Shown piece by piece: positions 1-64,000 of a DNA stretch of 64,000 nucleotides (its first letter is position 1; each line of letters begins with the position of its first letter). Source of the stretch: Candidatus Nanopelagicales bacterium (lineage in GTDB: Bacteria; Actinomycetota; Actinomycetes; S36-B12); NCBI GenBank assembly GCA_028687755.1, contig JAQTZL010000009.1, positions 16,853 through 80,852 of the forward strand, given 5' to 3'. Both the position numbers and the translations under genes were made by a program. The notes beneath the pieces are model-generated. The model made no database searches. It was given only the letters and a program-made list of their open reading frames with translations, and had not been told where the DNA came from.

Positions 1-716
1 TCGACCGACATGAGGCGAACCTCAGCTTCTTCGTCCGCGGCAGCCAGTGCGTCCAAGATGACGTTGAGCTCGCCGTAGAGACGATCGATCGTACGGATTT
101 GTGATTGAGTTAACACAGTTTGCTCGCTTTCAGGAACGGGGGCTGGGAGATGGTGAACCATCTTTGGAAACACATGGAACCATGCCTGTGGGTCGTCAGG
201 AAAAAGGTAGTCTGTGGATACCCTGAACTTGCCTCTCACGGCGTCTTTAGGAAGCAAAACGGTTTGGATATGGCGCAGGATACCGTGCGGATCGGTATCA
301 ATGTTGTCGGGACCAGCGTAGGTCATGACTTCGCAATTAAGAACATTGCCGGGACACATATGTTCCTCGTAATAGTGCCTGTCATTGCTCTGCGCTTTAT
401 CTGATACAGCGTCTTCATCCGGACTGTTCACATGTACGGTAGAGCTGCTTTGTTGAACAAGAAACACGGACCGTCCATTTGTCTTGTCCAACTTCAGAAG
501 CGTCAGAACTTTCACCTGACGATAGTTAAACGACTTCACCTCAGGTCCACTCTCGGTCATCCAGACTTCGTGGCCGTGACCACAACTCTGACAATACCAA
601 GGGCCGGCTATTGTCATCGGTTTAAGATGACCAAAGGTGCCAACCGGTGAACCACACTGAATGCAAGCAATTTTGGGTTCGTTGACGACTGTGGCTTTGA
701 CGTATTCATTCGACAT
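1..716 (-). CDS. Zinc-ribbon hypothetical protein, C-terminus beyond the window
   Basis: An open frame runs from an ATG at 714-716 to the window edge without a stop (238 codons visible). An AGAAGGA Shine-Dalgarno sits about 8 nt upstream. The N-terminus has two CxxC pairs (CIQC near residue 18, CQSC near residue 43) spaced like a rubredoxin-type zinc ribbon, with a His-rich stretch after the second pair (GHGHEVW). The rest is soluble, with no membrane segment and no family I recognise. The visible end is Asp/Glu/Ala-rich and helical. It follows the helicase gene in the same direction with about 120 nt between. Function unknown; a metal-binding regulatory or nucleic-acid-binding role is only a guess. 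Confidence 0.75.
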   Translation of the reverse strand, partial: MSNEYVKATVVNEPKIACIQCGSPVGTFGHLKPMTIAGPWYCQSCGHGHEVWMTESGPEVKSFNYRQVKVLTLLKLDKTNGRSVFLVQQSSSTVHVNSPDEDAVSDKAQSNDRHYYEEHMCPGNVLNCEVMTYAGPDNIDTDPHGILRHIQTVLLPKDAVRGKFRVSTDYLFPDDPQAWFHVFPKMVHHLPAPVPESEQTVLTQSQIRTIDRLYGELNVILDALAAADEEAEVRLMSV

Positions 717-836
717 GATGAAATTCCTTCTTGACGGGTTTGGGAAAATTCAAAGGAGAAACTCAGAGGTAGAGGGTCTGTGGAACAAGAGCTCCGGGTA
801 CCGGACAACGCCCGAAGCAGTTGCTCAGCTACATTG

Positions 837-2351
837 TCAGGCAAGCCTGGCGCGCTGGATGGATTGCGTTGCAACTCTGTCACGGAACAGTTCCTTTCGC
901 TTGTAGTGGTAGGTTTTTTGTTTGTTGATGTTCTCGGCAAACAGATAGCAGAATCGGACGTCTTTGTTTTTCAGTTCACGCAAACGTCCCAGCGACTGCA
1001 CGTTGGCAACAGTCGATGAGACCGAGACTGTCTGTATCACGACTCGGAGATCAGGGATGTCGACCGCAGTGCCAGCGGAGATGATGGTGCTGACAGATAC
1101 GTCGGCTGTGAGCAGGTTGTCAAACGGGTCTTCTTCGCAGTAGCGCTTGACGCTGTACTCAGGGAACTTCTCTGTCAGGTACTTGGTCAACAGACTTGCC
1201 ATCTTAACCGTACCGACAAAGATCAGGCACTTGTCTCCAGCTTCGTATTTCTGAACAAAGAAGTCCAGGAACACCCCTTCTATCAGCCGCAGGTAGAAGT
1301 GCTTGATGTTGGTTACAGCCATGACGCTCTGCTCGAACGCCGTATGCGAATACGACGAACTGCCTCTGTGACTCGTCTTGATACTTCTCAGCGCTTGTGG
1401 CGGCATCGAATATGTCAAGGCGTAAACATCGGCATACCTGTTCAGCTCACCTGGATCGTACACCCAGTTCTTGGGGTAGACCACATCGTGTACCCTCTTC
1501 ACCACAGGGTCGTCTGTCAGAAGTGTGGCTGATAGCCCTATCTGAAAGTTCACGTTGCTGTGCAGCAGTATGCGGAAGACCGAGTGGAAGTGCTGATGGG
1601 TCTCGTCCACCAACAGCGTGTTGATACCCAAGATAGGGAACAACTCGATAGGTGTTATGCCGTACCTCAGGACACAGGCCTCTGGGTTAGCCTCATAGCG
1701 CTTGATAAAGTCCTGTAGGGTGGTGATGGAGAAGACCAGGTACCTGGCCTCCAGTTCACCGGACAGAGCCAGATTAACAGCGCTGCGTATCGAGTCACCC
1801 CCCTGGATAAGGAAGATGTCTTTGCCGTTGGTGGTGTGGACGCCCTTGATGTCGTTGATCCACTTCTCGCCATACGCCAAAAGCACCATGACAGCAAAGC
1901 GTTTCTTCAACTGAGCCAGCGAGTACAGGCTAACAAAGGTTTTGCCGCCACCTGTTTGCAGGGCAACCATCTTCGACATTCGAGGATCTGTGGTCAAGAA
2001 CTCTATGATAGGTACCTGGACAGGCTTAGGTACCCAGCCATCTCTGACACGGTAGTCTTCGTCAGCTGATCTGTACGCCCGTTTGTCCTCTCTGGTCATC
2101 TGTGGAAAAGGGAACGTCCTCTGGTGACCGTAATGAAGCAGATGTTTGAACTGATTCACATGGAGAAAGAACGTTCCTGTGTTTTCGATCCGGCTGTAGA
2201 ACTTGCGATCCGCAGGTGTGGTGGCTTCTGAGCCGGTCGATATAGCCCTTGACGTATAGAACTGCGCGATGAAGTGCTCAATGAAGTTGATCACATTCTG
2301 CACGTTGGTATCTATACGGACGGACAGGTTATACAGGGTTACGTGGAACAA
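837..2351 (-). CDS. Superfamily 2 DEAD/DEAH-type helicase
   Basis: A 504-aa SF2 helicase/translocase. Walker A is at residues 134-138 (GGGKT), the DExH box at 249-252 (DETH), motif III SAT at 274-276, a RecA2 domain beginning near 'CLIFVGT', and motif VI as QSLGRLR near residue 455. A roughly 100-residue N-terminal extension precedes the motor. The start is a TTG with AAGGAG six bases upstream; no in-frame ATG is better placed. It lies downstream of the two RNAP C-terminal halves on the same strand, and phiKZ-type phages carry a helicase near this position. Likely role: phage DNA replication, recombination or R-loop processing inside the phage nucleus. The exact substrate cannot be read from the sequence. 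Confidence 0.9.
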   Translation of the reverse strand: MFHVTLYNLSVRIDTNVQNVINFIEHFIAQFYTSRAISTGSEATTPADRKFYSRIENTGTFFLHVNQFKHLLHYGHQRTFPFPQMTREDKRAYRSADEDYRVRDGWVPKPVQVPIIEFLTTDPRMSKMVALQTGGGKTFVSLYSLAQLKKRFAVMVLLAYGEKWINDIKGVHTTNGKDIFLIQGGDSIRSAVNLALSGELEARYLVFSITTLQDFIKRYEANPEACVLRYGITPIELFPILGINTLLVDETHQHFHSVFRILLHSNVNFQIGLSATLLTDDPVVKRVHDVVYPKNWVYDPGELNRYADVYALTYSMPPQALRSIKTSHRGSSSYSHTAFEQSVMAVTNIKHFYLRLIEGVFLDFFVQKYEAGDKCLIFVGTVKMASLLTKYLTEKFPEYSVKRYCEEDPFDNLLTADVSVSTIISAGTAVDIPDLRVVIQTVSVSSTVANVQSLGRLRELKNKDVRFCYLFAENINKQKTYHYKRKELFRDRVATQSIQRARLA

Positions 2352-2423
2352 TGCGGACTCCTTGGATTAACTACCGCATTTAACGGTGATAGAATTAACC
2401 CATGGCACGCATTGGCCATGGTA

Positions 2424-2891
2424 CTACTTTTGCCGCGTCATTGTCGGCACAACCGACTCTGCGACGACCTTTGCTATAGGGCTGTTATTTTTACCCGACC
2501 GACTTTCTGTCTGCAAGGACCTGAAGTGCTCGGTCAGCCGAGTGGGAATCCAGACAGCCATGGGTTGGTAAGGTTCACCTGGAACGTTTGACCAGTCGGT
2601 AATGTCGCTAACCATCACGCGAACGTCATAGCCTGTTTCACGTTTCAGATCGAAGGTGACACCTATGTCGCCCAAGCGCGAAGCCACATTGACGCGAACC
2701 GGTTTGCCACTGTACTTTCCATAAAGAATATACAGTTTTGTAAATTCGCGAAAGGCCGTTTGCAAGACAGCTGGCATTCGCATATGTGTCAGAACAAACT
2801 TGGCATAAAGTTCTTCCGGTGGGTCAGTGGGACAGACTTCATCGATCCAGTCGTCGACAAGCATTTCTTCGGGTTTGGTTGGTTGGTTCAT
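2424..2891 (-). CDS. Hypothetical protein, 155 aa
   Basis: Soluble, mixed alpha/beta composition, acidic N-terminus (EEMLVDDWIDEV) and a basic C-terminus. GGAGTG lies just upstream of the ATG. It sits between the paralogous pair at 2.9-4.1 kb and the helicase, all on one strand, so it is probably co-transcribed. I recognise no domain or motif. Confidence 0.7.
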   Translation of the reverse strand: MNQPTKPEEMLVDDWIDEVCPTDPPEELYAKFVLTHMRMPAVLQTAFREFTKLYILYGKYSGKPVRVNVASRLGDIGVTFDLKRETGYDVRVMVSDITDWSNVPGEPYQPMAVWIPTRLTEHFRSLQTESRSGKNNSPIAKVVAESVVPTMTRQK

Positions 2892-2923
2892 GGCTACACT
2901 CCTTAAATATGGAACTGAGATAA

Positions 2924-3532
2924 TTACCGACTCTGAAGCGGTGGGTTAGATGGCAAGCCGATGTTGTTTCTGTAGATAGCTTTCAAAGCTGGCACACCAA
3001 GTTCGGTGATTTGGCGAACAACGTAGTCTGCCGGACCTTCAAGCAAAACCCAAGTGTCTGTCATTTGTTTATTCCAAAAACACAGCTTGGCTGTCGGTAC
3101 TTTGGTTGCCGGAGTACGAGCTGTCAGATACATGACCGCTGTGGGGTCCTGAGGTAGTCTGCACTCATAGTCACCTCCGTCATATGAAACATCCCAGTTT
3201 CTTGTCCACTCTTCCAGTGTTTTAACACAGGCGTCGGGGTTCAGACACAATAGCGTTCCAGACTGGATTTCTGAAACGATGGCCGCTTTCAGAAAGATAA
3301 GACCGGCTTCATCTGTCAACATTGCTCGACGGTCAAGCTCTGTATTGATGACACGCGCCACACGAGACATTAATTCGGGATTGTCAGTTGACCCAGGTCT
3401 GATCTTCAGCAACAGATGCAGTACTGTCGAGGACTGGGTCGTGATTGGCTTTTCCCGATACAAAAGTGTCACACCTCTTGCCTCGTCTTCTGTTTCTGTA
3501 AAGATATCAGAAACCTTGTAAATAGGTGTCAT
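2924..3532 (-). CDS. Hypothetical protein, paralogue of the next upstream gene
   Basis: A 202-aa protein clearly related to the 203-aa protein encoded immediately upstream. Shared features in order: an N-terminal 'YxxKPI' strand, 'I[RK]P..TD[ND]PE', 'EL..RA...DE....LKAA', 'EWT[RK][ND]WDVS..G.D[YF]ECR', 'YLTA', and a C-terminal 'I.ELGVP'. The ATG overlaps the upstream stop as ATGA, so the two are translationally coupled. No family recognised. The tandem duplication suggests a hetero-oligomer or diverged copies with separate partners. Confidence 0.8.
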   Translation of the reverse strand: MTPIYKVSDIFTETEDEARGVTLLYREKPITTQSSTVLHLLLKIRPGSTDNPELMSRVARVINTELDRRAMLTDEAGLIFLKAAIVSEIQSGTLLCLNPDACVKTLEEWTRNWDVSYDGGDYECRLPQDPTAVMYLTARTPATKVPTAKLCFWNKQMTDTWVLLEGPADYVVRQITELGVPALKAIYRNNIGLPSNPPLQSR

Positions 3533-4140
3533 GTTCCTTCTCCTAGTACGAAAGTCGGTATGGCTGCAGCGCTTATTCGCGCTATGTTGATGATCGTGGG
3601 CACCCCGAGTTCAGCGATCATTCTGATCACGGAATCAGCCGACCCATTGGCCAAATTGGTGTAGTCTCCTCCTTGTCCTCTGAACTCCAGCAGAGTTGCC
3701 GTCGGAAATGTATCAGGGAAAATTCCAGCTGTCAGATACAGAACAACTTGGGGGTTATTTGGGTCCCGACACTCAAAGTCTGCGCCATGGGACGAAACAT
3801 CCCAGTCTTTGGTCCATTCATAGAGCACTTTCATGTAGGCCTTGGTCATATGGGCGGGGACTTGATCTGTCAGAAGTGCATACGCAACGGCGGCTTTGAT
3901 AAGAATAAAGGACGTCTCATCTTTAGCCAATGCGCGTTGACTGAGTTCTTCGGCAATAGCGTCTTGGACAAGCCGCGTGAATTCTGGGTCGTCCGTGGCA
4001 GCGGGTTTGATGCTCTGAAAAATCTTCAGCACCTCGGTAGGGTAACTGTCGATAGGTTTTCCCTGATAGATAACGGATGTTTTTCCGTTCTCAACTGTCT
4101 TTTCGACAAAGGCGTTACCTGGTTTGTGAGTATGTGTCAC
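3529..4140 (-). CDS. Hypothetical protein, paralogue of the gene it overlaps
   Basis: 203 aa, starting at a GTG (protein MTHTHKPGN...) with GGAG upstream in the leader 'atcaacggagc', a form of the leader motif common in this genome. It is the upstream member of a tandem duplicate pair (see the preceding entry for shared motifs). It follows the RNAP beta' C-half after a strong terminator hairpin, so it probably has its own promoter or depends on read-through. No known domain. Confidence 0.8.
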   Translation of the reverse strand: MTHTHKPGNAFVEKTVENGKTSVIYQGKPIDSYPTEVLKIFQSIKPAATDDPEFTRLVQDAIAEELSQRALAKDETSFILIKAAVAYALLTDQVPAHMTKAYMKVLYEWTKDWDVSSHGADFECRDPNNPQVVLYLTAGIFPDTFPTATLLEFRGQGGDYTNLANGSADSVIRMIAELGVPTIINIARISAAAIPTFVLGEGT

Positions 4141-4166
4141 GCTAAGCTCCGTTGATAAAAAGATAA

Positions 4167-4195
4167 GACAGGATAGGCGTAAAGCCTATCCTGTC
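4167..4195 (-). terminator. Rho-independent terminator after the RNAP beta' C-half
   Basis: A perfect 12-bp stem GACAGGATAGGC/GCCTATCCTGTC with a 5-nt loop, followed on the minus strand by a T-rich run. It closes the two-gene RNAP operon. Confidence 0.85.
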
Positions 4196-4198
4196 GGT

Positions 4199-6148
4199 TT
4201 AGTTCATGAAGGCTGCCTGTGGCGTGATGAACACGTTCATCGGGTGCTCTTGTCTGTCAAGCCTCCGACTGAATGTCACCTCAGGGTGCTTGAAGATGGC
4301 CTCCAACTGTTTCTCATAGATAGCCAGACCACCGAAGTCTCGGTGACGGAACAACTCCAACTTACCGGCACAACTGGGGGTGGGGGAGTTACGCCCCAGT
4401 CGGTAGTTGCCGGCACTGGCGTTGTATGTGGTCGTGGCATAGATGAGCACTTCCAGCACACTCATGTTGCACTTGAAGCGATCAGCCACCACCTGCATCA
4501 GCATACCCAGCTTCTGATCGGGGTCAGTGATCTTGGCTTTGTTGGTTTCAACGATTGACGTGATGCTGTTCACCAGCGTCAGCACGTTGGCTTCCTTCAA
4601 GGGGTTGGAGAACACCGGCTCTTTCGGATTGAAGTCGTCCAGAGGGATCACAAAGTTGCCTCGGTGATCAGACTCCATGGTGCACGTTTTGATGTGCATC
4701 AGCAGAGCCTGAGTCAAGATACAGTTGCGATCTTTGTAAGAGATGTTCAGCTTCTCCTGAGTCGGGGTCTTGGGCTTCATGTCACGGATGGTGACAGAGT
4801 CCAGTTCACCGATCTTGGCCAGACCGATGTTGGTGTGTTGCATGTTAAGCGCGTCCACTAACCGCCCCACAGAGGCGTTAGGTAACACCAGCTGCAACCC
4901 TTTCAGATTCAGTCCTTTCTTGAAGTAGAGGAACCCGTTCTCGTCTGGCCTGAAGTAGTTCTGAGCCGCAAGTTCCAACATGATAGCTGACTTCCTGACC
5001 GACTGTGTGATGTGCTTGGTCCCCAGGATACCCTGAGAGATTTTTTCCATCACGTAAGCCGAGAAGGTGTACCCCAGGTTGCTGCTTGGCTCAAAGTTCT
5101 GCGAGAGTTCTCCAAGGCAAGTGGTGCAGATTCTGCTGTCGTCCGGATGCTTGCAGTGTAGCGAGGACCGAAGCTTGATCAGCTTGTTGTAGAGATAGCT
5201 TTCATCTCCTTCGATGCACTGAAGCTGGTTGGTTTCTTCGTTCAGGAAGTACTTGCCTCTGAGGTTATCGATGTTACTCGGGGTAACCTCAGCTGCCGTG
5301 TACTCCTGACTTCCACAGTCACCCTGCCAGATCTTGTCCACCACAGCCGCCAGCACCTGGAATCGACGTGACGTGTATTGTGATGTGGCAATCTGTGTCC
5401 CGTTGGCGTTCAGGGATTTGGCCGCTGTGTTAGACTCGGCGATCAGCTCGTACAAAGTCCCCATGCCTCGAATGAACCCATTTTTGATAGGTGTCGAATA
5501 CACGGTCCGCGACAGATCTGTCACAAAACCGCGAGGGCCGATCGTCTGATTGGACTGATTGTCGTTGGCAGCTTTAGAGCGGTAAGCGGCAACAAACCGG
5601 TTAGCGTCTTTGGTGTTGACAACATAAGTCTTGATGTCACGGTAGGCTTGATCCATACCTTCTGGTGTGGGTCTGAGGTTTTCGTGAATCTTGACAATGT
5701 CTGGATGCGTCACTGTGCCGATCAGGTCTTTGCCAGAGATTGTCGTCATCCAAGGACAGACACCCAGAAGGATCTCATTTTGGATGAAGTCCACGATCTC
5801 GTAGACCATTTTCAACAAGGGTGCCTTCTGGTTGTAGGTCTTGAGATGGTTTTCTCGGCAGATGTGCTTAAAAATACCGTCTAAGAACTGGATGTGGACT
5901 TCGCCATTGAACCCGGTGGACGGGATGTAGGTTCTGATGTCGCAGGCTCTGCTGAGCGTTGCCGGGACCACATGCAGCAGCTCCCAGCAGTACCGAGAAA
6001 GGATGACCGCCTGTTTGTTCATCTCGGACACGTGGCCGTCCTCGAAGACCACGTTGAAACGCTTACCTTGGATACCCCAGATTTGCTGTCTGGCGGGTGC
6101 GATGGTTTGCAAGATGTCTCTTGCTGACACCGTCGTGGACTGACTCAT
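4199..6148 (-). CDS. Non-virion RNA polymerase beta' subunit, C-terminal half (phiKZ gp74-like)
   Basis: 649 aa. Residues about 205-248 (GPRGFVTDLSRT...IKNGF) align with the bridge-helix entry and trigger-loop region of bacterial beta', where the cellular sequence reads GxRG...PI..NFREGL. A Cys cluster near 331-345 (HC...CTTC) corresponds to the second beta' zinc site. It is followed by 'GYTFSAYVMEKISQG', the counterpart of the GEAVGIIAAQSIGEPG helix. The ATG overlaps the beta gene's stop by four bases, so synthesis of the two is coupled. By position next to beta this matches phiKZ gp74, part of the non-virion RNAP that transcribes late genes in the phage nucleus. The set assignment (non-virion rather than virion) rests on synteny recalled from phiKZ. 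Confidence 0.88.
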   Translation of the reverse strand: MSQSTTVSARDILQTIAPARQQIWGIQGKRFNVVFEDGHVSEMNKQAVILSRYCWELLHVVPATLSRACDIRTYIPSTGFNGEVHIQFLDGIFKHICRENHLKTYNQKAPLLKMVYEIVDFIQNEILLGVCPWMTTISGKDLIGTVTHPDIVKIHENLRPTPEGMDQAYRDIKTYVVNTKDANRFVAAYRSKAANDNQSNQTIGPRGFVTDLSRTVYSTPIKNGFIRGMGTLYELIAESNTAAKSLNANGTQIATSQYTSRRFQVLAAVVDKIWQGDCGSQEYTAAEVTPSNIDNLRGKYFLNEETNQLQCIEGDESYLYNKLIKLRSSLHCKHPDDSRICTTCLGELSQNFEPSSNLGYTFSAYVMEKISQGILGTKHITQSVRKSAIMLELAAQNYFRPDENGFLYFKKGLNLKGLQLVLPNASVGRLVDALNMQHTNIGLAKIGELDSVTIRDMKPKTPTQEKLNISYKDRNCILTQALLMHIKTCTMESDHRGNFVIPLDDFNPKEPVFSNPLKEANVLTLVNSITSIVETNKAKITDPDQKLGMLMQVVADRFKCNMSVLEVLIYATTTYNASAGNYRLGRNSPTPSCAGKLELFRHRDFGGLAIYEKQLEAIFKHPEVTFSRRLDRQEHPMNVFITPQAAFMN

Positions 6149-8223
6149 TGTTTCTCCTTGTAATAAACGAAGTCGATACCGGCTGCGGTCATGATGTGCT
6201 TAAGCACCTGCACGGACTTGCCTTGTCCGTAAGGGATACTCTCGCGATCCACCACGTAGTTTTGATCAAAGGTCTTGTCACCCTGAAGGGCGTTCAGGTA
6301 GATAGCCTTGTGTGAGATGGGGTTCAAGGCCACGTCCATGATTTCGGCGATAGCCTGCTGTCCCATGTACGACATGATGATCCGTGAACCTGTCTCGTCG
6401 GTGAATCGGCCGGGTGTCTGCGAGTGCGGATACCGGGCTTTGTCGACTGGCGCACCCTTCACAGGGAAGCCGAAGTTGTTGACACGACTGCTGCTGACAG
6501 CAGAGAAGGTGTTGGCCACTTTCTCCATCCAGATGAAGTACATGACACCGATGCGGATGATGTCCACGGTGGTTTCGCGGTTACCCAGAGGTGACACATA
6601 GGTCACCGGACCCTCATGTGGCGCGTAAGGCGAGTTCTCCAGATCAGTCAGGACATCGACCACGCCCCGCTCGTTATCTGGAGGGTAGTAGATTGGTAGG
6701 ATCTTTTCCACCACTCGCTTCAAGAAAGCCGCGAACTCATCGTCAGTCAGACTGTCGATATACCCCACACCGTCTGAATTGAACAATGCATAGAAGTCAC
6801 GAATGAACTGTCTTGCATAGCCATATCCCTCGTGGGGCATGACTTGCAAGAAGTTAGCTCCGTACCGCTGTGTCAGTGTGTTGATCAACCGAACGCGGTT
6901 ATCCCGACTGGCTGCACCAATGTCCAGCTCGTATGCACGACCTGGATTCATCCGAGAGATGGTGCTGGTGCTGTCTGTGATGATGTCGGCACGGTTACCT
7001 AGCTGATCCACCGGCATGTGGTCATCGGGCAAGATCGCACAGATCACAGACTTGGAGGCATGTCCGTCGCTCAGCTTGTGGCCGTAGTTCGGAACCACCA
7101 GACTGCGTGTGATCACCTCGACTCGATACTGATCGATAGGTATCTTCCGGTACGACATGCGGTTGCGTCCATTCTCGGCCATGTTGACCTTGATGTAGCA
7201 GTCTGACATGAACCGATGCAGTCTCGGTGTCTGACGTATCTTGGCGCCTGCTCCGTAGAGCGTTTTCTTTTCAGCCAGGATCTGCTCGTACGTGCGGATC
7301 ACTTGCTTGTAGTAACCCACCAACAAGTTGGCGTACTCGTCAAGCTGTTCCGTCATCTGAGACGCAAACTCCGGCTTAGGGTTGTTACCCCGAATCACCG
7401 TGATGTCCACCACCTCAGAGTGTGTGTTGACGTATGTCATCTGGTCAAAGGTGGGGTCAGCGTCCCGCAAGTTAGCGGTTGACAGATCCACCGGAGAGAA
7501 CCAATCATTGCGCTCACGCACGGCACATAGCAACCCGTCTGGACGAGTCTTCTCACCGATGTCCGGCAGAAACTTGAACGTCTTGTCATCGCCGTACAAG
7601 TTCAGCGGTATGGTGGACTTGTTGATGTAGATCACGCGTTTGAGGTAACTCTCAGACACCGAACGCTTGGCAAAGCTTTCTGAAACCACCACACCGTCGT
7701 CTGCCACGGACGGGTGCGACATGAAGGCCACGTTGGCGGACACGCCATACATGTAGTCACCCTCTTCGCCATAGCTGTTGGTCTGGCAGAGGATATCGCC
7801 TTTCATCAGTGGCGTGTTGTACCCCAGTTCCCTGGCCAGATCTGTTTGTTTCAGACGGTAGCCGAAGAAGTTGTGGTTGGCTTTGTACACGGGTGTGTCG
7901 ATGAAGTCGATAAAGATCTCACCTTCTTCCATGTACTCCACAAACACCAGTCCGCCTGGTGATTCAAAGCCACGACCTTGATACCGAGGCAACACAGCTT
8001 TGACGATACAGTCGCGATCTGCGCGCACATCGTCAATGGTCTTCCCAAACTCGTACTCGATGCCCGTCTTGATGATGCGCTCATCGGGATACAGCAGCGC
8101 ATGGCGCCCAGCAAAGTGACTGGAGTGCATGCATCCGCGCGGTGACGACGTGTTACCCGCGAATGAGTTATCGGCTGCGGTGGACAGAAACTCGTGGCGC
8201 AGTTCTGTTCGCTTATTATCCAT
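6145..8223 (-). CDS. Non-virion RNA polymerase beta subunit, C-terminal half (phiKZ gp71-73-like)
   Basis: 692 aa. Diagnostic beta motifs occur in order: 'ANVAFMSHPSVADDGVVVSES' (the NF(E)DAIVISE region), 'KLSDGHASKSVI' (the GRHGNKG region), 'MPVDQLGNRADIITDS' (DxxGxPVDIVLNP) and 'SRMNPGRAYEL' (the near-universal SRMNxGQxxE). The half therefore contributes the catalytic-centre lysines of beta. In phiKZ the equivalent gene is split by an intron; here it is uninterrupted. It has its own CATATATA-type promoter and the 'ttcatcaac' leader followed by GAAGGAAA. It forms an operon with the beta' half. Confidence 0.9.
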   Translation of the reverse strand: MDNKRTELRHEFLSTAADNSFAGNTSSPRGCMHSSHFAGRHALLYPDERIIKTGIEYEFGKTIDDVRADRDCIVKAVLPRYQGRGFESPGGLVFVEYMEEGEIFIDFIDTPVYKANHNFFGYRLKQTDLARELGYNTPLMKGDILCQTNSYGEEGDYMYGVSANVAFMSHPSVADDGVVVSESFAKRSVSESYLKRVIYINKSTIPLNLYGDDKTFKFLPDIGEKTRPDGLLCAVRERNDWFSPVDLSTANLRDADPTFDQMTYVNTHSEVVDITVIRGNNPKPEFASQMTEQLDEYANLLVGYYKQVIRTYEQILAEKKTLYGAGAKIRQTPRLHRFMSDCYIKVNMAENGRNRMSYRKIPIDQYRVEVITRSLVVPNYGHKLSDGHASKSVICAILPDDHMPVDQLGNRADIITDSTSTISRMNPGRAYELDIGAASRDNRVRLINTLTQRYGANFLQVMPHEGYGYARQFIRDFYALFNSDGVGYIDSLTDDEFAAFLKRVVEKILPIYYPPDNERGVVDVLTDLENSPYAPHEGPVTYVSPLGNRETTVDIIRIGVMYFIWMEKVANTFSAVSSSRVNNFGFPVKGAPVDKARYPHSQTPGRFTDETGSRIIMSYMGQQAIAEIMDVALNPISHKAIYLNALQGDKTFDQNYVVDRESIPYGQGKSVQVLKHIMTAAGIDFVYYKEKQ

Positions 8224-8274
8224 GTGTCATTTCCTTCGGTTGATGAAAAGAATAGCCAGTATAAACCGGCTGCG

Positions 8275-8289
8275 CAGTGATTATATATG
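8275..8289 (-). promoter_or_regulatory. CATATATAnnnACTG promoter motif for the RNAP beta/beta' operon
   Basis: The minus strand reads CATATATAATCACTG, matching the window-wide motif (see findings). It lies 52 nt upstream of the beta ATG. Confidence 0.65.
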
Positions 8290-8313
8290 TGCCTGACCCT
8301 GAGTCAGATGACC

Positions 8314-8832
8314 TTACCAGATCGGGTTCCTGGAACGATAGGGATACCAGCTAACCACCGATGAGACAATGTGGTACTTGCGTTTTTCAGCGTCTAAAAG
8401 ACCCAGTATCTTTCTTCGCAGAAAAGTGCGATCTGACCGAAGCAGATCAAACGGCGAACAGTTTAGGTTGAGTCTGTGGTAACTCACCGGCGGAGTCTTC
8501 AGATCTACAGAACACAGCCCTACCACCAGCACCCATCTGTACCTGTTGTGATCAGCCGAGTGGCTGACTATCTCCTCCACGTAAGCAAAACCTTTCAGGT
8601 CTTCTCTTGTGGTCGAAGAAGGCGTTTTGAAGAAGGTGTATCTGTCTCTGACAGCGGGATGGGCGTAAGCGTAGACCACCGCTCCTGTGGTAAGGTTTCT
8701 TTGAACGATGCGTATCAGCTCTCCGTCAAAAGCGTACCAGTTACGCTGTGACCAGGCACCTGTATCAGAAGGGACAGATCCCTTCCGGAATCTCAGTTTG
8801 ACCCACTGGGTCAGTCTTTGAAGTAAACCCAT
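8314..8832 (-). CDS. Hypothetical basic protein, 172 aa
   Basis: Arg/Trp/Tyr-rich and basic, with an N-terminal 'LTQWVKLRFRKG' amphipathic stretch, no transmembrane segment and no motif I recognise. Its start overlaps the 3' end of the dCMP deaminase gene by 22 nt in the same direction, so the two are coupled. Confidence 0.65.
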   Translation of the reverse strand: MGLLQRLTQWVKLRFRKGSVPSDTGAWSQRNWYAFDGELIRIVQRNLTTGAVVYAYAHPAVRDRYTFFKTPSSTTREDLKGFAYVEEIVSHSADHNRYRWVLVVGLCSVDLKTPPVSYHRLNLNCSPFDLLRSDRTFLRRKILGLLDAEKRKYHIVSSVVSWYPYRSRNPIW

Positions 8833-9350
8833 TCTCGTCCACCCTCCGTCCAGTCGTTTTTTGAGTTGCCTGCGTCTACGTGCTCATCGCTGTACACGAT
8901 ACGCTTAGCGGTTGTTTTAAGCAGCACCTGAATGCAGTTGCTACAAGGGGTGGCTGTGGTGTAAACCGTATGTATGGGTGCGGCGCCAGGACCTAACTGT
9001 CGGTAGCGTTTCTCCGCGTTCACCTCAGCGTGTGTCGCCTGACAAGATGGCATTTTGTGCCCTATGTATGTACCTACTCCGTCGCACGGAGAGTCGATGC
9101 AGTTGGTCACGCCTGGTTCGCGTCCGTTGTATCCCGTAGACAAAAGTTGCTGGTCTTCAGAAACAAAAACCACCCCCACCTTGCGTCTTGCACAAGCTCC
9201 TCGCAGAGAAACTGCGTATGCAATGAAACTCCAATAGGCATCCCAGTCAGGACGAGATGTTTCAAACCAGCGACGGTTTTCTCGAAGCTCTCGTCTGGCA
9301 GCGGTCATGAGGTGTATAAGTTCAGTTCGGGACAATTGTGTCAGGTCCAT
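8811..9350 (-). CDS. Deoxycytidylate (dCMP) deaminase family protein
   Basis: 179 aa from the ATG at 9350, chosen because GGAG lies 6 nt upstream; an in-frame N-terminal extension without a ribosome site was discarded. The zinc-dependent deaminase signature is complete: HAE at 107-109 (zinc ligand and catalytic Glu) and PCSNC at 135-139 (the two Cys ligands). A substrate-pocket segment 'LSTGYNG' is also present. The enzyme converts dCMP to dUMP, feeding dTTP synthesis during phage DNA replication. The family includes other cytosine-nucleotide deaminases, so the exact substrate is inferred. Confidence 0.9.
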   Translation of the reverse strand: MDLTQLSRTELIHLMTAARRELRENRRWFETSRPDWDAYWSFIAYAVSLRGACARRKVGVVFVSEDQQLLSTGYNGREPGVTNCIDSPCDGVGTYIGHKMPSCQATHAEVNAEKRYRQLGPGAAPIHTVYTTATPCSNCIQVLLKTTAKRIVYSDEHVDAGNSKNDWTEGGREWVYFKD

Positions 9351-9394
9351 GATATCTCCATGTTTCTCAGAATGACTTAACGACAGTAAAAAGA

Positions 9395-9420
9395 CCACAC
9401 GACACTCAGGTGTCGTGTGG
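9395..9420 (-). terminator. Terminator downstream of the 110-aa gene
   Basis: CCACACGACAC/GTGTCGTGTGG, an 11-bp perfect stem, followed by TCTTTTTAC on the minus strand. Confidence 0.8.
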
Positions 9421-9432
9421 CTTGTTGGTGGC

Positions 9433-9765
9433 TCAAGGTCGTCTCGCACAAGTAGCGGGGCAGAGGCCTCTTAGCATAGGCTTCGGATCTTTGCCTGCTT
9501 TCTCTATGGCTCTAACAGTTGCATGAAACAGCGTATGCCACTCTGGGCATACATCCCTGTACTTTTGAGACATTCTTGTCACAGTCAGGAGAGTCATGTA
9601 CGGAAGCGGCATCTTTGCCAGCATTTCCAGCTCAGTGTTGAAGGTAGTCATGTCCTGGTCAGAAACCAAGGAGTCGATATAGCACGCTGAGTTAAAAGCG
9701 TCTGTCTCCCAGTGGTCTTCATCGGTAGAAAGGCTAGAGAGCCATGGGCTGTATTCAGGTTTCAT
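9433..9765 (-). CDS. Hypothetical protein, 110 aa
   Basis: Acidic N-terminus and a C-terminal segment with two Cys (GLCPATCARRP). The ATG overlaps the stop of the 344-aa gene upstream by four bases, so they are coupled. No domain recognised. Confidence 0.65.
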   Translation of the reverse strand: MKPEYSPWLSSLSTDEDHWETDAFNSACYIDSLVSDQDMTTFNTELEMLAKMPLPYMTLLTVTRMSQKYRDVCPEWHTLFHATVRAIEKAGKDPKPMLRGLCPATCARRP

Positions 9766-10796
9766 CCTAGGCTTTCTTTGAGGTGCGCAATTTGACTGAG
9801 TTCAGTGTGCCCAAAGGTCGGTGGTGTGTTCACACCCTCTTTCTGGAGGAACTGGACGACAGCGTCTTCCAGCGTGTCTTTTGTCTGAAAACTGACACAT
9901 CTACAACCGGACTTACCGCGTAGCTTTCTACCACCCACCCCTGTTGCGAAAGACATCTCCACACGACGATAGCATATAAACGGCAGCATATCCCCTATGC
10001 GTGCCAGGAACCCGTCAAAAGGTTTGTGGTAGATGTGGTCGACGTACGCCGCGGCATTCTCGATAAGCGTACTGTCTACGTCCACTGTAGAGAACGTAAC
10101 CAGATGAATAGGTTTATCGGTACGGTGGCTGTACCGTAAACCCAGGTGTTTTGCCTTTTTTGGTGTGAACGGTGTTTGACCTTCTACCCGTATAACGTTG
10201 TTGAAAGCGTCAAACGAAGCCCGTCCTACGTAGTGTGTGACTGTGATAGGGTTGTAGTAACACCTGTGTTCGGATCCCCAACGCGCAAATAGCGTAGAAA
10301 ATTCGGATTTGTAGTACACCCCGTATCTGTATTCGGAGTAGTTTTCGGCTTTATGCCTCGGAGCAACTGTCTTTAGCGACAGAGATATCCAAGCCAAGTA
10401 AAGATCCAAATCAAGCTTGGAACGACAGTGTGTTCTGACAGAGTAAGTCAGTAATCCGCCGATACTGAACTTTGGTGTTCCAAGATCCAGGTCAAATTTT
10501 ACCAGGTTAAACAGATTCAAATTTATGCTGAACCAAGCGTTTTCTAGTGTTCGGGGCTGTAGACCGATGCGCAGGTGCAACTCTGAATTTTCACTGGGTA
10601 TCCAGTTGGTAGGTAGGTTAAACTCGATACGGTACCACATAAACCGAAGTTTAAGAACATGGTATCTGTAGGTCTTGGTACGCAACTCTCCACACTTGCT
10701 ATACTTTTCTTCCTCGATGTACCACTTCCACTGCAGACTGATCAAAAACCAGTGCGACAAAGCTTTCAGCTTCTCTAAAATGTTTCTGTAAGGCAT
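9762..10796 (-). CDS. Hypothetical protein, 344 aa
   Basis: Rich in Tyr/Trp/Arg with many alternating hydrophobic stretches (for example 'AWFSINLNLFNLVKFDLDLG'), suggesting a beta-rich fold. Codon use is looser and more A/T-rich than in the neighbouring RNAP genes. A possible basic pocket 'GGRKLRGKSGCRCVSF' lies near the C-terminus. No recognised family. It starts the small operon that ends at the 9.4-kb terminator. Confidence 0.65.
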   Translation of the reverse strand: MPYRNILEKLKALSHWFLISLQWKWYIEEEKYSKCGELRTKTYRYHVLKLRFMWYRIEFNLPTNWIPSENSELHLRIGLQPRTLENAWFSINLNLFNLVKFDLDLGTPKFSIGGLLTYSVRTHCRSKLDLDLYLAWISLSLKTVAPRHKAENYSEYRYGVYYKSEFSTLFARWGSEHRCYYNPITVTHYVGRASFDAFNNVIRVEGQTPFTPKKAKHLGLRYSHRTDKPIHLVTFSTVDVDSTLIENAAAYVDHIYHKPFDGFLARIGDMLPFICYRRVEMSFATGVGGRKLRGKSGCRCVSFQTKDTLEDAVVQFLQKEGVNTPPTFGHTELSQIAHLKESLG

Positions 10797-10871
10797 GTGT
10801 GTTGTCCTTCTTAAATGTTTCTCAACATTCTCACATAGAAAACAATTTGTTGATCATGAAAGGACACGTGT

Positions 10872-11165
10872 ATGCTTTCGCACCTGATGGTACCCATGCC
10901 TGGGCTACCTGACTACACTCGTATCAACGAGACCCTGCTTCACATGGACTTTGTGAATGCCAACTACAGTTACCGTGAGGTCGCTGTCACACCCACGGAA
11001 GCCGATCGTTTTCAAGGTAACCTGTACGGACTGTTTTACCATCTGTCCATACCACCAGAGCTTCACATGTACACCATGCAGCTGAACGGTTGTTTGAACC
11101 CGTTGAACTATGACGGCAAGAAGCAGGTTTTCAAGGTTCCGGTACTGCCACCTATCGTTGATTGA
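10872..11165 (+). CDS. Hypothetical small protein, 97 aa
   Basis: A plus-strand gene in a minus-strand block, with GAAAGGA 8 nt upstream of ATG and a bidirectional terminator straight after the stop. Proline-rich ends and aromatic residues ('YGLFYHLSIPPELHMY') suggest a compact structural or accessory virion protein, but nothing specific is recognisable. Confidence 0.65.
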   Translation: MLSHLMVPMPGLPDYTRINETLLHMDFVNANYSYREVAVTPTEADRFQGNLYGLFYHLSIPPELHMYTMQLNGCLNPLNYDGKKQVFKVPVLPPIVD

Positions 11166-11172
11166 ATAAGAG

Positions 11173-11203
11173 CCTCTAGGAGCGGTTTAACCGCTCCTAG
11201 AGG
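11173..11203. terminator. Bidirectional terminator between convergent genes
   Basis: A 13-bp perfect stem CCTCTAGGAGCGG/CCGCTCCTAGAGG with a TTTAA loop serves the 97-aa plus gene and the facing minus gene. Confidence 0.85.
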
Positions 11204-11208
11204 TATCT

Positions 11209-11841
11209 TTACGCTTTCACAAAGAAGTTAGGGCTGCGACTGACCGTTCCGATACGACCCACCTGGTAGTGTAAGTCAGCTTGCCAGGCGTGTACCTTGC
11301 CGTTATGTGAGTCGATGTTTCCTTCTCGGAACACACGAAACTTGATCACAGAGTCAGGTTCTATCTCTGAAGACAATATACCTAACTCTTCGGGTACCTC
11401 TGTGACCATGTGCATGTACCGTGAGTTCTGTGTGATCGGATGGTCCACGTAGATGGTGTCAGAGGTCGTCGGGAACATGGACTGTCCGTGTCCCTTAGCA
11501 ACGATGTACTGAAATCCCCACCGTACTGTACCTGTGTTGGTGGTCATGGGCATCCAGTGCACATGCGGAAAGATCTTGGTGTTCATGGCGATGTCATGGT
11601 CAAAGTGGAAGTCCACCCACACCTGTGTCATGGTTGTGCCACTGAAGACATAGCCGTAGAAGCCCGGTATGTACTGCTCAAATGTGGGGTTGTTGGTACC
11701 GCTGGTACCTCTGACCTCGAAGTTGGCTTTTAGGTCTTTCCAGACCAGATTGCCATTGACGTCCAGTGGGGAATTTTGTCCGTCCAGTTTAGGGACCTGA
11801 ATCGCTCTGGTGAAGATACGCGACTTAAGCTGTGTGTTCAT
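11209..11841 (-). CDS. Probable structural beta-sandwich protein, 210 aa
   Basis: The start is placed at ATG 11841 behind AAAGGAAC. The middle ('KIFPHVHWMPMTTNTGTVRWGFQY', about residues 97-120) matches a sequence type I associate with small phage virion or decoration proteins (H-[IV]-H-W...T.TG.V.W...Y). The protein is beta-rich, with no signal peptide or membrane segment. A structural role is inferred from that resemblance only. Confidence 0.6.
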   Translation of the reverse strand: MNTQLKSRIFTRAIQVPKLDGQNSPLDVNGNLVWKDLKANFEVRGTSGTNNPTFEQYIPGFYGYVFSGTTMTQVWVDFHFDHDIAMNTKIFPHVHWMPMTTNTGTVRWGFQYIVAKGHGQSMFPTTSDTIYVDHPITQNSRYMHMVTEVPEELGILSSEIEPDSVIKFRVFREGNIDSHNGKVHAWQADLHYQVGRIGTVSRSPNFFVKA

Positions 11842-11880
11842 TTCTTGTTCCTTTAGGTGCAAAAAATGAAGGACAGTCTA

Positions 11881-11905
11881 CCTAGGTAGGATTAACCTAC
11901 CTAGG
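11881..11905 (-). terminator. Terminator after the 175-aa gene
   Basis: CCTAGGTAGG/CCTACCTAGG, a 10-bp stem with a 5-nt loop; the minus-strand continuation is T-rich. Confidence 0.75.
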
Positions 11906-11920
11906 TGCTGTCACTGGTGA

Positions 11921-12448
11921 TCAGGTGTCAGTCTTTGGATGAACATAAGGGAAGGCAGCTCCATAAGCAGTGTTCAGACTGCTCAATAGGGCACCGTAGC
12001 GGTCGTGATATCCGCCCGATTGATCAACCGCCGTAATGACACTTGAAATAGCGGATTTGTGCGCTTGCTCGATGACCTGAGACACCATGTTGCGGCTAAC
12101 AGCCATAGCAAGTGAGGTCGTGATATTGTCCACACCTTGGTTAACCTGCTGCACGGTTTCTTTGAGGAAGGCTTCGTTCAGCTGACTCTGGAACTCTTGG
12201 TTCTTTTCAGACAGGATCTTGAGGATCATGGGTTTGATGAAACCTTCCAATGCCTGGAAGACCATGGCTTCAAATCCTGTCAGACCCACAGCTTGTTTGT
12301 CTGAGAAACCTTTCCAGGTGAAGTACTTATCGATCGTTTCGGCTATTTGCTCACCGAGCTTGTCTTTCGGAAACAGTTCCATGAAAACCTTGAAGACTTC
12401 TTCAGTCATCCGCTCTTGGACAGATTGCGGGAGTGCGATATTTGACAC
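11921..12448 (-). CDS. Hypothetical helical protein, 175 aa
   Basis: Starts at GTG (MSNIALPQ...) behind the genome's common leader 'catcaacaaaggaaactcacc'. Strongly alpha-helical with heptad-like spacing through 'ILSEKNQEFQSQLNEAFLKETVQQVNQ', so a coiled coil near residues 80-115 is likely. No family recognised. It has its own terminator and is probably a single-gene transcript. Confidence 0.7.
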   Translation of the reverse strand: MSNIALPQSVQERMTEEVFKVFMELFPKDKLGEQIAETIDKYFTWKGFSDKQAVGLTGFEAMVFQALEGFIKPMILKILSEKNQEFQSQLNEAFLKETVQQVNQGVDNITTSLAMAVSRNMVSQVIEQAHKSAISSVITAVDQSGGYHDRYGALLSSLNTAYGAAFPYVHPKTDT

Positions 12449-12480
12449 GGTGAGTTTCCTTTGTTGATGGGTAAAATGAA

Positions 12481-12518
12481 CACTCTACCGCCAGGCCTTG
12501 TGAGCCGGCGGTAGAGTG
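12481..12518 (-). terminator. Terminator after the zinc-finger gene
   Basis: CACTCTACCGCC/GGCGGTAGAGTG, a 12-bp perfect stem with a 14-nt loop. Confidence 0.75.
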
Positions 12519-12525
12519 AGTACAG

Positions 12526-12729
12526 TCAGCGACCTTTTTGTCGCTTTTTCTTTTCGGTGTAATCCGTGGCGCAAGCGCCGTTGCAGAAGAGTTGGTTGTC
12601 AGCCACATCTTCATAGCAGTTCAGGCAATAGCCTGTGGGTTCGAGATGGTCGGTCTGTGACCCCACACGTCGAACTGTGTTGTCCAAGCGTCCTTGTTCC
12701 TCTTCAAACGCTTGCTCCAGAAAGTCCAT
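12526..12729 (-). CDS. Small zinc-finger protein, 67 aa
   Basis: A C4-type finger: CLNC (residues 35-38), then CNGAC (49-53), the spacing and 'FC...AC..DY' ending typical of small phage/DksA-TraR-like and HNH-associated zinc ribbons. The acidic helical N-terminus and basic tail 'EKKKRQKGR' suggest contact with nucleic acid or RNAP. Function inferred only from the fold. Confidence 0.7.
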   Translation of the reverse strand: MDFLEQAFEEEQGRLDNTVRRVGSQTDHLEPTGYCLNCYEDVADNQLFCNGACATDYTEKKKRQKGR

Positions 12730-12768
12730 TTTATTATCCCGATGACAGTGAGTTAAAGAAAGGGGTTA

Positions 12769-12786
12769 GGTGGGAGTTATCCCACC
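12769..12786 (-). terminator. Terminator after the proline-rich protein gene
   Basis: GGTGGGA/TCCCACC, a 7-bp stem with a GTTA loop, about 35 nt past the stop. Confidence 0.55.
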
Positions 12787-12819
12787 GTATTCCCTCTGTT
12801 CAGCTTTTCCGGTATCAGG

Positions 12820-14160
12820 TTAAAACGGAGCCCCTGGCGTGTAGGGTTGCGGGTAGCCCGGTGCACCGTATACCGCTGGAGGTGGCATATAGACAGCCGG
12901 TGGCGGCATGTATGTCGCCGGCGGCGGCATCTGCACAGGTTGAGGGAAGTAGGTCGGAGGTGCCATAGGGCGACCGACCATACCTGGGCTGGGGTATCCC
13001 ACGCCTGGCATCATTCCACCGTAAGCAGCCATCTGCCGCTGAGCCATCATGTTCCGAACAGTTTCTTCTGGTGAAAGTTGCTGTGGGACCTGTGGATAGA
13101 CCGGCTGAGGCTGCTGTGCACCGGGGTACGGAACAGCTTGCAGCTGCTGAGGTTGTTGAGCCGCTGCCACTGGGGGCGGCACCGACGCCGCTTGGAAAGT
13201 CGGAGGTGTTACCATAGCCGGTGGTTCAGACTTCGGTTCGTTCAGCTTGAGCTGGTGGCCTTCCAGACGCACGTTGGTTTGATCGGGGATCAGCCGGATT
13301 GCCGCAGTGTGTTTGTACATGCCCTCCAGTTGGGTGGACCAAGCCAGGTCCGATACAGCTGTGTCCAGATCCAAAGACGGCTCTTGAACTTCATTCAGCA
13401 AGTCGACCACTTCGTTCATGCGCGACGCCACCTGGAAGCTGGAGAGCAACAGCGCGTTGAACATGCGGAAGGTGTTGTGGTCTGTACCCACTGTCATCTC
13501 GTCAGGTACATCGTGCAACGGAAACAGGGCCGTGAAGATAGCCAGAAGGCTCACCACGTCCTTTTTACGCAGCGTACACCCATAGACAGCATACTTGCCA
13601 TCCGCAGCCTCCAGGGTCTTTTTCAGCTCCGTCAGAATGTGAACATTCAGCTTGCCGATGGCCGCGTAAGGTTCGCCTTTCAGTTCACCGTTCTTCTTGA
13701 GGAAGATGTCGAACAGAAAGGCTTCCTTGTTGGCAGTCTGAGAAGCCTTCAGCAGCTTGGCAAACTTGTCGATGGTGGTCATGTCTGTCTCACCGACACT
13801 GGAGATGAACTCGACCGCTTTCGAGGTCTTGACCCGCTGCTGCAGCATGGGGTCTGAGCAGATCCGGATCATGGCCAGAACGATGGTGGACAGCTTCAAG
13901 TTCAGCTCGAACACCAGCTTGCTCTTGAACAGGTTGAACTGGCTGTTGATGGGAACAGCGTAGTTCTCGTTCAAGGGGTGGAAGATGTTGCGGCCTTCGG
14001 GGTTCTTGAGGATCTCATGATGAGGAAGCGCGATGGGTTTGTCGTCCAGCGTGAACGCACCCAGCTTTTCGTTGATGTTGACAAGGTTGCCCTTGTCGTC
14101 TTCCTTCAGTCCAGCGTAATTGGCCACGCTGAGATAGAAGGTCTTGATCGAATTGTCCAT
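12820..14160 (-). CDS. Pro/Gln-rich protein, positional candidate for phiKZ gp70
   Basis: 446 aa in two parts. Residues 1-about 310 are a folded alpha/beta region. Residues about 310-446 are a low-complexity tail of Pro, Gln, Ala, Tyr and Met with short repeats such as 'MPPPA[TV]YMPPPA'. It lies between the 506-aa gene and the RNAP C-halves, the place of gp70 in phiKZ. A disordered Pro/Gln tail on an abundant early protein would suit a scaffold or multivalent interaction role at the phage nucleus. That is inference; no domain is recognised. Confidence 0.65.
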   Translation of the reverse strand: MDNSIKTFYLSVANYAGLKEDDKGNLVNINEKLGAFTLDDKPIALPHHEILKNPEGRNIFHPLNENYAVPINSQFNLFKSKLVFELNLKLSTIVLAMIRICSDPMLQQRVKTSKAVEFISSVGETDMTTIDKFAKLLKASQTANKEAFLFDIFLKKNGELKGEPYAAIGKLNVHILTELKKTLEAADGKYAVYGCTLRKKDVVSLLAIFTALFPLHDVPDEMTVGTDHNTFRMFNALLLSSFQVASRMNEVVDLLNEVQEPSLDLDTAVSDLAWSTQLEGMYKHTAAIRLIPDQTNVRLEGHQLKLNEPKSEPPAMVTPPTFQAASVPPPVAAAQQPQQLQAVPYPGAQQPQPVYPQVPQQLSPEETVRNMMAQRQMAAYGGMMPGVGYPSPGMVGRPMAPPTYFPQPVQMPPPATYMPPPAVYMPPPAVYGAPGYPQPYTPGAPF

Positions 14161-14172
14161 GTTGGTCCTTTC

Positions 14173-15693
14173 TTAGAACGCGTAGCGAGGTTGAGAATCC
14201 ATCAGTGTGTTGACCACACTGGCGACGGCATGTGCCGCGGCATCAAGTGTGCCTTTGTCAGGTGTGACCACCTGCGAGTAGAGGCTGCTGGCAAAGGTGG
14301 GTGCTGTGTACCAGACACCTGGGTAACCGCCCAGCTGGAGAAAGATCTTGGAGCCACCGAACAGGTTCACGTGGCATTCCATGTTGATCGATATCTGGCC
14401 GGACTGTGTCTCGTTGATAAAGATCTCCGAGAAAAACTTGTCCTTGAACACCTCCAGAAGGTAGTTGAACTCCTGAGCTGCCAGACTCAGGAACGAATTG
14501 AAGTTGAGAATCTGAAACACAGACTCACCGGCAGCCGACACCATGTTGTTTGCCATGAAGGACAGGTCCTGGAAGCCGTACTTGGTGGCAAGGGCCACGC
14601 AGTTCTCCAGCAGGTTGTAAGCCCGTGTGGTCACGATGTCTTGACCCATCCAAGCCTCGCCCACTTCAGGTGTGTTGGTCAGGATAGGATTGCTGAAATC
14701 GGACGTCAACTGGTACACCTGGAACCGGTCATAGATCGTGGGATCGATCCGCATCAAGTCGCCCATGGTGAACATCGGCCGAGTGACATTGTTGCCGGAG
14801 ATTCGGCTGAGAACCCGAAGGAACTCGGTCTGCGCGATGTTGGGCTCGGTGAACTGACCGATCGTGGATTGATCGGTTTCCACCTGGTAACTGTTAACGT
14901 GGATCTCCCGTGACTTGGTAGCCACAATGCTGCCGGTCAACACCCTCGCCAAGTACTCAGAGGCGATACCGTTTTCAGTGGTAGACACCACAGCGTGTTG
15001 AGCAAAAGGTGAAACGATCGACTGCACGTTCTGTGCGGTGAAGTCGTGTTGATCACCATACTGCGTCATCACGTTGGCCAGCTCAGTGGCCTGAACAGCG
15101 TTGTACAGATCGGTCGGACGCTGTGTGTACACCGTGGCATTGCCGTAGCCCTGCTGGTTGTACACCGCGTTGTAGAACCGCAGCAGCTTCTCAGACCGCA
15201 CCACACCCATGGGTGTAGAGATCATGGTCGTCGTGGTCTCGATCACGTTGTTCACGCAGTGAAGCATGGTCGTGTCGATAGTGGCGCTGCCGGACAAGAA
15301 TGACATCCCGTCGTGCTCGGTGTACCCGAAGAAGTACGAGTTGATCTGTGTGCCCAGGTAGTCCACATGACTGACCTTCATCATGAATAGGTACTTGGGT
15401 TGTTGAACCCAGCTGCTGTTGATGACGCCGGCGTAGGCCACCGCTGACGTACCCATGATGCCAGAGGCAATCCCGTTCAACATCCCGGGTGTCACCGAGC
15501 CAGCTTTGGCTTCAGCCATGCGCTCAGCCAGTCTGTCAGAAGCTTCCGGTTTGACACTGAACAAATAGGGCCGCATGGGCATCGGGTTGAAGTTCCGCAT
15601 CGGATAGTAGACCACCGACTCAATTTTGTACTGCGTGTGCGCCAGAGGTGCCAGCAGGTTGTTATTGTTCATGACTGCGGGAGGTGCAAACAT
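14173..15693 (-). CDS. Conserved phage protein, positional candidate for phiKZ gp69 (PicA/Imp1-like)
   Basis: 506 aa, start ATG 15693 behind 'ttcatcaacaaccaaggaaa'. The protein is soluble and well ordered, rich in Thr/Ser/Asn, with no enzyme motif. It lies between the gp68-like gene and the gp70 candidate, and 13 nt separate it from the latter. phiKZ gp69 (PicA/Imp1) is required for selective protein import into the phage nucleus, so this gene is a positional candidate for that function. Alternative: a virion structural protein. No motif decides between them. Confidence 0.6.
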   Translation of the reverse strand: MFAPPAVMNNNNLLAPLAHTQYKIESVVYYPMRNFNPMPMRPYLFSVKPEASDRLAERMAEAKAGSVTPGMLNGIASGIMGTSAVAYAGVINSSWVQQPKYLFMMKVSHVDYLGTQINSYFFGYTEHDGMSFLSGSATIDTTMLHCVNNVIETTTTMISTPMGVVRSEKLLRFYNAVYNQQGYGNATVYTQRPTDLYNAVQATELANVMTQYGDQHDFTAQNVQSIVSPFAQHAVVSTTENGIASEYLARVLTGSIVATKSREIHVNSYQVETDQSTIGQFTEPNIAQTEFLRVLSRISGNNVTRPMFTMGDLMRIDPTIYDRFQVYQLTSDFSNPILTNTPEVGEAWMGQDIVTTRAYNLLENCVALATKYGFQDLSFMANNMVSAAGESVFQILNFNSFLSLAAQEFNYLLEVFKDKFFSEIFINETQSGQISINMECHVNLFGGSKIFLQLGGYPGVWYTAPTFASSLYSQVVTPDKGTLDAAAHAVASVVNTLMDSQPRYAF

Positions 15694-15722
15694 ACGTGTG
15701 TTTCCTTGGTTGTTGATGAAGG

Positions 15723-15737
15723 CTCTTATTATACATC
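15723..15737 (-). promoter_or_regulatory. Weak CATRTATA-type promoter motif
   Basis: The minus strand reads GATGTATAATAAGAG, keeping ATGTATA but with a degenerate ACTG. It is 30 nt upstream of the 506-aa gene. Confidence 0.4.
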
Positions 15738-15760
15738 TGATCCAGATGTTTCCTGGTGCC

Positions 15761-17284
15761 TCAGGTGGGTCGACCTGAGTTCACGTACTGAACAAACTTG
15801 AAAACAAGCTCGTTGACGTTAGGCGGAGAGATGAGATATCCCAGTGAGTTGATCAGGTCCTTCAGGTGAGCAGGCGGACTGATGGGTGTCCAGATGCTGT
15901 TGGAGATTTCTTTAGCGGCTTCAGAGATGGTTTTCTCCACCACTGAGGCACGCCCTTCTTCTTGCACAAAACCATAGTTCTGGCTGAGACCTTCTACCAC
16001 GCCACGATTGACACTGTTCCGGATCACCACGGACATGTAGTTGTGGTTGCTGGTCTTTTTCGACGTCAGGAACAACGCGATGAACGGATGACCTTCAGCG
16101 ATCAAAACAGTCCTGGCAAAGATAGCCAGCTCGATCAGCTTGCGATGCTCGATGTAGAACAAAGCCCTTGGGTTGATGATCTTCCCAAGGAACCAGCCCA
16201 GCATGTACATCTGTGTGTCTTGCAGTTCACAGTCGATGTATTTACCGATGCCACGAATCTCTTCGTGGTAGTCGGTCAGATCGAAGTCAGGACGACCTAA
16301 CCCGATCAGCAGGTGCCGAACAGACGAAAGCGCATTCTGGATCTCCATCACTGTGCCGATGGGCATGTCTGACGTCTTGCGATAGTTCTCAAACGTCGAC
16401 ATGTCTTCCTGACCACTGGACCCACTGGTCTCGCGTGAGTCACGGCTCTTGATGGACAAGCCATCAGGCGAAGCGAAGTTGCCCTTGAACCGGATGGTCT
16501 GGAACACATATGAAATGATGTTACATTTCTTGTGAAAGAAGTCGATCGGCAGGATCTTGCTGAACAGAACTTCGGACATCATGGAGTCCAGGATGTCATC
16601 GTCGGAGAGACCCGCAGTCAGGATCAGGTTTTCGTTCTTGCCAGATCCGATCAATGTCTTCTGGTTGACATCGATGTAGGTGCGCAGCTTGGTGGCTTCG
16701 GGGCACTCGTACAGCTCACTCCGTGCAAAGAGCATGAAGATCTTGTAATGGTAGTGCTGGGTCACCTGTTTGACGTGCGTGTAGTAGTCCAGGAACAACG
16801 GTGTCAAGATCCGGATAAAGATGATGTACACGATCAAGTCGGTGTACTCAGACTTGATGTACGTCTTCTCCTGCGTGGTGTTCATGTCCGGGTCGTAGAC
16901 ATAGTCGTGCAGGATGTTATCAGGATAGATGATCTTGTCTGACCGATGCCGGAGCCAGACCTTGAAGTTTTCGTAGTTCAAGAGACTGGTCACATGAGCG
17001 ATACGGCTCTCCAGAGCCTCGACCGTTTCTTGGCTGTCGAAGTCCACCGGCTGCTCAGTCTGGTAGAGTTTAGAGAACACGTCGAACACGTGGTTCTGAG
17101 TGGACTCCGACAACTCACCCAGGTACTGGTTGACCTGGTCGTACAGCGTAGCCGCATGTGTCAAGTCTTTTAGGAAATCAGAGAGAACGATCTCGATCGT
17201 CTGTTTGCCCTCACAGCTGACCTGAAGGACAGTCAGACCGTGGTCTGATGTTGCGACTTGATAGTTGATGATTTGTTTCGGCAT
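15761..17284 (-). CDS. Candidate fifth subunit of the non-virion RNA polymerase (phiKZ gp68-like)
   Basis: 507 aa, alpha-helical, with no catalytic motif. Length and place fit phiKZ gp68 (about 520 aa), the promoter-recognition subunit of the non-virion RNAP, followed in order by the gp69 and gp70 candidates and the beta C-half. The central segment 'SGSSGQEDMSTFENYRKTS' is Ser-rich and probably a flexible linker. Its promoter (CATATATAACAACTG) is one of the best matches in the window. Assignment is by synteny; a profile search against gp68/AR9 gp226 families would decide. Confidence 0.6.
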   Translation of the reverse strand: MPKQIINYQVATSDHGLTVLQVSCEGKQTIEIVLSDFLKDLTHAATLYDQVNQYLGELSESTQNHVFDVFSKLYQTEQPVDFDSQETVEALESRIAHVTSLLNYENFKVWLRHRSDKIIYPDNILHDYVYDPDMNTTQEKTYIKSEYTDLIVYIIFIRILTPLFLDYYTHVKQVTQHYHYKIFMLFARSELYECPEATKLRTYIDVNQKTLIGSGKNENLILTAGLSDDDILDSMMSEVLFSKILPIDFFHKKCNIISYVFQTIRFKGNFASPDGLSIKSRDSRETSGSSGQEDMSTFENYRKTSDMPIGTVMEIQNALSSVRHLLIGLGRPDFDLTDYHEEIRGIGKYIDCELQDTQMYMLGWFLGKIINPRALFYIEHRKLIELAIFARTVLIAEGHPFIALFLTSKKTSNHNYMSVVIRNSVNRGVVEGLSQNYGFVQEEGRASVVEKTISEAAKEISNSIWTPISPPAHLKDLINSLGYLISPPNVNELVFKFVQYVNSGRPT

Positions 17285-17303
17285 GCTTTCTCCTGTGTTG
17301 ATA

Positions 17304-17318
17304 CAGTTGTTATATATG
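17304..17318 (-). promoter_or_regulatory. CATATATAnnnACTG promoter motif for the gp68-like gene
   Basis: The minus strand reads CATATATAACAACTG, followed by 'TATCAAC' and AGGAG before the ATG. Confidence 0.65.
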
Positions 17319-17346
17319 GGTTTGACGCGGAATCAAGGTACAAGTA

Positions 17347-17372
17347 CTCCCTCTTCGATTAAGAAGAGGGAG
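17347..17372 (-). terminator. Terminator after the SSB-like gene
   Basis: CTCCCTCTT/AAGAGGGAG, a 9-bp perfect stem, immediately past the stop of the 224-aa gene. Confidence 0.75.
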
Positions 17373-17381
17373 CATGAAACA

Positions 17382-18056
17382 TCAAAGACTGAAACTGTCG
17401 AGATCGCTGAAGTTGTCCGTGGACTTGGGTTTGGTCTGACTCTGGAAACCAGTTTCGCCAGGAGTCACCAGCGGCATGGGTTTGCGGATGCCGTGGGTGT
17501 ACTCTTCGTTGGTGTAGTTCACCATGGCCACACCGACAGCTGTCGTGAACATGTTGGCGATACCTTTTGCCATGGTACGAGACACGACGCTCTGGTCCAC
17601 AGGCTTATTGCCGTCACGCACCTCATGGTACTTGGACGGCTTGAACGGAAACACGATTTTGGGCTTCTCGTTGGCAGTGAGTCCGATGTAGACGATGCCT
17701 TCACCGGTGATTCCCATGGTCAACAAAGCTTTGATTTCTTTGCGGTCTGTGGGTTTGTTGTTTTCCCAGGCGGTGGCCTCTGAAGTGATAGGGACACGAT
17801 CACCAGGCTGACCTTTTTCTGCCAGATCCACCAGCATGGTCATGACCATCACAAAGTGAGGGATGTCCATAGGGAACGTGATCATACCCTCACGACCCTG
17901 AATGCCCGTGTTCACTGTGAAACGAGGGTTGCCATCGCGGAACCCCAGCTTGAAGGAAGCGCGCTTGCCGTCTTCTGCGACAGGGCTGTCAGCCCACAGA
18001 ACGACTTTGGCCAGGTCGTAATAGGTCTTGTAAATAAGTGGTTTGGGCTCAGACAT
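17382..18056 (-). CDS. Possible single-stranded DNA-binding protein, 224 aa
   Basis: The body is beta-rich and basic-aromatic. It ends in a short disordered acidic/aromatic tail 'DNFSDLDSFSL', preceded by a Ser/Lys/Pro linker. That layout (OB-like body, linker, acidic tip ending in a hydrophobic residue) is typical of bacterial SSB, T4 gp32 and T7 gp2.5. No OB-fold signature can be proved by eye, so the call is inference. The 'ttcatcaac' leader precedes the start, and the gene lies just upstream of the gp68-like gene on the same strand. Confidence 0.5.
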   Translation of the reverse strand: MSEPKPLIYKTYYDLAKVVLWADSPVAEDGKRASFKLGFRDGNPRFTVNTGIQGREGMITFPMDIPHFVMVMTMLVDLAEKGQPGDRVPITSEATAWENNKPTDRKEIKALLTMGITGEGIVYIGLTANEKPKIVFPFKPSKYHEVRDGNKPVDQSVVSRTMAKGIANMFTTAVGVAMVNYTNEEYTHGIRKPMPLVTPGETGFQSQTKPKSTDNFSDLDSFSL

Positions 18057-18205
18057 CTGGTTTACTCCGGTTGATGAAATTGACGTTAGCTGGATCTTCG
18101 TCTGAAAAATCAGAACATAGCCAGCTGGTTAAATAAACTTACTTACCCCTCTCTGGGGAGTTCAATGGTTTGAAGTTTTCCCCCTCTTCTCTATAGGAGT
18201 TTCTC
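18057..18205. other. Divergent intergenic region
   Basis: It holds the leader of the SSB-like gene, an imperfect hairpin AGCTGG...CCAGCT, a CCCC/GGGG hairpin and the TATAGGAG ribosome site of the plus-strand gene. No copy of the CATATATA motif is seen on either strand. Confidence 0.5.
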
Positions 18206-18748
18206 ATGCAGGCATACCGTAACGTGGGTGGCGTCGTCAAGCAGATCACTGTGGACACTGATCCCGCTGGCAACCCCATCCTTCCTCCCGACACCACAGT
18301 TGACCCTCGTCCTGAAGCGCTGCCCGACCACTACGTCACAGTCGTCGGCAAGTCTTGGGTGCAGATCCCTGTGCCTGTTGTGACCGTGACCCTGGACAAC
18401 CTGAAGGCTGCCGCCATGGTTCGCTTTGCCAAGTGGCGTGAACAGCACATCAATCGCCCTGTTGAACACGAGGGCCGCATGTTCGACGCTGATGAGCTGA
18501 GCCGCTCTCGCGTGACTCAGGCTTTGACGGTGCATTCGTCGATCGGTTTCCTGCCGCCCGCTTGGTTTGACGTGAACAAAGTGCCGTTCCCTTTGGCGGA
18601 CATCGATACGCTGAAGGGCATTGCCACCGCCATCCTGACCTCTTTCGACAACGGCTTCTTTGAAGCTGAAGTGAAGCGTTCGCAGATCGCCGCAGCCACC
18701 ACAGAAGCCGAGCTGGCCGCTGTCGACATCCCCGAGGTTTTGATCTAA
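18206..18748 (+). CDS. DUF4376-type tail fibre-associated protein
   Basis: 180 aa with TATAGGAG ahead of ATG. The C-terminal two thirds follow the DUF4376 pattern found at the ends of phage tail fibres and in fibre-assembly proteins: 'LDNLKAAAMVRFAKWREQHI', then 'G.MFDAD..SRSRV..AL', 'WFD.NKV.FPLADI..L', and a terminal helix. The N-terminal part 'RNVGGVVKQITVD' is a short beta segment. It is a plus-strand gene isolated among minus-strand genes, closed by a bidirectional terminator. Likely a fibre tip or fibre-chaperone protein. Confidence 0.7.
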   Translation: MQAYRNVGGVVKQITVDTDPAGNPILPPDTTVDPRPEALPDHYVTVVGKSWVQIPVPVVTVTLDNLKAAAMVRFAKWREQHINRPVEHEGRMFDADELSRSRVTQALTVHSSIGFLPPAWFDVNKVPFPLADIDTLKGIATAILTSFDNGFFEAEVKRSQIAAATTEAELAAVDIPEVLI

Positions 18749-18757
18749 AAACCAATG

Positions 18758-18794
18758 CTCTACCTCACCTCGGACAAACCGAGGTGAGGTAGAG
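18758..18794. terminator. Bidirectional terminator
   Basis: CTCTACCTCACCTCGG/CCGAGGTGAGGTAGAG, a 16-bp perfect stem with an ACAAA loop, between convergent genes. Confidence 0.9.
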
Positions 18795-18798
18795 TTTA

Positions 18799-19899
18799 TC
18801 AGCGTTGGTGACAGTGATACGCTATGAACTTTTTTGCACACTCAGTTAGGTGTCTAGGATCAACTGTTCCCTTTCCGAACTCACAGCTGAATTCAAAAAT
18901 ACCCCACTTCCGGTCGGATGTGATAAACAGATCGACACTGTGTAGGGGCAACTGAAGAGCGGATATACCTCGCATAGCGTAATTAAGCAAGTTCACGTAC
19001 TCAGTTGCCCGATCCATAAACAGCGCTATAGCCAGGCTTCTGTTTGCCATCTTGTCGATTTGATCCTCTGTGATTTTGCCGTTAATGTGAATCCAGTCCT
19101 GAGGACCGTTACCCCCTGTGACAACCTTTCGAGGGATCAGGTCATCGCCAAAAGAGTTGCCCAGTGGTGCCGTTGTTCTTTCTGAAATGTGCCAAGGGTG
19201 ACCATGTTCATCTGTTAAAACACGAAACTCTAGCGCCACATTCTCAACCATCTCTTCGATGATAAAGTCTCCCATCAACAAACTGACCCCCTCTGGCACT
19301 GCAGTCCCAGACTTTGTGGGGCGGTCACCTTCAGTTGAAAAGGAGCAGGGTGCCGCCGGTTTCCCGTCTTTGGGTGTCACCAGCCTTTCCCGCATGAAAT
19401 CAAATACTCCTTCGGTTTTTTGCTTCATGAAATGAATAGTCTCATGCACTTTCCAGAGACTGATCGCGTGGGTGTCCACAAACAGTTGACCGACGCCACG
19501 GGCCCCTAGCGAGGGTTTCAGCACCAGATACCGCTTATCAGTCAACACGTGACGCGGTTCTGACCAAGAGCGCATGGGATGGAAGTCTGTAAACTGCGCA
19601 AGTTTTGCCACCCTGTTGACGAAGGCGGCCTGATGGTCTTTGGAAACCCGGAAGAATTCGATCCCAGCGTAGCTGTCGCGACGTGTTGGAACAACCGCAT
19701 CTCCAAGAAACGATATATAAAGATCAAAAACGCAGGAATGTTCCCCGTTGATGACGTTGAGCTTGCAGTCGTTAGCTTCGACAACTGTATAGGTATTACC
19801 CTCTGCGTCCGTCCATGAATCTGGAAGATGTTGGAAGGCACTCAGTTGTTCTATTTGGCTCTTGTGCAAGCCTACGATGTACGTGGTTTTATCAGCCAT
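18799..19899 (-). CDS. ATP-grasp-like ligase
   Basis: 366 aa with the main ATP-grasp landmarks: 'LVLKPSLGARGVG' at about 126-137 (nucleotide-binding Lys and Gly loop), 'IIEEMVENVALEFRV' at about 214-228 (hinge Glu and adenine contact), and 'HSVDLFIT..KWGIFEFSCEFG' at about 322-345 (metal-binding acidic residues). ATP-grasp enzymes join a carboxylate to an amine or thiol through an acyl-phosphate. The acceptor here is unknown: amino-acid or peptide ligation, protein modification and nucleobase modification are all possible. It lies 10 nt downstream of the 266-aa gene in the minus-strand block. Confidence 0.65.
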   Translation of the reverse strand: MADKTTYIVGLHKSQIEQLSAFQHLPDSWTDAEGNTYTVVEANDCKLNVINGEHSCVFDLYISFLGDAVVPTRRDSYAGIEFFRVSKDHQAAFVNRVAKLAQFTDFHPMRSWSEPRHVLTDKRYLVLKPSLGARGVGQLFVDTHAISLWKVHETIHFMKQKTEGVFDFMRERLVTPKDGKPAAPCSFSTEGDRPTKSGTAVPEGVSLLMGDFIIEEMVENVALEFRVLTDEHGHPWHISERTTAPLGNSFGDDLIPRKVVTGGNGPQDWIHINGKITEDQIDKMANRSLAIALFMDRATEYVNLLNYAMRGISALQLPLHSVDLFITSDRKWGIFEFSCEFGKGTVDPRHLTECAKKFIAYHCHQR

Positions 19900-19909
19900 G
19901 GTGGGTCCT

Positions 19910-20710
19910 TTAAGTTGCTGTCAACAGTTTGTAAGTCATCTCACTCATGAGTGGGTGAGCGTTTTTCTTTTTCAGTGATTCGATCAGCTCCATCCGCTCC
20001 TTGACAGGGGACGGATGGAACATGACGTTATCACCCAGCTTCACCAAGAGGGGTTCAACAAAAGGCAAGAACGACATGTCTGTGTCCTTGATTTTGAAGT
20101 ACTTGGTGTTCCAGTCTTTCCTGGTCTTGATCGCACCTGTGTGTGACTCCAGGAGATCCAGCCTGAGAAAAGAGCTGTGACTCAGAAGGTCCCACGGTAC
20201 GTGAGTCAGCACCAGAGCTGACATACCTTTAGGAACTTCCAAGTGTTCTTTGTACACGGTGAACCCGTGTTCTTTCTGTGCGCGTGTGACACAGTTGTAT
20301 TGGATAGCTTGTGTCAGCTTTTGTTGATCTGTGGAAACAGTTCGGATGACGTCGCTGTGCTTCTTACTGGGTGTCTCGTAGGTGTGCGAGTAGATCACCA
20401 GGTTGAGGTTCTCGTAGCTGAACAGATGCTTCAGGTACTCGATCTCTTGTGTCAACACCTTGTAGTAAGAGTCCACATCAAAGAACACCTTACCGGGTGT
20501 CTTGACACCTTGAATGATGTTTCGGACAATGGTGTTCAGGTTGATGAGGTAGGCATTGTAGTTACCTCGGTTGGCCTTGGGTGGTGGTTTTCTGTCAGGG
20601 TCTATGACCTGGGAGACCGGATCAAAGATCGTCTCTAGGGCCAAGCTGGTCCCTATGCTGACAGGGAAACCTGACGTGGCTCTGGCAAGGAAGATATCCT
20701 CATTTTCCAT
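19910..20710 (-). CDS. Conserved hypothetical protein, 266 aa
   Basis: Soluble mixed alpha/beta protein with 'KVFFDVDSYYKVL...NLVIYSHTYETP' in the middle, which resembles a strand followed by acidic residues, but no catalytic set is evident. It lies 4 nt downstream of the SbcD-like gene and 10 nt upstream of the ATP-grasp gene, so the three are probably co-transcribed. Function unknown; a role in DNA processing alongside the nuclease is possible. Confidence 0.65.
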   Translation of the reverse strand: MENEDIFLARATSGFPVSIGTSLALETIFDPVSQVIDPDRKPPPKANRGNYNAYLINLNTIVRNIIQGVKTPGKVFFDVDSYYKVLTQEIEYLKHLFSYENLNLVIYSHTYETPSKKHSDVIRTVSTDQQKLTQAIQYNCVTRAQKEHGFTVYKEHLEVPKGMSALVLTHVPWDLLSHSSFLRLDLLESHTGAIKTRKDWNTKYFKIKDTDMSFLPFVEPLLVKLGDNVMFHPSPVKERMELIESLKKKNAHPLMSEMTYKLLTAT

Positions 20711-20714
20711 GGTG

Positions 20715-21884
20715 TCAGTCTTTCATGGTTTCAGTGGAAAAGTCCGCTTTGAACACAGAAGCAAATTTCATAAACTTCTGATGTTCAGTGGGTGTGAGTT
20801 GGTGCTTTTGCTGGACAGAAGTTACCAGCATGTCGTAGATGCTGGTTTCGGTGAACATCTGCACAGCTTTCGTAAGATCGTTGGCATCTGGTATATATGT
20901 GCCTGCAAGGTCTTCAGATGCCCCTTTGGGCGTCTTTTTAGTCAGGTTGATATGCTGGTACCTGATCTGCAGTTCCTTGAACACAAGCGCCAGTTCATGA
21001 GTCTCTTCTACCAGAAGTCGGACATAAGAGCCTTCTGGAAAAGTCTGCATGAGTTTGTCTAGCTTCTGAAGTGTGAACTTGGGTGTGATCTTGACAGTCT
21101 TGTAGATCCAGGCTTGAGTGTTGATATGAAAGGTCCAACGATCACCGATGACTTTGACATACCCTTTAGGCTCTTCTTCGTTTTGCGCCAGTCTTTCTAG
21201 GCTGCCATTGGCGACGATACGGTCAAAGCTGGTGTGGGTGTGGAAGTGACCTATATGGATAAAGCCCTTGACCAGGCGAAGCATGTACGCTTCATCGTAG
21301 GTAAAGGCTTTTGTTTGCATGTGCGCTACCTGATAGCTGAACTGACCGTGCAGCATCGCCATGTCCACCTGAGTTATCCCATGCTGACTCAGCTTCTCGT
21401 TGACTTGACGCTCTAGGTCTTCTTGGGATTTGCACCAGACGTCAGGGATATAGAGAACATGCCTGTCGTACTCTGGGAAGTACTCTATGTCCAAGACACG
21501 GTGATAGGCCAAATCTACTTTGTGCTGACGCATGTCGTTCAGCTTCACCAGAACAGTTGACTGATACCAGTCGTGGTCTGGTGTACCTTCCAGGACACGC
21601 AGTTTGATCTGATAGGTATAGCAGTAGTCCAGCAATCGATGAAAGAACTGGATAGCTTGTTGAGCGCAGACAGATTTCAGTGTCAGCAATCTGTCGTACA
21701 GGTCACCGTTAATGAACAGGATATCGATGTCCTGGTTCTCTTCTGTCAGTATGGTGTTGACAAAAGAAGATGCAATATGGCTTGTGGGTGTTCTGGGATG
21801 TCCCAGATGGATATCCGAGGTTGTCAGATAGGTCAACCGCCCACAAGGGGACTTGACCTTCTGGAGTGTGGGGATGTTGTTCAT
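20715..21884 (-). CDS. SbcD/Mre11-like metallophosphoesterase
   Basis: 389 aa. Calcineurin-like motifs in order: SDIHLGH at 23-29, GDLYD at 60-64, GTPDHD near 99-104 (where the usual GNHD is found), HGQ near 179 and GHFHTHT near 216-222. These metal-binding His/Asp/Asn positions are what SbcD and Mre11 use for double-strand-end and hairpin nuclease activity. The C-terminal third would be the capping domain. SbcD normally pairs with an SbcC ATPase, which is not in this window. Expected role: recombination or end processing during replication. Confidence 0.85.
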   Translation of the reverse strand: MNNIPTLQKVKSPCGRLTYLTTSDIHLGHPRTPTSHIASSFVNTILTEENQDIDILFINGDLYDRLLTLKSVCAQQAIQFFHRLLDYCYTYQIKLRVLEGTPDHDWYQSTVLVKLNDMRQHKVDLAYHRVLDIEYFPEYDRHVLYIPDVWCKSQEDLERQVNEKLSQHGITQVDMAMLHGQFSYQVAHMQTKAFTYDEAYMLRLVKGFIHIGHFHTHTSFDRIVANGSLERLAQNEEEPKGYVKVIGDRWTFHINTQAWIYKTVKITPKFTLQKLDKLMQTFPEGSYVRLLVEETHELALVFKELQIRYQHINLTKKTPKGASEDLAGTYIPDANDLTKAVQMFTETSIYDMLVTSVQQKHQLTPTEHQKFMKFASVFKADFSTETMKD

Positions 21885-21969
21885 GGGAGATAGGAGGGTA
21901 AGATCAGATCATGCCCGAGTCTGGCAAGAAAAAATGCTTTAGTTCAGGGTCACTCTACTGGAGTTTTTT

Positions 21970-24801
21970 ATGTCGACTATTCAAGCGCAAGCCCCTCTGT
22001 TCATGACGGTGGCTCCCACACAACCTAACCACGCTGTTACGAAACAATACGTGGACAATGTGTTTGCAAACATCCCTGGCTCTGCTTTTGTTTCTGGCGC
22101 GTTGACTCACGAGAATCTCCCAGGGTTCACAGGAGCTTTCACTGTGGCGGCTGGCGCCAGCGAGACAGTGTTGTCCGACTCTGGTATAACCGCAGGTACT
22201 TATACCCGGTTGAACGTGAACGCTTCCGGTATCGCTGTAGAGGGTCGACAGCTGGAGACACCGGATGTTCCCGGTGTACCTTGGAGCAAGGTCACCACAG
22301 GCAAACCCAACACAGCTGCTGGATACGGGCTGTACGGACTGATCGGTCGTGGCGGCGGCCAGGCCTACAACCCGGTGACTTCTTCATCGGTGCCTGTGAA
22401 TTCTGATCACCTGGTTACCAAGGGGTTTGTGGACAACTTGGTCGCAAGTTCCCCTGTTCAAACACTGCCGGTCGGGTCGATCATTCGTCACATGGGTGAG
22501 GTACGTCCCGACGCCTCATTCTTGCGTTGTAACGGAAGTCTGCTTTTGAAGGCTGAGTACCCGGAGCTGCACAGTAAAGTGGGTGATCGGTTTGGAGCTG
22601 ACACCGGTTTTGCATCTGGCAAGCCATGGACCATGCAAAGCAATTTCAATGGCACAGCGGGTCTGGACAGCTATCCTGTCTTCACTGCGTCCGGACAAGC
22701 TCTTCCTACCGCAGTAGCCTACTCTTACGTGGCGGCGACCAACAACAAAGTCTACGTCATGGGTGGGGTGATCGATGGGTCCATTACAGACAACGTCTGG
22801 GTGGCGAACGTATTGGCTGACGGCACACTGAGCGCGTGGAGCGGAGCACCCTCTTTGCCTGTCCAAAGTGCCTGGGGACAAGTGGTGGTGGCGCGTGGAC
22901 GCATCTACCTGATCGGAGGCCTGACCAATGCTACCGTCGGATACCCTTCTTATCCTGACTACAGAACCTGGTCCGCCCCTATCAACGCAGACGGGAGCGT
23001 TGGTACCTGGAGAGCTGAAGCCAACTTGCCTGTGGGCACACACCAGATCAAAGCGGTGGTGATCAAGAACTTCATCTACGTGTTTGGCGGGACATCTGTG
23101 GACGGCTTCACCTACCGCATCAGTCGTGCGCGCATTCTTCCTGATGGAACACTGGAAGCCTGGAGAGCACATGCGACGATGCCTTTTGGTATTCAGTACT
23201 GTCATGTGGCGGTCTGGAAGGATAAACTCTACCTGGTGGGTGGCGCGGATGACGCAGGCTGGTCATCTAAGGTGATCTACTGTGATCTTGACGCAGATGG
23301 TTCTCTGGGGGTCTGGAAGAAGTCGATGGTTTCCATGCCTGTGGTGAACTTCCCTTCCGACATGCTGATTGTCAAGAACAAAATGTACGTGATCGGAAGT
23401 ATGTCGGGCGCCTTGCCTCGGATATACGGGGCCACAATAGCGGCCGACGGAACGCTCTGGAGCTTTGCTCAGAAGGGCGGAAACCTTCCCGCTGATATCA
23501 CCTGTACGTCGATTGTGACAACGCACAAGAAGCTGCACCTATTGGCCAACTTTGTGTACGGCGCTAACGCTGTGACCATGACCTACCACACCAACTTCAG
23601 CGGCGGTAAGCGTGACTACACACCCTACTACGACGAGAGTGTTGCTGGACTGGTCCAGGACATCCCTGGCAACGGTCAACCTTGGGTAAACCAGGTGGGT
23701 ATCAACCTCACACAGAGCGGCGATCTTGGCGCATGGACTCAAGTTTTACCGACGACTTTACCGCCGCTGCAATTGCACACCTCGTTTGTGACCAACGGGT
23801 ATGCATACGTTGTAGGCGGGTATACGTTAGTCGGAGGGTCCAGTGCCCCTAATCAGCTTATCTACCGTTCGGCCGTCAGCGTCACCGGTGAGCTTGGTTC
23901 TTGGACGACAGTACCCAGTCCTGGTGGACGCCGCTATCTGCTGTCAGCAATGGCAGTTAACAAAACAGTATTCTTGATCGGCGGTGACGTCCACGACGAC
24001 CCGCTCAACCCGACACTCTACAGTGCTGAGATTTTGGACGACGGTACACTTGGAGCATGGGTCGCCTTAGGGCAGACTCGAACCAGGTTTCTGGGTAACG
24101 TCGTATTGACCAAGAGCAAACTGTATCTGCTGGACGCCAACTTTGTTGAGGGTAACCTCTCGTCGGTCGCGGATGTTCTTCCTGACGGAAGGTTTGGCAA
24201 CTGGCGCGCAGCTGATCTGAACCTACCGTTGATTAGCAGTCGGTCCATGGTTCGCACTTCTGACAAGGTGTACTTGATCGGCGGAACAGCCGGAGTCAGT
24301 GTGACCGACACCATCACCGACACTCATGTAGCTGATATCCTTTCGGACGGTACCTTATCAAACTTCTACGCGGTCTCACCGTTTGCCACCGGAATCAGTG
24401 AAGCGAAGGTTGTTGTTACGGATACGACGGCCTATCTGTTCGGCGGTCGGTCCTCTACCGGAGAACTGAGCGACGAGATCCATAAGGCGACAATTAACCC
24501 TGACGGCAGTCTTGGCGCGTGGACATCTGGCGGAACCATGATGCACAAATGCGCATCTGGCTCGATGTTTGCGACATCTTCGGCACTCTACCATGTAGGC
24601 GGTAAAGCTCAAAACGGATACGGTGACGAGTCAGCTATCGCCGATGTCTATAAGGTACCGTTTACCGGCGGCCTGAGCGACTACTCCAACTACTACAGAG
24701 AGCTGAACTACTTGACTTCGGACAAGTATTTCGGGCTTCCTGACTACACTCGTAAAGAGTCTGAGATGTTCAATGTGAACTATTTTATTAAGGTGAAGTA
24801 A
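21970..24801 (+). CDS. Tail fibre with two Kelch beta-propellers
   Basis: 943 aa. Residues 1-about 165 are a fibre shaft module with 'HAVTKQYVDN' and 'DHLVTKGFVDNLV'. Residues about 170-230 are a tail-collar-like segment (GSIIRHMGEVRPDASFLRCNG). Two blocks of Kelch repeats follow (about 230-543 and 577-893), each blade about 45-50 aa with 'VYV[MI]GG....' and 'A.ILADGTLGAW' signatures. The blocks are separated by a '[GS]G.[RK].DY..YY' linker with 'G.G.PW..Q'. The end 'LPDYTRKESEMFNVNYFIKVK' resembles collar C-termini. Likely receptor-binding, with the propellers contacting glycan or protein. Confidence 0.85.
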   Translation: MSTIQAQAPLFMTVAPTQPNHAVTKQYVDNVFANIPGSAFVSGALTHENLPGFTGAFTVAAGASETVLSDSGITAGTYTRLNVNASGIAVEGRQLETPDVPGVPWSKVTTGKPNTAAGYGLYGLIGRGGGQAYNPVTSSSVPVNSDHLVTKGFVDNLVASSPVQTLPVGSIIRHMGEVRPDASFLRCNGSLLLKAEYPELHSKVGDRFGADTGFASGKPWTMQSNFNGTAGLDSYPVFTASGQALPTAVAYSYVAATNNKVYVMGGVIDGSITDNVWVANVLADGTLSAWSGAPSLPVQSAWGQVVVARGRIYLIGGLTNATVGYPSYPDYRTWSAPINADGSVGTWRAEANLPVGTHQIKAVVIKNFIYVFGGTSVDGFTYRISRARILPDGTLEAWRAHATMPFGIQYCHVAVWKDKLYLVGGADDAGWSSKVIYCDLDADGSLGVWKKSMVSMPVVNFPSDMLIVKNKMYVIGSMSGALPRIYGATIAADGTLWSFAQKGGNLPADITCTSIVTTHKKLHLLANFVYGANAVTMTYHTNFSGGKRDYTPYYDESVAGLVQDIPGNGQPWVNQVGINLTQSGDLGAWTQVLPTTLPPLQLHTSFVTNGYAYVVGGYTLVGGSSAPNQLIYRSAVSVTGELGSWTTVPSPGGRRYLLSAMAVNKTVFLIGGDVHDDPLNPTLYSAEILDDGTLGAWVALGQTRTRFLGNVVLTKSKLYLLDANFVEGNLSSVADVLPDGRFGNWRAADLNLPLISSRSMVRTSDKVYLIGGTAGVSVTDTITDTHVADILSDGTLSNFYAVSPFATGISEAKVVVTDTTAYLFGGRSSTGELSDEIHKATINPDGSLGAWTSGGTMMHKCASGSMFATSSALYHVGGKAQNGYGDESAIADVYKVPFTGGLSDYSNYYRELNYLTSDKYFGLPDYTRKESEMFNVNYFIKVK

Positions 24802-24833
24802 CGAGTAGGTGCCGGAGATCCGGCACCTACTCG
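24802..24833 (+). terminator. Terminator between the two Kelch fibres
   Basis: CGAGTAGGTGCCGGA/TCCGGCACCTACTCG, a 15-bp perfect stem with a 2-nt loop; the extra central pairing makes it nearly palindromic. Confidence 0.8.
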
Positions 24834-24875
24834 AAAGTTATGTTGTGAATCCCTTTTTTACCACCAGGAGTTGCC

Positions 24876-27800
24876 ATGCGCTCGTACCTCATCAACGGAC
24901 AATTCACGTTGACTCAAGACCCCGTTGCTTCCAACGAAGTAGCCACCAAACAGTTTGTTGACAACACCTTCGGTTACCTGGACGCTTCTGACATCACGGG
25001 CGAAGGTCGCCTTCCCGGAACGATGCTCCCAGGTATATCCATTTTGGCCAACACTGACTTTGTGTCTACTGCTGGTACCGGCGTTCTGTCGCTGAGGACT
25101 CGTGTCTCGGCCGGAACCTACACCAGGTTGCAAGTCCTTACACGCGGTGTGGTAAGCACAGCTGGCGGTCTGCAACTGTCTGATCTGACCGGTCTTCTTC
25201 CCTTTTCCAAATACAGCGCTGATCGACCGAGTGATCTTGACGGCTATGGAATCACCGACGCTTTCTCTGCCACGGATCGTGTTCTGACAGGACCACTTTC
25301 TTTCACTGGTGTGACCTTTACCAATCCTGCTCATTTGGTTACCAAAGGTTATGTTGACTCTTTGGTTACCGCTGGTGGTGGCGGGGAAGTAGAAGGCGTA
25401 GAAACAGGTGATATCCTGGCGTTTGCGTCTGAAACAACGCCCGCTGGTCACTATCGGTGCAACGGCGGTGTATTGAATTCTGGGACCAACGCCGCTCTGT
25501 TCACAGCCATCGGTGATCTGCATGCTCCGCATTACCCTACGGAGGCTGGACGTCCTTGGCTCAATCAGACACTGGGTAACCGTTTGCAAACCAGTCCCAA
25601 CCTTGGTACCTTTGCGAGCAACGGCACACTTCCTGTAAACTTAGCAGGAGCATCAGCAGCTGTCATCAAAAATCGGGTGTACGTATTTGGCGGATTTACA
25701 GGTGCCGCTTTTTCTTCGGCCATCTACAGTGCCCCCATCAATAGTGATGGTTCTTTTGGTAGCTGGTCGAACGTTGGCACGATGCCTGGTTCTGTATCGC
25801 TCTATCACAGCGTGGTGGCAGCTAAGGGGCACGTATACATCATTGGCGGTATGGCTGGTACCACCGGTGATAACAAGATCTATCGCGCAGCTGTTGCCGC
25901 TGACGGCACACTTGGGTCTTTCGTCGAAACTTTGACCATGCACGTTGGTATTCAGAGTGGTGCCAGTTTTGTACACAACGATACCCTGTATGTTGCCGGG
26001 GGCGGAAATACCGGAGGTCAATCAGTTACGTCTGTTGTTTACGGAGCCAAGATTTCCGAAGACGGCTCATTGGGTATCTGGGCTCTTCGCGGCACTATGC
26101 CTGTCGGTATGACAAACATGGGCGTGGTCGTCGTGCAAAACCGTTTACACCTGATCGGTGGCGGTGATTCCATGAACGCAAACGCTAGTGCGACTGTCTT
26201 GACGGCTACTTTCGGGTTTGACGGATCACTTGATAACTGGGAGTTTGGTCCCGAACTGGTGGAGCGCCGAGGGTTTGGCACAGTCTTTTCTACGGCAACC
26301 CATATGTACTACATTGGTGGCACCAATGGCAGTGCTTACTTGAACACTGTCTACAATGCACGTATCCTTGCTGACGGTCGCACTTCGACATGGGCCATCA
26401 ATGGAGGAATTCCTGTTTTGTCAGTTATGGGAGCCATGGTCGCCACATCTGGCAAACTCCACCTGATGGGTGGCAGTCCTAACGGGGCGGCAACTATTGT
26501 TAACACCATTTATACCGCTACTATTTATGGCGGACAGAATGATTACTCTGAGTACGTTGAAGACAGTCGTGAACTTTACGCCAGTGGTTCAGGGCAACCC
26601 TGGCGCCAACAGTACGTCTTTAATACGGACCAGACACTGCCTCTTGGTAGTTGGGTTTCACACGGAAATCTTCCGGCTACGCTCAGCCAGTCTCAGGTTG
26701 TGGTCACTAAGAATCGCATCTTTACCTTAGGTGGGTACGTTAACGGATTATTTTCGGCTAATGTCTATAGCGCCCCGATTGACTCTGAGGGTCTGATTGG
26801 CGCGTGGGCATCTGCTGGATCTATTCCGCTTGGTGTGGTGGCCAGTCAAGCAGTTGCCTGCGGTGGTCGCATCTACGTGCTGGGTGGCGCAGTCAACGGT
26901 GGTCACTCTGGCGCAGTTCACTTTGCAGAAATCAACGAAGACGGCACACTCGGCAGCTGGACAACGACAACCGCTCTGGCAACTACTCTGTTTCACAGCC
27001 AAGCCGTCGTAACCAAAAACCGCATCTACTTGATCGGCGGCTATGCCAACGGTGGACGCACGTCCGACGTGCGAACAGCTGCGGTGAATGCCGATGGCAG
27101 TCTTGGTGCCTGGGAGGCAGCGCCTAATCTTCCTCAGACGGTGTATCAAGCTCAAGCCGCTATCATCGATGACACCATCTATTTGTTCGGCGGGTATGTC
27201 AACAACGTAGCAACACCTACATCGTATTCAGCACCTATTCGGTCAGACGGCACTATCGGAAATTGGTCGGCTGGCCCTGCTCTTCCTGCAAGCATCGCTG
27301 CGGGTCAAGCCGTTGTAACGCGCGGGCGAGTCTATCTCATCGGTGGAATCGTGGACGGCGGTCCGAGTACCTCCGTGTATTCCGCGGTTATCCAAACCAA
27401 TGGCTCACTGTCTTCTTGGGCAAGCGGTGCAGCTCTTCCGTTCACGGTCGTCGATAGTCAGGTGGCGGTCACAGAAGGTTACGTTTACTCGATTGGCGGC
27501 GCTGTTAACGGATCTAACTCGTCCGTTATTTATCGAACAGCGTTCCTTGGTGGTCAAAACGACTATTCCAGCTACTACGTTCGTGACAAAGCAGTGTCCG
27601 GAACAACTATCGCTGGCGCCGGCAGACCCTGGGAGCAGCAGTCCGACATTTACACTGGTCCAAGCACCGGTGGATGGCAGATGTGGTCGCCATATGGGGA
27701 GTCCCTGCCGGTTTCCATCAGTGCAGCTTCCGTCATCGTCACCAAGAATCGTGTCTACACTCTTGGTGGGTATGTGAACGGTACTCCATCCTCTGCCATA

Positions 27801-28751
27801 TATGGCGCGACCATCAACGGTGTGAGCGAAATTAGCACCTTCACCTCTCAAGCCGTGACACTGCCGTATGCGGCCGCCAACACACAGTCCGTTTTTACCA
27901 AGAGTCGGGTCTATGTGATTGGTGGCTTTAACAGCACCGTGGGTGCACTTAACAAAGTTTCTACCGCGACTATCAACTCAGACGGCACTCTCGGAACTTT
28001 CTCAGAAGTTGCAACTTTGCCCAACACTTACGTTGATTTCAGTGCCGCAGTTATCGGCGCTAAGCTCTACCTCTTCGGCGGGTCTGTAAACGACGTCACC
28101 GTCGCAACTGTTGTCTCTTACCCGATAGACTCGGACGGGGTGGTCAACTTTACCACAGCGACCGCCGAATCACCACTGGCGCAACCTATTCGCGGCGGGC
28201 ATTTGGTGGTTCTCAGCGATCGTGTTCATATAGTCGGCGGCATGAACGACGCGATGGACGTTGTCGCCAACACCATGAATGCCCCTATTGACAGCGGCGG
28301 CAATGTCGGCACGTGGACACTGGTTCCTGCTGATGAAAACTCTTACATCAGTAGCGATGTCATGTATGCTGGCACTATCGTTCTGAACAACAAAGTGTTT
28401 CTCATCGGCGGTAAGGACGCCTATGGTTACCCACAGTCCGTTATTCGCTCAGGCGAAATTACTTCTGGCAACATGCTCGGCACGTGGACCGAAGAATACT
28501 ACCTCAACTTAGAGCTGAGTGACCCGATGGTGTTTGCGTCCAACAACAACCTCTACGTGGTCGGTGGGGTAGATTCTCTTCAAGAGGGTCAAACTCAGAT
28601 CTACCACGCACCTATCGCAAACGGTGTGACAGATCTTTCTCCCTACTACGAAGGTGTTAGCTTCGGCGGCGGCCCCTCTGGCGTGAACTTCTATCTCCCT
28701 AACCTGGAGACTGAAGAACGTCTGGGCCGCTACTACTACATCAAAGCGTAA
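24876..28751 (+). CDS. Tail fibre with three Kelch beta-propellers
   Basis: 1291 aa, a paralogue of the 943-aa fibre. The shaft uses 'NEVATKQFVDN' and 'AHLVTKGYVDSLV'. A collar-like segment (GDILAFASETTPAGHYRCNGG) is at about 178-240. Three Kelch blocks follow (about 248-551, 575-890, 920-1248), each closed by a 'GGQNDYS.Y' linker and 'G.G.PW.QQ'. It ends in 'LPNLETEERLGRYYYIKA', a canonical collar C-terminus. The extra block compared with the neighbour shows that propellers are gained or lost as whole units. CCAGGAG precedes the ATG. Probable receptor-binding fibre. Confidence 0.85.
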   Translation: MRSYLINGQFTLTQDPVASNEVATKQFVDNTFGYLDASDITGEGRLPGTMLPGISILANTDFVSTAGTGVLSLRTRVSAGTYTRLQVLTRGVVSTAGGLQLSDLTGLLPFSKYSADRPSDLDGYGITDAFSATDRVLTGPLSFTGVTFTNPAHLVTKGYVDSLVTAGGGGEVEGVETGDILAFASETTPAGHYRCNGGVLNSGTNAALFTAIGDLHAPHYPTEAGRPWLNQTLGNRLQTSPNLGTFASNGTLPVNLAGASAAVIKNRVYVFGGFTGAAFSSAIYSAPINSDGSFGSWSNVGTMPGSVSLYHSVVAAKGHVYIIGGMAGTTGDNKIYRAAVAADGTLGSFVETLTMHVGIQSGASFVHNDTLYVAGGGNTGGQSVTSVVYGAKISEDGSLGIWALRGTMPVGMTNMGVVVVQNRLHLIGGGDSMNANASATVLTATFGFDGSLDNWEFGPELVERRGFGTVFSTATHMYYIGGTNGSAYLNTVYNARILADGRTSTWAINGGIPVLSVMGAMVATSGKLHLMGGSPNGAATIVNTIYTATIYGGQNDYSEYVEDSRELYASGSGQPWRQQYVFNTDQTLPLGSWVSHGNLPATLSQSQVVVTKNRIFTLGGYVNGLFSANVYSAPIDSEGLIGAWASAGSIPLGVVASQAVACGGRIYVLGGAVNGGHSGAVHFAEINEDGTLGSWTTTTALATTLFHSQAVVTKNRIYLIGGYANGGRTSDVRTAAVNADGSLGAWEAAPNLPQTVYQAQAAIIDDTIYLFGGYVNNVATPTSYSAPIRSDGTIGNWSAGPALPASIAAGQAVVTRGRVYLIGGIVDGGPSTSVYSAVIQTNGSLSSWASGAALPFTVVDSQVAVTEGYVYSIGGAVNGSNSSVIYRTAFLGGQNDYSSYYVRDKAVSGTTIAGAGRPWEQQSDIYTGPSTGGWQMWSPYGESLPVSISAASVIVTKNRVYTLGGYVNGTPSSAIYGATINGVSEISTFTSQAVTLPYAAANTQSVFTKSRVYVIGGFNSTVGALNKVSTATINSDGTLGTFSEVATLPNTYVDFSAAVIGAKLYLFGGSVNDVTVATVVSYPIDSDGVVNFTTATAESPLAQPIRGGHLVVLSDRVHIVGGMNDAMDVVANTMNAPIDSGGNVGTWTLVPADENSYISSDVMYAGTIVLNNKVFLIGGKDAYGYPQSVIRSGEITSGNMLGTWTEEYYLNLELSDPMVFASNNNLYVVGGVDSLQEGQTQIYHAPIANGVTDLSPYYEGVSFGGGPSGVNFYLPNLETEERLGRYYYIKA

Positions 28752-28758
28752 ATAAGCT

Positions 28759-28790
28759 CTACCCTACCAGGAGTGATCCTGGTAGGGTAG
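28759..28790. terminator. Bidirectional terminator
   Basis: CTACCCTACCAGGA/TCCTGGTAGGGTAG, a 14-bp perfect stem with a GTGA loop, between convergent genes. Confidence 0.9.
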
Positions 28791-28795
28791 ATGTC

Positions 28796-29506
28796 TTAGT
28801 CCAAAAACTTCGCTCTCACGTACTTGGGAAGTTTGCTCTTCATCACGCTCTTCACGTGGTCTCGATGGATATCACAGATGCTTCTGTTGCCGTAAGCTGG
28901 CATTGGTTTCTTGCTCTTAGAGCAGTATCGCTCTACATGACCAAACCAGATATCAGGGTCACAGTTCTTGGCCATCCCACAGATGCGTCTTTCTTTGTGA
29001 ACAGAGCCACGACCACCGTTGTAAGCTGCGTCCATCATGGCTGTGCGCTGATACTCGTCTTCTACGTTGTACAGCGCCCTGTAGTCATCTCTGAGCATCA
29101 GAACCATGATCCTCACCTGAGCTTCTGGTTTCTCTCTGATGTTGTTCCAGTTGATCTTGGGTAGCTCTTTCTTGTACCGCTCGGTCATCTCACTCAGCTT
29201 GTCAAACCTGACAGATCCATCTTTGTTGTAGGCGATGGTAATCTGGCCGACACCTACACCTTTTTCACGATCGGTTTTCAATTGAGCTGTGGAACTGAAA
29301 CATCGACTGTGTTTAAGGGTGATACAGCTTTCTTTCTCCATCAGAGCCGGTACGTATTCTGGGTAAGGGATTTCAGGGAAGTGATTTGTAACTTCTTGTT
29401 TGATAATGGGGACAAAGCCCCACGCTTTGACTGGGATATCGGGTGCCGCCCACGCGTTCAGCGACAGAGTCACCGTCAGCAGGAGCATACTCAAGATGTG
29501 TTTCAT
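28796..29506 (-). CDS. Secreted lytic transglycosylase (SLT-like)
   Basis: 236 aa. Residues 1-20 are a classic Sec signal peptide (KH, hydrophobic core, cleavage after NAWA). The mature part has a goose-lysozyme/SLT layout: catalytic Glu in 'PALMEKESC' (about 53-61), 'GVGVGQIT' at 83-90 and 'AYNGG' near 157. Several Cys pairs suggest disulfides in the periplasm. It cleaves peptidoglycan glycan strands, and the signal peptide points to host export rather than virion packaging. Possible roles: lysis, or wall remodelling or superinfection effects. Confidence 0.85.
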   Translation of the reverse strand: MKHILSMLLLTVTLSLNAWAAPDIPVKAWGFVPIIKQEVTNHFPEIPYPEYVPALMEKESCITLKHSRCFSSTAQLKTDREKGVGVGQITIAYNKDGSVRFDKLSEMTERYKKELPKINWNNIREKPEAQVRIMVLMLRDDYRALYNVEDEYQRTAMMDAAYNGGRGSVHKERRICGMAKNCDPDIWFGHVERYCSKSKKPMPAYGNRSICDIHRDHVKSVMKSKLPKYVRAKFLD

Positions 29507-29586
29507 GGTTTGTCCTTGGTAAAAAACTATCAGAACATGAATATAGCCCGGGAATTCTGTGATCTACTTTTCAAGGAGTCTCTCTT

Positions 29587-30165
29587 ATGGTCAAAGCTTC
29601 CAGCAACCTACCCAACGTAGAGAAGTACTTCTTCTACAGCGAGGTAGCTGATGATATCCAAACAGGGGATCTCCTGGCTTGGCGCATCAACAAGATCACC
29701 TCGATCTTCACCTTTCTCCTGTACTTTTACCAGGTGTTCTTCAAAGCCACCTACTCACACACGGCCATTGCTGTGCGCCTGGGTGATCAGGTCTTTGCTG
29801 TGGAGGCTACGTCTCCCACAGTGCGCATGATGCCGCTCTGGATGCTGGGCAACTTCTATCTCTACAGGGCCAACGTTCAAGAGCGTAAAAACAATGTCCA
29901 CACGTTGTTGAAACACCTCGGCAAGAACTACAGTTTGTTGGACATGGTCAAGAACATGTTCCAGTTCGGTACCTCTGACGAAGAGCTGTACTGTGCTGAG
30001 CAGTGCCACAACTTCTACGAAGAAATCGGATACTTTGTCAACGTGATCGACGAGGACGAGGACGACATCATCACGCCAGATAAGGTGGTCAAGAAAGTGG
30101 TCAAGCAATCTGGCGCTGTGGCCGAGTACATCCGTATCGATAAAGGGAATATCTATGCCTGCTAA
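29587..30165 (+). CDS. YiiX/NlpC-P60-like permuted papain-fold protein
   Basis: 192 aa with AAGGAG before ATG. The permuted NlpC/P60 layout is visible: 'GDLLAWR' strand (27-33), catalytic His in 'YSHTAIAV' (His58), 'VFAVEA', and the nucleophile in 'LYCAEQC' (Cys136) followed by a helix and a 'TPDKVVK' segment. A hydrophobic stretch at 38-52 could touch membrane. Family members hydrolyse amide or ester bonds in peptidoglycan or lipids. Its stop overlaps the start of the next structural gene by 11 nt, tying it to virion or tail functions, perhaps cell-wall penetration. Confidence 0.75.
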   Translation: MVKASSNLPNVEKYFFYSEVADDIQTGDLLAWRINKITSIFTFLLYFYQVFFKATYSHTAIAVRLGDQVFAVEATSPTVRMMPLWMLGNFYLYRANVQERKNNVHTLLKHLGKNYSLLDMVKNMFQFGTSDEELYCAEQCHNFYEEIGYFVNVIDEDEDDIITPDKVVKKVVKQSGAVAEYIRIDKGNIYAC

Positions 30166-31246
30166 CTTTCCGTTGGATCTTGACCCCACAGGTCAGAACC
30201 CCAACAACCTCATCCCTGATGAGCTTCACACACTCGGCTCTACACCTGTCCGAGCCGTCGCCACTCGACACGGACCATTTGTCTGTGGTCCTAACAGTCC
30301 TCTGGTCAAGTCTGGTGCCACAGTTCTTCAGCGTGGTATCGACTACCAAGTTGCTGAGCTGCATCAAGAAGCCACACTTCGGTACAGCAAAGAGATCGCT
30401 GAGATCATCTTGATTCTGAACCCAGCGGTGGGTCCAGATGTCACTGTGACTTACCAGGCTCTGGGTGGTCCCTACGCACACAGTTCTGCGGCGATCGCAA
30501 ACCTGTACCAAACTGTCATGCAGGACAATCGTCCTATCGACTGGGCAAACGTCAAGAACAAACCGGCTGACTACCTGCCTACGGTTCACCGACATCTGCT
30601 GGATGACATCTACGGCTTTGAGCCTGTGGTGGACTATCTGGAGCGCATCAAGTCTGCAATCACACTGGGGCAGACACAGCTGGTGCTGAACATCTTGGAA
30701 GAGCTGCTTTCACAGTTCAGGTGCAAAGAGTTGCCCAAGGTGCTTCCCAGCAACCGCATGATGCAGTACGACGCCTTCTTGTACTTCATGAGTCGCAAGA
30801 AGCTTCTCAGCAACGTCTGGATCGATGTTCCTGAGTGCAGCTGGGTTAAGGGTCAGTCAGCGATGTTCGAGATCGAGACATCGGACTATCCTGTCGGCAC
30901 AACGCTGTATTGGTCGTTCTACAACCCTCACGGACCTGTTGCACTCATCAGCAACACCTCTGGGACCATCACCACCAACGGCGGTATCGTTCAGGTACAG
31001 ATCTACGTACCCGGTGAAGCCAATGTGAACAATGAGAAGTTGTATCTGGGTGTGAAAGAAGACCCAGACGCTGAAGACTATTTGGCAGTGACCTACCAGA
31101 TCAAGGTGCAGGAGTACGTGACCGCAAGCACTGCGTACGGTCAAGTCTACTCGGGCACAGTGCTACCCACCATCTTCGGTCTGACCTTCGGCACATTTGC
31201 CGACAACGACGAGTTGCGTCTCCGCTACCTGCTCAGCAACCCTTAA
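30155..31246 (+). CDS. Virion structural protein sharing an N-terminal module with the 335-aa fibre protein
   Basis: 363 aa. The N-terminus 'MPANFPLDLDPTGQNPNNLI.DELHT' parallels the 335-aa protein at 37.4-38.4 kb ('MPATYPLD...NRVTNELHT'), so both probably plug into the same baseplate site. The centre is helical; the C-terminal third (from about 230) is a beta-sandwich-like Ig region ('TLYWSFYNPHGPVALISNTSG'). Translationally coupled to the papain-like gene. Inferred tail or baseplate fibre adaptor. Confidence 0.7.
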   Translation: MPANFPLDLDPTGQNPNNLIPDELHTLGSTPVRAVATRHGPFVCGPNSPLVKSGATVLQRGIDYQVAELHQEATLRYSKEIAEIILILNPAVGPDVTVTYQALGGPYAHSSAAIANLYQTVMQDNRPIDWANVKNKPADYLPTVHRHLLDDIYGFEPVVDYLERIKSAITLGQTQLVLNILEELLSQFRCKELPKVLPSNRMMQYDAFLYFMSRKKLLSNVWIDVPECSWVKGQSAMFEIETSDYPVGTTLYWSFYNPHGPVALISNTSGTITTNGGIVQVQIYVPGEANVNNEKLYLGVKEDPDAEDYLAVTYQIKVQEYVTASTAYGQVYSGTVLPTIFGLTFGTFADNDELRLRYLLSNP

Positions 31247-31254
31247 GCCACTCT

Positions 31255-31287
31255 AGCCCTTACACCTGCATAACAGGTGTAAGGGCT
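31255..31287 (+). terminator. Terminator after the 363-aa structural gene
   Basis: AGCCCTTACACCTG/CAGGTGTAAGGGCT, a 14-bp perfect stem with a 5-nt loop, then TAGATTTT. Confidence 0.85.
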
Positions 31288-31341
31288 TAGATTTTGTGAT
31301 TCGTCTATCCCGGTCACACGGGTCAACAAAGGAAACTCACC

Positions 31342-32187
31342 ATGTCACTCTTCACCAAAGCCGATCCGCTTGTTCCCGCACTGACCGCTACCCAGTTCAT
31401 GGCGCGGCACAAGACCGGCGCAGTCTTCGCTACCGAAAGCATCTCCACCTTTCTGGGACAGATCAAAGACACCGCACTGAATCTGGCCAACATGGTCACA
31501 CTTCAGTCCCCCGACAAAGTGGTGTTTGACGCGGTCAGCACCAAGCACCGAACACTGGCTAAAGCCAAGGAAACCTCATTCGCCAACTTCAAGCACGTCA
31601 TCATCTCCAAACCTGAATCGTTCAGCGGTTTGTATGTGGACTACCTGAAGGACTTGACAGATGCCGCTATCTCTGTCTCAGCCATGACAGATGAAGCCAC
31701 AGAGCGTCTGCGCATGGTCCTGGCTACCTTCATCAACGAGTACAGCGATGAACGTGCTGAAAGCATCTACGGCTACCACAAGTTCAAAGACGAAGAGAAG
31801 CGTCTGGAGAAAGTGAAGAAGGAGATGGCTTCTTACTTCACGGCTTCGTCCAACAAAAGCAAAACCAACCCTTCAGACGTGCTGAAGTCTTTTGCCGATC
31901 TGGAAAAGATCTACGAGCAGCTTCGCAACCTGAATGATGTCCTCTCTGAAGCTCGTTTGAAGAAGATCGACAAAGACAGTCGTGGGTTGGTGGAGATGGT
32001 AGACCTGCTGATCGAGCACAACATCCAGTCCGGTGTCTTGGTGAAGAACAACACCGCCAAAAAGGAACTGATGGAGTGCATCCACACCACAGCTCAGTTG
32101 ATCGAGTTCTACAATGCTCTGTTTGCGCAGCTGATGTTTTTCTGTGGCTCATTTAAAGCCCTCACAGAAGCTTTGAACGACTTTTGA
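31342..32187 (+). CDS. Helical virion-type protein, 281 aa
   Basis: Almost entirely alpha-helical with coiled-coil-like runs ('DEEKRLEKVKKEMASYF', 'LEKIYEQLRNLNDVLSEARL'). The leader 'gtcaacaaaggaaactcacc' precedes the ATG and is nearly identical to that of the 175-aa gene on the other strand. It is monocistronic between two terminators. Similar helical proteins occur in the inner body and neck of phiKZ-type virions, but no specific match is claimed. Confidence 0.65.
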   Translation: MSLFTKADPLVPALTATQFMARHKTGAVFATESISTFLGQIKDTALNLANMVTLQSPDKVVFDAVSTKHRTLAKAKETSFANFKHVIISKPESFSGLYVDYLKDLTDAAISVSAMTDEATERLRMVLATFINEYSDERAESIYGYHKFKDEEKRLEKVKKEMASYFTASSNKSKTNPSDVLKSFADLEKIYEQLRNLNDVLSEARLKKIDKDSRGLVEMVDLLIEHNIQSGVLVKNNTAKKELMECIHTTAQLIEFYNALFAQLMFFCGSFKALTEALNDF

Positions 32188-32216
32188 TACCTTCGTATAG
32201 GTAATAAGATAAGAAC

Positions 32217-32248
32217 GCTCTAGAAGGCCTTTACAGGCCTTCTAGAGC
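32217..32248. terminator. Bidirectional terminator
   Basis: GCTCTAGAAGGCCT/AGGCCTTCTAGAGC, a 14-bp perfect stem with a 4-nt loop, between convergent genes. Confidence 0.9.
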
Positions 32249-32262
32249 TATTCTATTTTGCT

Positions 32263-35200
32263 TTACATGCGAGCCATCACGTAGCTGTACAGCTCAGTGA
32301 GTTGCGTACGGAGCAGAGCCACTTCTTCTTGCAACTGAGTGATCGTTGCAGCGTCTGTGATCCCGTAGCCAGCCAGTGTGGTGGGGTTTTCACCGCCGGT
32401 GGCGATACCTTTGTTGGTGACCGTCAGCTTGGTGTAGGTGCCAGCGGTGATGCCGCTTGCCTTCAACACCGGAACCAACGTCACATTCGCAGAGCCGTCG
32501 AACGAGACAGCCGGTGCGGACATGTCGACAGAGTCAGCGCTGAACTGGCGAGACGTGGCCAACTTGGTAGCTGTGTCAGCGTTGCCCTTCAGTGCAGCTG
32601 TGATTTCGCGCGCAGCAAAGTCGCCATTGCTGTCACGAGAGACCAAAGTGTTGCCAGTGTTGGCAGGTGTAGCGTTGGAGCTGATCGACAGATCACCACC
32701 GATGCCCGTGCCATTGTTGCTGACAGAGATGCCGATGCCGGTGGTCGACAGCGTGCGACGAACCATCTTCATGTTGACAGCGTCGAGGGCGATCAAGCCA
32801 CCGCCACCTTCGTCACCACCCATCAGGGAGATGTCTGTCAAGAAGCTGTTCAGTCCTTGTGCGTCAGTGATGCCGTAGCCACCCAGCGTGGTTGGGTTGG
32901 AACCGGCGGTGGCGCGTCCGTAGCCGTCGATGACAACCTTGGTGTAAGTACCAGGTGTGACACCAGTAGTAGCCAGGTCGATGTTGTCAGCGTTGACGAT
33001 GATGCGCTGTGTGTTGGCCGAGTTGATCTGGATGGTGTTGCCAGAGATGGTCAGGCCGTTGCCAGCGATCAAGGAACCTTGTCCGGAGAACTGGTTCACG
33101 CTGATGTCGTCAGTGCCGATGGTGAAGGTCACGGGGTTCTGCACCACCAATGTCCAACCAGTACCCTTCAGCGTATCGCCGTCAAAGACGTAGAAGTAGC
33201 TGCGTGGGATCTCGGAAGACTCGTCGGCAGTCACCACACGCTTCAGGATGAAGGGGGTGCCAGCGTCGCCAGTCTGTTGTACTGTGTAGTCACCGTTCTG
33301 GATAGCTGCAGCTTGCAGACGCACCAAGATGCGGTCATTGACTGCGACCACCTTGCCGTCAACCACCAGGCCACCGTTAGCGGTACCGGTCAGTGTGGCG
33401 TTGACACCAGAGGTGCCGTTGCTGTAGGTAGCAGCCAAGGCTTCGGTGGTAGCCAGACGCACGGAGGGTTTGTTGATCAAACCTTGTGCGACAGCATCCA
33501 CATACTGCTTGGTCGTGGGGTGCATGGCGGAAGAAGGGTCGGCGTGCAGGGTGATGTACCCTGTCATGGTGCCGCCGGACTTCGCCAAACGTGTGTTGTC
33601 CTGAGAGTCAACGTAGGTCTTGGTCACTGGGTCAACCAGGAGACCATCCACATCACTGCGGAGCGTAGACACGTTGGTCTGCACAGTGCCGATAGTGGTT
33701 TCCAGTGCTTCGCGTGCACCGTCAACCTGAGCTTCCACAAACTGCTTGGTAGCAGCGCCCAGATCTGCAACAGGATCAGCGGCCAGGAGCAGCGGCCCAG
33801 TCATCGTGTCACCGGACTTGGACACCTTGGTGCTCACATCGCCACCCAGAGATGCGGCTGCGGCAGTGATGGCCGATTCCACGAACTCTTTGTTGGCGGC
33901 GTGCATGGCGTCAGTTGGCGCAGCATGCAGCGTCAAGAAGCCAGTCAGAGTGTCGCCAGCTTTGTTGACCTTCAGAGCAGCAGCATCGTCCACGTACTTC
34001 TTGGTAGAGGCATGCAGATCCAGAGTCGGCGCAGCGTGCAGGGTGATGAACCCGGACATCTCGCCACCGGCTTTGTTCAGCTTGCTGTCCAGCTGATCCT
34101 GTACGTTGGAAGACACTGTACCCAGGTAGTTCACCTCGGTGGCAGAAACCGTCAGTGCGTCCAGGAAAGCGTTCTGACCAGAGGTCAAGTGCAGGGCGTC
34201 GTCAGAGGCGTGGCCGGTCAAAGCTGCGTCTGCGTACTGCTTGGTCACAGCGTGCAGATTCAGCGTGGGGTCAGCGTGCAGGGTGATGAACCCAGTGACT
34301 TCACCGCCGGTTTTGTCAAACTTCAGTGCAGCAACAGCGTCGACGTACTGCTTAGGAGCAGCCATCAGGTTGCCGGTGGGGTTGGCGTGCAGGTACAGAG
34401 GACCTGTCATCGTGTCACCACCGATGGCCACCTTGCTGTCGATCTGGTCTTGCACGTCCGATGTCACACCAGACAAGTAGTTCACTTGGTCAGAGGTAAC
34501 TGTACCGACGATGGAAGACAGCCAGTTGCGTTCGATGGGGCTGATGTGCAGATCGGTGTCGGTTGCGTGCGTAGACAGATTGGTGTCCACGTACTGCTTG
34601 TTGGTGGGGTGCATAGCGCTTTCAGGCGCAGCGTGCAGTACCAAGAAGCCGGTCAGGGTGTCACCAGCCTTATTGACCTTCAGGGCGTCCTGATTGTCGA
34701 CATAGGTCTTGGTCGTGGGGTCAGTGTTGAGTGCGTCGACGATGAGCGTCAGGGCGCTCAGATCGTCAGCCACACCAGTGACCGCTGTGTCAACGTAGGT
34801 CTTGTTGGTGACATCATCACCGACCAGAGGAGCGTTGGTGTAACGCAACAGCGCGCCGGCACCGGTGACAGTGATGGAGCCAGACACCGTGTTGGTACCA
34901 GACTTCTGTACGGAGTCATTGACCTTCAGCATGACCGCGTCTGCGATATGCAGATAGGCGCCAGACTGAGTCAGCGTGGCTTCATCAACTTCCAGAGAGA
35001 GCTGGTTCTCACCGTTCACGATGACAGCCGACGCACTGTCAACATTGATGCGGACCTTGTCGTCACCGATGATCAGACCAGTGCCCACGCGAACGTGGAG
35101 CATGTTGGAAGTGAGTTCCAGCGCATCACCTGCCGCGATGTTCACAGAGGTGTTGGTGGGTGCCCACGAGTCAGCAGACTTGTAGGTGTATGTCACGCCG

Positions 35201-36654
35201 AAGTTAGGTGCCAGCGGTGCATACACCAGTGTCGTCGAGCTGATCTGAACAGCTTCACCCAGTACTTCGGTAGGACCCGCGCCGATCGACATCACCTTGA
35301 TGATGCGTTTCTGGGAACCGTTCAGGTCGGCACCGGCCGCGGTCGCTGTCGAGAAAACCACACCGAAGCGGTCACCGGCGGCCACGTCGCGACCCAGGAT
35401 GTCCACCCAGCTGCCGTCACGGTAGGTAACAGCACGCTTACGCAGAGCGGCCCAAAGTCCGGACCCGTTATCAGGCACGATGTAGACATCGCCTTCGACA
35501 GGGGAAACAGGCGGAACGCCCAGGTTGGCGGACACCAGGTTGGCGGCCACGATCGGGTCTTCCCAGCGCTGACCGACTTGCAGAGCGTCGACGTAGGCCT
35601 TGTTCACCAGCTCGTTGCTGGAGGTAGCGGTCTTGCTGACGTAGATGGCGTAGCCAGGGGCCACAGTCACGTCACCGGTGATAGTGCCACCAGCCTTGTC
35701 GAACTTGGAGTCGATCTGGCTTTGGACATCGGAGGTCACGCCAGTCAAACGGTTGACTTCAGTAGCCGACACTGTCACAGCGTCCAAGAACGCATTCTGT
35801 TCACTGGTCAGGTGAAGGGTGTCGTCACCGGCGTGAGTCGACAGACCTGCGTCCGTGTACTGCTTGGTAGCAGCATGCATGTTGGCAGTCGGATCGGCGT
35901 GCAGCGTGGCAAAGCCAGTCAGATTACCACCGGACTTGTCGAACTTGGTGTTCAGACCAGTGTCGGTGTACTGCTTGGTCGCAGGATGCATGTTGTCTGT
36001 GGGAGCAGCATGCAGAGTGACGAACCCAGTCATCGTGCCGCCGGACTTGTCCAGTTTGCTGTCCAGTTGTTCTTGAACACCCGAGGTCACACCTGCGAGT
36101 CGGTTGACTTCAGTGGACGTCACGCCCGCGACAACGGCGGACAACCAAAGACGCTCACCTTCAACCAGATGGAGTCCTGTGTCGGTAGCATGAGAACTCA
36201 GACCTGTGTCCACGTACTGCTTGTTAGCAGCGTGCATGGTGTTAGTGGGAGCGGCGTGCAGGGTGATGAAACCGGTGACCGTGCCACCGGTTTTGTCAAA
36301 CTTCAATGCCAAACCAGCGTCGGTGTAGGCCTTGGTTGTTGCATCGTTGTCATTGAGAGGGTCAGCTGCCAGGACCAGGGTGCCGGTCATGGTGCCACCG
36401 GACTTGTTCAGCTTGGTATCGAGCTGACTCTGAACGTTGCCGGTCAGGCCGTTCAGGTAGTTCAGCTCAGCCACATCGACATTCAGACTGTCCAGCAGGT
36501 CTTTCTGAGTCTGAGTCAGGTGAAGAGCGGTGTTCTCGCTGTGGGCGTAGACGGTGCTGTCCACGTAGTTTTTCGTGGCGGCTTCTGCCGCTACAAGTGG
36601 ATCCCGTTCCAGATAAAGAGGACCACGTCGATCGCCGGCTGTGAGTTTCATCAT
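32263..36654 (-). CDS. Giant repeat tail fibre, 1462 aa
   Basis: The start is ATG 36654 (or the adjacent ATG 36651) behind AAGGAG. The protein is built from more than a dozen roughly 40-aa repeats of the form 'KSGGTMTGF[IV]TLHA.P...MH..TKQYVD', alternating with 'ALHLTSEQNAFLDA' and 'ATEVNYL.GVTSDVQ.Q' segments, typical of long phage fibre shafts. Two globular insertions are visible: near residues 370-450 (QRWEDPIVAANL...GDVYIVPDNG) and near 1060-1170 (VRLATTEALAATYSNG...). The C-terminus ends in a coiled coil 'ITQLQEEVALLRTQLTEL', a likely trimerisation element. It faces the Kelch fibres and is probably another adsorption fibre. Confidence 0.85.
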   Translation of the reverse strand: MMKLTAGDRRGPLYLERDPLVAAEAATKNYVDSTVYAHSENTALHLTQTQKDLLDSLNVDVAELNYLNGLTGNVQSQLDTKLNKSGGTMTGTLVLAADPLNDNDATTKAYTDAGLALKFDKTGGTVTGFITLHAAPTNTMHAANKQYVDTGLSSHATDTGLHLVEGERLWLSAVVAGVTSTEVNRLAGVTSGVQEQLDSKLDKSGGTMTGFVTLHAAPTDNMHPATKQYTDTGLNTKFDKSGGNLTGFATLHADPTANMHAATKQYTDAGLSTHAGDDTLHLTSEQNAFLDAVTVSATEVNRLTGVTSDVQSQIDSKFDKAGGTITGDVTVAPGYAIYVSKTATSSNELVNKAYVDALQVGQRWEDPIVAANLVSANLGVPPVSPVEGDVYIVPDNGSGLWAALRKRAVTYRDGSWVDILGRDVAAGDRFGVVFSTATAAGADLNGSQKRIIKVMSIGAGPTEVLGEAVQISSTTLVYAPLAPNFGVTYTYKSADSWAPTNTSVNIAAGDALELTSNMLHVRVGTGLIIGDDKVRINVDSASAVIVNGENQLSLEVDEATLTQSGAYLHIADAVMLKVNDSVQKSGTNTVSGSITVTGAGALLRYTNAPLVGDDVTNKTYVDTAVTGVADDLSALTLIVDALNTDPTTKTYVDNQDALKVNKAGDTLTGFLVLHAAPESAMHPTNKQYVDTNLSTHATDTDLHISPIERNWLSSIVGTVTSDQVNYLSGVTSDVQDQIDSKVAIGGDTMTGPLYLHANPTGNLMAAPKQYVDAVAALKFDKTGGEVTGFITLHADPTLNLHAVTKQYADAALTGHASDDALHLTSGQNAFLDALTVSATEVNYLGTVSSNVQDQLDSKLNKAGGEMSGFITLHAAPTLDLHASTKKYVDDAAALKVNKAGDTLTGFLTLHAAPTDAMHAANKEFVESAITAAAASLGGDVSTKVSKSGDTMTGPLLLAADPVADLGAATKQFVEAQVDGAREALETTIGTVQTNVSTLRSDVDGLLVDPVTKTYVDSQDNTRLAKSGGTMTGYITLHADPSSAMHPTTKQYVDAVAQGLINKPSVRLATTEALAATYSNGTSGVNATLTGTANGGLVVDGKVVAVNDRILVRLQAAAIQNGDYTVQQTGDAGTPFILKRVVTADESSEIPRSYFYVFDGDTLKGTGWTLVVQNPVTFTIGTDDISVNQFSGQGSLIAGNGLTISGNTIQINSANTQRIIVNADNIDLATTGVTPGTYTKVVIDGYGRATAGSNPTTLGGYGITDAQGLNSFLTDISLMGGDEGGGGLIALDAVNMKMVRRTLSTTGIGISVSNNGTGIGGDLSISSNATPANTGNTLVSRDSNGDFAAREITAALKGNADTATKLATSRQFSADSVDMSAPAVSFDGSANVTLVPVLKASGITAGTYTKLTVTNKGIATGGENPTTLAGYGITDAATITQLQEEVALLRTQLTELYSYVMARM

Positions 36655-36764
36655 GACTCCTTGTAAAAAACAACAAAAAAGAGAATACGCGTTAAATGAC
36701 TGCCACTTGATTTGAAATACCTCCACCCCCTTCTGGCCATGGGTAGACCAGAAGGGGGATGTGG

Positions 36765-37436
36765 TTAACTTTTTGACCAAATTACAGGAACCTCAAACGT
36801 AGCGGAATCAACCCAATCCAAAGCTCGGTAAGCTTTAAATGACGTTGGTTTTCTCCAAGCTTCGGAGCACCATAACTTAACCTCGATGTCCGGATATTCA
36901 ACGGCTATGGTGTCAAATACCCCCTTCCACCAAAATGGAGGTCGCACGGTTATATGCGCGTTTTCACCGTTTGGTAATGTTGCCGCGGCTTTGTAACACG
37001 CCACGTTAACGATCAAAAGCTTTTTAGTCAAACTGAAAAGCTCTCTCACTACCCTGGGTATATCAGCGACAAAAATGTGCTCTAAGACATCAAAACAAAC
37101 TACAGCGTCAGCTGGTTGTCGCTCGTCTATGTTTCTCGATGGTTCGTAACGATACACGTCCTTAAGCTCGAAGTATTCCTTGGCTGACAAATCACCCTGA
37201 AATCCAGAACTTAGATAATTGCTACCGCCGCAGCCGTAGTCCAATAGCGTCTGCGCGCCTACCGACAGCAGAGCACCTTTCACTGGTTTTTTAAAGAACC
37301 TGATTTCCATGTCGCTGAACACGGTTTTAATGTGCACGTCCTTGATTGTGGTGTAACCACTCAAGACCATGTCAGAATAGAGTGCTATCAGCTGCTGCTG
37401 TTTAGCAGACGGCGTGTACAGTAAGGATGTTTGCAT
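36765..37436 (-). CDS. SAM-dependent methyltransferase
   Basis: 223 aa, class I Rossmann fold: motif I 'TLLDYGCGGSNYL' at 63-75 and motif IV region 'DAVVCFDVLEHIF' near 110-122, followed by 'KLLIVNVAC'. It is the type seen in small-molecule and glycan methyltransferases; no target-recognition domain for DNA is present. A/T-richer than its neighbours, suggesting recent acquisition. It sits between two fibre genes (4 nt from the 335-aa gene), so modification of a fibre, surface glycan or lipid is plausible. Substrate unknown. Confidence 0.75.
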   Translation of the reverse strand: MQTSLLYTPSAKQQQLIALYSDMVLSGYTTIKDVHIKTVFSDMEIRFFKKPVKGALLSVGAQTLLDYGCGGSNYLSSGFQGDLSAKEYFELKDVYRYEPSRNIDERQPADAVVCFDVLEHIFVADIPRVVRELFSLTKKLLIVNVACYKAAATLPNGENAHITVRPPFWWKGVFDTIAVEYPDIEVKLWCSEAWRKPTSFKAYRALDWVDSATFEVPVIWSKS

Positions 37437-37439
37437 GTC

Positions 37440-38447
37440 TTATCGAACTTTACCAGAGACGTAGCCCATGATTTCATGGATAGCTGCGTCAAACTGTGCC
37501 TTGGTCACATAGCCTCCGTCTGTGGTTCCGGCGGCTTCTTCGATGGCGGTGATCTGGGCCTGAAGAGTTTGCATCGCAGCAGACAAGTTGCCCAAGTTGA
37601 CAGCGTGAGCGTTGTCGGTCGGGTTTACCACAGAAAGTGCTCCTGTCATGATACCGCCGGATTTGTCCAGCTTGGTATCCATGCCACTTTGGTAAACATC
37701 GTTGGTCACGTAGTTGGCCAACAAAGAAGCAACGTCTTGCCCTGCGGAGATCAGCTGATCCACGTAGGCTTTGTTGACCGCGTGCTCAGGTTGACCAGGC
37801 ATACCTGGAAGTTCCAAGGGCCCTAGCATGGCGTCGCCGGACTTGCGGATGTAGTTGGTCGATGTACCTGAGTTGAAGTCGCTCAAGAAGTTCTGGATCG
37901 TGGCACTGGTGAAGCTCGCGTTGTTGGCGATCGCGTTAACGATCTCTTGCAGAACTGCCACCAGTTGTTCTTGACCGTAGAACGAACTGTAGTCTTGGTA
38001 GTGGGGTGTGGGAGGCCAAGACGTCGGCAAGTTAGCGATCAGGTCAAAGACGGTCGTACGTGGGTTGTAGGCCTTCTCAGCCAACATGGTCAGCACCAAG
38101 TTGCGATCGACCACTTTGTCACCACCAACGGTCTGGTAGCTTGTGATCTTCAAGATACCATTGGCGTCCAGGTTGTGCAGGGTCAGTGAGCCATACATCT
38201 GTTTGCCTGTGATCCGTGTACCCGTCACATAGGGCAAGGCAAAGCTGAAGTCCACGTCTTCCACCAGAGGTGTTTCGACGTTGTTGACGATCAGGCTCAT
38301 GCCAAAGTTGTCCACGTAGAACGGGGCAAAGTTCGGCACCAGAAAGTGGTAGTCACGGAACTGTGCCTCCGAGACAGTGTGCAGCTCGTTGGTCACACGG
38401 TTCAGTGGACTGACACCTGACGTGTCAAGAGGGTAGGTGGCTGGCAT
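37440..38447 (-). CDS. Fibre/baseplate adaptor protein, 335 aa
   Basis: The N-terminal module 'MPATYPLD....N.V.NELHT' is shared with the 363-aa structural protein. The C-terminal half carries the fibre repeat seen in the 1462-aa protein ('RKSGDAMLGPLELPGMP', 'LDKSGGIMTGALSV', 'HAVNKAYVDQL'). It therefore joins a baseplate-anchoring head to a short fibre shaft. The order adaptor, methyltransferase, long fibre suggests an operon. No enzymatic motif. Confidence 0.75.
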   Translation of the reverse strand: MPATYPLDTSGVSPLNRVTNELHTVSEAQFRDYHFLVPNFAPFYVDNFGMSLIVNNVETPLVEDVDFSFALPYVTGTRITGKQMYGSLTLHNLDANGILKITSYQTVGGDKVVDRNLVLTMLAEKAYNPRTTVFDLIANLPTSWPPTPHYQDYSSFYGQEQLVAVLQEIVNAIANNASFTSATIQNFLSDFNSGTSTNYIRKSGDAMLGPLELPGMPGQPEHAVNKAYVDQLISAGQDVASLLANYVTNDVYQSGMDTKLDKSGGIMTGALSVVNPTDNAHAVNLGNLSAAMQTLQAQITAIEEAAGTTDGGYVTKAQFDAAIHEIMGYVSGKVR

Positions 38448-38500
38448 GGGGTGTCCTTTGTTAAGAAATCAAAAAATCTCCTAGAGAGCAATGTCGATTA

Positions 38501-38538
38501 GCAAAAAAGAAAAACCACCCAGGGGCGGTCTTCTTTCC
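38501..38538 (-). terminator. Cassette-type terminator, copy 3
   Basis: The plus strand reads GCAAAAAAGAAAAACCACCC then a GGCGGT arm. It is a diverged member of the four-copy terminator family (see findings) and closes the 128-aa gene. Confidence 0.75.
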
Positions 38539-38545
38539 TGGCGGT

Positions 38546-38932
38546 TTACCAGTGTGTGGCCAAGTAGTATGCCGCAAACTGTTCCCAGGTTTGAAACACC
38601 AGAGGTTCCTGCTGCTTGCCTGGGTCGGCATCAGCCAGGGCAATCTTCCCGTTCAAAAGGAAGTGCGCGGTCTTGCCATTTTCAAACTTGATGGCGTTTC
38701 CCGCACCCACTGTTACCAGGTTCAACCCTGCTACAAACCTTTTGTAACAGTCTGTGCGCTTCTCCAGATACACTTTGGATGCAGTCAGATCACCAGCCAG
38801 ACTTTTTGCGTCCAGGAACTGGTGCTCACCTCGGTTGGAGACCAGTGAATGCCCGTTTGTCGAATCCATATTTGACCGGACTATCAATTTTCCACTGACG
38901 TTGAACGGGGCTGTTGTCGATCCTTGTGTCAT
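38546..38932 (-). CDS. Accessory cassette protein, 128 aa
   Basis: Soluble, with no domain I recognise. The C-terminal 'VFQTWEQFAAYYLATHW' is aromatic and helical. It sits in a single-gene cassette: CATRTATA promoter, conserved leader with AAGGAGTTCAAC directly before ATG, gene, then the shared terminator. Placement between structural and RNAP genes, and a leader shared with the AcrIII-1-like gene, mark it as an early accessory (possibly anti-host) gene. That is inference from context. Confidence 0.65.
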   Translation of the reverse strand: MTQGSTTAPFNVSGKLIVRSNMDSTNGHSLVSNRGEHQFLDAKSLAGDLTASKVYLEKRTDCYKRFVAGLNLVTVGAGNAIKFENGKTAHFLLNGKIALADADPGKQQEPLVFQTWEQFAAYYLATHW

Positions 38933-38993
38933 GTTGAACTCCTTTATCCTCCACTGCTAACCGTCAAACGCGGTGAGATCAGTAGAATATGTT
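38933..38993 (-). promoter_or_regulatory. Conserved accessory 5' leader, copy C
   Basis: AUUCUACUG can pair with CAGUGGAG(G/A)U just before AAAGGAG. Same architecture as copies A and B, with different bases in the stem. Confidence 0.65.
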
Positions 38994-39008
38994 CAGTAAG
39001 TATACATG
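38994..39008 (-). promoter_or_regulatory. CATRTATAnnnACTG promoter motif
   Basis: The minus strand reads CATGTATACTTACTG; transcription would enter leader copy C. Confidence 0.65.
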
Positions 39009-39024
39009 TATTTAAAAAGAGATC

Positions 39025-39055
39025 AGATGCACGGGTGCCAAGCACCCGTGCATCT
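39025..39055 (-). terminator. Terminator after the virion RNAP beta gene
   Basis: AGATGCACGGGTGC/GCACCCGTGCATCT, a 14-bp perfect stem with a CAA loop, 8 nt past the stop. Confidence 0.85.
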
Positions 39056-39062
39056 GTCTTAC

Positions 39063-42000
39063 TTAACTACCGAAGTAGATGTCTGCCACCTGTCGTGAGG
39101 CTTTCTTCATGATCCGTCCAGCCAGCCCCATCAGGATAGGACTCTCTGTCACACGGTTCACGATACTCACGTAACTGAACTTGGCGTCGATAGGGTCACC
39201 AGACTCTGTGCGGATGTCAGACCTGAAGACATCGGACACCACAGACTTCATCTGTGATCCGAAGACACCCTTGTCTGCCACAGCCTGGGTCAGCTTGGTC
39301 TCGATGAAGACTTTCAGCTCGAACGTGTTAGGTAAGAGGTTCTTGCCCTCAGAGCGGTACTCGCTGTTTTCACGGTTGGTCTTGCTCTCCTCGAAGGTGT
39401 GCCTGGTCTCTTCGTAGAGCTGTTTGTCCATCTGCTGCGCAAGCTTCTTGACAGTCGGAGACATGTCACTCAGCTCACCGTTGTACTTCATCTCGTACCT
39501 GAAGATAGTCCCATCCATCTTGGCTTTGGGTGAGACGTTCGACAGGTGCTTCAGCATCTCGATGCTGGATTCAGAGAGGTTGGAGTAATCAGCGTTTTCG
39601 TCCACCACAGTAAAGAGCACGTCGTTGGGTGTGACCTTGCTGCCTTCAGGAAGGAGGTTGATGATGTTCTTCTGGAACTCCAGAACAAAGATCTTCTCCT
39701 TGATGTAGGACGTAGAAGCTTCTTTGCTGAGCTTGGGGGACACAGCTGACGAGTCTTCGTACACCGAGTCTTCCATGGACAGTGCCACAGTGATAGCCTG
39801 ATTGAACTTCATGATCAGTCTGGACGGGTTCAGCCAGTCTGGCTCAAAGAAACCCGTGTTGTAGGCGATGATGTCGTCCTTAGAGACTTTCTTGCCTTTG
39901 TCCAGTGTGGTGGCGATGCTGTGCTTGTAGACAGAGCCTTCCATGCGGCCGTAGGTGTTACCGATGCGATAGCCCACCACCTTGCCTGTCTTATATTCAA
40001 CGGTGATGAGTTTGTCGGTCTTCTCTATGACAGTGCCGTCACCTTCTGCTTTTGCGCAGTAGAGCTTACCAACTTTGTAGGGCATGATATACTCATACCC
40101 TGTTCGGACGATGGGCTGGTGATAGCCATCAGCGGCGATCGTATGTCCGTTCTGGATACTGATGAACCCTCGAAATCTTCAGTCAAGGTCGTTGTGTCGC
40201 TTCACAGCGGTCACTCTCTTCTTGACCCGCACCATAACGTGCAGCTTCAGGATTTCCCTGAAGTCTAGACTATGTCATCACCCTCTGTATCAACAGGTGG
40301 GGTGCTTCCTATTTCGAGACCACTTGGTCTCTACTCTACTCGCTTCCAGCTTAGCTGTGCTTTCGATAGTCGTTGAGCCCGCTACTCGGTGAGTAGATCG
40401 GCTGCAGGTTGAGCAATCTTCAAAACTGTTACCTTACCCTGATAGTTACTCAGGCCACGTGTGTGTCGCCACCTACGCTTGGTGTTTGAAGCTCTAAGCT
40501 TTTTCCTGCAATTAAGGAAGTTTTTCTCAACCTCTTTCGAGGAGGAGGGACATAACTGAACTGTTTAAACTCAAGCTCTTCCGAAGCGTATTTGTATAGC
40601 TACAAACCGTTCTACGGTGCCTCAAGTTTCAGCTCAATTCACATATCCTCTTGGGATCATCTAGCTCGGCCATAGGAGCCAGTAGGGTACTTGTGGAGAA
40701 CTTCAGTTCGGGATGCTCTTCGTGCAATTGATTCCCGGGGTCAATCTTTCCTCGGATGTTGCTGATCTTGGCGTATGGTGTCAAGAAGAAGTTCAGACCC
40801 ACATCGCTGCTGTCGACAGTAGCTTCTGATACCAGACCTGCGTCGTTTTTGTGAAACCTTCTCAGGTACTCTGGTGTGGCTGACTTGTTCAGTCCATCTG
40901 CGCCGGAGAACGTGACGGACTCCACTTCCTTCAAGTCGATGATAGGGTTGGACTCTTCGGTGATCTTGACCGTGGTGTCTCGTGTCACCGCGTTCCATAC
41001 CGCGTAAGGATCCAACTCGATCTTGCCTTTGCCGTTGCCCGTCAGCTTGTGTTTTCTGACAGACTCTGCCAAGACACGGTACATCAGGCTTGGTATCCGA
41101 TCGTAGCCCCGGATCTTGTTGCCAGCGTGCGGATCATTGGGGTCTTCGTGTTGGAACGTCTCCAACATGTTGTTAGCTCTGAGGAGAAGCTTCAGGTACT
41201 CATGGGGTTCGTTCATACCCTTCAAGTCAGCTGCCGCGATAGGGTCGATAAAGAGCTGTCTGAGGAGGTCCATCTCCTTCAGATGGATCACACCACAGTT
41301 GCGATGCTCCAAGAGTTCCAGGTAGACCTCTTTCAGGCCAAAGGACTCAATGGGGTATGACTTGGTGATGTCCTTGTAGAACAAGAACCCAGAGAACAGA
41401 AGTCGCTTCTCTTCGGTGTCTGTCACAACCACCAGCTTGGCGTTGTCAAACCTGAGAACGATTTCGTTCTTGGTGGGCTGGTATTGTTTTCTGGCTTCCA
41501 GGACAGTGAACTTGGTCTTGGTAACCGCAAGCAGGTTCTGGAGACCAACGTGGTAGGCGAGCACCACGCCTAAAGGGATAGCGTCCCCAAGAATCTTGAC
41601 AGTCGAGAAGTTGGACGGGAAAGACTCACCAGCGTATCCAAGAAGGTCTTCCAGTGATCCCAGATGCTCGTGGTTACCACCCTTGCTGTAGAGATGGATG
41701 TCACTGTTGATGTCCATGACCAGGATACGCTTGTCTTTCCGGAACCCGCAGTAAGTCATGCGCTTCTCTGGCTCTGACCTGGAGTAGCCATGAACACCGA
41801 TGTACGTGTCTTTGTCCAGGTGGTCCTTAGCGACCGACTCGTCGAAACTGAACGTGTAGTCATCTGTAGAGACTTCCTTGAAGTCACGTGACATCATCGC
41901 GTAAGCGTTAGGAACGTGGCTCAAGTTGTTGTAGACGTTGCCTGGAAGGATCCGTTTGATCTTTCCAGTTTGTTGCAGGTAGTCGTCTTTGATACGGGTC

Positions 42001-43922
42001 GTGATCTGGGCGTACTTGTCGTAAGCCCTGCGCTCTGTGCGCTCTACAAAGAGCTTGCCGTAAGCTGTGGTGAGCGCCACACGCGCTGGTCCGATCTTGC
42101 GGATAGGGACTTCTGTCCGTTGACGACGCATGCGAAGCTTGATGCCCGAGACAATCATCTCACCTTCGTCGTTGATCGTGGGAAGTCGAAAGTACACCGT
42201 AGACTCTTTGCCCCTGAGGGGTTTCAGGGTGAGCTTGTGGACGTCATACTTGCCACTGGACGTGCCGACCCTGTCAACTTCGTAGCCCTTGATGACCACG
42301 CCCGCTTTTTCCAAGTGAGAGACAGCGGCCAGCACATCCTTCTTGTAGACTTTGTCCACGTAGTGCTTGTCATGACTCATCAGCGTTTCATGCTTCCAGT
42401 AGTCAGGGACAAGGTTGTTGTCCATCTTGATCTCTGAAGCTTCGGGCGGAGGGATCTCCAGCTCAGGTGGGACGATCTTGTCGATGTCCAGAAGCTGATC
42501 ACCGTACGGAGATTTCAGCTCCTTGCGAGTGGTCACCAGTTTCTTCAGGGAACGGATCTCTGAGGTAGCGACACCTCCTGACATCTGGGCTTCGGTGATG
42601 ATCTCGGTATAGACGTCTTCTGGTGTAGAGTCTTTCAGAACAGCCTGAAGGTGATGATCGTCGTAGTTCACATGGAAATGCGACTGAGCATCTGGGGTGT
42701 CTGCTGTTTCTTCAGACACCTGTGCTTCGGCGGCCTGTATGGACTTGATGAACAGATCATCAGTCACACCAGAGATCTCTGCTGAGCTGGTCTCGATCAT
42801 GGAGTCCAGTGACATCTCTGGGAAGTCATCGAACTTGTCCAACTCTGGTGATGCGAGCTGCTTGGGCGGGGTTTGTGTGACCGACTTCTTGACCGCTGAC
42901 TGGATAGCGTAGTCAGGTTTGCGATCCTCAGGAGAGGGGTTGACAGAACTTTCGGGATCTTCCTCGAAGTCGTCCGTCTCTGGCACCTGAGGAAAGTCAA
43001 TGTTGGTTTGATCCGTAAGCGTCATTTCACCTGGATCAGCTGCTTCCAGTTTGGCCACCACCGCAGTCTGGATCTTCAGGAGCGCCACGATGAAGAAACG
43101 CTGGACTTTATCCACGTTGTACTTGGTCTTCAGAGGAAGCTCGTTCTCTTCCGACAGACCCACCAGGTCTGACAGCTTGAAGAAGCAACTGTGGCCCTTG
43201 TAGGTCATTTCCATGGTGATCTGTGGTGTCACCTCTACCGGGATCACAGACATCACTGAGCGACTTCTGGTGGCCTCTGAGAGGTACATGAACAACTGGA
43301 GGATGTTGTTCAGGTGGGGGTTGGTGACCACCCTGGCGTACGTGTTGGATTTCTGCTTCAGCAGAGTTTGGATAGCTGCTGGGGAAGGTATCAGTGACGG
43401 GACGGTCAGTTGCACAAACTGGTTGGATGATGGTGCGGCTTTGCACATCTTGACCACAGAAGCCCAGTACGTGGAGAACACGTTGGTGTGCCAGCTGATA
43501 TGGCTGGTCACGCTGGTCTTCAGTTTGTAGCGGTCTTTGAGGAGGTTGTAGTTGACGATCGAATTGACCGTGATGTCGGTGTTAGGCTCAGTGAACAGAT
43601 CCACCAGGCGAAAGCTTTTGGTGTTGTCTTCGCGCCACTTGAGGATTTCTTGTTGGGGGTTCCGATTGTGAACAGAAACCACTTCCAGCTGGGTCTCTGC
43701 GTCAACCACGTTGGTCAACGGGATCCGTTTGTTGTGAGGAAGATTGCCCAGGAAGGTCAGACTTCGGACAGGCATCCGGACATCAGAGTCAATGTCCAGG
43801 TAGTGGAAAACAGTCTCTCTGGGCGGCTGGACTTGGTCACGTTCAACGACAGGGGGAGACATCAACTGAAGTGGGGTGCGAACACCTTGCTTCAGTAGAA
43901 ACTGGGATTGGGCTAAAAGCAT
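39063..43922 (-). CDS. Virion-type RNA polymerase beta subunit, interrupted by a group I intron
   Basis: Spliced gene: exon 1 is 43922-40645 and exon 2 is 40167-39063 (about 1460 aa). ATG 43922 has AAAGG upstream. Exon 1 ends in 'LLAPMAELDDPKR', the counterpart of beta 'FLEHDDANRALMGSN'. Exon 2 opens with 'FISIQNGHTIAADGYHQPIVRTGYEY' (beta: MQRQAVPLL...GTGMER) and continues to 'GKKVSKDDIIAYN', 'MEDSVYEDS' and 'ADKGVFGSQMK' (beta: NKGVISR). Without splicing, translation stops at a TGA inside the intron (40629-40631). An acidic insertion of about 150 aa lies near residues 350-500. This matches the phiKZ gp178-type subunit of the RNAP packaged in the virion and injected to transcribe early genes. 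The set assignment is from memory of phiKZ. Confidence 0.85.
40168..40644 (-). ncRNA. ORF-less group I intron in the RNAP beta gene
   Basis: About 477 nt. The core is recognisable on the minus strand: P element AATTGCAGGAAA near 40503-40516, R element GCTCAACGACTATCG near 40363-40378, and S element ATAGTCTAGAC near 40263-40273, with P7 pairing GACTA/TAGTC. The P1 helix pairs exon end GGAU with GUCC around 40540-40550, giving the required U-G wobble at the splice site. Lower-stem extension AGCUGAA/UUCAGUU supports it. The 3' site (40167/40168, joining AT|G) is the best in-frame choice ending in G; a site 3 nt earlier (40170/40171) is also possible. There is no endonuclease gene inside. Confidence 0.85.
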
Positions 43923-43947
43923 GTGATGCCTTTCTGTGTTTGAGGGG

Positions 43948-44247
43948 TCAAACGATCGTTTCAGGCTTTTTGTCTGTGCGGTGCCTGAGGAGATAGGCGT
44001 CTTGTTTACGCGTGATCTCCAAGGTAACAACCAGGTCTGGGGTCGGGCAAAAGACAACCTTGAAACACATCAGCGATCGAAGACCTGCTTCCATCTCACG
44101 CAACAGACTTCTGCACTCTCTTCCTGAGTTTCGGTGGCCAACTGTACTCCCAAAAAACAAGGTATAGTCGGTACTGGGTGGTACAAGTTCACGGAGTCTC
44201 TGACGGAGAACTTCTTCTTTGCAGGTGTGGATCAAGGTAAAACTCAT
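43948..44247 (-). CDS. Hypothetical protein, 99 aa
   Basis: A small basic protein with Arg/Leu-rich helices ('RQRLRELVP', 'LLREMEAGLRSLM') and no recognised motif. GGAG precedes its ATG, and 25 nt separate it from the RNAP beta gene, so it is likely co-transcribed with it. It starts a minus-strand operon divergent from the terminase. Confidence 0.6.
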   Translation of the reverse strand: MSFTLIHTCKEEVLRQRLRELVPPSTDYTLFFGSTVGHRNSGRECRSLLREMEAGLRSLMCFKVVFCPTPDLVVTLEITRKQDAYLLRHRTDKKPETIV

Positions 44248-44344
44248 GGCTTAGGCTCCAGGTAGGGATGGTCGAAGAATGGTTGAAAAGTGGAAACAAG
44301 TTAAATTGACTGATTAAACTCTTTTTTCACTGTGAGGTGAAGCG
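44248..44344. promoter_or_regulatory. Divergent promoter region between the RNAP beta operon and terminase
   Basis: 97 nt, A/T-rich ('gttaaattgactgattaaac'), with GAGGTGAAG before the terminase ATG. No CATATATA motif is present, so the terminase and this beta operon probably use a different (late-type) promoter class. Confidence 0.4.
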
Positions 44345-46486
44345 ATGACCACTATACTGTTCTCTCAGGACTGGTTGAAGCACCGTGGTGCCACCGTTCA
44401 CTACAACACAACAAATCCAAGCTTTTTGAAGTTGGCTGAGGTTTATCACCGCATGGGGGTGAAGAACAACGTCTTCCATCTGGCACTGTTGAACCCGCAG
44501 CTGGCTAACGTAGATCCGTACGCACCTGATCTTCCGTTGAAGGTCCAGGGCATGATAGCGCAGGAGTGCAAGCTGAACTTCTGGTACTATCTCAGAGAGA
44601 TAGAAAGGATCCCGACACCTGGTAGCACGGTGGCCACCAAGTTCCAAGCCAACCGCATGAACATCGCGCTGTACTGGCTGTACTTCAATCACGTCATGAC
44701 CATCGCGGTGATTCTGCGTCAGAATGGCAAGACCACGACCATCACTGCGCTAGGCAAGTACCTGCTGAACTTTGGCACTCTGAATAACACCATCAACTTG
44801 TTGACCAAGTCTGAAGGTCTGAAGGCTGAGACTTTGCTCAGACTGAAGGCCATGTACAACGAGTTGCCACCTTACCTGAACTTCTCTAGCCGTGGTGACC
44901 TGTTCAACACCGAGATGGTTCACCTGAAAGCTTTCCAAAACAAGTTTCAAGGGCACTTGTCCTCTGCGTCAGAGAAGCAGGCTGACAAGGTAGGTCGAGG
45001 CTTTGTGTCACCCACCAGTTTGGTCGATGAAGCGTGCTTTGTGGAAAACATCGAAACAGCTGTGGCGGCTATGCTGATGTCTGGTAACTTTGCTCGACGT
45101 GCCGCTGAGAAAGCAGGACATCCTTTCGGTACGCTGTTCACCACAACGGCTGGAGATATCGATGACCGTGACGGTGGCTTTATCTACGAGTTGGCCACAG
45201 GAGCCACTCTCTGGGATGAGAAGTACTACGACAGCATGGATCTGAAGTCGCTGAACGAAATCATCTACAAGAACTGCACAGCCAACAAGAACGGCTTTAA
45301 GCGCCCTATGGTGCACCTGACACTCAGCTACCTTCAGTTGGGTCTGGATGACGAGTGGCTCAGAAAGACGCTGGAAGAAAACGTGTCTACGCCAGAGAAC
45401 TTGGCGCGTGATCTCTTCAACCAGTGGAGAACAGGGTCTAAGCGGTCACCTATCGACAAACACCTGCTGGACATCCTCAGACAACATGAGTGCCCTACGG
45501 CACACAGCGAGTTCTATGCACCTTACAACCACCTGCTGCGGTGGTCTATCGACAAAGAGGAAGTCGGCCGACGCATTCAGCACAACCACAGCTTCATCAT
45601 CGGTGTGGATACATCTGACGGCTCAGGTGGTGACGATATCTCCTTTGTGGTACGTGACCATGTGATCGGTGACGTGATCTGTGTCACGACTTTCAACGAG
45701 ATCAACTTGATCACAGTGGCTGATATGTTCTTCAGTTTCATGATGGACTACCCTAACACCATGATGAACATGGAGCGCAAGAGTTCTGCCGCTGCTTTGA
45801 TTGACTTCATGATCCTGAAGTTCTGTGCGGCTGGTATCAACCCGTTTACGCGGATGTACAACACCATCTTCCAGAACAAAGAGCAATACAAAAAAGAATA
45901 CGAAGCTATCATCAGAGCTCGACCCGATGAAGTGGAGGTCTTCACAACCTACAAGAAACACATCGGCTTTGTGACCTCTGGCTCTGGTGTGACTTCTCGT
46001 TCTGAACTGTACAGCACGACACTGAACCACATGCTGAAATTCACAGCAAGTGTGACACGAGACCCGGCTTTGATCAAGCAGATCAGCTCTTTGGTGATCA
46101 TCAACAACCGCATCGATCACCCCGCAGGTGGTAACGACGACTTGGTCATCGGTGCTTTGTTAAGCTACTGGGTTCTGATCAACGGGCGTAACCTGCATCT
46201 GTACGGTATCGACACTTCAAGTATCCTGAGAAACAACACGGTCTACCTGAAGGAGAAGTACAAGAACGAAGAGGATGAGTACGACCACGCTGAGATGATG
46301 GCGTTGGAAGCTGAGTTCAACCGGCTGTTGGACGACTACAGGGCCGAACGTAACCCTATCTTGGCACAGCGTTTGGAACTGAAGATCAAACACATCGCTG
46401 GAAGCATTCGGTCCGATAGCAACATCGTGTCTGTGGAAGAACTGTTGAGCAACATCGCTCGTGAGAAACGCGTAACTCGATTGTAA
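44345..46486 (+). CDS. terL: Terminase large subunit
   Basis: 713 aa. ATPase: Walker A-like 'RQNGKTT' at 125-131 and Walker B 'TSLVDEA' at 224-230. RNase H-like nuclease: 'IIGVDTSDGSGGDD' near 417-431 (first Asp), 'NMERKSSA' near 476, and 'GGNDDLVIG' near 594 (last Asp pair). It is the motor that cuts and pumps DNA into the prohead at the portal. It stands alone on the plus strand, divergent from the RNAP beta operon, and ends against a cassette terminator. Confidence 0.93.
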   Translation: MTTILFSQDWLKHRGATVHYNTTNPSFLKLAEVYHRMGVKNNVFHLALLNPQLANVDPYAPDLPLKVQGMIAQECKLNFWYYLREIERIPTPGSTVATKFQANRMNIALYWLYFNHVMTIAVILRQNGKTTTITALGKYLLNFGTLNNTINLLTKSEGLKAETLLRLKAMYNELPPYLNFSSRGDLFNTEMVHLKAFQNKFQGHLSSASEKQADKVGRGFVSPTSLVDEACFVENIETAVAAMLMSGNFARRAAEKAGHPFGTLFTTTAGDIDDRDGGFIYELATGATLWDEKYYDSMDLKSLNEIIYKNCTANKNGFKRPMVHLTLSYLQLGLDDEWLRKTLEENVSTPENLARDLFNQWRTGSKRSPIDKHLLDILRQHECPTAHSEFYAPYNHLLRWSIDKEEVGRRIQHNHSFIIGVDTSDGSGGDDISFVVRDHVIGDVICVTTFNEINLITVADMFFSFMMDYPNTMMNMERKSSAAALIDFMILKFCAAGINPFTRMYNTIFQNKEQYKKEYEAIIRARPDEVEVFTTYKKHIGFVTSGSGVTSRSELYSTTLNHMLKFTASVTRDPALIKQISSLVIINNRIDHPAGGNDDLVIGALLSYWVLINGRNLHLYGIDTSSILRNNTVYLKEKYKNEEDEYDHAEMMALEAEFNRLLDDYRAERNPILAQRLELKIKHIAGSIRSDSNIVSVEELLSNIAREKRVTRL

Positions 46487-46487
46487 G

Positions 46488-46523
46488 GCAAAAAAGAAAA
46501 GCCACCCCACGGTGGTCTTTTCT
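46488..46523. terminator. Cassette-type terminator, copy 1
   Basis: GCAAAAAAGAAAAG then CCACC/GGTGG then TCTTTTCT. A-rich on one side and T-rich on the other, so it can stop both the terminase transcript and the facing minus-strand cassette. Confidence 0.85.
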
Positions 46524-46541
46524 AACCCTCTGTTCGAGAGG

Positions 46542-47310
46542 CTGGATGGTTTATCGGAACCCCATCCAGGTTCGGATCGCCTGCTGGTAACCCACTGACC
46601 GCTCTTGCTCCATTTGTCTCAGCAAGACCTCTGGATGCCGATGCGCGGTTTCGCGTCCCGGCACGCGTGTGCAGCGCCAGGTCAGCCACCCATTCACGGG
46701 GTGGGTTGTTACAACCACCCCTTTTGGAAGGCTGACTTTGTCCCAGTTGACGGCTGGGTCAGTCGGGTGGCGACACACCGATATCGCGATATCGGTGTGT
46801 CCTGGACGAGCGGCTGGCACGACACCGGCCGCAACCAGCGCGGCTGTCCCTTCCAGGCAGACGGCCGATTCCGGCAGTCCTGTAACCGCGAGGAATTCGC
46901 GGTACACGGCTGTCACTGTGGCTCGGTCCGGTCCTGTGGTCCGAGGTTTCACCACCCCCAGTTCCACCGCAGTGGGTGGCGCCCCCGTTGCCGCGAACAA
47001 CTCAAGCTGGGCCGCGCGCAGTTGGGGGTATTTTGCAGTGATCTCGAAGGCAGACCACTTCAGGGTGGTACCACCGATCGACACCTCCACGGGAGTGGTT
47101 CCGCCTAGCGGAACCGCCTTCATGGTTCCGCGGTTGGGTAGCACCTCAAGTGCTACCAGGTCGAACTTGCGGCGAAGCAGTGCAAGTTCGACCTTAGTGA
47201 GTTTCTTCTTCTCTTCGCGCTTCTGTGCAAAGAGAGTGTTAAACTCAACTATGGCCGCTTCCCAGGCCACCCAGGCCTCAGCGCGGGAGCGCGAGGCTGG
47301 TCCTCGCGCT
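46542..47310. repeat. Array of perfect inverted repeats inside a coding sequence
   Basis: Perfect stems include CTGGATGG (46542/46562), ACCGCGA (46885/46897), the palindrome GGTGGTACCACC (47064), GGTTCCGC (47097/47108, with a second partner at 47124), GGTAGCAC (47137/47150), AGGTCGAACTTGC (47158/47182) and AGCGCGAGG (47288/47302). Confidence 0.85.
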
Positions 47311-47330
47311 GTCAACTGGCGTTCTTCCAC
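46551..47330 (-). CDS. Accessory cassette protein, 259 aa, unknown
   Basis: The start is GTG (MEERQLTARG...) with GAGGAG upstream. GC-richer than the phage core and dense in inverted repeats. The N-terminal half is a charged helical region ('AQKREEKKKLTKVELALLRRKF'). The segment 'CLEGTAALVAAGVVPAARPGHTDIAISV' (about 158-185) resembles the GT..L...G...R..DIDI core of MNT/AbiEii-type nucleotidyltransferases, but the second catalytic Asp is replaced by Ala, so that reading is weak. It is the second gene of the cassette headed by the 91-aa gene. Function unknown. Confidence 0.6.
   Translation of the reverse strand: MEERQLTARGPASRSRAEAWVAWEAAIVEFNTLFAQKREEKKKLTKVELALLRRKFDLVALEVLPNRGTMKAVPLGGTTPVEVSIGGTTLKWSAFEITAKYPQLRAAQLELFAATGAPPTAVELGVVKPRTTGPDRATVTAVYREFLAVTGLPESAVCLEGTAALVAAGVVPAARPGHTDIAISVCRHPTDPAVNWDKVSLPKGVVVTTHPVNGWLTWRCTRVPGRETAHRHPEVLLRQMEQERSVGYQQAIRTWMGFR
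46772..46801. repeat. 30-bp perfect palindrome
   Basis: GACACACCGATATCG followed by its exact reverse complement, with no spacer. It lies inside the 259-aa coding sequence. It can form a cruciform or a 13-bp RNA hairpin, and could be a protein-binding dyad. Confidence 0.9.
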
Positions 47331-47447
47331 TTTCTCTCCTCACACCCTGATCTCTGTAGCGCTATATGGCACAGTCAGATCTAACGGCCAGGTGCAGTTG
47401 CCGTTTTGAACAGTTTACCCTCCTGTTCAGGAGCTGTGGCTTAGAGA

Positions 47448-47699
47448 CTACCACCGGGTGTGTGGTAGGTCCAATAACCCGAGGTGGCGGAACACCGCCT
47501 CGTTCTCTCCTCCGCCGCGGCAATCCGCGACGAAGTCAGTCTTGTGGTACGCCCGGATGGACGCACCACAGGTGTGCGTCCACGTGGTCCAGGCGTCGCC
47601 GGTGATCACGACCGGATCGCCGGTATGATCGTCGGCGACCACGCGGCCCTGTTGGACCGTATGGGTGGCGACCCACCCAGCTGCCGCCATGTCGGCGGC
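47448..47699. repeat. Array of perfect inverted repeats in the 91-aa gene
   Basis: CTACCAC (47448/47462), CGCGG (47516/47525), TGGACGCAC (47558/47574), GTCGCCG (47595/47633), ACCGG (47611/47620), TGGGTGG (47662/47673) and GCCGCC (47683/47694), nearly end to end. Confidence 0.8.
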
Positions 47700-47723
47700 T
47701 TTAATCACAATTTGTTTTCCCAC
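47448..47723 (-). CDS. Accessory cassette protein, 91 aa, unknown
   Basis: The start is GTG 47723, fixed by AAGGAGTACAAC exactly where the other cassette genes have AAGGAGTTCAAC-ATG. 'GKQIVIKAADMAAAGWVATHTVQQGR' opens a beta/alpha domain; His, Cys and Trp are frequent in the middle ('WTTWTHTCG'). No family recognised. It is the first gene behind leader copy A and has a hairpin overlapping its stop. Confidence 0.6.
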   Translation of the reverse strand: MGKQIVIKAADMAAAGWVATHTVQQGRVVADDHTGDPVVITGDAWTTWTHTCGASIRAYHKTDFVADCRGGGENEAVFRHLGLLDLPHTRW

Positions 47724-47781
47724 GTTGTACTCCTTCACTCCACTGCTAAGCCGACTGTGGCTGAGATCAATGGAGTATGTT
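47724..47781 (-). promoter_or_regulatory. Conserved accessory 5' leader, copy A
   Basis: ACUCCAUUG pairs perfectly with CAGUGGAGU (9 bp), immediately followed by GAAGGAG. See findings for covariation with the other copies. Confidence 0.75.
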
Positions 47782-47796
47782 CAGTAACTATATATG
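47782..47796 (-). promoter_or_regulatory. CATATATAnnnACTG promoter motif
   Basis: The minus strand reads CATATATAGTTACTG, directly upstream of leader copy A. Confidence 0.7.
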
Positions 47797-47820
47797 TAAC
47801 CGAAGATTTTTCAAAGAACT

Positions 47821-47857
47821 CTCACAGACACACAGGTATCCCCTGTGTGTCTGTGAG
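47821..47857 (-). terminator. Terminator after the 128-aa gene at 47.9 kb
   Basis: CTCACAGACACACAGG/CCTGTGTGTCTGTGAG, a 16-bp perfect stem. Confidence 0.85.
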
Positions 47858-47865
47858 TTTGTCAA

Positions 47866-48252
47866 TCAGAAATAATCCAGATACAGATCCAGAAGAAGCT
47901 CGGCAAGCACCTCATAGTTGGTAGCACCCACGCTGACCTTGATCACGACAATCACCTTGTCATGAAGAGGGTTAGTAGGGTTAGCCAACTCTGGGGGCGC
48001 TATAAGCTCCACAAAGTAACTTGTCACACCGAAGTTCGACAAGTCTTTCTCACGCACCCGTTTTCGACGATCTTCCTTGAACACAAAAGTAAAAACACCT
48101 TTGTTGGTTCCGATGTCGGTGACAGCGAAAGTCGGGTAGTTCTTGTAGTGATGAAGTTGGAGTTTGTCAAGGATATCGACTTTCGCCACCAGAAACTTGT
48201 GTAGCCTTTTGAGCGCACGTTTCTTCAGTCTTTCCCACCATTTGAAAGTCAT
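47866..48252 (-). CDS. Hypothetical protein, 128 aa
   Basis: A basic N-terminus ('WWERLKKRALKRLHKFLVAK'), then a beta-rich body and a hydrophobic C-terminal helix. It lies 2 nt downstream of the 549-aa structural gene, so it is translationally linked and probably a virion component. No family recognised. Confidence 0.65.
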   Translation of the reverse strand: MTFKWWERLKKRALKRLHKFLVAKVDILDKLQLHHYKNYPTFAVTDIGTNKGVFTFVFKEDRRKRVREKDLSNFGVTSYFVELIAPPELANPTNPLHDKVIVVIKVSVGATNYEVLAELLLDLYLDYF

Positions 48253-48254
48253 GG

Positions 48255-49904
48255 TTACCTCACCGTCATAGCTGCCACTGAGAGCTTCAGATAGCCAGAG
48301 GTGGTCTGTCGCAAGAACACCAGATCGACTGTGGCCAGAGGCGGCACAGGGTTCTGGAGCTGGACAGGTGTTTGGTAGTTCTGGATGTCGATGACCACCG
48401 ACTCACCGCCATGACGCACTTCGATGTGCGTGGGTGTGGGCGCTGATGTCTCAACGACTGGGTTGAAGAGTGGATGTGTGGTCTTGTAGACCTTGTTGAC
48501 GAACTCAGTCACCGTGGGCAAGTTGTTACCGATGCTCAGCTTGCGTTGTGTGGGCGCATCCACCGTGGCACGGATATTGGTGCCGTAGTACGCTGTTGGA
48601 GACGGCACTTGTGAAGCCACTTCCCAGATGTTGCTGATTGCGCCATCGTAGGCTGGAGCTCGGAGGATCACGTCGATCGCTTGCACGTGGATGAAGTTGT
48701 TGTACACACCAGAGACGGTGGACAAGTTCAGTGCGTAGGTGAGGCGCTGTGTCAGCCCGTAGGCAGTTGGGTTGAATGACGGTGAGTTCGTGGCCAGACC
48801 TGCGATGTGAGTCACATCGTAGATCATGGAGCGATCCAGGTTCATCAGGTAGACACGGAGCGTGTAACCTGAGTTGGTATCGATCCAGACTGGGTACGCA
48901 AACAGTTTCACGTTGTAGCTGGTGTTGGCGGCGCTCACTCGCAGACGATAAGGTCTGGGGATGAAGTGTCCATCCACTGTGACAGACGCCACACCTGATT
49001 CGTTGGAAGACAGCCGGTACCGCAGCACCAGTGGCGCGCTGTGACCCACGATCGTGGACATGGCTGAATTCAGGCCATCCAGTGTGAACTTGTCACCGTC
49101 GATCGGATACTCCACCTCAGTGCCGTCGTTGTACTGCACGACACCGATAGGGCTGAAAGAGGCCAGAGGCAGGTTGACAGGATAGTCCACATCAGAAGCA
49201 CTGCTGTCAGAGATGAACGCAGACTTCATGTAGATGTTCACGATGTACTTCTGCTCAGCGTAAGACTGAGAGATGAACGTGGTATTGTCCACGACGAGAG
49301 GCGCGCGACCACGAACCTTACCGGCAGAGTCATAGATCACCAGTGTGCAGGTGTCACCGTTCAGAAGCGTCTGATCGGTGTTGCAGGTGGGAACTGATTT
49401 GATGGCAAGATTGGTCAGTGTGTTGAAGGCTGTCAGTGTCAGGGGGATGTCATGACCCACGTAGACGCCACTGTTGTTGTAACGCCTGGAGATGATCCTG
49501 GCTGGGTCCACAAACTCACCGCGATAGATGCGCGCTGTGGTAGCAGCTTCTGAGTTGATGTGCAGGAAACCATCCACCGTCAGGGTGTGAGGGAAGATGG
49601 ATGTGTCGTAATACAGCTTGTAGTTGGTGGGGGAGTCGGCGACGATCTCATCCACTGTGACATCTCGCTGCACCTGGATAGGTGCCAGTTCCGGGATGAA
49701 GGTGATAGGGCTCAGCGTAGCCACGCGCCACATCTTCCCTGTCTCTGGTTCCACGACCCAGTCATTGACGTTGGGGATGTACTTGTTCTGGCCTTCAAAA
49801 CCCAGATAGATCTCATGGATAGAGAACATCTTGAATCCTGACAGCTCATTCTGGATGGGGGTGTGCCCGTCCGTCCCTACGATTCCGATAGCAGTTCCGC
49901 TCAT
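48255..49904 (-). CDS. Virion structural protein, 549 aa
   Basis: Beta-rich, Thr/Val/Tyr-rich sequence with repeated sandwich-like strands ('TLTVDGFLHINSEA', 'ASVTVDGHFIPRPYRLRVS') and no enzyme motif. It lacks a signal peptide. It heads a two-gene unit with the 128-aa protein and follows a terminator. The composition fits a baseplate or tail protein; specific identity unknown. Confidence 0.65.
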   Translation of the reverse strand: MSGTAIGIVGTDGHTPIQNELSGFKMFSIHEIYLGFEGQNKYIPNVNDWVVEPETGKMWRVATLSPITFIPELAPIQVQRDVTVDEIVADSPTNYKLYYDTSIFPHTLTVDGFLHINSEAATTARIYRGEFVDPARIISRRYNNSGVYVGHDIPLTLTAFNTLTNLAIKSVPTCNTDQTLLNGDTCTLVIYDSAGKVRGRAPLVVDNTTFISQSYAEQKYIVNIYMKSAFISDSSASDVDYPVNLPLASFSPIGVVQYNDGTEVEYPIDGDKFTLDGLNSAMSTIVGHSAPLVLRYRLSSNESGVASVTVDGHFIPRPYRLRVSAANTSYNVKLFAYPVWIDTNSGYTLRVYLMNLDRSMIYDVTHIAGLATNSPSFNPTAYGLTQRLTYALNLSTVSGVYNNFIHVQAIDVILRAPAYDGAISNIWEVASQVPSPTAYYGTNIRATVDAPTQRKLSIGNNLPTVTEFVNKVYKTTHPLFNPVVETSAPTPTHIEVRHGGESVVIDIQNYQTPVQLQNPVPPLATVDLVFLRQTTSGYLKLSVAAMTVR

Positions 49905-49942
49905 GATGAACCCTTTCTCTTAAAAAAGTCGACCACACGATG

Positions 49943-49975
49943 CCACACCAGGGAACCATCGGCTCCCTGGTGTGG
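49943..49975 (-). terminator. Terminator after the 186-aa gene
   Basis: CCACACCAGGGA/TCCCTGGTGTGG, a 12-bp perfect stem with a 9-nt loop. Confidence 0.85.
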
Positions 49976-49982
49976 CTGTGAG

Positions 49983-50543
49983 TCAGTACTCGAACATATC
50001 GGAAACAGAAGCGGGTGGCGGTGGTGTGATTTGAGTTCCCACTGCTTGGGGTGGAACGATGTTGTACCGTGCCAAGATGGAGTACCAGACTTGGCTGGCG
50101 CGCTGGAAATCGTCGCTATTGATTTGCATGGGTTTTTTGGACAGAGCATCCATCAAGTACCCGCCGTTACCAGCCAAACTGTTGCTGTAGAGTTCGGCGG
50201 TCTGAGCGATCTGTTTGAAGCTCGGTCCAACGCGCGCAGCTGTGACGGCTTCTGTCAGGTACAGTGGCGGTACACGGTACAGTTCTTTACCACGAACATC
50301 GACCACAGCCACGGGACAAGAAGGCGTGCCAGCGATGCTCACCCATTCCGCCACCCAGCGTGGATTCTGTTCACCACCCAGAAACGACGGGAGAAAGTAC
50401 CGCACGAAAACGTCTTCCGGGATAGTCTTGGGTTGGATGTCTTGTACCAGCTGCTGAAATAGCGCGTCTCCGTTGGTTTGGGTGGTCTGTTGAAAGTGGG
50501 TGACTTTGGACTGCACAGCGGCAGTCAGTGTGTGCTGATCCAT
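49983..50543 (-). CDS. Probable structural protein, 186 aa
   Basis: A helical N-terminus, a central beta segment ('CPVAVVDVRGKELYRVPPLY') and a Pro-rich C-terminus ending in 'SVSDMFEY'. It lies 2 nt downstream of the 145-aa gene. No recognised domain; virion role inferred from neighbours. Confidence 0.6.
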   Translation of the reverse strand: MDQHTLTAAVQSKVTHFQQTTQTNGDALFQQLVQDIQPKTIPEDVFVRYFLPSFLGGEQNPRWVAEWVSIAGTPSCPVAVVDVRGKELYRVPPLYLTEAVTAARVGPSFKQIAQTAELYSNSLAGNGGYLMDALSKKPMQINSDDFQRASQVWYSILARYNIVPPQAVGTQITPPPPASVSDMFEY

Positions 50544-50545
50544 GG

Positions 50546-50983
50546 TTAACTCCTGCGTAAAGCAATGTCTGAGAGAATGCGCTCTCCGTCACCATAATTG
50601 CTGGCATCAATGATATTTCTCAAGTCATCTCCTTGGATCTCCATGACCTTGGAAAGCTGGAGTTGTTCACCTTTTTCAGTCATGACAACAGCAGACATCA
50701 GCACAGCGTAGTACCGAGGTGTGATCTCGACCGCACGGGCTGTGGCTTCTGCTTGAGCAAAGTGTCTGGAAAGAAGCCTGCGAAGATCGGTGGCTACCTG
50801 GGTAGCCATGCCGGCTGGATCATTGATGAACTGGTGGTAGGTGTTGGGAAGACTGATGAGGTTGTTCTGGAAGAGAAGTGACTGTGCTGCGTCTGTCAGC
50901 ATGTAGCACATGAACAGATGCGAGAGGGTAGACTGGCTGTCTTCTACCCACCCTTGGTCAGAGAGAGCTGCGAAGTTGTACAT
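50546..50983 (-). CDS. Hypothetical protein, 145 aa
   Basis: The start is set at ATG 50983 behind AGGAG; longer in-frame starts lack a ribosome site. Helical ('TQVATDLRRLLSRHFAQAEATAR'). Coupled to the 186-aa gene. No recognised family. Confidence 0.6.
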   Translation of the reverse strand: MYNFAALSDQGWVEDSQSTLSHLFMCYMLTDAAQSLLFQNNLISLPNTYHQFINDPAGMATQVATDLRRLLSRHFAQAEATARAVEITPRYYAVLMSAVVMTEKGEQLQLSKVMEIQGDDLRNIIDASNYGDGERILSDIALRRS

Positions 50984-51017
50984 AGGGGCTCCTGGTGTAG
51001 CGATCACACCATCGAAA

Positions 51018-51059
51018 GCAAAAAAGAAAAGCCACCCTCTGGTGGTCTTTTCTAACCCT
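51018..51059 (-). terminator. Cassette-type terminator, copy 2
   Basis: GCAAAAAAGAAAAG, CCACC/GGTGG, TCTTTTCTAACCCT. Almost identical to copy 1 including the flanking TAACCCT; closes the AcrIII-1-like gene. Confidence 0.85.
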
Positions 51060-51071
51060 TGGTTAGGGGGC

Positions 51072-51406
51072 GGTTACTCAATGGTAACCAAGAGCCACCG
51101 GATGCTGGCTCCTTCGGGGAGGGTTGTTGCCCCTTCGGGCAGTCGTGGACCAGAATACTGGCCCACGATCAGGTCGTCGCCCTTCTCCAGGGCGACGTTG
51201 ACCCGTGCCGGCGCGATGCCAGCGATGTCAAGCTCGTGGGCAAACAGTCCACAGGTGTCGGCATGGCCGACCGCCTGCCTGACCCGTGGGTCCAGGGCCG
51301 TATGACCCAGTCCACCCCAGCACTCTTCAGGTGCGAGGAGGTACTCACGCGTCTCCTCGCGGGTGATTTCGCGCATCTTGATGGTCGCTGTTTGTGCAGC
51401 GACCAT
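51072..51406. repeat. Array of perfect inverted repeats in the AcrIII-1-like gene
   Basis: GGTTAC (51072/51084), GAGCCA (51092/51106), TCGTGG plus CCAG (51143-51168), CGTCGCCC (51175/51190), GTCGGC (51257/51266), GACCC (51281/51288), GCGAGGAG (51333/51353) and ATGGTCGCTG (51381/51397). Two C(TTCG)G tetraloops lie at 51112-51138. Confidence 0.85.
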
Positions 51407-51442
51407 GTTGAAACTGAACGCATTGCAGAGGTATGTAGCCAT
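51074..51442 (-). CDS. AcrIII-1-like (DUF1874) ring nuclease, candidate anti-type III CRISPR protein
   Basis: 122 aa. 'YLCNAFSFNM' at 4-13 matches the 'YLANAFSINM' opening of the archaeal-virus AcrIII-1 prototype. 'VGHADTCGLF' at 58-67 places a His (His60) where the prototype has its catalytic His in 'IGHDST'. 'R[VI].[VI].LEK.D.L.V.Q...RL.EG' follows at 80-104, ending in Arg100 and Glu103. Members of the family cleave the second messenger cA4 and so silence type III CRISPR effectors. Start at ATG 51442 behind the conserved leader. The middle contains an insertion (CWGGLGHTALDPR) relative to the prototype. Function inferred from conserved residues. Confidence 0.85.
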   Translation of the reverse strand: MATYLCNAFSFNMVAAQTATIKMREITREETREYLLAPEECWGGLGHTALDPRVRQAVGHADTCGLFAHELDIAGIAPARVNVALEKGDDLIVGQYSGPRLPEGATTLPEGASIRWLLVTIE

Positions 51443-51500
51443 GTTGAACTCCTTCACCCCACTGCCAGACCAGATGTGATCGAGTTCAATAGGGTATGTT
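51443..51500 (-). promoter_or_regulatory. Conserved accessory 5' leader, copy B
   Basis: ACCCUAUUG pairs perfectly with CAGUGGGGU (9 bp with G-U pairs), immediately followed by GAAGGAGTTCAAC and the ATG. Confidence 0.75.
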
Positions 51501-51515
51501 CAGTGTGTATATATG
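51501..51515 (-). promoter_or_regulatory. CATATATAnnnACTG promoter motif for the AcrIII-1-like gene
   Basis: The minus strand reads CATATATACACACTG. Confidence 0.7.
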
Positions 51516-51541
51516 TAACTGAAGAAAAATCAAAAGTAACT

Positions 51542-51570
51542 CAGAGGAGAAGGTCTAGACCTTCTCCTCT
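51542..51570 (-). terminator. Terminator after the DHH phosphoesterase gene
   Basis: CAGAGGAGAAGGTC/GACCTTCTCCTCTG with almost no loop; insulates it from the AcrIII-1 cassette. Confidence 0.8.
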
Positions 51571-51576
51571 GCTACT

Positions 51577-52704
51577 TTAGTCTTTAGGCAAGTTCACAGC
51601 GATCTCGCCTGTCTTCAGAAACTTCAGCAAGGTGGCCAGGTTGGTGGTGAAACCGCAAGCCCTGTCGTGACCACCGCCGCCGAATGACTTAGCGATCCAT
51701 ACACACACGTACCCTTCGCGAGAACGAGTCTGATAGATCACCTTGTCTTTGCTGACAACTGTATAACACGCCATGACATGGATCTCAGTTTGGCTTTTGA
51801 AGTAGGCGTCGCACAACTCGCTGGCCAGATGGTTGGAGTTGTAAAGTGCCATTTTCCAGACACCTTCTTCGCCCGACTCACCCACCAGGTCAATTGGCGT
51901 ACGGGTGTCTTTGTTAACCACGGTCAACACGTCCACGCTGTTCTTCGCGTGTTTGGCGACGTATGCATCGTCGTGATCTAACAACGCCTGACCCGTTGCC
52001 ACGATCTCGTCCACCTTAGGTGGTGTCAGAAGCCCCACCAGCATTCGAGGATGTACCTGACGATAGCGGGTAAACCCGGAGTTGAAGGCTTTGGTCTCAG
52101 GATACTCAAACTTCCAGAGATCGCGATCAGAGACCCACTTGACGTAGTTGGGCACTGTCAGGATTTCTTCGGCGGCTTCCTCGGGCGTCAACAGTCCAAG
52201 AGTCATCCACTGGAAAAGCTTGTATGTCATCAGAGCACCGCTATTTGTCTCACAGTACAAATACGCAAAGCCGTCAACTGCAAATGCCTTCCATCCGTCA
52301 CAGGAGAGATCTGGCGCGTCCACCGCCAACCTTGGATTGAAGTCATCAAACCCTTCGAGACCGACAGTGGCACAGAAGTCCTGGTAGGCCGACTTGTGAT
52401 GATCAACGACTGTGATCGCATAGCCGCTGTTCAACATGGCGCGGATCTGACCTGGTTTCGGACAGAAGTCCAGAAAGTAAATCTTCATATCCGCGGTAAA
52501 AGCCACGCCGTTGTTTTCCTTGGCCACTTTTGTACCCAGATGGAGAACATAATCATCCGGGGACACGTCGTGGCTGTCGTAATTGATGGGGACGCTGTAG
52601 GCATCTGGCAAAAAGCTGAGCGCGATCGCCGACGCCATGAGCCCGTCTTGGCAGTTGGCGTGGTAGAACAAAACGTAGGCGCTGGTGGGAGATGTGTTTT
52701 CCAT
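51577..52704 (-). CDS. DHH/DHHA1-family phosphoesterase
   Basis: 375 aa from ATG 52704 (AAGGAA upstream). 'FYHANCQDGLMASAIAL' at 13-29 is DHH motif I, 'FLDFCPKPGQI' is motif II, 'VVDHHKSA' at 99-106 is the DHH box, and 'VSDRD' is motif IV. The C-terminal 'FGGGGHDRACGF' near 340-352 is the DHHA1 substrate loop. These Mn-dependent enzymes hydrolyse nanoRNA, pAp or cyclic and linear dinucleotides. The target here is unknown. It lies directly upstream of the AcrIII-1-like gene, in a separate transcription unit. Nucleotide salvage is the simplest role; removal of signalling oligonucleotides is the interesting alternative. Confidence 0.88.
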   Translation of the reverse strand: MENTSPTSAYVLFYHANCQDGLMASAIALSFLPDAYSVPINYDSHDVSPDDYVLHLGTKVAKENNGVAFTADMKIYFLDFCPKPGQIRAMLNSGYAITVVDHHKSAYQDFCATVGLEGFDDFNPRLAVDAPDLSCDGWKAFAVDGFAYLYCETNSGALMTYKLFQWMTLGLLTPEEAAEEILTVPNYVKWVSDRDLWKFEYPETKAFNSGFTRYRQVHPRMLVGLLTPPKVDEIVATGQALLDHDDAYVAKHAKNSVDVLTVVNKDTRTPIDLVGESGEEGVWKMALYNSNHLASELCDAYFKSQTEIHVMACYTVVSKDKVIYQTRSREGYVCVWIAKSFGGGGHDRACGFTTNLATLLKFLKTGEIAVNLPKD

Positions 52705-52714
52705 GATTGATTCC

Positions 52715-53512
52715 TTAGTGTTGAACTTTGACGTTGGTAATCGTGATGGTTGCAAGATTGTCTATGGCAGACATTTGTGCCGCTAATAGAGTCGACAACC
52801 GATAAGCTGGCACAGACCAGTCGCTGTTGTTGTAGCAGACAATGACCGAAGCGGTGTTAGCAGGTGCCTCTAACACACTCACCTCTGTGAACCAGGCGTC
52901 CGCTGTGATACCGGTGATTTCGCCGCAGTCGCGTTCGCCCAAGAGCTTGGTGAGCGGCAGTATCTCGCGCGCCAGCTGACGGACCATGAGGTCAGAGACA
53001 CCGTGAGATTTCTTGCCTGGAAGTTCTTTCTGGGTCGGCACAAACGTCACCGTCAACGACTTGATGCGATAACGAGTTTCAGCGCCGTGTACCCGGCTGA
53101 ACATACGCGCATCATCCCAAGCGGGATCAAATTGCGTGCCTGGAACATAGTCAAAGTCCAGCAAAGAAGCTGCTACGTCAACCAGAGTAGCGGACCGGAC
53201 ACGACCTTCACCGCACTGGACAATCACTGAGTGATTGCTTTGCTTGGCTTCTTTCAGCACTTTCAGGATGAGCTTGGCTGTTTCCTCGTCCAAATTGTTG
53301 GACGATCGGGTTTGCTCGTGGAAACACGGGTAGTACCGGAAATGGTGTATCGCGGCAAAGTCTTCAGGGTGGGAGGGTGGTTTGACCATCTCGTTGGGGT
53401 CCACGATCTGGATCAGAGTCACGGGTTGATCGGGTCTCTCGTACTGCCGATCACGGAGTTGGTCACGAGAGATGTTCGTGATCCAGGGCTTGTATTCTTT
53501 CTTTTGTGTCAT
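52715..53512 (-). CDS. Tyrosine/dual-specificity phosphatase-like protein
   Basis: 265 aa. 'VIVQCGEGRVRSATLVDVAASLL' (97-119) carries the CX5R P-loop of cysteine phosphatases (Cys100...Arg106) followed by Ser and the usual helix. A Gln replaces the His that normally precedes the Cys. The first 150 residues form the phosphatase domain; the rest (about 160-265) is unassigned. The stop lies 10 nt before the DHH start. It may dephosphorylate host proteins, nucleotides or RNA 5' ends. Confidence 0.7.
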   Translation of the reverse strand: MTQKKEYKPWITNISRDQLRDRQYERPDQPVTLIQIVDPNEMVKPPSHPEDFAAIHHFRYYPCFHEQTRSSNNLDEETAKLILKVLKEAKQSNHSVIVQCGEGRVRSATLVDVAASLLDFDYVPGTQFDPAWDDARMFSRVHGAETRYRIKSLTVTFVPTQKELPGKKSHGVSDLMVRQLAREILPLTKLLGERDCGEITGITADAWFTEVSVLEAPANTASVIVCYNNSDWSVPAYRLSTLLAAQMSAIDNLATITITNVKVQH

Positions 53513-53530
53513 GATCTTCCTAAAAGAAAA

Positions 53531-53560
53531 CTCTAGACTGCCCGAAAGGACAGTCTAGAG
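53531..53560 (-). terminator. Terminator after the 63-aa gene
   Basis: CTCTAGACTG/CAGTCTAGAG, a 10-bp perfect stem. Confidence 0.8.
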
Positions 53561-53567
53561 GGAACAG

Positions 53568-53759
53568 TTAAATGCTCAGCAACTTACGCAAAGTGGGACT
53601 TGCGTTGGGGTTGCGCTTCAGCAGGTTCTTGCGAAGCCAGTCGATGTTACCACCGGTGGCGTGGACAGTCCGACGAAAGTCCGGGAGCACCAGGTCTTTG
53701 TTGGTCAGCAGCTGGTTGAGTTCTTCCAGCTGGGTCTTGGTCAGAGTTTGCTGCGTCAT
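53568..53759 (-). CDS. Small helical protein, 63 aa
   Basis: Helical, with the pattern 'TKTQLEELNQLLTNKD...GNIDWLRKNLLKRN', like helix-turn-helix or assembly-domain small proteins. The start overlaps the upstream stop by four bases (ATGA). Function unknown. Confidence 0.65.
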   Translation of the reverse strand: MTQQTLTKTQLEELNQLLTNKDLVLPDFRRTVHATGGNIDWLRKNLLKRNPNASPTLRKLLSI

Positions 53760-54385
53760 TTGTTGATTTTTGCGTTGGGGTCTGTTTGATGTGTAAAGTC
53801 AATCTTCACATTGCTGAGAAGGAAGTCCAAGTTGTGGTAGGTGTTGACCATGATGAACTGTTCGTAAGGAAGCAGCTCTCTGTCACCAGGGACCAGATCT
53901 TCCTCATAGAACGCATAGTGCATATGCTCGTCTGTGTCTGTCACGACACCGTTCATGACTCGGCGGTAGTTGTAGTCCCAGTGTCCGACTTCGTTACCGA
54001 AGACGTTCTTGTAGGAGTCCGAGTATCCGTCGATGTTCTGCTCAAGGTACAACTGCTTCACTTTAGGGTGAGCCATGATGTACCGCTGCATGGTCGGGTT
54101 GGCTGTCTGAAACTCAGCCACCGTTGTCAACTCCACAAAGTAGTTGTCCAAGGCTGTGGTTCCTGACGATTGCAACTGATTCATGATACCCGACCGGATG
54201 AACGTGTCGGTGACATAGTTGTAGCTGGCGGTCACTGCTTGACGGATACGGTCCAGGTAAGGATTGCCGTGATGCGCTGGTAGTGATTCCAGCTGTCGTG
54301 CCAGGTACCCTGCCACGATGTCTGACTTGTCCCCGTAGAGGACATAGGACAGACCAGCTTCTGGTATGGTGGCGACTACGCCCAT
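53756..54385 (-). CDS. Conserved hypothetical protein, 209 aa
   Basis: Mixed alpha/beta, Tyr/His-rich, with no catalytic motif seen. It directly abuts the upstream 202-aa gene. Member of the operon running from the RNAP beta' N-half to the 63-aa gene. Role unknown. Confidence 0.65.
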   Translation of the reverse strand: MGVVATIPEAGLSYVLYGDKSDIVAGYLARQLESLPAHHGNPYLDRIRQAVTASYNYVTDTFIRSGIMNQLQSSGTTALDNYFVELTTVAEFQTANPTMQRYIMAHPKVKQLYLEQNIDGYSDSYKNVFGNEVGHWDYNYRRVMNGVVTDTDEHMHYAFYEEDLVPGDRELLPYEQFIMVNTYHNLDFLLSNVKIDFTHQTDPNAKINK

Positions 54386-54994
54386 TTATAGACCTTCCTG
54401 TAATAACTGGGTAAAGCGATCGACAAGGATTTTGTCGAGAAGAAGAGCCGGTGTGAAATGCACTCTGTGTGCACCGTCAGCGAGCACAGCCAGACAGTTG
54501 CGCGATTCTTCACCCGTCAGGTACCCCAGATCAAACAGAAGGTTGATCAAGGAGGTCACTGAGTACTCTGATCGCATGCGACTGTACCAGAGCTGTCTCG
54601 ACAAGTCACCGCGATCCATCGTGAAATGGTAGTTTGTCACGGAACTGAGCGCAATGTATGCTTCAGCGTCACTTGCCTTTACCGTACCTGTCGCTACGGC
54701 TTTCAGCATCGCAGCACGCTGCATATAGAACACGTCAACCCCAAGTTCCGCTTTCTCACTTTCTGCGAGATAGAAGTACCGCATCAGGTCGCTGAATTTT
54801 GCCCGACCTTTCAGATACCGACCGATAGCGCCATAGACGCTGGATTGCTCATAGCACCCAATAGGGTCAGAGGTCACTGCGTCCGGGATATCCCAGAGCT
54901 CCTTTACGCGACCGATCAGATTCAGTGCCCACAGGTGACACATCAGAATACCGATCAGCACGTTGGCGTAGATGGTGTAAAGCAATTTTGTCAT
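54386..54994 (-). CDS. Hypothetical protein, 202 aa, with an N-terminal hydrophobic segment
   Basis: The start is ATG 54994, overlapping the RNAP beta' exon-2 stop (ATGA). Residues about 3-28 ('KLLYTIYANVLIGILMCHLWALNLIG') are strongly hydrophobic, a transmembrane helix or buried helix; the rest is helical and soluble. No recognised family. Confidence 0.65.
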   Translation of the reverse strand: MTKLLYTIYANVLIGILMCHLWALNLIGRVKELWDIPDAVTSDPIGCYEQSSVYGAIGRYLKGRAKFSDLMRYFYLAESEKAELGVDVFYMQRAAMLKAVATGTVKASDAEAYIALSSVTNYHFTMDRGDLSRQLWYSRMRSEYSVTSLINLLFDLGYLTGEESRNCLAVLADGAHRVHFTPALLLDKILVDRFTQLLQEGL

Positions 54995-57863
54995 GAGTAG
55001 TTCTCGTCGTTCATCCAAGCTGCCAAAGTCGAAATGTGTGTCTTTGGGAACTTGATGTTGTTACTGAAGTCGTTGGGGCCAGAGAAACCCAACACGTTGT
55101 GATATGGACGCATGTTTTCTGTTGCCATTGTGACCAGATCTGTCAACGGCAAGTAGAGATTCAGCTCATCCAAGGAAATTGTACGCATTGCTGCGCTTTT
55201 ATCGCTTCTACTAATTGAGGGATCTTATCTTTCAGCTGGACCCGAAAGATAGGATGCTAATAACTTTGCATTTTCAACGGTTGAATAGACTGCTACCCAA
55301 TCGCCGATTTGTCTTATTTGATTTTTCTTCAAACAGACTGTGACCGATTTTTTACTAAGCTTTGTCTGCTTAATAAACTCTACCGCGCTAGGGAACACAT
55401 AGCACTTACGATCAATGAAATTGAATGCAAGCACTTGCTTACGCCCATGGCTTTTGGCACGTTCGATTTCCGCAGCAGTCATTTGCGGAAAATCATTACA
55501 ACTGTAGGCGATTTGATACCGCTTGCGAAAAACACGCGGATACGCCGTTTTAGATATAGAGACATAGATGTGACTCGGACTTGTCTGGAAGTACCGTGCA
55601 GCCTCACCTATTGAACTGAAATGTCGTTCTTCGCCGGAGTAGATATCCATGGACTTTACAGCCGCGGATGTTCTATCGGCATCTGACTTAAAGTTGTTTC
55701 GTCTGTTATGGGTCAGCTCGGCAGGTAGGGAATGACTAGCTTTACGGAAACAGAAGATAACACCCGCAATTTCCGTACCGTCTTTTATCGAATCCCAAAC
55801 ATCTAGCGCTGTGCTCGCATGTGCTTTAGCGGCGTCGTGCGCATTATAGTAGCCAGCTGTTGGCACACCAGCCTTTACCGCGTATACCGAAATACACGAT
55901 CGGTCAGCTCGCATCACCGCGCTGTGAGTGTTGTTCTCTAAGGCTGTCACCCACTCTAAGTTGGTCGCGCGGTTGTTGGTTAAATCAAGATCTCTGTGAT
56001 TAACTTGATGTTGATCCGGTCTCTTTCTTGGTATATGAGTTATAGCTACTAGCCTGTGAACTCCAAAAGTTATCCACAAGTTTTCGCTAGTTTTTATGTT
56101 GACGGTTATGTAGCCGTCGCCGTTAACGCAAGTGTTTCTTTTATTTCCGTCGACACCATAGACATTGCCGTCAGTGTCGACGTAAAAGTCATTGCTAAAT
56201 GGTATCTTTTTTCTTTCCATTGATTTCCTTTTCAATTTGTCGTAGAAGCTGCCGGCTCGTTATTTCCGGCTGTCTTAAATTGTCCAGATTTAAGACTCCG
56301 ATGGTCACCCACCGGTTTAGACTATATCTTCATCCTTACGGATGCTTCCTGTTTCGATTTAAAGGCTGGCGCCTACCACTTGGCTCTACTCTACTCGCTT
56401 CCAGCATAGCTGTGCTTTCGATAGTCGTTGAACGTTACGCGTAGCACGCTTCACAGCGTTCTTTAGCGTCTTCGCTGCTGATTGTCTCTACCAATTACTT
56501 TTCAAACCGTGGCGTATTGTATTTCTACATCCGCTGTGGTGTAACTGTCTAGCGAGAGTTTCCAGCAATTAAGGAAGTTTATAACGATGGCAATAATTCT
56601 ACCATCGTGGTCACTGTTAAATCCAGCGCCAATCCGGTCAGACATGGAGAACGTCGTATCGTCAGGGTCGTTCTTGATCCGAACAATACAGACCCGCTGG
56701 ATACTGCCGCGGTGCAACAGCGGGTTACGGCTGAGCAGAGCGACGATACCGCCAGGGGTACTGGCGATCATCTTCTCGAAGGCCTGCTGGATCCAAGGGT
56801 GATGCAGCCTGACATGGTAAGTCAGGAACCGCACCTGTTCCTTGTAACTCATCTGGCCTTCTTTGTCCAGCAGGTTCAGCAGGAACGGTCGGAACAGCGT
56901 GCAGGCCACACTCCACGGAAGATGCAGATCATCGTGTCTGTGAGCACCCTGGATACTCACGATCACCGCCCGGGCAGTGAAGTGGTTCCGGGAAGACCCG
57001 ATGTTCTGCCTCACCAAGCCGTACTTCTTGAAGATGTAGTCCTTCATGTACTTCTCGTAGAAGGCACCCATCTCGATCAGTGACTTGGCCACCTTGACCT
57101 GCTTGATAGCAGGTGGTCGTGTTCGCAGATCGATACCTGACAGCCGCCGAATCACGTTGATCGGAGAGAGAAGAGCGCGGTCGAAGAACCGTCCTAACTC
57201 GTTGGACTCTGACGCAAACACGATCTTGTTCGGGAAGGGCAAGTAGTTGCTGAAGATCTCCTTTTCATTCTCACGCAGCAGCGCCATGAACGTGAAGTCC
57301 GTCGTCTCCTTGGTATACAGGATCTCTGTCTCCAGGAGTTCGATGATCCGGTAGAAGTTCTGCACAAAGGAGTTGTACCCCTTGGGGATCTTGTGCGACT
57401 CCAGCAGGTGATCCAGCTTCTCGATGGTCATCATGTTACTCATGCTCTTGGCCATGGTCGCACGATAGGTCGGGATCAAGATGTGTTCGATCAACGACAC
57501 TTTAGGACGACCGATGGTGTACCTGAGGACCAGGATCCGCATCATGGCTGGCGAGATGAACAGCTCCACCCCCTGAGGCTTCTGCACCCAGAGCAAGAAG
57601 GAGATCGGGTCATCCAGTCCGTTGACCACCTTGGTGTTACAAAGGTGGCACACGGTCCCTACGTAGTAGGTGCCTGTGGTACATCCGCACTGGCACGAAG
57701 GGATCAGCGACAGGTTGTCCTGTGCGTAGTTCTTCATGGCCATGGCGTCGATCAGCTCTTTGTTTTGGGCTGACAGCGGGTCGATCTGATTGATCAGTAC
57801 TTTATCGGAGGTGATCCGGTTGTAGAGGTCGTCATAGGAGATCAATTGAAGTGCCGATGGCAT
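54991..57863 (-). CDS. Non-virion RNA polymerase beta' subunit, N-terminal half (phiKZ gp55-like), interrupted by a group I intron
   Basis: Spliced gene: exon 1 is 57863-56601 (421 codons) and exon 2 is 55170-54991 (59 codons), together about 480 aa. Exon 1 holds the zinc ribbon (CQCGC..., CHLC at 57-75), 'GLVRQNIGSSRNHFTARAVI' (beta' [22 protein letters not shown]) and 'LLSRNPLLHRGSIQ' (NRAPTLHRLGIQ). It ends in 'FNSDHDG'. Exon 2 starts 'DELNLYLPLTDLV', completing NSDHDGD, the counterpart of the Mg-binding NADFDGD loop, with the last Asp supplied only by exon 2. Unspliced mRNA would therefore give a catalytically dead subunit. The gene follows ChmA as gp55 follows gp54 in phiKZ. Confidence 0.88.
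55171..56600 (-). ncRNA. Group I intron with HNH endonuclease in the RNAP beta' gene
   Basis: 1430 nt. P1: exon end GAUGGU pairs with intron GCCAUC (U-G at the splice site, positions about 56581-56606). P10: exon-2 start GAUGA pairs with the intron bases just 5' of that guide (AUUAUU). P element AATTGCTGGAAA near 56560-56571, R GTTCAACGACTATCG near 56418-56432, and S TATAGTCTAAACC near 56315-56328, with P7 GACTA/TAGTC. The last intron base is G. The endonuclease ORF lies 3' of the catalytic core. Confidence 0.9.
55225..56220 (-). CDS. HNH homing endonuclease encoded in the intron
   Basis: 331 aa from ATG 56220 (AAAAGGAAA upstream). Residues 7-50 are a NUMOD4-like strand-rich segment. 'VHRLVAITHIP' at 54-64 and 'VNHRDLDLTNNRATNLEW' at 73-90 make the HNH nuclease (His75 general base, Asn residues binding metal). 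Three NUMOD1-like DNA-binding repeats follow (about 105-160, 190-245, 265-320; for example 'FSSIGEAARYFQTSPSHIY'). It should cut intronless copies of the beta' gene at the insertion site and so spread the intron between co-infecting phages. Confidence 0.9.
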   Translation of the reverse strand: MERKKIPFSNDFYVDTDGNVYGVDGNKRNTCVNGDGYITVNIKTSENLWITFGVHRLVAITHIPRKRPDQHQVNHRDLDLTNNRATNLEWVTALENNTHSAVMRADRSCISVYAVKAGVPTAGYYNAHDAAKAHASTALDVWDSIKDGTEIAGVIFCFRKASHSLPAELTHNRRNNFKSDADRTSAAVKSMDIYSGEERHFSSIGEAARYFQTSPSHIYVSISKTAYPRVFRKRYQIAYSCNDFPQMTAAEIERAKSHGRKQVLAFNFIDRKCYVFPSAVEFIKQTKLSKKSVTVCLKKNQIRQIGDWVAVYSTVENAKLLASYLSGPAER

Positions 57864-57872
57864 GCTTCGTCC

Positions 57873-57977
57873 TTAAGTTGGTTGAATGAAAACAGTCCAC
57901 ACCGCGTACACAGCGTACGCGGTATACACAAGGGTCATGATCTTAAGCCATGTTCCAAGATAGCTTCTCTTTCTCAC
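57873..57977 (-). CDS. 34-aa single-span membrane microprotein between ChmA and RNAP beta'
   Basis: Starts at GTG 57977 with AGAGGAG upstream and the genome's 'ttcatcaac' leader before that; stop TAA at 57873-57875. The protein begins MRKRSYLGTW, followed by one hydrophobic helix of about 20 residues (LKIMTLVYTAYAVYAVWTVF) and a short tail; positive residues before the helix predict the N-terminus inside. Nothing is recognised. Position between the shell protein gene and an RNAP gene suggests an early membrane function, but that is inference. Confidence 0.65.
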   Translation of the reverse strand: MRKRSYLGTWLKIMTLVYTAYAVYAVWTVFIQPT

Positions 57978-58011
57978 GCTGAGTTCTCCTCTAGGGTTGA
58001 TGAAGGTGGTA

Positions 58012-58026
58012 CAGCTGTTATGTACC
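58012..58026 (-). promoter_or_regulatory. Degenerate CATATATA-type promoter motif
   Basis: The minus strand reads GGTACATAACAGCTG; a partial match ahead of the microprotein and RNAP beta' N-half. Confidence 0.4.
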
Positions 58027-58094
58027 TAACCGGGTTTATTTCCGGTGCACCTTCTCGGAGTCGCCATTAACATTGGTATTTGAAAAAGAAAAGA

Positions 58095-58125
58095 CCTCAG
58101 ACCACCCTTGTGAGGTGGTCTGAGG
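58095..58125 (-). terminator. Terminator after the ChmA candidate
   Basis: CCTCAGACCACC/GGTGGTCTGAGG, a 12-bp perfect stem with a 7-nt loop, then TCTTTTCTTTTT on the minus strand. Confidence 0.9.
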
Positions 58126-58153
58126 GTCAGTTCAAGTCAGCCGATCTGGTTGA

Positions 58154-60004
58154 TTACCAGCTGCGAACGTAGCCTTGTTGGTAGGCGCCGTAGCTGCCGT
58201 AGCCGACGTTGGCGTTGCCAGCGAAGCGGATGTCCTGGCCGAGCATCGCGGAACCGAAGTCCGCAGTGGCACGGCGCACAAACATGTCGTTGCCACCGCT
58301 GGTGGAGTCGAACAGAGGCTGGCAGCCAGATGCGTTCAGAGCACCGATCCAGGCACGGAGGCTGTCGGTGTTAAACGTGAGGCGATCGTACATTTGTTTG
58401 TACACCGCGGTATTGCCGGACATGTCGTCGATCATCTTCCGGCGCACGCAAGCACGCAGTTCGGCCGGCATCGTGGTCGCGTACAGAGTGTTCGTGTACT
58501 CAGTCAGGATGCTGGGGCTTTGGCTGGTGTCTGCCACCCAGTTGGCCACCGCCAGGTAGCTGGACAGGTGACGCAGGTCACGGTAACCGTCCTTGGCGCG
58601 GTAGAAGCCGCCATGGATTTTGTTGGTTGCCACGTGGAACATCGGCACGTTGGGTTGCACATAGCGGCCGTTGGTGACGAAGCTCAGGAACTCAGCCATG
58701 CGAGCGTACGCATTGGGGTCGTTCAAGAAGTGCATGTACTGGAAAATCGACGTTGCCCACGTATTGGGGCTGGCCTTGGGCAGATCGATCGAGATCATCA
58801 TGTCCGGGAAGCACATGGCCGTCAGGAAAGTCACCAGTTCAGCGGGCTGGAAGTTCTTGGACTTGGTGTCGTAGCGACGACCGTAGCCAGATGGATCCAG
58901 CGAGATGTTGCCTTCCAGGTTCAGCGCACCGATGTCGTTGAGGTCGATCTCGTTTTTGCGAGCGGGCGTGGGACGGAACGCCTGAGTCCAAGACATGTCC
59001 TGGTTCAGAGACGCCACGCTGGCCACACCCATCATCATCAGATCAGGTGTCAGAGCGTAGGTGGGGCTCTCGATACCAGTGATGATGAAGTTCGACACGA
59101 ACTTCTGTGTTCCCATCACGCCGTTCATCGGACGAGGCTGGGTGTACTCGAAGTCGATGTAGCCGTAAGTCTGGCTAATGATCGTGTTCTCTCCCATCTG
59201 GTTGACAGAGCGACGGTTGGCCGCTGTGTTGTTCCGGAATGAGAGGGTCACGCACACGTCTTGGCGAATGGGCATGCCCACTGCGTCGAGGTACGAGGCC
59301 TCGTCAGCGTTGAACGCGATCGAGACATAGAACTTGCCACGGGGGTTGTCGGCGATCAGCTGCTGCAGGTTGCAGCCGCGATAGTCGTTCACCCGGAACT
59401 CGGTCTCGGCGCCCAGGGCGTTGAGGGAGTTGGACAGCAGGCCGTAGACCGATTCTTCGGTGTCAGCGTTGAACTCGTTGGGGACGAGCACGCTGTCCAC
59501 CAGCTGAACATCGGCAGGGGGGACGGACGTAGCTGCCGAGACAGCGATACGCACTTTCTGTGCGTAGTTTTCGTCCATTGCCTCGGCCGGTGTCAACACA
59601 AACGTGTAAGGCACGTTGTTGATGTTTTCGGTGTACGACCGCGGATAGGTGCCGGTCTTTTCGATCATCAGTGTGTGTGCCGCACACACGCCGCCCAGGA
59701 TCCGGATCACGATGATCGCGGAGTAGTTCAGGCCAGAGTCGGTAGTCAACAAACGGATGACTTTCCATTGACCACCGTCAGTGGCGGTCTCGGTGATCTT
59801 CTTCATGGTGTCGCCGAACAACTTGAAGATCTTGTCAAAGGTGTCGCCACCGGTGCCGAAGCGGCCGAGCTGATTGGCCAGTCCAAAGGAAACGGGGTTC
59901 AAAGTTGCTGCGGGCTGCTGGCGACGAAAGTTGCCATCGTCTTGGGTTTGGGCGGATTGAGTGGGTGCGGCTGCTGCGGATGTGAAAGCGTTGTGCGTTG
60001 CCAT
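58154..60004 (-). CDS. chmA: Candidate chimallin (ChmA), phage nucleus shell protein
   Basis: 616 aa from ATG 60004 (AGGAG upstream). Length falls between the phiKZ and 201phi2-1 shell proteins (about 600-630 aa). Flexible termini flank a folded body: an N-terminal Ala/Gln/Thr stretch and a Gly/Tyr-rich tail (GYGSYGAYQQG), as expected for a protein whose tails lock a 2-D lattice. It sits directly upstream of the beta' N-half and microprotein, as gp54 sits by gp55. The gene is high-GC with tightly biased codons, a sign of strong expression, and is closed by a strong terminator. ChmA builds the shell that encloses phage DNA. No sequence motif alone proves it; a major capsid protein is the main alternative. 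Confidence 0.7.
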   Translation of the reverse strand: MATHNAFTSAAAAPTQSAQTQDDGNFRRQQPAATLNPVSFGLANQLGRFGTGGDTFDKIFKLFGDTMKKITETATDGGQWKVIRLLTTDSGLNYSAIIVIRILGGVCAAHTLMIEKTGTYPRSYTENINNVPYTFVLTPAEAMDENYAQKVRIAVSAATSVPPADVQLVDSVLVPNEFNADTEESVYGLLSNSLNALGAETEFRVNDYRGCNLQQLIADNPRGKFYVSIAFNADEASYLDAVGMPIRQDVCVTLSFRNNTAANRRSVNQMGENTIISQTYGYIDFEYTQPRPMNGVMGTQKFVSNFIITGIESPTYALTPDLMMMGVASVASLNQDMSWTQAFRPTPARKNEIDLNDIGALNLEGNISLDPSGYGRRYDTKSKNFQPAELVTFLTAMCFPDMMISIDLPKASPNTWATSIFQYMHFLNDPNAYARMAEFLSFVTNGRYVQPNVPMFHVATNKIHGGFYRAKDGYRDLRHLSSYLAVANWVADTSQSPSILTEYTNTLYATTMPAELRACVRRKMIDDMSGNTAVYKQMYDRLTFNTDSLRAWIGALNASGCQPLFDSTSGGNDMFVRRATADFGSAMLGQDIRFAGNANVGYGSYGAYQQGYVRSW

Positions 60005-60124
60005 GTTGGCTCCTATAAAAAACGTTGATGAATGATGAAAATTGACGTTCCCGGTTGAGCAAGATCTCTCTTGCTTCAACTCACTTTATTCTACCAGTGT
60101 AGTAAAATTTTACTTTTTGGTTGC

Positions 60125-60694
60125 TCAGCTCGCCTTTCTTCTTGTGGACATGATAAACACCTGACCCTGAGGTTTCTGTGCCTTAGGGTGGTAACTGGGG
60201 TACACCGGTTGGCGCGCTGTCTCGCTTTCCACCGTCGGATACTGGAACATCTGCTGCTCTTTGACCGCGTTCTTTCCGATCCGATAGTATTGGATCTGGT
60301 TGAGACGAAAGTTCAAGTAGTCCATGATTTCGTTATCAGGGAACTCAGCAAGCTTCTCGGTCACATAGACCAAGTCATCGTTGACGATGATAGTCCTTTG
60401 TCCATGGTGAAAAATATTGATGTATCGGATCAACAACATCGTCTCTGCTGGTGTGATCTGATAGTCACCCGTCCTCACCGTGTACACTTCGTTCTTCCAG
60501 GAACCGTGTTCCCAATTGGCCAGCTGGTTACGAAGACACTGCATCTCCGTGACATAATCAGCCCTGTTGTTCAGGGTGTACGTCTCGTACACCCGCTGAA
60601 GCAGCTCCGGTTTCAAGGCCTCGCCACTCAGGAAGGCTTTGTAAACATACTCCAAAGGGAGGCCCAGGGAGTGCTTCTGTTTATTGATAGACAT
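60125..60694 (-). CDS. Hypothetical protein, 189 aa, upstream of ChmA
   Basis: A helical, charged protein with a basic C-terminal tail ('MSTRRKAS'). Its CATGTATA promoter makes it the first gene of the transcript that probably includes ChmA. No family recognised; an early role is inferred from the promoter. Confidence 0.65.
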   Translation of the reverse strand: MSINKQKHSLGLPLEYVYKAFLSGEALKPELLQRVYETYTLNNRADYVTEMQCLRNQLANWEHGSWKNEVYTVRTGDYQITPAETMLLIRYINIFHHGQRTIIVNDDLVYVTEKLAEFPDNEIMDYLNFRLNQIQYYRIGKNAVKEQQMFQYPTVESETARQPVYPSYHPKAQKPQGQVFIMSTRRKAS

Positions 60695-60724
60695 GTGTGT
60701 CTTTCCTTAAAGTTGGGGTTGCTA

Positions 60725-60739
60725 CAGTTAATATACATG
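60725..60739 (-). promoter_or_regulatory. CATRTATAnnnACTG promoter motif for the 189-aa gene and ChmA
   Basis: The minus strand reads CATGTATATTAACTG, followed by AAGGAAA before the ATG. Confidence 0.65.
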
Positions 60740-60801
60740 GTATCGAAAAAGCTTCCGATGCACCTGGGGTATCGTGTGAAACCTTATTACAGGAAGCGGG
60801 C

Positions 60802-61893
60802 ATGCAGTATTTAGAAATCTTCGATCGCTCGTACCTCCAGAGAAGCCCACGGACAGGAGTGACACAGCAGCGGGACGTGGACTACCTGCGAAGGCACTAC
60901 ATCTTCAACCGGGACGCTATCGACAACTACTACAAAACCAGAAACTTTGCTGTCAAGAACACCAACATCATCAGCCGGATGGTAGAACACTTTCCATTGA
61001 ACCTGGGAAGCGACACCTACCAGTACCTGGAGTCAGTGGACCGACGTCTGGTCTATCTGGCCAAACACTTCAAGTTCACCAGTGACATCGAAAAGGGTGT
61101 CTTTCACCCACCACACTTCTTCGGCAACGGAGGAGGTGAACTGATCTTGGCTGGCTATGAAAGCTTTGACGCAGATGCTTTTGTCAGGAACTGGAAGAAC
61201 GAGTCCTCTGTGCGCGTTTTAACGCACCCTAGGAACGATACCAGGATTCTTTTACCCTTAGGTACCAACGATGGTAACAAAAGCGGTATAGGCTCTGTAT
61301 TGATCAATGTGCCTAAGCTGGCACTGCAATACAGAGAGTTCCTCAAAGAGCAGAACAGAAAAGCGGACACAGACCTGATCTTGGGTAAGAACAACTTTGT
61401 GATCAAGTATGTGCTACCTAACATGATGGATGACGTAATCGATCACACGCTGCTTAACCGTGTCATCGACAGGTTCTACGGCACGGAGTACACAGAGCCT
61501 GACAAGAAGTACGCCTTCAAGATCTTTCAACCGGACACTCAGCTGAACAGGTATGTGGATGAAGTTCTGGAGCAGATCACTCAGAAGCCCATGACGTTCA
61601 TCGAGATGCTTCGACACATCAAACTGGTCTTTAACGAGGATGCCTCAGAGCTGCTGGCATTACCAGACTTCTTTGGAACGCGTCAGTCTAAGCCGGCTAT
61701 CGTGGCTTCACGTCTGAGATACATGACCTTTCTCCTGGACGCTTGTAAAAGCAAGTCTGAGAACAAAGGGTTTATCAACGACTGGAAAAAGTTCAGTGAG
61801 AGACTGCTGAACGACAAAGGGTTGCTGAATCTGTTCGACACACAGACAGAGACTGACCTGCTTGAAAAATTGAACCGCATCAACATGAGCTAA
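60802..61893 (+). CDS. Conserved hypothetical protein, 363 aa
   Basis: The start is ATG 60802 with AGGAAGCGG upstream; the in-frame extension reaching back through the opposite promoter was discarded. Helical protein with many Asp/Arg/Tyr residues ('SYLQRSPRTGVTQQRDVDYLRRHYIFN') and no recognised motif. It is divergent from the ChmA operon and ends in a bidirectional terminator. Possibly a virion or inner-body protein. Confidence 0.65.
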   Translation: MQYLEIFDRSYLQRSPRTGVTQQRDVDYLRRHYIFNRDAIDNYYKTRNFAVKNTNIISRMVEHFPLNLGSDTYQYLESVDRRLVYLAKHFKFTSDIEKGVFHPPHFFGNGGGELILAGYESFDADAFVRNWKNESSVRVLTHPRNDTRILLPLGTNDGNKSGIGSVLINVPKLALQYREFLKEQNRKADTDLILGKNNFVIKYVLPNMMDDVIDHTLLNRVIDRFYGTEYTEPDKKYAFKIFQPDTQLNRYVDEVLEQITQKPMTFIEMLRHIKLVFNEDASELLALPDFFGTRQSKPAIVASRLRYMTFLLDACKSKSENKGFINDWKKFSERLLNDKGLLNLFDTQTETDLLEKLNRINMS

Positions 61894-61923
61894 GACCAGT
61901 CCGGGATAATCCCGGACTGGTCT
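61893..61923. terminator. Bidirectional terminator
   Basis: AGACCAGTCCGGGA/TCCCGGACTGGTCT, a 14-bp perfect stem with a TAA loop, between convergent genes. Confidence 0.9.
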
Positions 61924-61935
61924 TCTGCTATTTGT

Positions 61936-62178
61936 TCAGCTCAGAGTTTCGCTGCCGTCAAAAATACCGTTCCCCGGTATTGGCCAGAGGCGAGCGCGAA
62001 ACGCCCTGTCAAAACGTGTGGCCTCGTCAACAATGTCGGCACGTCGCATAAGAGCGAGCAGAAGGTTGCTTGGATCTACCTTTTTCTTGTTCTGTTCGTC
62101 TTGGTACAGGTAGTCCGGATCAGGCGCTGGTTCTTTCTCGATATAGGACGTTTGGTTGTCGTAGGCGTAGATATGCAC
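61936..62178 (-). CDS. Small acidic protein, 80 aa
   Basis: Asp/Glu/Tyr-rich N-terminus ('DNQTSYIEKEPAPDPDYLYQDEQNKK'), then a helix and 'RLWPIPGNGIFDGS'. Second gene of the leader-D operon, 11 nt downstream of the 195-aa gene. An acidic small protein in an early operon could be a nucleic-acid mimic or host-factor binder; no family recognised. Confidence 0.6.
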   Translation of the reverse strand: MHIYAYDNQTSYIEKEPAPDPDYLYQDEQNKKKVDPSNLLLALMRRADIVDEATRFDRAFRARLWPIPGNGIFDGSETLS

Positions 62179-62189
62179 TGTGTACCTCC

Positions 62190-62777
62190 TTATGTTGTCT
62201 GAGTGGTCTGATTTTTGGAACGCTCGTTCAAAAGCGCACGATACTGATCCATATACTTGTCTGCACCCACAGCCGTCAGTTGCTTGACAAGTTCATTTTC
62301 TCTGGTTCGGCCACGACGCCAGACACTGATGTCATCCGCCATTTCGTAGTAGTAATCAAAGTCACGCACAGCTTCTTTCAGATCATCAGGGAGCCGCGGA
62401 TACTCCGACTCCAGCTCTGCAACTTTGGCGTTAAAGGCGGCACGCTGTTCTTCTTGTTTGATATCGCGCAATGTCTGCTGCAACAGTCGCTCGACAGCGT
62501 TCTTACCACGGTAAGACAGAAATGGAAACATGTTCAGCTTGCCAGCTTTGATGGCTTCTACAAGCTCGTGCTTGTCGGTGGGATCTTGGACGATTTTAGG
62601 TGTCTGTACCACCATGATCTTTCCGTAGTGCTGGTGGTACTCATAGGCTGTCATAAAGACCGTGCCATCTTTGAATTCCCAGCGGTGATCGTTGGTGGCA
62701 AGAAACTCGCCATTGCTGGCGTAGAGAGGAAAACTAACCAGAAGAAAGGTTGGCTTTTCTGAGGGAGCTGGAATCAT
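62190..62777 (-). CDS. Accessory operon protein, 195 aa
   Basis: First gene behind leader copy D, with AAGGAGTAACC before ATG. Residues 10-60 are beta-rich ('LLVSFPLYASNGEFLATNDHRWEF'); 95-150 is a charged helix suited to a coiled coil ('RDIKQEEQRAAFNAKVAELE'). No family recognised; early accessory role inferred from the leader. Confidence 0.6.
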   Translation of the reverse strand: MIPAPSEKPTFLLVSFPLYASNGEFLATNDHRWEFKDGTVFMTAYEYHQHYGKIMVVQTPKIVQDPTDKHELVEAIKAGKLNMFPFLSYRGKNAVERLLQQTLRDIKQEEQRAAFNAKVAELESEYPRLPDDLKEAVRDFDYYYEMADDISVWRRGRTRENELVKQLTAVGADKYMDQYRALLNERSKNQTTQTT

Positions 62778-62836
62778 GGTTACTCCTTAAATACCCGACC
62801 GCTAGTTCTGATGTGAACGAGTTCAGTGGGTGTGGG
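62778..62836 (-). promoter_or_regulatory. Conserved accessory 5' leader, copy D
   Basis: Shares ACTGAACTCG, a TAGC and TTAAGGAGT blocks with copies A-C. The stem is weaker (ACCC/GGGT), so this is the most diverged copy. Confidence 0.5.
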
Positions 62837-62851
62837 CAGTAGCTATATATG
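62837..62851 (-). promoter_or_regulatory. CATATATAnnnACTG promoter motif
   Basis: The minus strand reads CATATATAGCTACTG, directly upstream of leader copy D. Confidence 0.7.
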
Positions 62852-62871
62852 CGACCATAACTTTGTCAGAA

Positions 62872-62907
62872 GCAAAAAAGAAAAGCCACCCCACGGTGGT
62901 CTTTTCT
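62872..62907 (-). terminator. Cassette-type terminator, copy 4
   Basis: Identical in the core to copy 1 (GCAAAAAAGAAAAG, CCACCCCACGGTGG, TCTTTTCT). It closes the 147-aa gene just upstream of the leader-D promoter. Confidence 0.85.
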
Positions 62908-62924
62908 TCGGTCACCGGAATTTT

Positions 62925-63368
62925 TCAAACGGTTTTGCGTTCCCTGAACTCCATCCTTACCACAGCTGTCATCTTCAACAGTTCGGTATGCGGAATGGTA
63001 GCAAAGATCTGCTGTGCTTTGACCAAAGTTGCGAGTGTGATCTCGGCGGTCTCTTCATCCAACACTTTCAGATCCTTCAGTTGGTCCAGCAGATCTTTCA
63101 GGGGTTTCGTCTCAAATGGTCTTCCTGTCTTCCCTGACCACATCTCCAGGATCCTTATGTACTGTTGCAATGTGTGCCAGTACGACATAGGCTTCCCAGA
63201 GACGTCTCTGTAGATAGTGATGCCGTGCTCATCCACCTCAGCTTGTCCAGTCTCTATGACCCGTTTAAGGGCCTCCTCGAAGGGTCTGAACAACACAAAA
63301 CTGTTGACCAGGACAGGGGGTCTTGCGACGATCTTACCTGGTCTGTATTTCTTCTTAGCTGTCGCCAT
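62925..63368 (-). CDS. Accessory cassette protein, 147 aa
   Basis: The start is ATG 63368 behind GAAAGAGAG. The basic N-terminus 'ATAKKKYRPGKIVARPP' is followed by a helical body ('LKDLLDQLKDLKVLDEETAEITLATL'). It ends at cassette terminator copy 4 but lacks the conserved leader, starting instead just below the terminator of the structured RNA. No recognised family. Confidence 0.6.
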   Translation of the reverse strand: MATAKKKYRPGKIVARPPVLVNSFVLFRPFEEALKRVIETGQAEVDEHGITIYRDVSGKPMSYWHTLQQYIRILEMWSGKTGRPFETKPLKDLLDQLKDLKVLDEETAEITLATLVKAQQIFATIPHTELLKMTAVVRMEFRERKTV

Positions 63369-63400
63369 GTTTCTCTCTTTCAGGTAAACGATAAAAAGAC

Positions 63401-63426
63401 ACACTCAGGTCCGGAGACCTGAGTGT
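63401..63426 (-). terminator. Terminator after the structured RNA
   Basis: ACACTCAGGTC/GACCTGAGTGT, an 11-bp perfect stem with a CGGA loop, then TCTTTTTATC on the minus strand. Confidence 0.85.
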
Positions 63427-63429
63427 GTT

Positions 63430-63715
63430 TTAAGTTTTCATCAACTAGGGAGCCCACGAACGCTCCCCTGTCGGATCTTATCTGACATGCCGCCAGCATA
63501 GCTGGTAGGTGCCAAAGATCCTCAAGGGCAACGCCCTCCCTTTAGGGAGGTTCAAGGCCGTCACTTGTAGGCATTCGGTCTATCCTGCTTCCGCAGCGAC
63601 ATCGACCTGGTGGCTTACCAACACCAGACGGTTCCAACCGGCGCAAAAGTCCCGTCCACCTCTGCGCTACCGTGCCGGATACACGGTTTTCCGTCACATT
63701 ATACACCCGTGGGTA
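63430..63715 (-). ncRNA. Candidate structured non-coding RNA
   Basis: About 290 nt with no convincing gene on either strand. The minus strand folds by eye into many short hairpins: ACGG/CCGT, GCGCA/TGCGC, CTGGTG/CACCAG, CCTCCC-TAAA-GGGAGG, GGGC-GTT-GCCC, CCAGC-TAT-GCTGG enclosed by GATCTT/AAGATC, and GGGAGC/GCTCCC. It ends at a strong terminator. It is not a tRNA, tmRNA, RNase P or group I intron by sequence. A 50-codon GTG frame exists near its 5' end but has no ribosome site. Confidence 0.55.
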
Positions 63716-63718
63716 TTA

Positions 63719-64000
63719 TTACGTTACCATGGGTGACAGGTCTTCGTGACTGAGGGTATCATAACCGAAGTCACGAGAGTGGACATGATGACGGAGGGCT
63801 ATCTTCATGGCCTCTTCTGGCGTGTAGCCAGCTTGCAGAAGTCCGACCAGCAAATCATCCATAGAGCCGTTTGTGTAATATGAGCTAGGATCTATGACCT
63901 GGATAGTCAGTTTCAGGATTGGAAGCACTTTCTTTTCAGGTTGCTCCAGCTTGATACCGAGGTAAAAGAACCACGAACTTGTCATCACAAAAGTGCTGCG
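63719..64000 (-). CDS. Hypothetical protein, N-terminus possibly beyond the window
   Basis: At least 89 aa. An in-frame GTG-ATG pair is at 63983-63988, but the frame stays open to the window edge and no ribosome site is visible, so the true start may lie outside. 'SMDDLLVGLLQAGYTPEEAMKIALRH' looks like a UBA-like three-helix segment. Function unknown. Confidence 0.55.
   Translation of the reverse strand, partial: RSTFVMTSSWFFYLGIKLEQPEKKVLPILKLTIQVIDPSSYYTNGSMDDLLVGLLQAGYTPEEAMKIALRHHVHSRDFGYDTLSHEDLSPMVT

Follow-up and report, generated by a model that had tools for sequence, protein, structure and literature searches.

In one survey, AcrIII-1 was the most common ring nuclease in phages, with 36 of 28,114 genomes carrying it (PMC12409355), and it is described as specific for cA4 (PMC7854544). 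The AcrIII-1 of SIRV2 failed as an anti-CRISPR when expressed from its native, middle-stage promoter, and the authors concluded that early expression is needed for this action (PMC11065993). Membership in the family is therefore not, by itself, proof of an anti-CRISPR role.

One comparison of jumbo phages names DHH proteins and other counters to nucleotide signals, and mentions neither AcrIII nor a ring nuclease (PMC7824862). A 2024 survey compared 331 jumbo phages by BLASTP to 135 known anti-CRISPRs, and concluded that phages with ChmA or PhuZ have no verified anti-CRISPRs (PMC11448039). According to a 2026 review, Tad1 is the only anti-defence protein that has been described in jumbo phages (PMC13282480). 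We found no report in the open-access literature of a ring nuclease or a DUF1874 protein in a phage that encodes chimallin.

Here, we analyze a 64,000-nt stretch of a contig ("the window") with a gene for an AcrIII-1 family protein in what appears to be a nucleus-forming phage. Our main reading, to which we assign a probability of roughly three in four, is that this protein would cut cA4 and thereby suppress type III CRISPR immunity.

A probable ring nuclease of the AcrIII-1 family

The gene lies at 51074..51442 on the minus strand and encodes 122 amino acids plus a stop codon. An AAGGAG (51449-51454) ends 6 nt upstream of its ATG, which is at 51442. A first-pass annotation, made from the letters of the sequence, had proposed that this open reading frame has the motifs of AcrIII-1, and this was borne out: YLCNAFSFNM aligns with YLANAFSINM of SIRV1 ORF114 (2x4i), and the VGH (with His60), LEKGDDLIVGQ, and RLPEG (with Arg100 and Glu103) motifs are all present. 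The protein is also significantly similar to DUF1874, as had been anticipated. It matches PF08960 from Pfam (E = 6.4e-6) with 26.7 bits, which exceeds the cut-off of 26 by just 0.7 bit, and it matches PHROG 5063 with E = 3.4e-12. Searched on its own against solved structures, the protein gives only weak matches (best E = 0.033). A profile built from 20 sequences (the protein and 19 of its listed matches) hits AFV3-109, SIRV1 ORF114 (2x4i), STIV B116, and 6SCF, with E-values from 7e-14 to 6e-11 (2j6b, 7.1e-14; 2x4i, 7.7e-13; 2j85, 1.5e-12; 6scf, 5.7e-11). On these profile comparisons, the family match is not due to chance.

In a database of 5.8 billion proteins, there are 512 matches at E ≤ 0.01. 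Among the matches listed (the best 120 of the 512), the nearest other proteins are 65-66% identical to ours, and the six nearest are 60-66% identical over nearly their full length; one of these six is on a 106-kb contig. A six-frame search of the gene's own genome with PF08960 (E ≤ 0.001) missed the gene, which was recovered with the 122-amino-acid protein itself as the query. There is nothing unusual in how the encoded enzyme looks within its known family; the novelty lies in its carrier and its regulation.

A confident monomer prediction matches the AcrIII-1 fold, and structural alignments give 20-29% identity to AcrIII-1 (SIRV1 gp29, 6SCF/2X4I). The first-pass annotation had envisaged an overlay on AcrIII-1 bound to cA4: the fold agrees, and the overlay is of a monomer model without ligand. 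His60 (codon at 51263..51265, minus strand) is equivalent to the catalytic His47 of SIRV1 gp29; the 6SCF chain has an alanine at this position. Arg100 (51143..51145, minus) and Glu103 (51134..51136, minus) align with Arg85 and Glu88, which we take to be active-site residues of SIRV1 gp29. Across an alignment of 203 DUF1874 proteins, the histidine is kept in 201, the arginine in 202, and the glutamate in 200. (The glutamate is absent from L013, a chimallin-linked copy from another virus.) The profiles, the predicted monomer, and this alignment all support the family, the fold, and the catalytic residues. We consider it very likely, judging from sequence and predicted structure, that the protein is a cA4 ring nuclease. 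As in its characterized relatives, it would form a dimer that holds cA4 between the subunits, and it would cut cA4 to A2>P with His60.

In a 20-row alignment, our protein has an insert of about 15 residues (residues 38-52, with LGH at 45-47; 51287..51331, minus). This stretch is also present in the eight closest relatives, while the other 11 rows have a shorter version or none; the column for residue 47 is occupied in just 10 of the 203 proteins. Most members of the window's subfamily have a second LGH or LGY within the stretch, which could alter the ligand preference. If so, the protein might be a sponge for cA4 or for another cyclic nucleotide, or it might be a ring nuclease that acts on another signal, such as a CBASS-like one. 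Tad1 shows that jumbo phages can counter other cyclic-nucleotide systems (PMC13282480). However, a sponge would not need the three catalytic residues, which are all kept, and the specificity described for AcrIII-1 is for cA4 (PMC7854544). We consider these alternatives unlikely, and we prefer the reading that the protein cuts cA4.

A phage with chimallin, PhuZ, and its own RNA polymerase

The first-pass annotation had also placed the gene in a nucleus-forming phage. The genes agree with this type, as we found chimallin, PhuZ, and a multisubunit RNA polymerase (RNAP); the nucleus is predicted from these genes. Chimallin, the nuclear shell protein, is encoded at 58154..60004 on the minus strand (PHROG 4795, E = 1.2e-60). 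One of the 55 proteins in the window, presumably this one, also matches PF25677 (Chimallin_Phikzvirus, E = 1.1e-17). The PhuZ tubulin, a common though not universal feature of such phages, is encoded on the same contig (L004:1616-2542; PHROG 4733, E = 3.2e-53), with a match to Pfam's Tubulin that is below the cut-off. Five open reading frames in the window match RNAP families from PHROG, all on the minus strand: a subunit at 56502..57863 (PHROG 2987), two subunits within 4199..8223 (PHROG 3015 and 3295), and a subunit at 39063..44057 that a group I intron splits in two (PHROG 3148, with the intron from Rfam). The large terminase is encoded at 44345..46486 on the plus strand.

The window's group I introns (RF00028 in Rfam, at 40245-40576 and 56298-56610) interrupt or adjoin two of the RNAP genes. 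HNH_3 is matched by one of the 55 proteins (by eye, the product of 55225-56235, beside the second intron), and PHROG 3148 is also in pieces in two related records (G001 and G002). Two large adjacent proteins (21970-28751; 943 and 1,291 amino acids) resemble Kelch-repeat tail proteins; Kelch repeats are found in two of the 55 proteins, as are tail-collar domains.

The window's chimallin is matched by 46 of 50,697 records for named phages, and the best match, from Burkholderia phage FLC9, is 29% identical. This phage is thus a distant relative of the known chimallin phages. A virion structural protein near the AcrIII-1 family gene (48258-49904) is matched by 271 named-phage records. The window, FLC9, and phiEaH2 have blocks of gene order in common.

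The window lies on an 87,745-bp contig (C9) within a bin of 21 contigs and 2.5 Mb. Two other contigs of the bin (C13, 63,838 bp, and C14, 50,906 bp) bring the separate contigs to 202,489 bp. Of ten large proteins that we scanned from C13 and C14, nine match phage families, including a major head protein, a DNA polymerase, and an SbcC-like subunit. These contigs also contain copies of the leader described below, so C9, C13, and C14 are very probably from the same virus.

The gene lies in an insert with a DHH phosphoesterase

Comparison with FLC9 and phiEaH2 places the AcrIII-1 family gene in an insert of 2,748 nt (51008..53755, minus). On one side is a gene of PHROG 3294 (about 50546..51007, minus), which is homologous to gp379 of FLC9 and gp207 of phiEaH2. 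On the other is a gene of PHROG 3254 (about 53756..54385, minus), whose homologues are gp380 and gp206. The homologues of these two genes adjoin each other in both of the relatives that we examined, with 115 nt between them in FLC9 and 47 nt in phiEaH2, so the site is free of the insert in each. The block continues in FLC9 with a homologue of 49986-50543 on one side and with the RNAP subunit and chimallin on the other, as in the window; in phiEaH2, the two homologues adjoin the same RNAP subunit as in the window. This setting of an AcrIII-1 family gene, within DNA inserted between two genes that adjoin in relatives, is new. A homologue of 20718-21884, which is SbcD-like in phiEaH2, lies near the site in both relatives and 28 kb away in the window.

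The insert also encodes a DHH-family phosphoesterase (PHROG 4771; 51577..52704; DHHA1 is below the Pfam cut-off), a protein with a weak match, below the cut-off, to dual-specificity phosphatases (52715..53512), and a 63-amino-acid open reading frame (53568..53759), all on the minus strand. Terminator-like hairpins are found just upstream of the leader of the AcrIII-1 family gene (51542..51571, minus) and just downstream of the gene itself (51032..51045, minus).

The DHH phosphoesterase could act on cyclic oligoadenylates (cOA) or on linear oligoadenylates. The two genes might therefore form a joint cassette, in which the ring nuclease would open cA4 and the phosphoesterase would hydrolyze the linear product. 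They share a 2.7-kb insert, a DHH-DHHA1 nuclease from Sulfolobus degrades cOA, and DHH proteins have been proposed as counters in jumbo phages (PMC7854544, PMC7824862). However, a terminator-like hairpin lies between the two genes here, and although PHROG 4771 is found in 5 of 23 other virus records with DUF1874, in none of the five is it closer than 15 kb to that gene. As a general feature, a conserved unit is thus rejected: 6 of 24 records have the DHH gene (the window's own, G000, and the five viral ones), and the two genes are adjacent only on the window's contig. We view a joint cassette as improbable and return to the main reading, suppression of type III CRISPR by the ring nuclease.

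A repeated, promoter-like leader precedes the gene

By comparing upstream regions, we identified an 83-nt leader (51443..51525, minus) that ends at the ATG of the AcrIII-1 family gene. It has an AT-rich, promoter-like core (TTACATATATA, 51508-51518), a stretch ACTGAACATA, and a hairpin (about 51456-51495), all on the minus strand. With up to five mismatches, the first part of the leader occurs eight times on C9, always on the minus strand, while 10 shuffled sequences gave 0 or 1 occurrences per strand. Three other copies in the window, also on the minus strand, precede a small gene (47724..47806), a gene for 128 amino acids (38933..39018), and a gene for 195 amino acids (62778..62861). Further copies are at 15606-15687 and 16267-16349 of L003, and in L115, L116, and L117.

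Six copies align over 83-86 nt, and a covariance model built from them finds 13 places in the 21-contig bin at E ≤ 1e-3. (150 of 177 candidates were scored, and the six hits on C9 are the training set.) Six of the places are on C9, three are on C13, four are on C14, and none are on the other contigs. The 13 copies span 82-87 nt, and each directly precedes a gene. By script, the leader ends within 2 nt of an ATG in 12 of the 13; for the copy at 47724-47806, the script picked another ATG, and there is a GTG directly after the leader. This leader, at 13 places on three contigs and before an AcrIII-1 family gene, is new.

In the six-row alignment, 90.8% of the cells in the hairpin can pair. The covariation score is 0.489, versus 0.306 in shuffled alignments, and none of 500 shuffles scored as high; five pairs changed on both sides, a number that 144 of the 500 shuffles matched. 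When 12 copies were fitted to the model, pairing was 87.6%, and both sides had changed in 9 of 15 pairs, but an alignment made in this way favors the structure. A similar outer stem emerges independently from six copies that did not enter the model. No family in Rfam attains its gathering threshold at the leader.

We rejected a sigma-70 promoter for this gene: we found two such sites in 4 kb, versus 2.1 expected, and none at the gene. Jumbo phages that encode RNAP have been described with an AT-rich motif of about 10 nt, centered near -10, before early operons (PMC7598289). Because of this precedent, we infer that the element combines an early promoter and a structured 5' leader, and that the AcrIII-1 family gene would be transcribed early. 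The timing is relevant to function because the middle-stage AcrIII-1 of SIRV2 failed. The other 12 genes with this leader are candidates for roles in early takeover or counter-defence; by eye, they include one with HEAGH (in L003) and one that is nucleotidyltransferase-like (C14:39941).

Does the leader occur in other viruses with DUF1874? The covariance model gave two matches up to E = 1 in 16 other loci. The better of these is at L038 (E = 0.45 over 16 loci and 0.16 over 6 loci), and this leader-like stretch (9919-10000) runs up to the last base ahead of the ATG of DUF1874. With a matrix from the 13 leaders, the L038 stretch ranks first of 238 and L044 is within the first two of 238, while the chimallin-linked loci L008, L013, and L025 rank 16, 25, and 61 of 238. 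This ranking spanned 69 loci, so that a few such top ranks are expected by chance. Given the mixed ranks and this expectation, there is no more than a hint that the leader is conserved beyond this phage. By eye, motifs like TTTCARTCNCATA are found upstream of DUF1874 in L038, L044, L008, L009, and L013, which are from virus records with RNAP or chimallin; the ranking supports L038 and L044 only.

DUF1874 proteins in other chimallin phages

When IMG/VR was searched with the 20-row alignment, DUF1874 was found at 70 loci in 69 records, some of which are near-duplicates. A 120-kb record (G002) has two copies (L009, 4400-4714, and L038, 10001-10300), and a 7.5-kb record (L011) also has two copies. 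Besides the window's phage, 4 of the 69 records encode chimallin (G001, G005, G012, and G027). These are among the 44 larger records, and we found no chimallin in the 25 shorter ones (up to 40 kb). Many of the records are fragments, so the four carriers are a lower bound. In all four, chimallin adjoins a homologue of the same RNAP subunit as in the window. PHROG 3148 is found at E < 1e-100 in 9 of 23 larger records and weakly in three more, but this RNAP family also matches 10 of 14 cellular controls. Large records with DUF1874 and a phage RNAP family, and with no chimallin detected, include G002, G015 (232 kb), G016 (231 kb), G017, G020, and G029 (306 kb). With a single-protein query, we found no relatives of chimallin in IMG/VR, probably because the search patterns were strict.

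In the tree, the DUF1874 proteins from the five chimallin records are dispersed. A single origin was rejected by an AU test of one clade (p = 8.1e-7), which used 81 of the 203 proteins and few columns; two of the five chimallin-linked rows are long-branched, and many forks are unresolved. A quick tree of 184 rows needs five changes, and its starred branches force only two. These trees suggest that chimallin phages gained or exchanged DUF1874 repeatedly.

Four DUF1874 seeds (from the window, L008, L025, and L044) matched no named phage of jumbo size, and the largest named record that they matched belongs to a Fusobacterium phage of 104 kb. In genome_contigs, we found 10 DUF1874 loci, five of them in bins from candidate phyla. 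When the AcrIII-1 model was compared to BFVD with Foldseek, proteins of the cultured Erwinia phages phiEaH2 and Kwan were weakly matched, with E-values from 1.3e-3 to 2.5. The phiEaH2 entry was paired by length alone with gp156 (NC_019929 126672-127109), which has relatives in Asesino, SPN3US, and Huxley. The gp156 family has no profile match to DUF1874 and lacks RLxEG. If gp156 is the BFVD match, then cultured relatives may contain a relative of the fold without the active site.

A known anti-CRISPR family in five chimallin records (this one and four others) runs counter to the picture from the survey and the review.

The host, and whether the gene acts in it

The bin that contains the phage contigs has a cellular rpoB (on C3). 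The PDB entries closest to this RpoB are, we presume, actinobacterial. All 46 of the named phage records that match the window's chimallin are named after proteobacterial genera, so the co-binning could be due to chance. If the apparent actinobacterium is the host, then it lies outside the host range of the named chimallin phages. A search of the bin with one Cas10-palm profile gave a single match, to a GGDEF protein, so we found no Cas10 there. In the bin's family, 12 of 78 genomes have matches to this profile (E ≤ 0.001), of which 5 are above the cut-off, all at 30 bits or below. E. coli also matches it, so these are likely to be cross-matches to GGDEF proteins.

Could the gene be a mobile, enzymatically able passenger that plays no part in infecting the present host? 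The insert is absent from FLC9 and phiEaH2, the DUF1874 genes of chimallin phages are not one clade (AU test, p = 8e-7), and the co-binned bacterium has no Cas10 by the one profile. The AcrIII-1 of SIRV2, under its native promoter, is a precedent (PMC11065993). But the gene has the phage's shared leader and flanking terminator-like hairpins, the frame and the active site are intact, and there are relatives of 60-66% identity over nearly the full length, so the gene is probably kept under selection somewhere. We consider a passenger to be quite unlikely.

That the gene was wrongly joined to a chimallin contig is very improbable and already largely refuted: although the bin mixes phage and bacterium, as a metagenome would, the flanking genes are neighbors in FLC9 and phiEaH2, the leader is the phage's own repeated leader, and four other chimallin records carry the family.

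A proposed role as a second shield

We return to suppression of type III CRISPR by a ring nuclease. In this proposal, the nucleus would shield the phage's DNA from DNA-cutting systems, and its exposed transcripts would trigger type III effectors in the host's cytoplasm. As suggested by the leader, the virion RNAP would transcribe the gene early, so that the enzyme would be present once Cas10 starts to make cA4. The enzyme would then cut cA4 in the cytoplasm, probably switching the effectors off, and so would quench the signal that RNA triggers.

NucC is activated by cA3. The first-pass annotation had stated that the gene covers the exact gap that the nucleus leaves, and this is too strong, as the published immunity is through NucC; the gene would cover only the cA4 part of the gap. 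Type III immunity in Serratia stops the nucleus-forming phage PCH45 through NucC (PMC13282480, PMC7854544), so a cA4-specific enzyme would not rescue the phage there. Such an enzyme would be relevant in hosts with type III effectors that depend on cA4.

A broader version of the proposal combines several parts: an early cA4 ring nuclease as a second shield at the level of RNA, gained repeatedly because the nucleus stops DNA cutters and leaves transcripts visible to type III systems; a leader regulon of undiscovered genes for counter-defence or takeover; and a DHH phosphoesterase that finishes the degradation. We hold this combination only tentatively, at rather worse than even odds.

The gene may matter because nucleus-type viruses conceal their DNA and leave their mRNA exposed. 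It leads to a testable prediction, that nucleus-building phages face enough type III pressure on their transcripts to counter it. The shared leader also offers a handle on other early counter-defence genes in this phage.

Comparison with known systems

Compared with AcrIII-1 of SIRV1 (gp29), which is from an archaeal rudivirus, the window's subfamily has the extra stretch of about 15 residues. The best match from a named phage is the DUF1874 protein of Thermoanaerobacterium phage THSA-485A (36% identity), which is also the best match in BFVD (E = 3.6e-11). THSA-485A is not a jumbo phage (its genome is 42 kb), and its DUF1874 protein lacks the extra stretch. FLC9, the closest named phage by chimallin (29%), shares the surrounding gene block with the window, but lacks the insert with the AcrIII-1 family and DHH genes. 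Tad1 of phiKZ is presumably unrelated to the AcrIII-1 family, and unlike a ring nuclease, it is a sponge, for CBASS and Thoeris signals. It is, however, also a jumbo-phage counter to nucleotide second messengers (PMC13282480). Finally, Crn2, as in the Csx1-Crn2 fusion of Marinitoga (8Y7F, 8Y7G), is a host-encoded off-switch within a CRISPR locus, whereas the gene that we describe here is a stand-alone viral gene.
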